Of a DNA stretch of 21,024 nucleotides, positions 1 to 21,024 are shown piece after piece; within the stretch, counting starts at the first letter, position 1, and every line of letters starts with the position of its first letter. This DNA comes from a virus. Location of the stretch: positions 1-21,024 of IMG/VR virus record IMGVR_UViG_3300010885_062190; one strand, written 5' to 3'. The notes under the pieces are model-generated. The model saw nothing but the letters and a program-made list of their open reading frames with translations, had not been told where the DNA came from and ran no database searches. Made by a program: the position numbers and the translations under genes.

Positions 1-2
1 TA

Positions 3-1007
3 AAGCCTGGAACCTTGGCCCGTTACGGTCTGGGCGTGCCAGGCGTCAATGCTGGCAACGTTGTTAGATTGTTATCAAGTTCAACAATATGGACCGGCAA
101 AAACTATGTACCTAACCTCAATGCACTGTTGACCAACCCAAATCTACAAAATTTGATTCAGCAGGATCTAATGTCAGCCGGCTTTACTGCATTACAAAAG
201 AAAGGCATTCTTGGCAAAGGCGAAACTGCTCAACAGTTGGGTGCTGTATTGCAAACTGCTGTGAGATTTGGTCCGCAAGCAGCAGTAAACTGGGTTGTTG
301 GCAAAGTTGCAGGAGCAGCATTTAATAAAATCAATGCTCTGGCCAAAAATGCACAGCAAGCAGTTGACAAGGCCACAGGCGGTCTGTTTAGCATTATAAA
401 CCTGCAGGTAGCAGCCAACGGCGTCATTAACACAGTTGCTCGAGCCACAGTCAATACTGCTGTCAAGGACGTAATTGGTAATCCCAAGGTGCCAACTCCA
501 GACTTTGGAAACCCCATAAACATTGACGTAAGAAAAGAACAACAAGATGCAAGAGTAGGAGCATATACACAAGCAATCAACGAAGGCAAAACAGAAGAAC
601 AAGCACAAAATATCAGCGCAACAGTGGGCAATAATGTTGGTGCAGCAGCCTTGGCACGTGCTGGTCAGTCTTCAGGACTCACTGCAGATGCTGCAGGTAC
701 CACAGGTAATGCACCTGTGCCTGCTGCTCGTGGCTTGGGAGAATTTAACCGAGAGTTTGGTACACAGACTGCACAGGCACCTGGACAATCAACATTCTTG
801 GGCAGAGAGTCTAATTTGCCGGTATCCAACACAGGATCAAATGCAGATGCAGCATTGGCACAACCCAGACCAATAGCAAATATAGATTACAACAGTTCGC
901 AATTTCAATCACAGGCTCAGCTTGATGCCGAAATTGCACGAGAAGCAAAACTTGTTGCCCAGAAAGAATCGTTCTTTGCTTCCAACCCTTCTGCCAGATC
1001 AGGATAA
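3..1007 (+). CDS. Virion structural protein, C-terminal part (5' end outside window)
   Basis: The frame is open from the first complete codon (position 3) and ends at TAA 1005-1007, so 334 residues are visible and the true start lies upstream. A TTG at 15 could be read as a start, but no ribosome binding site precedes it and the frame continues upstream. The visible start KPGT...YGLGVPG, followed by SSSTIWTGK, LLTNPNLQNLIQQDLM and an Ala-rich helical stretch, resembles what I remember of large T4-like marine phage virion proteins encoded next to gp25, near the baseplate hub genes. From about residue 170 it is low-complexity Gln/Ala/Asn-rich sequence (QDARVGAYTQAINEGKTEEQ), probably helical or disordered, with no catalytic motif. 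It lies 8 bp before the gp25-like gene and is probably cotranscribed with it. A hub or baseplate-associated role is inferred from position; the exact function is unknown. Confidence 0.6.
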   Translation, partial: KPGTLARYGLGVPGVNAGNVVRLLSSSTIWTGKNYVPNLNALLTNPNLQNLIQQDLMSAGFTALQKKGILGKGETAQQLGAVLQTAVRFGPQAAVNWVVGKVAGAAFNKINALAKNAQQAVDKATGGLFSIINLQVAANGVINTVARATVNTAVKDVIGNPKVPTPDFGNPINIDVRKEQQDARVGAYTQAINEGKTEEQAQNISATVGNNVGAAALARAGQSSGLTADAAGTTGNAPVPAARGLGEFNREFGTQTAQAPGQSTFLGRESNLPVSNTGSNADAALAQPRPIANIDYNSSQFQSQAQLDAEIAREAKLVAQKESFFASNPSARSG

Positions 1008-1015
1008 GTATTAGC

Positions 1016-1390
1016 ATGCCCACATTCATTGGATTTAACACTATTGATCAGTTCAAGAAGTTTACTTTAACAGACTTTGAACTGGTCAAACGAGACCTCT
1101 CAAATGCACTTAATATACAGCAAGGTGAGTTACCTGGCCGACCCGGCTACGGCACAATAATCTGGAGTTTCTTATTTGAAAACCAATCCCCTGACACACA
1201 AGAAAATATCAAGGCCGAGCTGCAACGTGTAGTTGGAGGTGATCCTCGTCTATTCATTACTAGCCTGGTCCTATATCCGCAAGATAACGGTCTACGAGTA
1301 GAATTAGATGTACAATTAGTGGGCAGTTACACTTCAGAGAGTCTGGCATTATTTTTTGATGTGGAATCTCGTCGAGCCAGTTTTATCTAA
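1016..1390 (+). CDS. 25: Baseplate wedge subunit, gp25-like (GPW/gp25 family)
   Basis: This 124-residue protein matches the small wedge protein of contractile-tail phages; T4 gp25 is about 132 aa. Family features visible are the N-terminal segment FTLTDFELVKRDLSNALNIQ, then GELPGRPGYGTIIWSFLFE, which corresponds to the family block in which a Gly-Glu turn and an Arg-Pro-x-(Phe/Tyr)-Gly stretch precede a Trp and an acidic residue. After that come a helix (NIKAELQRVV) and a beta strand pair ending in the LDVQLVGS region. In the T4 family gp25 sits at the wedge-sheath interface and helps to nucleate the sheath; that role is family knowledge. The ATG at 1016 follows the preceding stop by 8 bp, and AGGA at 1001-1004, overlapping the end of the upstream gene, is a plausible but distant ribosome binding site. 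The next gene encodes the partner wedge protein gp6, which strengthens the call. Confidence 0.9.
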   Translation: MPTFIGFNTIDQFKKFTLTDFELVKRDLSNALNIQQGELPGRPGYGTIIWSFLFENQSPDTQENIKAELQRVVGGDPRLFITSLVLYPQDNGLRVELDVQLVGSYTSESLALFFDVESRRASFI

Positions 1391-1410
1391 AACTACGCCG
1401 TTTTTAACTG

Positions 1411-1419
1411 TAATAAATA
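1411..1419 (+). promoter_or_regulatory. T4-type late promoter upstream of gp6-like gene
   Basis: TAATAAATA, followed by CT, lies in the 48-bp gap between the gp25-like and gp6-like genes. It matches the T4 late promoter box TATAAATA, recognised by the phage sigma factor gp55, except for its first positions. Transcription would start a few bases downstream, leaving a leader of about 10-15 nt before ATG 1439. The same box with a similar leader precedes the tail fibre gene at 19662-19669. No -35 element is expected for this promoter class. Confidence 0.6.
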
Positions 1420-1438
1420 CTCTTATAGACGAGATGAT

Positions 1439-4400
1439 ATGGCACAAACTGCACGACAAACAGCAATATTTGGAGTAGAAGATTGGAAACGCCTGTATCA
1501 AACATACAGAGAAGCCGACTTCCAAAGCTACGACTTTGAAACCTTACGTAAAAGTTTTGTAGATTATCTGCGTTTGTACTATCCAGAAACGTTCAACGAT
1601 TACATTGAATCGTCGGAATTTATTGCTATTCTGGACGTTATGGCCTTTATGGGTCAGTCACTGGCCTTCCGTAACGACTTAAACGCCCGAGAAAACTTCT
1701 TAGATACAGCCGAGCGTCGTGATTCTGTGGTACGCCTGGCCAATCTTGTCAGCTACACACCCAAGCGTAACCAAGCTGCACAAGGCTATATCAAAGTAAA
1801 TTCTGTTCAGACCACAGAAAGTATCACAGACTTCAACGGCGTTAACTTATCAAATGTCACCATCAACTGGAATGATCCCACTAATCCAAACTGGTTAGAA
1901 CAGTTTACCTACATTGTGAATGCCAGCTTGATCGATAGTCAAAAATTTGGCCGTCCGGGCAATAATGCTGTGTTACAAGGCATTCGAACCGACGAGTACA
2001 CCATCAATTTAGTACCAGGTTTCTTGCCTATTATTCCTTACTCATCTGTTGTTGATGGTATTAACATGCCGTTTGAAATTGTCAGCGGCACCAGTAGCGG
2101 TCGAGACTACATTTACGAACTGGCACCACAGCCCAGTGGTGCATTTAACGTGCTGTACCGCAACGACCAACTGGGTTTTGGATCAGGCAACACTGGCTTT
2201 TTCTTTTTGTTCAAGCAAGGCACTTTACAAAATCAAGATTTTAATTTAGCAGAAGCTATTCCCAATCGAGCAGTCAATATCAATATCGACGGCATCAACA
2301 ATCAAGATTATTGGTTGTACGAGCTTACCAACGTGGGAACTATTGCCAGCCAATGGAAATATGCAGAAAGCATCTATGCCGCAGCAGTTGAACAATTGGC
2401 ACCAAATCAACGTAAAATTTATTCTATAGCCAGTCGTGCCAATGATCAGATTACCTTGACATTTGGTGATGGTGTATTTGCAGAAACACCAGTTGGATTC
2501 TTCCGAACCTATGTACGTGCAAGTAACGGATTACGTTATATCATTAATCCAGAAGAAATGCAGTCTGTACAAATTCCCATCAGTTACATCAGCAGATTTG
2601 GTCGTTTAGAAACTATTACATTCACATGCGGGATTGCCAACCCTGTTAGTAATGCACAACCACGCGAAACAATTGAAGAAATTAAACAACGTGCTCCTGC
2701 ACGTTACTATACACAGAATCGTATGGTCAACGGCGAAGACTATAATCTTTTTCCGTTTACAAGATTTAATAGTATTATTAAAAGCAAATCAATTGTGCGT
2801 TCAAGTGTGGGTACCACACGGTATATTGATTTAAATGATCCCACTGGAAAATATAGTTCTACAAATATTTTTGCATCTGATGGCATGTTTTATGAAGAAA
2901 ATGTGTTGCCAACATTTAACTTTGATTGGGTAAGCACCAACGATATTGTAGATGTAATTGCTAACTCAGTTGAACCTACGCTGAGTTCTCGTGCAATGAC
3001 ACAGTTTTATTATGCTAATTTTCCGCGTCCTAATTTGTTAGTTATAAATTTAGCATGGAATCAAAGTACCACTGTGGTCAATGAAACATCTGGATACTTC
3101 TACAATATATTCAATAATGCACCTCAGTCAATAGGAAGCTATGCCAGCAACAATGCCAAGTATATTACACAAGGGTCGTTGATAAAATTTATTCCACCGA
3201 CTGGCTATTTCTTTAATGCAAACAATCAGCTTGTGGCCGGAGTACCAGTTCGTGCAGATGAAAAATTGGAAATTTGGGCAACTATAAGTGGTGTCATCTT
3301 GGACGGTACCAATTCTGGGTTAGGTAATTTATCCAACGGTATAGGTCCTGTTGTGGTCAACAACTTTGTACCAACAGGTGCTATTGCTCAAGAAGTAATA
3401 CCTAAATTTAATAATACTCTAACTACTGTACTGGAACAATCAATATTGCAACAAGTTGAATTGGTTAGAAATTTTGGGCTGGGTTATAATAATCTTACCA
3501 GCACCTGGTATCTCATCACCAGTACTAACCTGGCACAAGATGCACCATTCAGCCTACAGTATGCACAAAATGCACAAGGATTAGGTCTTGACGCTTCATG
3601 GTTGATACAGTTTCAAGCTATTCAAACCACAGGATCTTATACTGTGACTTCGCGTGGCCTAGATTATATTTTTGCCAGTGTAATAGAAACACGATTCTTC
3701 TTTGATGGCAGCGGAAAAGTTTATGACAGCAGAACTGGTTCAGTTATCAATGATTTTATTAAAATACTAAAAACTAATTCTAGACCAGATTCAAATTATC
3801 CGCTGTCTGCAGATGTAACCACAGATATTATTGCACAACCTGTGCAAAGTGACGGATTTGTAAATGACTATCAAGTAGTTGTTAGTTATCGTGACAGTGA
3901 CTCAGACGGTGTGGCAGACAATCCTGATTTCTTTGACGAAGTTGTAGCACCTTTAGTTAATCCCACTACAAAGTATGTATTTTTACAGCTGACAGTGGAT
4001 TTTAACAATACCGAAAATTATCTTCCAGTAGCAGCCGGAGTGGTTAATTCTTCTTATGCTACTAGTGACGCAATTGAATTAGTCAAAAGCGAATATGTTG
4101 ACGGACAAATTTTTTATGCATATCAGGAAGATGCATTTTATGAATTGGACGTAAATGTAACCAACGGAATAATACAAAGAACTCTGATTTCACGTACAGA
4201 CTTTGTCAGCAGAGTAGGACGTCAGAGTTTGTATTTCCAATACAGACACAATAGCCCATTGACTAATCTGATAGATCCCGGAGTGGTTAATATCATTGAT
4301 TCATATGTGGTCACACAAGAATACTATACTGCATATCAGAATTATGTAAAAGATACTACAGGAACTGTGCCCGAACCAGACCAGCCAACTGTTGATGAAC

Positions 4401-4906
4401 TCAATACTGCATATGCAGCATTAAACGATTACAAAATGATATCTGACAATTTAGTACTCAATAGCGTGGTATTTAAACCGTTATTTGGTGCAAAAGCAGC
4501 ACCAGAGTTACGTGCCACAATCAAAGTGGTACAAGCACAAAATACTACAGCCAGTGTCAGCGAAATAAAGAGCCTGGTAATTCAATATGTCAATACGTAT
4601 TTTACAATTGACAAATGGGATTTTGGTGATAGCTTTTTCTTCTCCGAGTTGTCGGCTTATCTACATCAGAATTTAGGATCAATTGTGAGTTCTGTTGTAT
4701 TAGTACCGCTGAATCCGCTTAAATCATTTGGTGATTTATATGAGATCAGATCTGCTGCCAACGAAATTTTTGTGAGTGCAGCTACGGTGGCCGATGTAGA
4801 AGTAATTACAGCACTAACACAAAGCAATATTCGCAGTGCAACATCTGTGTCAGGTCTGTATCCTAATAGTATCAGTCAAGGTACTTCATTTGGGAGTAGT
4901 TACTAA
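1439..4906 (+). CDS. 6: Baseplate wedge subunit, gp6-like, enlarged (1155 aa)
   Basis: This is the gp6-type wedge protein, which in T4 forms the continuous inner ring that links wedges around the hub. The N-terminal block, residues about 30-112 (YYPETFNDYIESSEF, LDVMAFMGQSLAFRNDLNA, then LANLVSYTPKR), is the segment typical of T4-like gp6. A baseplate-J-like strand FGDG is at 342-345, and a conserved GEDYNLFP segment lies near 430. The C-terminal region, about 1060-1130 (DSFFFSELSAYLHQNLGSI and SFGDLYEIRSAANEIFV), also fits. T4 gp6 is 660 aa, so this protein is nearly twice that length; the extra material lies mainly between about 550 and 1040. An Asp-rich loop at 819-833 (DSDSDGVADNPDFFD) resembles a calcium-binding thrombospondin type 3 or EF-hand-like loop. 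ATG 1439 has only a weak GAG at 1431-1433. The stop TAA shares one base with the next ATG (TAATG), indicating translational coupling. Confidence 0.88.
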   Translation: MAQTARQTAIFGVEDWKRLYQTYREADFQSYDFETLRKSFVDYLRLYYPETFNDYIESSEFIAILDVMAFMGQSLAFRNDLNARENFLDTAERRDSVVRLANLVSYTPKRNQAAQGYIKVNSVQTTESITDFNGVNLSNVTINWNDPTNPNWLEQFTYIVNASLIDSQKFGRPGNNAVLQGIRTDEYTINLVPGFLPIIPYSSVVDGINMPFEIVSGTSSGRDYIYELAPQPSGAFNVLYRNDQLGFGSGNTGFFFLFKQGTLQNQDFNLAEAIPNRAVNINIDGINNQDYWLYELTNVGTIASQWKYAESIYAAAVEQLAPNQRKIYSIASRANDQITLTFGDGVFAETPVGFFRTYVRASNGLRYIINPEEMQSVQIPISYISRFGRLETITFTCGIANPVSNAQPRETIEEIKQRAPARYYTQNRMVNGEDYNLFPFTRFNSIIKSKSIVRSSVGTTRYIDLNDPTGKYSSTNIFASDGMFYEENVLPTFNFDWVSTNDIVDVIANSVEPTLSSRAMTQFYYANFPRPNLLVINLAWNQSTTVVNETSGYFYNIFNNAPQSIGSYASNNAKYITQGSLIKFIPPTGYFFNANNQLVAGVPVRADEKLEIWATISGVILDGTNSGLGNLSNGIGPVVVNNFVPTGAIAQEVIPKFNNTLTTVLEQSILQQVELVRNFGLGYNNLTSTWYLITSTNLAQDAPFSLQYAQNAQGLGLDASWLIQFQAIQTTGSYTVTSRGLDYIFASVIETRFFFDGSGKVYDSRTGSVINDFIKILKTNSRPDSNYPLSADVTTDIIAQPVQSDGFVNDYQVVVSYRDSDSDGVADNPDFFDEVVAPLVNPTTKYVFLQLTVDFNNTENYLPVAAGVVNSSYATSDAIELVKSEYVDGQIFYAYQEDAFYELDVNVTNGIIQRTLISRTDFVSRVGRQSLYFQYRHNSPLTNLIDPGVVNIIDSYVVTQEYYTAYQNYVKDTTGTVPEPDQPTVDELNTAYAALNDYKMISDNLVLNSVVFKPLFGAKAAPELRATIKVVQAQNTTASVSEIKSLVIQYVNTYFTIDKWDFGDSFFFSELSAYLHQNLGSIVSSVVLVPLNPLKSFGDLYEIRSAANEIFVSAATVADVEVITALTQSNIRSATSVSGLYPNSISQGTSFGSSY

Positions 4907-7900
4907 TGGCTACACGTCGCACCGTAGATCTATTACCTGAAATTTTCCGCACCGATACTAATAAGAAATTTTTAGGTGCAACATTAGATCAGCTAACACA
5001 AGAGCCTAATTTTAAACGCACACAAGGATATATAGGAAGCAAAGTTGGGCCCGGTGTCAATCCTGCAGATTACTACATAGTTGAGTCATCAGCTGTACGT
5101 AACGATTATCAGTTAGACCCTGGTGTGGTTTTTTTAAAACCAGACACTAACACAGCAGTAGATGCTATAACATATCCTGGCATCATTGATGCACTTGCTC
5201 TTAAAGGTGCCAATACTCAGAAACAAGATCGCTTATTTGAAAGCGAATATTACTCGTGGGATCCTTTTTCGGATCTTGACAAGTTTACCAACTATAGTCA
5301 ATACTATTGGTTGGCAGCCGGCCCAACATCAGTGGATGTATCTGGTACAGACGTTCCTTCTACCGACTCATGGAATATTAATCGTGTCACTAACGCATAC
5401 GAATTCAGTGACGTGGCAGGAAACAATCCTGTTATTACATTGATGCGTGGCGGCAATTATGAATTTGTAGTAAATCAGACTGGTTACAATTTCTGGATAC
5501 AAGCAGCTCCTGGGGTTGAAGGTCGCATGCCTGCTACTCCTAATATCAGCAGCAGAGATGTGCTGGGCGTTGTCAACAACGGCGAAGATCAAGGCACAGT
5601 AACTTTCAATGTGCCATTGAATACGGCACAAGATTTTTACTATACCTTAACTACTTTGCCAATGCCGCTGGGCTATCAAAACGGCACAGTTGATCTAATT
5701 ACTGGGTTAAAATTTAATCAACTTAATAACGTATACGAAAGTGAATTTTTATCTCAGTGCCCTGGTGGTATTGACGGTATTACAAACTTACGAAATCGCA
5801 CTATAGTATTCACTAACACTATCACTGATGCTCAAGACGGTGGCTGGCAAGTGTCAACTCAGTTTGATCCGTTACTGCAATTGCCCGACAACAATGGACT
5901 GAGTGGAAGTTTTGATACTACCACTTTTGATCAGACAACTGACATTGATAGTCAGGCACAGCGATATAGTGTATGGCAAATCCAATATATCAATGACGAA
6001 GCCGGCAATCCGTTCATGCGATTAAACAGTATCGCTCCAGTACCAAATCTCAATAAATTTACTATCAAGTTTGGTGCTCAAAATGCCAGTACCCAATGGT
6101 ATAAAGATGCGTCTGGATATTTCGAACAGATTCCGTTGTTAACTGCGGTGTTAGATACACTTTGGTATCAAGATAGTGTAAACCCTTTGATATTTGGACA
6201 GATTAAATTAGTTAATCCAGGCGAAGAATTAATTATTGATGCCAACGAAATTATTGGTGCAAAAAATTACACCAGCCCAAATGGGGTAGTTCTAACCAAT
6301 GGATTAAAAATACAATTTCGCGGTGCTGTTGAACCACCGCAGTTTCAGAATTTAGAATACTATGTTGAAGGTGTAGGAACAGGTCCAGGTATTGCTGCCA
6401 GAGTAGGATTTATCGACGGCGAAGCATATTTTGGTACGTTCCATACTGTGAATGGTCAAAAGATAACAGGACTGGCCAATACAACAACATTCCAACAGTA
6501 CATCTACGACACCATAGAAGAAAGTCTGTTAAACACTGGAACAGGTGGCCCGGCAGGAGCACCTCTGCCCAATACACCAGTATTAGGTGCCACTGCAGGC
6601 AATGGTATTAAACTTGTTCCAGTGTCTGAATTTGTTACGCCAGAAACATATACTCAAAGCAGCAGTATTCCTTTTGACAGCACCAGCTACGATTCTTCTC
6701 CGTATGATGCCAGTTTGAATGCACCAGAAATTCCAGACTATATTACTATTAATCGTGCCAGTCACGATCGCAATGCATGGACACGTAGCAATCGCTGGTT
6801 CCATATTGATGTAATCCGTGCCACTTCTGCATATAACAATCAGATCTTGGTACTTGATAATGAACTACGTGCCAAACGACCCATCATTGAATTTAGAGCC
6901 AATCTTGATTTGTACAATTTTGGTACACAAGGAAAAGATCCAGTAAACATCATTGACTTCGGTGCCACAGATGCCCTTAGCAACATAAATGGTCAATTGG
7001 GCTATAGTATCGACGGTTATACATTTATCAACGGCAGCAGAGTAATATTTGCCGCTGATTTAGATCCACAGGTACGCAATCAAATTTATGAAGTGCAATT
7101 TATTGATCCTGACAATTCAGGTACCTTCATAATAGATCTAATACCAGCTGCTGACAGTCTGGTATTGTCTAAGCAGACAGTAGTATGTCTAAGTGGCATA
7201 GTACAACAAGGAAAAAGCTATTGGTTTGACGGAGTGTCATGGGCGTTAGCACAACAAAAAACTCAAGTAAATCAGCCTCCGCTGTTTGATATTTTTGACA
7301 GCGCAGGTATCAGCTTTTCTAATAGATTAACATACCCCAGCACAACTTTTGTCGGAAGTAAACTATTTGGATATGCACTTGGATCAACACAGATTACTGA
7401 TTCTGTGTTGGGATTTCCGCTGAAGTTTCTTAATATTAATAACGTAGGCGACATAGTTTTTGAAAACTATTTGTACACTGACTCCTTTATATATGTCCGC
7501 GACAGCGTCAGTTATCAAGAGCAAGTAAGCATTGGATTTGCTCGCCAGTACACGGATCGGATTTCTTTTAGCAATCTCATTGGATGGCAACCAGCAGCAG
7601 AAGAAAATCGCAGCCGCCAAGTATTCAAATTCACCTACAATGGTTTGCCACTGGTAATTGATATTCCTGTTGACACCAATACTGCATTTGCTCCGCTACA
7701 ACTTTTTCAGGAAGGTGTATTCATTGACCCCACTGGATATGTGTACGAAATAGTCAATAGTACCACTGTGATTACTCTGCTTGAATCCGTTGTGAATCCA
7801 ATTCTGATTGGCACAATAATTGAAGTACAAATAATCAGTAATTTTGCCAGTACCACTGGATTTTACGAAATACCCTTGAACTTGGAAAACAACCCACTAA

Positions 7901-10900
7901 ACGAAAATAGTGGAACATTTACCTTGGGTACCATCCGGACTCATTACGAAACCATTGGACAAAATCTTAGAACAATTCAAGGACCCATCGTGGGCGCCAA
8001 CAACACTCGCGACCTTGGAGATATTTTACGATATGGTGAACTAATAGTTCAAAACTCTGCACCTCTTGCGCTAACAGGTGTGTTTCTTAGAGAAAAACAA
8101 TTTGAACTATTCAATGCCATTGAATTCAACAGCAGAGAATATGCCAAGTACAAAGCTTTTATGTTGGATCTTGTAACCGATGGCGACTTTGAAAATCTGT
8201 CAGCCAATCAAGTATTGGATACAGTACTTCAAGAAATTAGTCTTGGCCGTAGCAACATAAGTCCATTCTACTGGTCTGACATGATTCCGTCGGGCGAAAC
8301 CTATACAGAAAACACCTACACCTATACTGTTATCAGTACTCCCACATTCGACACGTTGCAAACTTACGACTTTACTGCATCAAATTATTTGGGATTATTG
8401 GTATACTTAAACGATGTTTTGTTAACCATCAACTACGATTATACTGTTGCTGTTGACGAGCCTAATTTAACTATTACAGTACCGTTAGCAGTTGGCGATA
8501 CCATAACTATACGTGAATACCCAAGAACATACGGAAGTTATGTTCCAAACACTCCAACCAAGATGGGATTGTACCCGGCATACTTGCCGGCTATATATGT
8601 GGACAACAGCTATATTACTCCCAAGTTGGTAGTAAGAGGACACGACGGTTCAATTACTCTGGCATTTAACGACATTAGAGATCAGGTGTTGTTAGAATTT
8701 GAAAAACGAATCTTTAACAATCTGAAAATAGTTTCACCAATTCCGTTAGTTGTAACAGATGTTGTGCCAGGCCAATTCAGAACTACTGATTATGACCTTG
8801 GCCAAATAAACAATATACTAAGTCAAGACTTTTTAAGCTGGGTAGGCTGGAATAAACTTGATTATACAGAACAGTATTATAGAACTACTGACCCGTTTAC
8901 CTACAACTACAGTCAAAGCAGTGATCGGCTGACAGGTGAACCTGTACCTGCCGGTGCATGGAGAGGACTCTATAACTATTTCTACGACACTTATACCCCT
9001 GACACAACACCTTGGGAGATGTTAGGTTTAATGCAGAAACCCACCTGGTGGGAAGTAGAATATGGTCCTGCACCATACACCAGCGGCAACACAGTTTTGT
9101 GGGATGACTTGGCAGCAGGTCTTATTAAAGATCCTCTTGATACCAGAATTGATCCACGGTATATACGCCCTGAATTATCATCAGTAATACCGGTTGGATC
9201 AGAAGGCGAGCTGTTAGATCCTTTGGTTGCTGTGATTGGTAATTACGATGCAACCAGTTTCCGTCGTAGCTGGACTTTTGGCGACGATGGTCCTGTAGAA
9301 AATACCTGGCGTACAAGCAGTGCTTGGCCATTTGCAGCAATGCGATTACTGGCGTTAACTAAGCCAGCCAAGTTCTTTAGCTTATTCTCTGATAGAGATC
9401 GCTATGTGTACAATCAGCCGCTGGAACAATTCCTATGGGACGAACGTTATCGTCTAAATGCCAACGAGCTAACACCATTATACGGAAACGGTGCAAGCAA
9501 AGCCAGTTACCTGGATTGGATTATTGATTACAATTGTCAGTTGGGTATAAACAGCACTGACAATCTCACTGTGACATTAAACAATATTGATGTCAGACTC
9601 TGCTGGAGAGTAGCAGGTTTTACTGATAAGAATTATCTCAAAATCTACACAGAAAGATCTACGCCTGGCAGCACTAATGCTGGATTGATACTGCCAGATG
9701 AAAGTTATTCGTTATTGCTTTACAAAGATCAGCCATTTGAACAAGTGACCTACAGTTCTGTTATTGTGCAAAAAGTTGATACTGGTTGGGCAGTACTGGG
9801 TTACAGTACGCAGAGACCATTTTTTGAAATATTGGTGTCACGTACTGCCGGAAGAAATACAATTATTTCTGCTGCAGAGACGCAGGTCAGAGTTGCAACA
9901 CAACATACCAATAATGTAGTTCAGGTTCCTTACGGATACGTGTTTACAAATTTGGCCAGTGTGTGTGACTTTTTGGTCAGCTACGGTGCGCTACTTCAAA
10001 AGCAAGGTTTCCTTTTTGAATCAAGAGAGAATGGTTATATCTTAGATTGGTTCCAGATGTGTCAAGAATTTATATACTGGAGTCAGCAGGGTTGGGCAGT
10101 TGGATCTATCATAAACTTAAACCCGGCTGCTACCCGCATATCAATTTCTCGTCCGCAAGCAATTGTAGATAGCATTTTGACATATTCGCCGGATGACATT
10201 ATTCTAAATCAGAATCGCCAGGCACTGCCGATAGGTGATTTAGTAATTGATCGTATTGACAACTTATTCCGCGTGTCAACACTCACAAACAATACCATAA
10301 ACTTCTTAAACCTAAGGTTTACCGCATACGAACACATTGTTATCTTGGACAATCGCAGCATTTTTGCGGATCTTATCTATGACAAGATAACTGGCGCACG
10401 ACAGAGTCGAGTTTTAGTGTCCGGTTGGGTTACCAACGATTGGACTGGATTAGTTAACGCACCTGGATTTGTACTAAATCAGGACAACATAATTGAGTGG
10501 TCGCCAAATCGTAAATATGCCAAGGGCGAAATTGTTTTATTCAAGAACGAGTATTGGTCGTCGAGCACAATTATTCAGCCAAGTCAAGAGTTTAACTATA
10601 ATCTCTGGATCAAGAGTGATTACAATCAAATACAAAAAGGACTATTGTCCAATGCTGCCAACTCAAGCGACCAACTGGCAGCAGCATACAGCGTGTACAA
10701 TGCCAATCTTGAACAAGAAGTTAACTTATTCAGCTACGGTCTAATTGGATTCCGTCCAAGACAATACATGCAGGCATTGAATTTGGATGATGTAAGTCAA
10801 GTCAACTTATATCAACAGTTCTTAGGCACAAAAGGTACTTTACAATCTGCCGAATTGTTCAGTCTGGCTAATCTTGGTAAGGAAACAGCCACATATGATA

Positions 10901-13900
10901 TCAATGAATACTGGGCAGTTTTACGCAGTACATATGGTGCCACTGCCAGCCAGAGCTTTATTGATTTACGATTAAATGAAGCATTATTGCACAGTGATCC
11001 TTGCTTGGTTCAAGTGGTATTACCGCAAGAAGAATCATCTGCTGACCAGGCCATACTACTACAAGATGTTTGGAGATCCAGTGTAAAACTCACATCCACC
11101 GACATATTCCCGACTACCACTTTGTTGCCCACTGATGTTGGGTTACCGTCTGCTGGTTACGTTAATTTTGACGATGTTGATATAAATGTATTTGACTTAG
11201 AAACTCTGCAACTGGTTAGTTCTCAACTGAGTCCAACTGCCATTGGAGTAGGAACCACTATATGGGTTGCCAAGATAAACGAGTATGAGTGGAATGTATA
11301 TCGTGCGTCGCTGGTACCGGGCAGCATAACATCGGTCAGCAACAATCTCAACGGCCGAGCACTGGTACAATTTACCAAACCACACGGATTGGTAGTGGGT
11401 GATATTTTAATAATCAAATTCTTTGATGCTGCTGTAGACGGAATATATCGTGTACAGTTTATTTCTGGAATAACTTCGTTATTGATTGATTTTGTATTTG
11501 TTGGCACACAAACAGCATATACAGGCGTCGGAGTTGGATTTACTCTTGAATCACTACGTGTTGCCCAAGCAGCCGACATTGTGAACTTACCGTATGCACG
11601 ACCTCTTTTCCCTGGTATTAAAATCTGGGTTGACAATAACGGTGCCGGGCTATGGGAAGTTTTGGAAAAAACAGAACCCTTTACAGCATCAATTGATATT
11701 GATCCAGAAACAACTGTTGAAAATTCAAGATTTGGTGCAAGCATAAGTCAAGGATTACAAAATCTTAGTGCTCTTGTTGGAGCTCCGGGATACAATACCA
11801 CCGGAGCTGTGTACACATATGTTAAAACAGAACAAGATGTTTACGCACAGAATTCTATTTTAGAACTTGGTACCACAGATGCAGTAGGTTATGGTAATGC
11901 AACAGATATGGGCAACCAGGCCTGGGCCGTTATTGGCGCAAGCGCCAGTATGAATAATGCAGGATATGCAGCGGTTATATATAGAAATCCTGCCAGCAAC
12001 GCCTTCCAGCAGTGGCAATTACTGTTAATTGACCCGGCAGCAGCAGTAACTCCTACTGATGAATTTGGTTATTCTGTAACAATGAGCCTGGATGAACGCT
12101 GGCTTTATGTGGGCGCACCAGGTGGCAATCGTGTTTATGCTTACGGCCGCGTAGATTATCAACCACAGTCTGTAGAGTATTATGCCACCGGAACAGAAAC
12201 TTTATTCAATTACAGTGATTATATTGTTGTTGACACAGGTGATCAACTGGTAGTTGCACTGGAAGGTGTTACTCTAACTTATGGAGTAGACTATATAACC
12301 AATGGCGTGTATATAGTATTAACAACACCACCAACCGCAGGGCTAAAAGTCACAATCGCAAGACGTAGTACGGTATTACTACTAGGAGACGGTGTAACAA
12401 ATACATTTGACTTGTCTGACATTTATCCTGCTACTCTTGCTGTCGGTGATGACATAGGCACTTCAATCAGCGTCTATATTGATGATTCTCTACAACGACT
12501 AAAATTAGATTATGACTATGCAGCAGATAGTTCACATAATTTGGTTTTCACCACAGCACCTGCTGCCGGTACTGTGATTTCTGTTCGCGCAGAATCATAC
12601 TATGCATTGGTAGATACAATTACTGTCGGTGGGCTTGCTTCAACAGATCAATTTGGGCACAGTGTTACAACCACAACAAACGGACGTCAGTTGATGGTAG
12701 GATGTCCTGTATCAACTTATACAGATCCTGTCACAGGCGAAGTGTCCACTCAAGCAGGTTCAGTTTATGTATTTGACCGATCAGTACAAAATTTCCAAAT
12801 AACTGACACCAGCGTAGTATCGTATACTACCGAATTGGCATTAATCGAACCTACTCAAGTTGAACTAAACGGCGTATTCCTATTAAATCAAGCAGGTACC
12901 ATTGGCGGAACATATTCAATATCTTCCAACACAGTTACACTAGATACTGCTATCAATATTGGCGATACCTTAACAATTGAAACCAACCAATTTAACTTGG
13001 TACAGACAATTTACTCTGCTAACCCAGCTGCCAATGCCAAATTTGGTTATGTAGTTGATCAATGTGTGAATGATTGTAGTTTATATGTTGGTGCACCATT
13101 TGCTAATGCACCTGCTATCCAATCTGGACAGGTAGAATTTAATTTAAATCAAGCACGAGTTTATGGAACTATATCTAGTACTGTTGCTAATCCTGTACTG
13201 ACTCCGGGCGATTTTATCAGAGTTAACAGTTACTTTGTAGAAGTGACAGGAACAACTGTTGAACAATTGGCCGCAGATATAAATGCTGCCAGTGTACCTA
13301 ATGCACAAGCGGCTGTCACTAATAATCTTGAAATAATCGCAGACGGTGCAACCACTGTATTTGACGTGAATACAATATATTCAGCTGCCGATTCATACAC
13401 CGTACTGGTACTAATTAACGATGTAGAACAAATAGAAGGGGTCAACTACACTTATAATAATACTACTGAACAAATAACATTTGTTGTAGCACCTTTTGCG
13501 TATAGTGTTATAGTGGTGGTGTCTGGCAGATTAACTATATCAGCTAAAAATGTACAGGCAGCGCAGGCACTTAATAAAGTACAGGTACTGCCCGGAACAG
13601 GCACACTATTTGCAGATCTTGGCTGGCCAATTTATGTACAACTACAGACAATTGTAGCACCAGTACAACAAGACTTTGCAAACTTTGGACAAGAGTTGTT
13701 TATCAGCGAAAACACCACTGCACTATTAGTGGGTGCACCAAACGGGTCCTTGATAGAACTTACAACATTTGATGTGAACGCTGTTACTAAAACCAGCACC
13801 ACGTTTGATTCAAACAGTACCGTTTTCTTTGACACAGTACTGCAAAGCGGAGTAGTATATTCTTACGATTTCCTTCCAGCAGCCAACGCAACTGTTACCA

Positions 13901-16900
13901 ATCACGGGCAGTTTGTATTTGGTCAGCAATTATATGATGACCAGGCACAAACATCTGCACAATTTGGTGCAGCAATAGATTATACAACTGGAACATTGCT
14001 AATAGGATCGCCTGGCACAGATTTTAACGACAGTCAAGACAACAGTGGCAGCGTAGTTTCCTACAGAAATATTAATTTGAAACCAGCATGGAGTGTGCTT
14101 AGACTACAGCAGCCAGTGGTAGATGTTTCACTGCTGAACACCGTTTACATGTATGATCGTGTTGCTGGAAATACCAAACAATATTTTGATTATTTCAATC
14201 CATTGCAAGGACGACTATTGGGTGTTGTTGCTCAAAATATCAATTTCACAGGCGCAATTGATCCAGCTGAATACAACGTAGGTGCTGTTAACAATTTTGG
14301 TGGTGCTTGGCGTCAAGCACGAGTTGGACAAATATGGTGGGATACTACAAGTGTGAGATTCATTGATCCCAATCAGAACGATATTACCTACGCCAGCCGT
14401 CGATGGGGACAGATTTTCCCAGGCAGCACAATAGATGTTTACCAGTGGGTTTCAAGCTCAGTACCGCCGATTCAATACACTGGCCCAGGCGTACCGTTTA
14501 GTAACAGTAGATATTCAGTCAGCAATTCATTGAATGAACAAGGCATTGTGTCGTTGGAATACTATTTCTGGGTATCAGGTATCAACACAGTGAATACCTT
14601 TGCCAAGAAAACTCTGAGCACAACCATTATTGCACAATATATTGAAAGCCCACGCAGCAGCGGCATTAGCTATATTGCACCAATTAATGCAAACACCATT
14701 GCAATCTACAACGGAGTAGATTATATTTCTGCTCAGGATACAATTTTACAAGTCGGTTACGATCAGATTCTAAACGACAATGCAGTACACGTAGAATATC
14801 AACTGGTGGCTCAAGATCGAGCAGATGGCTTCTTGACCGACGTACTTTATAACAAGCTGCAGGACAGCTTCTGTGGATCAGATGTGGTAGGAAATCCTGT
14901 GCCAGATCCTTTCTTGAGTGTGAGCGATCAATTTGGTACGCAGGCACGCCCACGTCAGAGTATGTTTGTTAACCGGTTCTTGGCATTGAAAAATTATTTG
15001 ACTCGTGCCAATAATATTTTGAATCAGTTCCCTATATCCGAGACTCGTCGATTCTCACTGTTAAACAGCGAAGAATCAGAACCGTCACGTTCTTCTGGTG
15101 CGTGGGATCTGAGAGTGGCCAACAATGAAGAATTGTCTTATCAGGACCTGGCTGCGGTGCCAATTGGTTACAAGTATCTTGTGGCAAATAATTCTGCTTA
15201 CAATGGTCTATGGACCATCTACGAAGTAATAGCAGGGTTTGCGCCAGGGTCAAAAGTATTAGAATTGCTACGAGTCCAGAACTATGATACCAAACTATAC
15301 TGGAGTTATATCGATTGGTATGCACCGGGTTACGATCCTTTAACAAGAATACTGGCTGAAGTGCCGGTGTATTCTTCGTTGGCAACGCTTGCTGTTCCTG
15401 TTGGCAGCGTGGTTAAAGTAACTGCAAACGGCCAAGGCAAATGGGAATTGTATCAATTCTCTAATGATAATTCCTGGGCCCGTGTGGGATTACAAAATGG
15501 TACAATAGAATTTTCTAATAAACTATGGGACTATAGTGTTGGCCGTTACGGATTTGATGTAGAAGTATTTGACGCACAATTTTATGACCAAGAGCCCATT
15601 ATTGAAACACGTAAAATAATTCAAGCAATCAATCAAGAATTGTTTATTGATGATTTATTAATTGAAAGAAACCGTTGTTTGATACTGATGTTTAATTACA
15701 TCTTGAGCGAGCAACAAGCACCAAGCTGGTTAACTAAAACCAGTTTAATTGACGTTGACCATATTATACGCCAACTGGTTCCGTATCAAATTTATCGCCG
15801 AGACAACCAAGATTTTGTGTTAGATTATATACAAGAAGTCAAGCCGTACCATGTACAGATCCGCGAATTCAATTTGATATACAATGGATTTGATCAGTAC
15901 AACGGTACTGTGAACGACTTTGATTTACCTGCATTCTATGATAACGAACAGAATTTGTTTATTAGTCCAATCTTGGACGACACTGATCCACCAGTCAGCA
16001 CAACCAGTAGTCTACCAAGTACTTCTCCAATTTGGCAAATATTGCCGTGGAACCAATGGTATCAAAATTATCTATTAGAAATTGATTCTGTTACAGTGGT
16101 TGATGGTGGTGTTGGATATACTGTGCCGCCTGTTGTTGAAGTAACCGGCGATGCACTGATTATTGCTGTAATGACTGCACGAGTGAACAGTGCTGGATCT
16201 GTTATTGCAGTTGATATAGTGGACCCAGGTGTTGGTTATTTGACCACCCCGGTTATTACATTTGTAGGCGGCAACGGTACTGGCGCTCGCGCAGTGGCAA
16301 TAACAGGAAATCAATTAGTACGTAATATCCTAACTACTATAAAGTACGATCGTTATGAATATCAATCAAGCATAGTTGACTGGACACCCAACGAAAATTA
16401 CGACAACGGTACCTTAGTAAGATACGATAATCGAGTTTGGTCAGCTAATTCGGATGATAGCTCCAGCATTGAAAGTACTGCATTTGATACTGATCAATGG
16501 ACTTTAGTGCCGGCAGCCGATCTGACAGGCGTAGATCGAACCATGGGATATTATACTCCCGGAGTAAACGAAACAGGCCTAGATCTTGCACAATTAATTT
16601 CGGGCGTTGATTATCCAGGAGTACAAGTTACTGCACCAGGCTTTAATCAGAATACAGGTTTTGATGTTGGCAATTTTGATGTTAACCCATTTGATAACAT
16701 TGCTTATGGTCCAGAAGGCCGTCCAACTTACGATCCTGCCATACTTGATGCCATATATGCAAGTGAATTCACAGACCCGTATCTTGGCACACTACCCAGT
16801 TCAATCAATGTTGCCGGCGGTGCATTTGTGGACCAATACTCAAGTCATGCCCCGGAAGAACTGGTACCAGGTGCTATATTTGATACTCTGGACATGCGTG

Positions 16901-18888
16901 TTTTTACAACACCCGGTGCTGATTGGCAAGGCAACGGGCACGGATTCCCGGAGTCAACCCGCAAATATGTGTATACTGTTGATACCACCGAATTTGATTT
17001 TGCAGGATTATTACCGTATCCAATTACTTTAACAGTTTGGAACTTGTCGATAGGAGTCCAATTAATACCAGACACTCACTATACAACAGATTGGGTAAAT
17101 CAAACTGTGACAGTGACCGCAGGTGCATATGAAAATGATACTATAGTTATAACTGTATACGCACTCGGTGGCGGCAACCAGCAATATACCAATTCCTATA
17201 ATGGGTCTGACGTTGGTAATAGTTTGATTATTCCTGTTGAATACAGTTTGATTAATGAAATAGTTGTATTTGTTAACGGACAGGTAGTTACTAACTTTAC
17301 ATCGGCACAATATGGTACATATGATACTAGAATATCATTTAGTAACACTTATGGTGCCACTGATTTAGTTACTGTTACTGCAATGGGTATTCAGACTCCG
17401 CAGTACTCATGGAGTGCGCCGCAGACACAATATTTTGTAGCTGACGGTAGTTTGGCATTTACTTTGACAAACAGCCTTGAGGGAACTAACCCTGCCAATA
17501 TTATTGTAGAAAAGAATGGTGTTCGTGCCAGACCGTCTGCTGGTATTGAATATATTGACGATGGATCAAGTATACAATATTATTGTCCTACACACGTTGG
17601 ATATAGTCCTGCTTTGGTAGCCAATAACGATGTGTCTGTGTATATCAACAATGTACCGCAGATATTGGGTGTAGATTTTGTACTGGATCCATGGAATGGA
17701 GTGTCTGACGCTAGAACAGTTACATTGTCTTCGATGCCAGCTGCTGGAGCTAAGATTTTAATATCAGTGCGGACTGATGCACAATATTATCTGTCAGGTA
17801 ACACATTAATTTGGAATAATTCAGGATCGTTGATTCCAAGTCCAGGAGATATTGTTTCAGTTACTACTTGGAACGACACTGCCGAGCAAGATATATTGAC
17901 CCAGGTCTTTGTGGGTCCAATGTCCGAAGGCGCCACAGTTGCACAGGGTTATGACAGTACTACCTTCGACGAAGCGTTAGTAAGCAATACTTCTGGATCT
18001 TTTGATTTCAGTACAGGTGTACAGGTGTTAACAAATAAATTTGACACTGGACGTATTATAACTGACCCTTCGAGATTAGCAGTTACGCTGGATGGGTTTT
18101 GCTTGTTTAACGGCAATGGTTACACAATCGACGGCACATTCATTACTATTACAGGTTCTGTCATAAGTGCTGCCCAGGTTGTAGTAATTACCAGCATGAC
18201 TCAAAGTACAGTACCGACTGCGATTGCTTTCCGAATTTTCCAGGACATGCGTAGCCTACAAAGCACTTACCGTATTACCAATTCAACCACCACTGTACTG
18301 TCACAACTGTTGTCTCAAATTGGCGATATAATTTATGTGGAAGATGCTGCTGCACTTAGCGAGCCAAATCTCCCACAAGGTATATTTGGGCTGATTACCA
18401 TCAATGGTGAACGGATTGCTTATCGCTATCGTGACGTAGATAATAACACAGTCAGCGGTCTGCGTAGAGGAACTGCCGGAACAGCGGCATCTGATCATGC
18501 CGTGGGTGCAGCAGTTTACGATATTGGACTTGGTAATTTATTACCTGCCGAATACCAAAACTATATAGTATCTGACGAATTTTTATCCAATGGGGTGACA
18601 ACCATTTATACAGCCCCGGATATCAGTGTTGTCGGACTTGATTCAACGGAACTCACAGATGCAGTACAGGTATATGTAGGAGGATTATTACAATCCGGCG
18701 GCTATGAAATATTAACAGCAGATCCAGTGAGCATAGAATTTGCAGTTGCTCCTACTATTAATTATCAGATTACTATTTTGGTACTAAGAGGCGAGAGTTG
18801 GTACACACCCGGAGCAGGCACTGCCAGTGACGGCGTTCCTTTGCAAGAGCAAGAAACTTTAGCAGCAAGGTTTATACGTGGTAATTAA
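4906..18888 (+). CDS. Giant modular virion protein (4660 aa), probably baseplate or tail, at the gene 7 position
   Basis: One open frame encodes about 500 kDa. GGGAG at 4892-4896 is a good ribosome binding site nine bases before the ATG. I recognise segments recurrent in large marine-phage structural proteins: N-terminus TVDLLPEIFRTDTNKKF; RLFESEYYSWDPF near 110; PDYITINRASHDRNAWTRSN near 610; MGLYPAYLPAIYVDNSY near 1220; PTWWEVEYGPAPYT near 1385; AWPFAAMRLLALTKPAKFF near 1475; GQIWWDTTSVRF near 3145; a YIQEVKPYHVQIREF segment ending at 3655; and FVDQYSSHAPEELVPG from 3974. CBM5/12-like modules start at 1865 and 3826. FG-GAP-like propeller repeats span 2276-3060, with sandwich modules inserted. 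A double GxGY motif lies at 3726-3790, and more sandwiches follow from 4022 to the C-terminus (LAARFIRGN). I see no catalytic motif, signal peptide or membrane segment. Its place directly after gene 6 matches T4 gene 7, but homology to T4 gp7 cannot be shown by eye. Outer wedge or adhesion apparatus is my inference. Confidence 0.72.
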   Translation: MATRRTVDLLPEIFRTDTNKKFLGATLDQLTQEPNFKRTQGYIGSKVGPGVNPADYYIVESSAVRNDYQLDPGVVFLKPDTNTAVDAITYPGIIDALALKGANTQKQDRLFESEYYSWDPFSDLDKFTNYSQYYWLAAGPTSVDVSGTDVPSTDSWNINRVTNAYEFSDVAGNNPVITLMRGGNYEFVVNQTGYNFWIQAAPGVEGRMPATPNISSRDVLGVVNNGEDQGTVTFNVPLNTAQDFYYTLTTLPMPLGYQNGTVDLITGLKFNQLNNVYESEFLSQCPGGIDGITNLRNRTIVFTNTITDAQDGGWQVSTQFDPLLQLPDNNGLSGSFDTTTFDQTTDIDSQAQRYSVWQIQYINDEAGNPFMRLNSIAPVPNLNKFTIKFGAQNASTQWYKDASGYFEQIPLLTAVLDTLWYQDSVNPLIFGQIKLVNPGEELIIDANEIIGAKNYTSPNGVVLTNGLKIQFRGAVEPPQFQNLEYYVEGVGTGPGIAARVGFIDGEAYFGTFHTVNGQKITGLANTTTFQQYIYDTIEESLLNTGTGGPAGAPLPNTPVLGATAGNGIKLVPVSEFVTPETYTQSSSIPFDSTSYDSSPYDASLNAPEIPDYITINRASHDRNAWTRSNRWFHIDVIRATSAYNNQILVLDNELRAKRPIIEFRANLDLYNFGTQGKDPVNIIDFGATDALSNINGQLGYSIDGYTFINGSRVIFAADLDPQVRNQIYEVQFIDPDNSGTFIIDLIPAADSLVLSKQTVVCLSGIVQQGKSYWFDGVSWALAQQKTQVNQPPLFDIFDSAGISFSNRLTYPSTTFVGSKLFGYALGSTQITDSVLGFPLKFLNINNVGDIVFENYLYTDSFIYVRDSVSYQEQVSIGFARQYTDRISFSNLIGWQPAAEENRSRQVFKFTYNGLPLVIDIPVDTNTAFAPLQLFQEGVFIDPTGYVYEIVNSTTVITLLESVVNPILIGTIIEVQIISNFASTTGFYEIPLNLENNPLNENSGTFTLGTIRTHYETIGQNLRTIQGPIVGANNTRDLGDILRYGELIVQNSAPLALTGVFLREKQFELFNAIEFNSREYAKYKAFMLDLVTDGDFENLSANQVLDTVLQEISLGRSNISPFYWSDMIPSGETYTENTYTYTVISTPTFDTLQTYDFTASNYLGLLVYLNDVLLTINYDYTVAVDEPNLTITVPLAVGDTITIREYPRTYGSYVPNTPTKMGLYPAYLPAIYVDNSYITPKLVVRGHDGSITLAFNDIRDQVLLEFEKRIFNNLKIVSPIPLVVTDVVPGQFRTTDYDLGQINNILSQDFLSWVGWNKLDYTEQYYRTTDPFTYNYSQSSDRLTGEPVPAGAWRGLYNYFYDTYTPDTTPWEMLGLMQKPTWWEVEYGPAPYTSGNTVLWDDLAAGLIKDPLDTRIDPRYIRPELSSVIPVGSEGELLDPLVAVIGNYDATSFRRSWTFGDDGPVENTWRTSSAWPFAAMRLLALTKPAKFFSLFSDRDRYVYNQPLEQFLWDERYRLNANELTPLYGNGASKASYLDWIIDYNCQLGINSTDNLTVTLNNIDVRLCWRVAGFTDKNYLKIYTERSTPGSTNAGLILPDESYSLLLYKDQPFEQVTYSSVIVQKVDTGWAVLGYSTQRPFFEILVSRTAGRNTIISAAETQVRVATQHTNNVVQVPYGYVFTNLASVCDFLVSYGALLQKQGFLFESRENGYILDWFQMCQEFIYWSQQGWAVGSIINLNPAATRISISRPQAIVDSILTYSPDDIILNQNRQALPIGDLVIDRIDNLFRVSTLTNNTINFLNLRFTAYEHIVILDNRSIFADLIYDKITGARQSRVLVSGWVTNDWTGLVNAPGFVLNQDNIIEWSPNRKYAKGEIVLFKNEYWSSSTIIQPSQEFNYNLWIKSDYNQIQKGLLSNAANSSDQLAAAYSVYNANLEQEVNLFSYGLIGFRPRQYMQALNLDDVSQVNLYQQFLGTKGTLQSAELFSLANLGKETATYDINEYWAVLRSTYGATASQSFIDLRLNEALLHSDPCLVQVVLPQEESSADQAILLQDVWRSSVKLTSTDIFPTTTLLPTDVGLPSAGYVNFDDVDINVFDLETLQLVSSQLSPTAIGVGTTIWVAKINEYEWNVYRASLVPGSITSVSNNLNGRALVQFTKPHGLVVGDILIIKFFDAAVDGIYRVQFISGITSLLIDFVFVGTQTAYTGVGVGFTLESLRVAQAADIVNLPYARPLFPGIKIWVDNNGAGLWEVLEKTEPFTASIDIDPETTVENSRFGASISQGLQNLSALVGAPGYNTTGAVYTYVKTEQDVYAQNSILELGTTDAVGYGNATDMGNQAWAVIGASASMNNAGYAAVIYRNPASNAFQQWQLLLIDPAAAVTPTDEFGYSVTMSLDERWLYVGAPGGNRVYAYGRVDYQPQSVEYYATGTETLFNYSDYIVVDTGDQLVVALEGVTLTYGVDYITNGVYIVLTTPPTAGLKVTIARRSTVLLLGDGVTNTFDLSDIYPATLAVGDDIGTSISVYIDDSLQRLKLDYDYAADSSHNLVFTTAPAAGTVISVRAESYYALVDTITVGGLASTDQFGHSVTTTTNGRQLMVGCPVSTYTDPVTGEVSTQAGSVYVFDRSVQNFQITDTSVVSYTTELALIEPTQVELNGVFLLNQAGTIGGTYSISSNTVTLDTAINIGDTLTIETNQFNLVQTIYSANPAANAKFGYVVDQCVNDCSLYVGAPFANAPAIQSGQVEFNLNQARVYGTISSTVANPVLTPGDFIRVNSYFVEVTGTTVEQLAADINAASVPNAQAAVTNNLEIIADGATTVFDVNTIYSAADSYTVLVLINDVEQIEGVNYTYNNTTEQITFVVAPFAYSVIVVVSGRLTISAKNVQAAQALNKVQVLPGTGTLFADLGWPIYVQLQTIVAPVQQDFANFGQELFISENTTALLVGAPNGSLIELTTFDVNAVTKTSTTFDSNSTVFFDTVLQSGVVYSYDFLPAANATVTNHGQFVFGQQLYDDQAQTSAQFGAAIDYTTGTLLIGSPGTDFNDSQDNSGSVVSYRNINLKPAWSVLRLQQPVVDVSLLNTVYMYDRVAGNTKQYFDYFNPLQGRLLGVVAQNINFTGAIDPAEYNVGAVNNFGGAWRQARVGQIWWDTTSVRFIDPNQNDITYASRRWGQIFPGSTIDVYQWVSSSVPPIQYTGPGVPFSNSRYSVSNSLNEQGIVSLEYYFWVSGINTVNTFAKKTLSTTIIAQYIESPRSSGISYIAPINANTIAIYNGVDYISAQDTILQVGYDQILNDNAVHVEYQLVAQDRADGFLTDVLYNKLQDSFCGSDVVGNPVPDPFLSVSDQFGTQARPRQSMFVNRFLALKNYLTRANNILNQFPISETRRFSLLNSEESEPSRSSGAWDLRVANNEELSYQDLAAVPIGYKYLVANNSAYNGLWTIYEVIAGFAPGSKVLELLRVQNYDTKLYWSYIDWYAPGYDPLTRILAEVPVYSSLATLAVPVGSVVKVTANGQGKWELYQFSNDNSWARVGLQNGTIEFSNKLWDYSVGRYGFDVEVFDAQFYDQEPIIETRKIIQAINQELFIDDLLIERNRCLILMFNYILSEQQAPSWLTKTSLIDVDHIIRQLVPYQIYRRDNQDFVLDYIQEVKPYHVQIREFNLIYNGFDQYNGTVNDFDLPAFYDNEQNLFISPILDDTDPPVSTTSSLPSTSPIWQILPWNQWYQNYLLEIDSVTVVDGGVGYTVPPVVEVTGDALIIAVMTARVNSAGSVIAVDIVDPGVGYLTTPVITFVGGNGTGARAVAITGNQLVRNILTTIKYDRYEYQSSIVDWTPNENYDNGTLVRYDNRVWSANSDDSSSIESTAFDTDQWTLVPAADLTGVDRTMGYYTPGVNETGLDLAQLISGVDYPGVQVTAPGFNQNTGFDVGNFDVNPFDNIAYGPEGRPTYDPAILDAIYASEFTDPYLGTLPSSINVAGGAFVDQYSSHAPEELVPGAIFDTLDMRVFTTPGADWQGNGHGFPESTRKYVYTVDTTEFDFAGLLPYPITLTVWNLSIGVQLIPDTHYTTDWVNQTVTVTAGAYENDTIVITVYALGGGNQQYTNSYNGSDVGNSLIIPVEYSLINEIVVFVNGQVVTNFTSAQYGTYDTRISFSNTYGATDLVTVTAMGIQTPQYSWSAPQTQYFVADGSLAFTLTNSLEGTNPANIIVEKNGVRARPSAGIEYIDDGSSIQYYCPTHVGYSPALVANNDVSVYINNVPQILGVDFVLDPWNGVSDARTVTLSSMPAAGAKILISVRTDAQYYLSGNTLIWNNSGSLIPSPGDIVSVTTWNDTAEQDILTQVFVGPMSEGATVAQGYDSTTFDEALVSNTSGSFDFSTGVQVLTNKFDTGRIITDPSRLAVTLDGFCLFNGNGYTIDGTFITITGSVISAAQVVVITSMTQSTVPTAIAFRIFQDMRSLQSTYRITNSTTTVLSQLLSQIGDIIYVEDAAALSEPNLPQGIFGLITINGERIAYRYRDVDNNTVSGLRRGTAGTAASDHAVGAAVYDIGLGNLLPAEYQNYIVSDEFLSNGVTTIYTAPDISVVGLDSTELTDAVQVYVGGLLQSGGYEILTADPVSIEFAVAPTINYQITILVLRGESWYTPGAGTASDGVPLQEQETLAARFIRGN
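10498..10600 (+). other. CBM5/12-like module 1 within the giant protein
   Basis: Residues 1865-1898 read W-S-P-N-R-x-Y-x-x-G-E-I-V-x-F, then EYW, and close with NLWIKSD. This spacing of Trp, Tyr, Gly, Val and a second aromatic follows the short carbohydrate-binding fold (CBM5/12, chitin-binding type). Similar short modules are common in phage tail proteins, where they may bind cell-surface glycans or only add a structural fold. A second copy is at 16381-16509. Glycan binding is inference. Confidence 0.5.
11728..14070 (+). repeat. FG-GAP-like (integrin-type) propeller repeats in the giant protein
   Basis: Six copies of a repeat with Phe-Gly, about 16 residues, then Gly-Ala-Pro or a variant occur in frame. 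Phe-Gly starts at residues 2276, 2387, 2583, 2713, 2927 and 3020. The matching Gly-x-Pro starts at 2292 (GAPG), 2403 (GAPG), 2599 (GCP), 2729 (GAP), 2943 (GAP) and 3034 (GSPG). Each is followed by a strand of the G-x-V-Y-x-Y kind (GAVYTYV, RVYAYG, GSVYVFD, GVVYSYD, GSVVSYR). A degenerate seventh copy (AWAVIGASASMNNAG) lies near 2331-2350. This is the pattern of FG-GAP repeats forming a seven-bladed beta-propeller. Blades are unusually far apart (56-214 residues) because other modules are inserted. Only the last copy has an Asp-rich loop after GSPG that could bind a metal. Confidence 0.7.
12169..13530 (+). repeat. Beta-sandwich modules inserted between propeller repeats
   Basis: At least four modules share the layout: a strand with V-x-V/L-x-x-x-x-V-x-Q/T, then a Gly-x-Asp-Tyr turn, then a strand ending T-T-x-P-x-x-G-x-x-I/V-x-V. 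Clear copies are near residues 2422-2485 (TYGVDYITN, TTPPTAGLKVTI), 2489-2565 (LKLDYDYAADSS, TTAPAAGTVISV) and 2812-2874 (IEGVNYTYNN). A divergent copy lies near 2640-2700 (VELNGVFLLNQ, INIGDTLTIETN). They resemble the small sandwich domains repeated in phage tail fibres. They fall in the gaps between FG-GAP copies, so they probably project from the propeller surface. Confidence 0.55.
16078..16290 (+). repeat. Two-copy GxGY beta repeat in the giant protein
   Basis: Residues about 3726-3790 contain two copies of the pattern V-x-x-x-G-x-G-Y-x-x-x-P-x-V/I (VVDGGVGYTVPPVVEV and IVDPGVGYLTTPVITF), about 40 residues apart. The second ends in a Gly-rich GGNGTGARAVA turn. Short GxGY repeats of this kind occur in phage tail and fibre proteins; no enzyme function is suggested. 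The segment lies between the KPYHVQIREF block and the second CBM5/12-like module. Confidence 0.5.
16381..16509 (+). other. CBM5/12-like module 2 within the giant protein
   Basis: Starting at Trp 3826, the protein reads W-T-P-N-E-N-Y-D-N-G-T-L-V-R-Y and has a second Trp at 3845, then FDTDQWTLVP. The order W-x-P-N-x-x-Y-x-x-G-x-x-V-x-Y/F-x-x-x-x-W matches module 1 at 10498 almost position for position, although the two lie nearly 2000 residues apart. A short CBM5/12-type fold is likely; sugar binding is only an inference. Confidence 0.5.
16969..18800 (+). repeat. C-terminal cluster of beta-sandwich modules in the giant protein
   Basis: Residues about 4022-4630 hold at least four more modules of the type inserted in the propeller. 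They are near 4022-4085 (LIPDTHYTTDW), 4100-4165 (EIVVFVNGQVV), 4174-4290 (VSVYINNVPQILGVDF, then SSMPAAGAKILISV) and 4558-4630 (VQVYVGGLLQSGGYEIL). Between the last two is a conserved piece near 4500-4526 (TINGERIAYRYRDVD, SGLRRGTAGT) that I remember from other marine phage giant proteins. The protein ends in a Gly-rich tail and LAARFIRGN. The cluster looks like a chain of beta domains, as in a fibre or spike. Confidence 0.5.
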
Positions 18889-18889
18889 C

Positions 18890-19039
18890 ATGGTAAATAA
18901 TAACATGAATGAAAAGCAACCTACTGTAGAACAAAAACCTGTTAGAAAACCCAATGAAGCTGGGGTTTTTTCTGTTGAGGCACACGTTAAAATATATGAT
19001 CCTAACACAAAAGAAGTGTTGGTGGAGAAACGAGCATGA
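18890..19039 (+). CDS. Small 49-aa protein, N-terminal paralogue of the next gene
   Basis: This short ORF starts with ATG one base after the giant gene's stop and ends with TGA 19037-19039, overlapping the next start as ATGA. The first 22 residues are polar and Lys/Asn/Gln-rich. Residues 25-49 (GVFSVEAHVKIYDPNTKEV, then LVEKRA) align without gaps to residues 5-29 of the next protein (GPVSVEGFLKIHDPQTKEV, then FVDKHN), with 14 of 25 identical. That conservation in a different reading frame argues it is a real gene. No clear ribosome binding site precedes 18890, so it may depend on translation of the giant gene; an ATG at 18905 is an alternative start. Function is unknown. A small virion component or assembly partner of the 201-aa protein would fit the context. 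Confidence 0.6.
   Translation: MVNNNMNEKQPTVEQKPVRKPNEAGVFSVEAHVKIYDPNTKEVLVEKRA
18946..18971 (+). terminator. Possible intragenic terminator-like hairpin
   Basis: AAAACCC (18946-18952) can pair with GGGTTTT (18963-18969) around a 10-nt loop, and the 3' arm runs into six T residues (18966-18971). This looks like a weak intrinsic terminator about 60 bp after the giant gene ends, but it lies inside the 49-aa ORF. The stem has only three G-C pairs, and chance formation in AT-rich sequence is possible. Confidence 0.22.
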
Positions 19040-19641
19040 TTATGTTAGGACCAGTATCGGTCGAAGGATTCTTAAAGATCCACGACCCCCAGACCAAAGA
19101 AGTATTTGTTGATAAGCATAATGCTATACATTATGAAAACATGAGTATTGCATTAGCTCAGAGTTTGGCTGATACAAATATTGGTTATATCTATAGTATG
19201 GCATTTGGAAACGGCGGAAGCGCAGTAGATCCCACGGGAATTATTACATATTTGCCTCCCAACGTGACTGGTGCCAATGCAGACCTATACAATCAAACCT
19301 ACATTAAAGTGGTAGACCAGAATTCAGCTGCCAACACAGATCCCACAAGAAATAATCTTACAGTACTGCATACAAGCGGTACAGTTTATACAGATATTTT
19401 GGTTACATGTTTGTTGGATTACGGCGAGCCTGCTGGACAACAAGCATTTGATAACAGTACCAACTTCAACGGCGAATTTGTATTTGATGAATTAGGATTA
19501 AAAGCATGGCAAGGATCTGGCAACGATCAAATGTTAATTACACATGTAATTTTTCATCCTGTTCAAAAGAGCCTTAACAGACAAATTCAAATTGACTATA
19601 CTGTGCGTATTCAGACTTTAACTAACTTGAGTGCAGCATAA
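19036..19641 (+). CDS. Virion structural protein of unknown role (201 aa)
   Basis: I recognise this from remembered marine T4-like phage late clusters, but no defined function is known to me. It begins VSVEGFLKIHDPQTKEVF and continues AIHYENMSIALAQSLAD, MAFGNGGSAVDPTGIITYLP, VYTDILVTCLLDYGEPAGQ and FDELGLKAW, and ends THVIFHPVQKSLNRQIQIDY. The mix of beta strands and Gly/Pro turns suggests a compact virion protein; there is no signal peptide, membrane segment or catalytic motif. GGTGGAG at 19021-19027, eight bases before the ATG at 19036, is a good ribosome binding site lying inside the upstream 49-aa ORF. The four-base ATGA overlap implies translational coupling. A second ATG at 19042 is possible but less well spaced. 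A baseplate or fibre-attachment role is inferred only from its position between the giant protein and the tail fibre. Confidence 0.7.
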   Translation: MIMLGPVSVEGFLKIHDPQTKEVFVDKHNAIHYENMSIALAQSLADTNIGYIYSMAFGNGGSAVDPTGIITYLPPNVTGANADLYNQTYIKVVDQNSAANTDPTRNNLTVLHTSGTVYTDILVTCLLDYGEPAGQQAFDNSTNFNGEFVFDELGLKAWQGSGNDQMLITHVIFHPVQKSLNRQIQIDYTVRIQTLTNLSAA

Positions 19642-19644
19642 ATA
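19637..19644 (+). promoter_or_regulatory. Possible late promoter box, distal copy
   Basis: CATAAATA overlaps the TAA stop of the 201-aa gene and lies 25 bp upstream of an identical box. It fits the T4 late promoter core, but part of the match comes from the stop codon context. It could be a second start site for the tail fibre gene or a chance match. Confidence 0.35.
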
Positions 19645-19661
19645 TGAGTACAGAATTCCAC

Positions 19662-19669
19662 CATAAATA
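19662..19669 (+). promoter_or_regulatory. T4-type late promoter upstream of the tail fibre gene
   Basis: CATAAATA followed by CT matches seven of eight bases of the T4 late box TATAAATA. The ATAAATACT core begins 27 bases before ATG 19690, against 26 bases before ATG 1439 in the gp6-like leader, and both leaders carry a GACG/GAG-type purine stretch before the start codon. The box lies in the only intergenic gap of any size in the last 16 kb, which supports a real late promoter. Confidence 0.65.
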
Positions 19670-19689
19670 CTAATAGGACGGAGTGAAAA

Positions 19690-21024
19690 ATGGCATATAC
19701 AATTAATCTAACTGATGGCACTATATTTGCAACTATTGCAGACGGTACTATCAATACTTCTGCTCAACCGGTGTTGACCCTGGTTGGTAAGAATTACGCT
19801 GGATACGGTGAATTTTTAGATGAAAACTTCATTCGTCTACTTGAAAACGGCGCCAACACAACTGCCCCGGGCGCACCGCTAACAGGCCAGTTGTGGTGGG
19901 ATTCTGCCAATGACCTGATGAAGGTGTATAATGGCACAACTTTCAAAACTATTAGTAGTGCTACTGCAAGCTCAACTGCGCCAACAAGCAATGTAACTGG
20001 CGACTTGTGGTGGGATACTACCAATGCACAATTAAAAGCATGGAATGGTGCGTCATTTACTCTGGTTGGTCCAGCTTCAAGTTCTGGACAAGGTACAAGC
20101 GGCGCAATTGTTGCAACCATAACTGATAACGTAGCAGTTGACCATGTTGTTATTCAGATGTGGGTCAATAACGTTATTGTTGCTATTATTTCTAAAGATG
20201 ATACATTTACTCCCCAGGTAGCTATCAGTGGCTTCTCACCAACAATCGGCCCAGGAATGCAACTTAGCTCAGTAGTTAGTAATGCTGTTTTCAATGGCAC
20301 AGCATCTGACTCAAATTCACTTGGTGGTGTGGCAGCAGCTAATTACCTAAGATCAAATACAAACGATACCACTTCTGGCACACTGGGTATTTTAAACGAC
20401 ACTGGTCTTACTGTAGGCGCTGATCAAGACGCTAAGATTTCTGTTATTACTGCAAACTCTACGGTCACTATACAAAATCAAACATCAGACGCCAACATCA
20501 ATATTCAAGTCAACGACGGTGGCACAACTACTACTGCAATATTTGTAGATGGATCAACTGCATTAGTTGGCATCAAGGGTATTACTAACTTAAATGCAGA
20601 CGGAGTTGGTAATATTGGTGCTTCAGGAACAGCCTTTAACACAATATTTGCCAAGGCAACCAGCGCACAATATGCTGACGTAGCAGAACGTTTTGCAGCA
20701 GACACAGAATTATCACCTGGCACAGTAGTTGAATTGGGCGGCACTGCAGAAATCACCAATTGCGTTACTGAATTAAGCGAAAATGTATTTGGAGTAATAA
20801 GTACAAGAGCTGCTTACCTGATGAATTCAGGTGCAGGAACAGATTCAACTCATCCACCAATTGCCATGACAGGTCGAGTTCCTGTTAGAGTAATCGGAAC
20901 AATAAACAAAGGCGATCGATTAGTTTCAGCAGGAAATGGGTTAGCCCGTTCTGCAAAATCAGGCGAAGCAACTGCATTTAATGTAATTGGTCGCTCGTTA
21001 GAAAATAAATCCAGTAACAACGAA
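19690..21024 (+). CDS. Tail fibre protein (3' end outside window)
   Basis: From ATG 19690 the frame stays open to the window edge (445 codons, no stop). GGAG at 19680-19683, six bases upstream, is a good ribosome binding site. The N-terminus (MAYTINLTDGTIFATIADG, then LTLVGKNYAGYGEFLDENF) is one I associate with tail fibres of marine T4-like phages and probably attaches to the virion. Two GxLWWD repeats follow at residues 66-71 and 104-109, each ending in a W/Y-N-G strand. The middle is Ser/Thr/Asn-rich beta sequence (LGILNDTGLTVGADQDA), likely a trimeric shaft. The C-terminal block has QYADVAERFAAD at 327-338, VFGVIS, and GRVPVRVIG at 395 followed by KGDRLVSAGNGLARSA. This block recalls phage fibre C-terminal domains such as Peptidase_G2-like ones, but that link is uncertain. 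Host receptor binding is inferred. Judging from remembered relatives, little of the protein is missing. Confidence 0.8.
   Translation, partial: MAYTINLTDGTIFATIADGTINTSAQPVLTLVGKNYAGYGEFLDENFIRLLENGANTTAPGAPLTGQLWWDSANDLMKVYNGTTFKTISSATASSTAPTSNVTGDLWWDTTNAQLKAWNGASFTLVGPASSSGQGTSGAIVATITDNVAVDHVVIQMWVNNVIVAIISKDDTFTPQVAISGFSPTIGPGMQLSSVVSNAVFNGTASDSNSLGGVAAANYLRSNTNDTTSGTLGILNDTGLTVGADQDAKISVITANSTVTIQNQTSDANINIQVNDGGTTTTAIFVDGSTALVGIKGITNLNADGVGNIGASGTAFNTIFAKATSAQYADVAERFAADTELSPGTVVELGGTAEITNCVTELSENVFGVISTRAAYLMNSGAGTDSTHPPIAMTGRVPVRVIGTINKGDRLVSAGNGLARSAKSGEATAFNVIGRSLENKSSNNE

Follow-up and report, generated by a model that had tools for sequence, protein, structure and literature searches.

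A 4660-residue protein of the phrog_10938 family encoded after gp25-like and gp6-like baseplate wedge genes

The wedges of the phage T4 baseplate and of the T6SS contain two copies of gp6/TssF and one of gp7/TssG, and the (TssF)2-TssG complex resembles (gp6)2-gp7 (PMC6300606). In RaK2-, 121Q-, PA5oct- and Atu_ph07-like jumbo phages, a gene of the phrog_10938 family follows straight after the gp6 homologue. The members of this family include RaK2 ORF070, GAP32_230, CBB_236, PA5oct gp355, Atu_ph07 gp180 and Phosso XYS97451, and most are named 'virion structural protein' or 'hypothetical protein' in the databases. CBB_236 (148252-158274, beside the gp6 homologue) was detected in the virion by mass spectrometry, with 21 peptides and 7.72% coverage (PMC5259590). 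The same holds for phAPEC6 gp245 (381.88 kDa, 17 peptides, 7.6% coverage), which is listed beside the baseplate wedge protein gp244 (PMC7247149) and was counted here as a homologue by its size and its place after gp244, not by sequence. The record of PA5oct gp355 carries an ESI-MS/MS note. We found no structure of any phrog_10938 member. Another giant protein, the annotated gp7 of P-SSM2 (5195 aa; P-SSM2 75005-90592, L130:5006-20593), is encoded directly after gp25-gp6.

The 21,024-base DNA analysed here, called the window, is a viral record from IMG/VR. It carries a gp25-like baseplate wedge gene (1016-1390, + strand; Pfam PF04965 GPW_gp25, E 7e-8; phrog_43), followed by a gp6-like baseplate wedge gene for 1155 aa (1439-4906, + strand; phrog_10646, E 4e-285; T4 gp6 family phrog_219, E 1e-26) and by the gene of a putative giant virion structural protein of 4660 aa (4906-18888, + strand). 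This order places the giant gene in the T4 gene 7 position, as had been proposed from the sequence alone. It was shared with RaK2, GAP32, CBB, PA5oct, Atu_ph07 and Phosso. Adjacency to gp6 is not obligatory, because the gp6 homologue of SCTP-2 lies ~92 kb from the giant gene. SCTP-2 also has a second giant ORF, of 3096 aa, directly before its family member (L086 2494-11784).

The gp6-like protein is longer than its T4 counterpart (1155 vs 660 aa). Its gp6 profile pieces (5-99, 150-334 and 392-459) were collinear in the relatives, and because they occur in order, this protein too has long insertions. Several relatives encode gp5-like hub/lysozyme proteins directly upstream of gp25. In the window, a 334-aa open frame at 3-1007, before gp25, had no match in PHROG, Pfam or cultured phages (tblastn). 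Downstream of the giant gene are a 201-aa gene of phrog_11259, with no assigned function (19036-19641), and a gene that is open at the window end (19690-21024). The latter, truncated at the window end, likely encodes a tail-pin or fibre protein. Its N-terminal and C-terminal parts match PA5oct gp359 and Phosso, and the C-terminal part is Peptidase_G2-like (autoproteolytic chaperone-like), below the cut-off.

From its ATG start, the giant gene runs as one stop-free ORF of 4660 codons. In 50 shuffles of the window, no stop-free run exceeded 185 codons, and codon-position GC was steady along the gene. Core residues 971-1860, used as the query, retrieved 80 loci. A complete giant ORF of 4184-5340 aa was present in 47 IMG/VR loci, and the remaining ones ran off contig ends, with the exception of L054. 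There, the ORF ended early (3371 aa) despite the contig continuing, through truncation, a frameshift or a shorter C-terminal arm. When compared with L002, the nearest relative (93% identical in core residues 971-1860), dN/dS ranged from 0.037 to 0.118 in all 10 analysis windows of 466 codons. The gene was also uninterrupted in the finished cultured genomes of PA5oct (11,574 bp), Atu_ph07 (13,350 bp), Phosso (13,668 bp), GAP32 (10,026 bp), RaK2 (9,981 bp) and SCTP-2 (11,424 bp). It is one real gene under purifying selection. The sequence-only reading, which had described a single stop-free 14-kb gene, was correct on this point. In three records the annotation divides the giant gene, unlike in the intact relatives: into seven small hypothetical proteins in the RefSeq K64-1 record (NC_027399.1, 55600-57732), and into three and two pieces in two Salmonella phage records (OR699182.1 and OR699181.1, respectively). 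These are probably annotation or sequencing errors.

By its profile matches, the giant gene can, despite its size, be recognised as belonging to the known family phrog_10938. The family profile matched with E 3.5e-295 in four stretches, and pieces with residues 4-141, core 1 and core 2 gave separate matches. An alignment of 41 full-length proteins showed that four regions were kept in all relatives, at residues ~1-150, 600-880, 1207-2090 and 3062-3700, with variable or missing sequence between and after them. All features within the gene are on the + strand. The N-terminal region (residues 1-150; 4906-5355) matched 57 cultured jumbo phages by tblastn, and residues 600-880 (6703-7545) matched phrog_10938. 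Core 1 (residues 1207-2090; 8524-11175; AF2 pLDDT 67) was found by tblastn of residues 971-1860 in 59 cultured jumbo-phage records, every one below 60% identity. Core 2 (residues 3062-3700; 14089-16005; AF2 pLDDT 76) was found in 57 cultured phages and contains three conserved helices towards its C-terminal end (AF2 model positions 546-626). Alignment of family members also revealed a family-wide motif, IGFxxRxYL..QVNFYxGFIxxKGT..EEWA..GxYGA (residues 1946-2012; 10741-10941). Detection of homologues in virions by mass spectrometry agrees with the earlier description of a modular virion protein; for the window protein itself, virion membership is inferred from the relatives CBB, phAPEC6 and PA5oct. 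Such a giant protein is ordinary for jumbo phages: the family is widespread, and P-SSM2 gp7 is longer.

Residues 2160-3030 comprise 871 aa in the window protein, vs 92-94 in GAP32/RaK2 and 226 in PA5oct. Neither residues 2061-3020 nor residues 3701-4660 had any tblastn match in cultured phages. The insert at residues 2276-3055 (11731-14070) holds a predicted seven-blade FG-GAP beta-propeller (Pfam FG-GAP_2, E 7.5e-9), with blade motifs at residues 2276, 2329, 2387, 2583, 2713, 2927 and ~3019. Two modules resemble CBM5/12 (chitin-binding-type-3), both carrying the motif. Foldseek matched module 1 (residues 1865-1905; 10498-10620) to the CBM12 of a V. cholerae deacetylase and to the phage Milano baseplate (prob 1.00, rmsd 1.2-1.8), as well as to a module in the Anabaena contractile injection system baseplate. 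Module 2 (residues 3826-3866; 16381-16503) matched Pfam CBM_5_12 with E 7e-5, below the curated cut-off. Both the propeller and the carbohydrate-binding-like modules had been anticipated from the sequence.

A 57-aa beta module, traced by iterated HMM, occurred in eleven copies in the giant protein and once in P-SSM2 gp7. Copies 1 and 2 are at residues 924-975 (7675-7830; E 0.003) and 1148-1205 (8347-8520; E 1e-16). Four stand between propeller blades, two of them at residues 2430-2561 (12193-12588) and one each at residues 2639-2692 (12820-12981) and 2819-2871 (13360-13518). The C-terminal variable arm (residues 4030-4626; 16993-18783) has five. Copy number was rejected as an explanation of protein length (Spearman 0.13, p 0.40). 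Residues 152-249 (5359-5652) form a beta domain that also occurs in the C-terminal part of the cyanophage gp9-like phrog_677 (E 4e-6, profile 304-397), and phrog_677 294-395 was also found inside giant ORFs of relatives. GxGYxxxP repeats (residues 3725-3800; 16078-16305; phrog_460, phrog_1922) also occur in head-closure and hub proteins. A TTTxL..GxIxIxxERIxYR..GLxRGTxGT module (residues 4461-4525; 18286-18480; hhalign E 1.7e-5, prob 78%) is present as an insertion in cyanophage gp7 too, close to the N-terminus of that protein.

The gp7-like interpretation of the sequence-only reading stood as far as the real gene, its gene 7 position and the modular virion protein are concerned; homology to T4 gp7 was not recovered by hhalign or Foldseek. 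The N-terminal region, core 1 and core 2 reached hhalign probabilities of only 0.3-1.2% against T4 gp7. Profile searches of PDB sequences gave nothing convincing, Foldseek of core 2 gave no match, and the AF2 pieces showed no PDB fold match by Foldseek outside one 48-residue module. The two pieces gave no match to the gp7 fold (5IV5), although with pTM 0.47 and 0.42 these models are too weak to exclude it. The T4-type gp7 family phrog_964 was not found in ten related genomes, all of which had the gp6 family. P2 gpI as a bridge to gp7 gave no signal (prob 0.6%; the fetched gpI relatives were near identical), and an N-terminal 'LPE' resemblance to cyanophage gp7 was not significant.

The KGT motif at residues 1946-2012 aligned with the SKGIEES helix of cyanophage gp7 (hhalign E 0.0015-0.0019, prob 14-16%) and outscored all 40 block-shuffle controls. 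In a ranking of individual P-SSM2/T4 segments against it, the N-terminus of P-SSM2 gp7 took only fourth place, and the top matches probably owe their scores to GxGY repeats present in the Atu_ph07/Phosso rows. The motif is a weak lead to a possible remnant of the gp7 core.

No gp8-like gene follows the giant gene within the window, as had been noted before. The T4-type gp8 core (profile phrog_977) and gp11 (phrog_963) were both absent from the ten related genomes. The earlier suggestion that the protein absorbed functions of several T4 baseplate and fibre genes is unsupported for gp9 and gp10, as the nearest large relatives carry gp9/gp10-type N-terminal domains on ORFs other than the giant one. 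Searches of family slices against T4 gp8-gp11 with hmmsearch gave nothing significant. Within the ORF, no core of T4 gp8, gp9, gp10 or gp11 was found, only a cyanophage gp8 insert and the phrog_677 C-terminal beta domain. The sole gp8-family match inside giant ORFs was this mobile insert (profile 186-280), outside the parts that match T4 gp8. With neither gp8 nor gp11 recognisable in the relatives, the protein may conceivably have absorbed these two.

We consider it probable that the giant protein is a single-chain virion protein of the baseplate region, which partners the upstream gp6-like protein in a gp7-like manner and carries outward, host-facing insertions. Its conserved regions would supply the third chain of the gp6 heterotrimer. 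Gene order, the presence of homologues in virions and the absence of another recognisable gp7 argue for this role, as do the giant gp7 that P-SSM2 encodes in the same slot and the likeness of (TssF)2-TssG to (gp6)2-gp7. The four kept regions may fold together as a wedge scaffold, from which the propeller, the beta modules, the CBM-like modules and the C-terminal arm would project outward. These modules could bind the host surface, dock the fibre proteins encoded next, or both; an outward, host-facing placement is suggested by the contrast between the kept cores and the fast-changing adhesion-type modules. The length would have arisen as such modules were inserted into an older wedge protein and exchanged there, rather than by fusion of identifiable T4 baseplate genes. 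The tblastn results favour the wedge assignment, with the cores matching 57-59 cultured records and the module regions none. The lack of significant T4 gp7 similarity and the distant gp6 of SCTP-2 speak against it.

These last two observations would also fit a peripheral role as a baseplate or adhesin protein, decorating the wedge or linking fibres, in which case a different, diverged gene would be the true counterpart of gp7. The abundance of adhesion-type modules points the same way. However, the other distant genera that were examined retain the position after gp6, the conserved cores far exceed the needs of an adhesin anchor, and no other gp7 candidate was found in the ten relatives, so that we regard this explanation as rather unlikely. 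More doubtful still is a bolder form of the wedge assignment, by which a wedge protein of an origin separate from T4 gp7 would fill the gp7 slot in a large clade of jumbo phages. In such a protein, one chain would serve both as wedge scaffold and as a surface for host binding (with an integrin-like propeller of seven blades, CBM-like modules and a beta-module arm), making gp8 and gp11 unnecessary.

A true fusion, in which the giant protein took over gp7 together with gp8 and perhaps gp11, would account for the missing gp8 and gp11 families in 10 of 10 relatives. Their absence at the sequence level may just be divergence, though, and the insert-only gp8 match, the gp9/gp10-type domains carried by other ORFs and the separate gp8 that P-SSM2 retains next to its 5195-aa gp7 make such a fusion quite improbable. 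Processing of the chain as a precursor into several virion proteins is very improbable. The chain is very long, and mass spectrometric coverage below 8% in the published data on relatives leaves the intact chain unproven, but the conserved cores are dispersed along it, and the accessible parts of the literature held no specific evidence of cutting. As for a fusion of several genes by an assembly or frame error, its probability is close to nil. Nothing was found in its support, and it is contradicted by selection along the gene and by the intact finished cultured genomes. With 47 intact ORFs in other contigs and dN/dS of 0.04-0.12, an assembly accident is excluded.

The results enlarge a known family of virion proteins, 3300-5300 residues long, whose function has not been explained, and they provide a usable map of kept and exchanged parts along these proteins. 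If the giant protein does fill the gp7 slot, jumbo phages place host-facing modules directly on the wedge, not on separate fibre genes.

With T4 gp7 (1032 aa), the window protein has in common the slot after gp6 and, by inference, the way of working; T4 gp7 is more than four times shorter, and no sequence or fold homology between the two was detected. P-SSM2 gp7 is likewise a giant ORF in the gp7 slot and shares mobile modules with the window protein. The T4 gp7 core is still recognisable in it, close to the N-terminus (residues 192-269; hhalign prob 90%, E 1.4e-6), whereas the window protein had no significant core homology to P-SSM2 gp7. This retained core shows that giant gp7 proteins do exist. 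Outside residues 192-269, P-SSM2 gp7 is mostly without match to T4 gp7. The cultured phrog_10938 proteins (3326-4555 aa) resemble the window protein in gene position, in homology over all four core regions and in belonging to a virion protein family. They differ in sequence, with ~23-39% identity per region, and in their modules: the FG-GAP propeller is absent or replaced, as are most of the eleven beta modules. The IMG/VR contigs L002-L081 are closer, with 49-93% identity in core 1 and complete ORFs of 4184-5340 aa, and differ from the window protein in module number and in the C-terminal arm.

Follow-up and report, generated by a model that had tools for sequence, protein, structure and literature searches.

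A predicted integrin-type FG-GAP propeller inside a giant baseplate wedge-type protein in one clade of uncultured jumbo phages

The window, by which we mean the whole stretch of 21,024 nucleotides that was analysed, encodes the giant wedge-type protein P0002 directly downstream of gp25- and gp6-like wedge genes, which were recognised with Pfam and PHROG profiles. The genes and the parts of P0002 that surround the propeller described below are as follows.

1016-1390, plus strand: gp25-like baseplate wedge protein (PF04965, 32.6 bits, cut-off 27.2)
1439-4906, plus strand: gp6-like baseplate wedge protein (phrog_10646, E 4e-285; phrog_219, E 1e-26)
4906-18888, plus strand: giant wedge-type protein P0002, 4660 aa (phrog_10938 'virion structural protein', E 3.5e-295)
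6703-11640, plus strand: upstream conserved core of P0002, about residues 600-2245, with core matches in other giants
8299-8523, plus strand: XD2-like beta module in this core, residues 1132-1206, homologous to modules inserted in the propeller
11305-11550, plus strand: small beta-barrel just upstream of the propeller, residues 2134-2215, E1-FCCH- or endosialidase-barrel-like
14101-15945, plus strand: downstream conserved core, about residues 3066-3680

These neighbours and the phrog_10938 match agree with an earlier note on this DNA, which had assigned the propeller to a phage baseplate-type protein. The same protein, with both cores and in the same place after gp6, is the giant structural protein of Rak2-like, PA5oct and Atu_ph07 jumbo phages; the upstream core is common to the PA5oct, Atu_ph07, SCTP-2, GAP32, 121Q and Vibrio 2.275.O giants, and core matches were found in 59 phage records. 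PA5oct has its homologue at the corresponding place in the gene order, with an ESI-MS/MS mark in the record. Fibre gene candidates of the window follow downstream of P0002, at 19036 and 19690. Small beta modules are numerous in P0002, and its composition leans towards Gly, Thr and Val. A search of its whole sequence against solved structures gave no match at E up to 1, and the fold search with a model of the core (residues 1075-2258; pLDDT 81, pTM 0.56) returned small-domain matches only, among them the beta-barrel of residues 2134-2215 (7sol_A, Z 10.4; phage phi92 endosialidase, Z 8.8). The position after the gp6-like gene is that of T4 gp7 in the T4 order. We do not claim homology to gp7, because no probability above 1.3 came out when seven pieces of P0002 were compared by hhalign with the single sequences of nine T4 baseplate proteins; T4 gp7 was also not among the matches listed for the core model, and no T4 baseplate protein that was tried matched in sequence or fold.

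Between the two cores, the translation of P0002 shows FG...(V/I)G(A/S/C)P repeats at residues 2276, 2387, 2583, 2713, 2927 and 3020 (nucleotides 11731, 12064, 12652, 13042, 13684 and 13963), and a degenerate copy, YG...IGAS, at residue 2329 (nucleotide 11890). The window thus holds seven FG/YG...G(A/S)P units spanning 11731-14106, and the six clear repeats and one degenerate repeat of the earlier note were borne out by the translation and by a motif scan. That note had placed a roughly seven-bladed, integrin-type propeller at 11728-14070; the propeller does lie there, but its extent is slightly wider, at about 11674-14106. The segment is predicted to form a closed FG-GAP propeller of seven blades, with the fold known from integrin alpha: the AlphaFold (AF2) model (pLDDT 89.4, pTM 0.88) shows a closed ring, and its DSSP strand list gives seven four-stranded blades. 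The 50 PDB fold matches listed were all integrin alpha chains, the best being integrin alphaM (9t3y_A, Z 41.0, 2.6 A, 356 residues aligned), and the modelling and Foldseek search that had been proposed as a check likewise gave integrins as the top PDB matches, at E 1e-9. According to the model and the motif scan, the blades and the inserts between their strands are arranged in this order.

11674-11865, plus strand: blade 1 (FG at 11731)
11866-12030, plus strand: blade 2, with the degenerate YG...IGAS repeat (11890)
12031-12165, plus strand: blade 3, strands 1-3 (FG at 12064); strand 4 follows insert A, at 12571-12621
12166-12570, plus strand: insert A, blade 3 strands 3-4, two tandem beta modules, T7-tail-anchor/DUF2460-like
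12622-12798, plus strand: blade 4, strands 1-3 (FG at 12652); strand 4 at 12967-13011
12799-12966, plus strand: insert B, blade 4 strands 3-4, no family match of its own
13012-13152, plus strand: blade 5, strands 1-3 (FG at 13042), two near-invariant cysteines; strand 4 at 13633-13653
13153-13632, plus strand: insert C, blade 5 strands 3-4, a further domain with one nested beta module
13654-13932, plus strand: blade 6 (FG at 13684)
13744-13848, plus strand: conserved blade-6 loop TTFD...STxF between strands 2 and 3, low model confidence
13933-14106, plus strand: blade 7 (FG at 13963), the best Pfam FG-GAP_2 stretch

The abundance of small beta modules and of Gly, Thr and Val in P0002 might lead one to read the repeats as an effect of chance or composition with no real propeller behind them, but we regard this as next to impossible. 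The motif scan of the segment found eight (overlapping) starts, far above the counts in 1000 shuffled sequences (mean 0.14, maximum 3), and the repeats are conserved in 61 diverse sequences. The search with FG-GAP family models that the earlier note had also suggested gave a match to Pfam FG-GAP_2 of 36.1 bits for P0002 as a whole and 51.7 bits for the segment, with a cut-off of 23, and this family was matched by all 16 aligned relatives, the window included; the other FG-GAP model, PF01839, found nothing in the window record at E 0.001. The A2 profile (made without L041, which has a stop codon, and with L006 in place of L035 from the same contig) matched integrin alphaM only at E 0.012 among the sequences of solved structures. 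A chance origin is refuted by the closed ring of the model and its fold matches with Z near 40.

The likeness to integrin alpha chains (alphaM 9t3y, alpha5 4wk2) lies in the seven FG-GAP blades and the closed ring, with Z 38-41 over about 346-372 residues. Integrin alpha has DxDxDGxxD calcium cages in the 1-2 loops, whereas even a loose form of this pattern is absent in 58 of the 61 sequences, including that of the window, and because these cages are missing, we consider the P0002 propeller integrin-like in fold, but not an integrin. It also differs in being embedded in a phage wedge protein, and in its inserts, which lie between strands 3 and 4 within blades 3-5, whereas the inserted I domain of alphaM-type integrins lies between blades 2 and 3. 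The same repeats occur in separate phage propellers of about 375-407 aa, which have no large inserts and lie outside the wedge giant: the blade profile matched S-TIM5 AEZ65754 (E 1.7e-32), the Atu_ph07 gp320 'hemagglutinin' (1e-10) and the Vibrio phage nt-1 FG-GAP protein (5e-10), and a further example is gp213 of Sinorhizobium phage AP-J-162, for which similarity to human integrin 3VI3 is reported (PMC11242549).

In P0002, the propeller sits at a place where the giant wedge protein is variable, with a conserved stretch on either side. Both cores, and thus the site, were readable in 65 of 80 core loci, which together with six cultured records gave 71 segments, and 69 remained after L124 (490,380 bases, with the values of Atu_ph07) and L126 (with the values of L125) were left out. 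The repeats were present in 48 of the 69 by the blade profile and in 46 by Pfam, and the blade profile separated the two groups cleanly: E was 3.8e-7 for the weakest positive segment, against 0.12 for the best negative one and 0.21 for the best shuffled sequence. None of the six cultured relatives examined, which are giants of the PA5oct/Atu_ph07 type, has a propeller at the site, and tblastn of the window's propeller and three more distant ones against 50,697 phage records found no wedge propeller: three queries had no match, and L144 had only one weak match, in Phosso. In an unrooted tree of the cores, for which 167 candidate loci and the window were thinned by similarity to 85 rows, 64 rows with a propeller (40 from the core search and 24, the window included, found via the propeller itself and hence labelled by construction) are separated from 21 without one by a single change with an SH-aLRT of 100. 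The propeller was gained or lost once, and all sampled members of one clade have retained it.

As relatives that lack the propeller manage with 165-1506 aa of different sequence at the same place, the propeller could be an architectural spacer only, which fills the space from wedge to wedge and widens the baseplate. The in-line insertion between conserved stretches, the moderate and even conservation and the near-invariant cysteine pair of blade 5 would fit this idea, but the inserts carry anchor-type modules and vary by whole modules, which is more than a spacer needs, and we therefore consider it rather improbable.

The DSSP assignment on the model places each of the inserts A-C between strands 3 and 4 of the consecutive blades 3, 4 and 5, and they should therefore project from one face of the propeller. 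They differ in length by whole modules, which resemble each other and one module of the core in sequence comparison; the strong modules of the window are the second of insert A and the only one of insert C, whereas the first of insert A is weak (8.4 bits). Of 19 module sequences, eight gave a Phage_T7_tail match with E no higher than 0.1, the best being 2e-5, and in the window itself the PF03906 match of a module (20.1 bits, curated cut-off 25.2) and the DUF2460 matches stayed below the curated cut-offs. When insert A alone was compared with PDB sequences, weak ferric-uptake-regulator matches appeared, which we took as chance. The fold of the core module matches residues 187-250 of CBA120 TSP4 (7rfv; Z 8.7, 1.9 A, 64 residues) and cyanophage A4 9k09_U (Z 8.4), and this part of TSP4 is the XD2 domain, to which PMC8825819 assigns the docking of trimeric partners. 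The inserted modules thus appear to be related to XD2 through their kinship with the core module. The core module has the predicted fold of the XD2 docking domain of CBA120 TSP4 and T4 gp10, but in P0002 modules of this kind recur in one wedge polypeptide and are nested in blades.

FG-GAP propellers bind ligands in integrins, and it is possible that the P0002 propeller binds a host receptor or glycan directly, as a head whose open face, blade-6 loop or nested carbohydrate modules make the contact. Pfam CBM_5_12 was found in 16 of the 69 site segments, all of them among the 48 with a propeller (0 of 21 without one), and a CBM-like motif lies inside insert C in 7 of the 61 sequences; for the set of 69 we used the Pfam count alone, because the regular expression is insensitive and found none there. 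The variation in length of insert A (126-300 aa across the 61 sequences) and of the blade-6 loop (up to 191 aa) would also suit a binding head, as would an identity of 51% in the propeller versus 63-66% in the cores. Yet hypervariability is not seen in the propeller, nor is variation concentrated in its loops, so that a conserved partner fits better than a strain-specific receptor; furthermore, the calcium-cage pattern of integrins is missing in nearly all sequences, the propeller is kept and not swapped in all 64 clade members, and no CBM was matched in the inserts of the window itself. A binding head is thus an explanation that we take seriously, but think unlikely.

We favour, with slightly more confidence than doubt, a docking hub, in which the propeller would sit in the giant wedge protein of this T4-related jumbo-phage group as a rigid structural platform. 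Three inserts would project from one face at blades 3-5, and their small XD2/T7-anchor-type beta modules would provide docking points for trimeric tail fibres, for spikes or for adjacent parts of the wedge; we infer this docking role, and also which face looks at the cell. The suggestion of a ligand hub in the earlier note gains support from the sequence comparisons, since two of the three inserts hold fibre-anchor-like modules and one third of the more distant propeller-bearers have a CBM5/12 match at the site. A comparable arrangement may be seen in the SU10/T7-type podovirus nozzle: as described in PMC9509320, the nozzle protein of SU10 contains a propeller of seven blades, between which Ig-like domains are inserted, and has a dock for short tail fibres, so that it shares with P0002 a propeller core of a tail protein, inserted domains and the putative fibre dock. 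It differs in belonging to a short-tailed phage and in forming a hexameric nozzle, and no FG-GAP signal was seen in any of four SU10 tail proteins.

A further reading, which goes beyond docking and which we hold to be quite doubtful, is that the wedge polypeptide is a sensor whose propeller and nested modules bind the docked fibre or the host surface and signal into the wedge core; the sugar-binding nested modules of relatives could take part in this alongside the docking modules. If true, recognition and the baseplate switch would be combined in one protein, with an integrin-like outside-in logic in a phage.

Stand-alone integrin-like FG-GAP proteins of jumbo phages are already published, but the wedge-embedded, clade-defining form looks new. 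In the literature searched, we recognised no description of an FG-GAP propeller in a baseplate protein. The analysis shows how a very large baseplate protein is built, from a conserved wedge core and a cargo site; throughout one clade of uncultured giant phages, this site is occupied by a propeller of the integrin fold. It also provides a further well-supported example of integrin-type propellers, here in a contractile machine, and the propeller is a testable place to look for fibre attachment or host contact.

The window, 21,024 bases of a virus record, carries a gp25-like gene, a gp6-like wedge gene and the giant ORF P0002, with additional ORFs flanking this set on both sides:

1016-1390, gp25-like gene
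1439-4906, gp6-like wedge gene
4906-18888, plus strand, P0002, ORF of 4660 aa
12166-12570, plus strand, insert A in propeller blade 3 (135 aa)
12799-12966, plus strand, insert B in blade 4 (56 aa)
13153-13632, plus strand, insert C in blade 5 (160 aa)

In a profile search, P0002 matched phrog_10938 (giant virion structural protein, E 3.5e-295), and its core is present in 59 of 50,697 phage records. Among the matches listed (40 of the 59), genomes measure 284-490 kb, and the phages include PA5oct, Atu_ph07, SCTP-2, GAP32 and 121Q. In PA5oct, a gp6-like gene is followed by the P0002 homologue, which bears an ESI-MS/MS mark in its record.

The presence of FG-GAP repeats in this baseplate-type protein, read by the earlier note from the sequence, is confirmed: seven units lie at residues 2276, 2329, 2387, 2583, 2713, 2927 and 3020, the second (2329) being degenerate, and the segment holds 8 motifs versus a mean of 0.14 after shuffling. 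In the HMM search that the note had suggested, the window scored above the Pfam cut-off for FG-GAP_2, and all 16 sequences of an alignment match this family too. The guess of an integrin-type propeller likewise held at the level of prediction, as a model built from a 61-sequence alignment (pLDDT 89.4, pTM 0.88) forms a ring within the wedge polypeptide. In a comparison with 962 solved chains, those ranked highest by Foldseek, the best 50 were all integrin alpha chains (Z 37.8-41.0, 346-372 residues aligned at 2.4-2.9 Å). Foldseek itself placed integrins at the top of the solved structures (E 1e-9), with a tail protein of cyanophage A4 ranking 29th; the nearest predicted viral protein among the matches listed was from an uncultured Caudovirales phage (E 4e-30), along with giant-virus FG-GAP proteins, an Atu_ph07 'hemagglutinin' and an S-TIM5 virion protein. 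P0002 thus shares the predicted fold with integrin alpha but is missing its calcium cage (3 of the 61 sequences fit a loose pattern for the cage, that of the window not being one of them), and we therefore call the modelled fold integrin-like and do not claim integrin membership. The 1-2 loop of blade 5 (13063-13077), at a position where integrins can have calcium cages, contains a CxxxC motif whose cysteines (local 471 and 475) are kept in 59/61 and 58/61 sequences; a disulfide or a metal site is possible.

Inserts A, B and C each lie between strands 3 and 4 in the strand order of the model, and therefore exit the ring on the same side, in integrin terms the lower face, opposite the ligand face. 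The insert-module profile found strong copies in P0002 at 2493-2566 and 2811-2874, both part of its training set, and at 1144-1203 and 4241-4287, with weaker copies at 2426-2484, 4375-4430 and 4564-4624. The N-terminal anchor domain of the T7 tail fibre, which has a docking role, was matched by 8 of 19 module sequences (E up to 0.1, best 2e-5), the window module's own match falling under the curated cut-off, and DUF2460 by 7 of 19. The core copy, modelled within residues 1075-2258, resembles residues 187-250 of CBA120 TSP4 (Z 8.7). Passages of PMC8825819 place XD2 of TSP4 between the 179-188 linker and residue 250 and describe it as a jelly-roll module that, in TSP4 and T4 gp10, binds further trimeric tail proteins. 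Shortly before the propeller begins, a stretch at residues 2134-2215 has fold matches to the E1 FCCH barrel (Z 10.4) as well as to endosialidase chains from phages (Z 8.2-8.8). The long blade-6 loop (13744-13848), where the model is uncertain, has a TTFDxxxTxFDxxSTxF motif in 46/61 sequences, and similar FD repeats occur near residues 590, 2145, 3880 and 4300. CBM_5_12 matches residues 3826-3847 (16381-16446) at 23.2 bits, just below the curated cut-off of 26.2.

The propeller is absent from six cultured relatives, although both flanking cores align, and the stretch between the cores there measures 184-1525 aa. Core searches yielded 80 further loci; at the site, a blade profile detected propeller repeats in 48 of 69 segments, and Pfam detected them in 46 of the 69. 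In the core tree, one branch with support 100 parts 64 propeller rows from 21 propeller-less rows; thus there was a single gain or a single loss of the propeller, after which every member of its clade that was sampled kept it. A propeller search gave 430 stretches fitting the patterns, 327 of which encoded a relative, and the best 80 of these 327 were kept; contigs that carry propeller-bearing relatives reach 352,754 bases. In Atu_ph07 the place of the propeller is occupied by some 1500 aa of different sequence, which weakly matches a tail-sheath domain; the cargo carried here may therefore differ between lineages.

As for function, the modules in the inserts most likely dock fibres or spikes, as XD2 and the T7 anchor do, and the ring would then act as their hub. 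A working precedent from a phage tail is the SU10 nozzle protein, which part of PMC9509320 describes as a propeller of seven blades that carries inserted domains and a dock for fibres, but FG-GAP similarity was not found in it. Direct glycan or receptor binding by the propeller, also proposed in the earlier note, is a serious rival because carbohydrate modules occur in part of the propeller clade; CBM_5_12 was found in 16 of 69 site segments and in 0 of 21 propeller-less ones. Against nine diverse relatives, identity was 51% in the propeller and 63% and 66% in the two cores, with insert A lowest (41%); in the same relatives, with a near-identical locus set aside, it was 63-78% in the gp6-like neighbour and 56-89% in the two downstream proteins. 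Propeller loops vary no more than short connections at other places, and conservation in insert C and in the long loop of blade 6 is about that of the strands, a pattern that fits an exposed part with a steady partner.

Propellers also occur elsewhere in phages. Excerpts of PMC11242549 give Sinorhizobium phage AP-J-162 a stand-alone integrin-like 'hemagglutinin' and list ORF 58, a 4455-aa structural protein, beside wedge proteins; Kelch-type propeller proteins are reported for phage CBB in a section of PMC5259590, and a RaK2 baseplate protein appears as a likely secondary receptor binder in a passage of PMC10253068. Separate FG-GAP propeller genes were seen in Atu_ph07 (gp320, adjoining genes annotated as tail sheath) and in Sinorhizobium phage Phosso. 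The Phosso genome (PV764938) also has adjacent minus-strand ORFs at 48338-57826 and 57900-68978; these hypothetical proteins of 3162 and 3692 aa hold 47 of the genome's 55 FG-GAP_2 matches, that is, each appears from its repeats to have several propellers. None of the 55 falls in the Phosso wedge giant (4555-aa frame, 204-207 kb). A term search of the text available for a 2026 jumbo-phage review (PMC13282480) found neither 'propeller' nor 'integrin', literature searches on FG-GAP and phage returned nothing relevant, and the remaining propeller searches listed nothing recognised as a wedge-embedded arrangement. FG-GAP propellers in phages were already known; one that forms part of the wedge giant itself and marks out a clade is a new variant.
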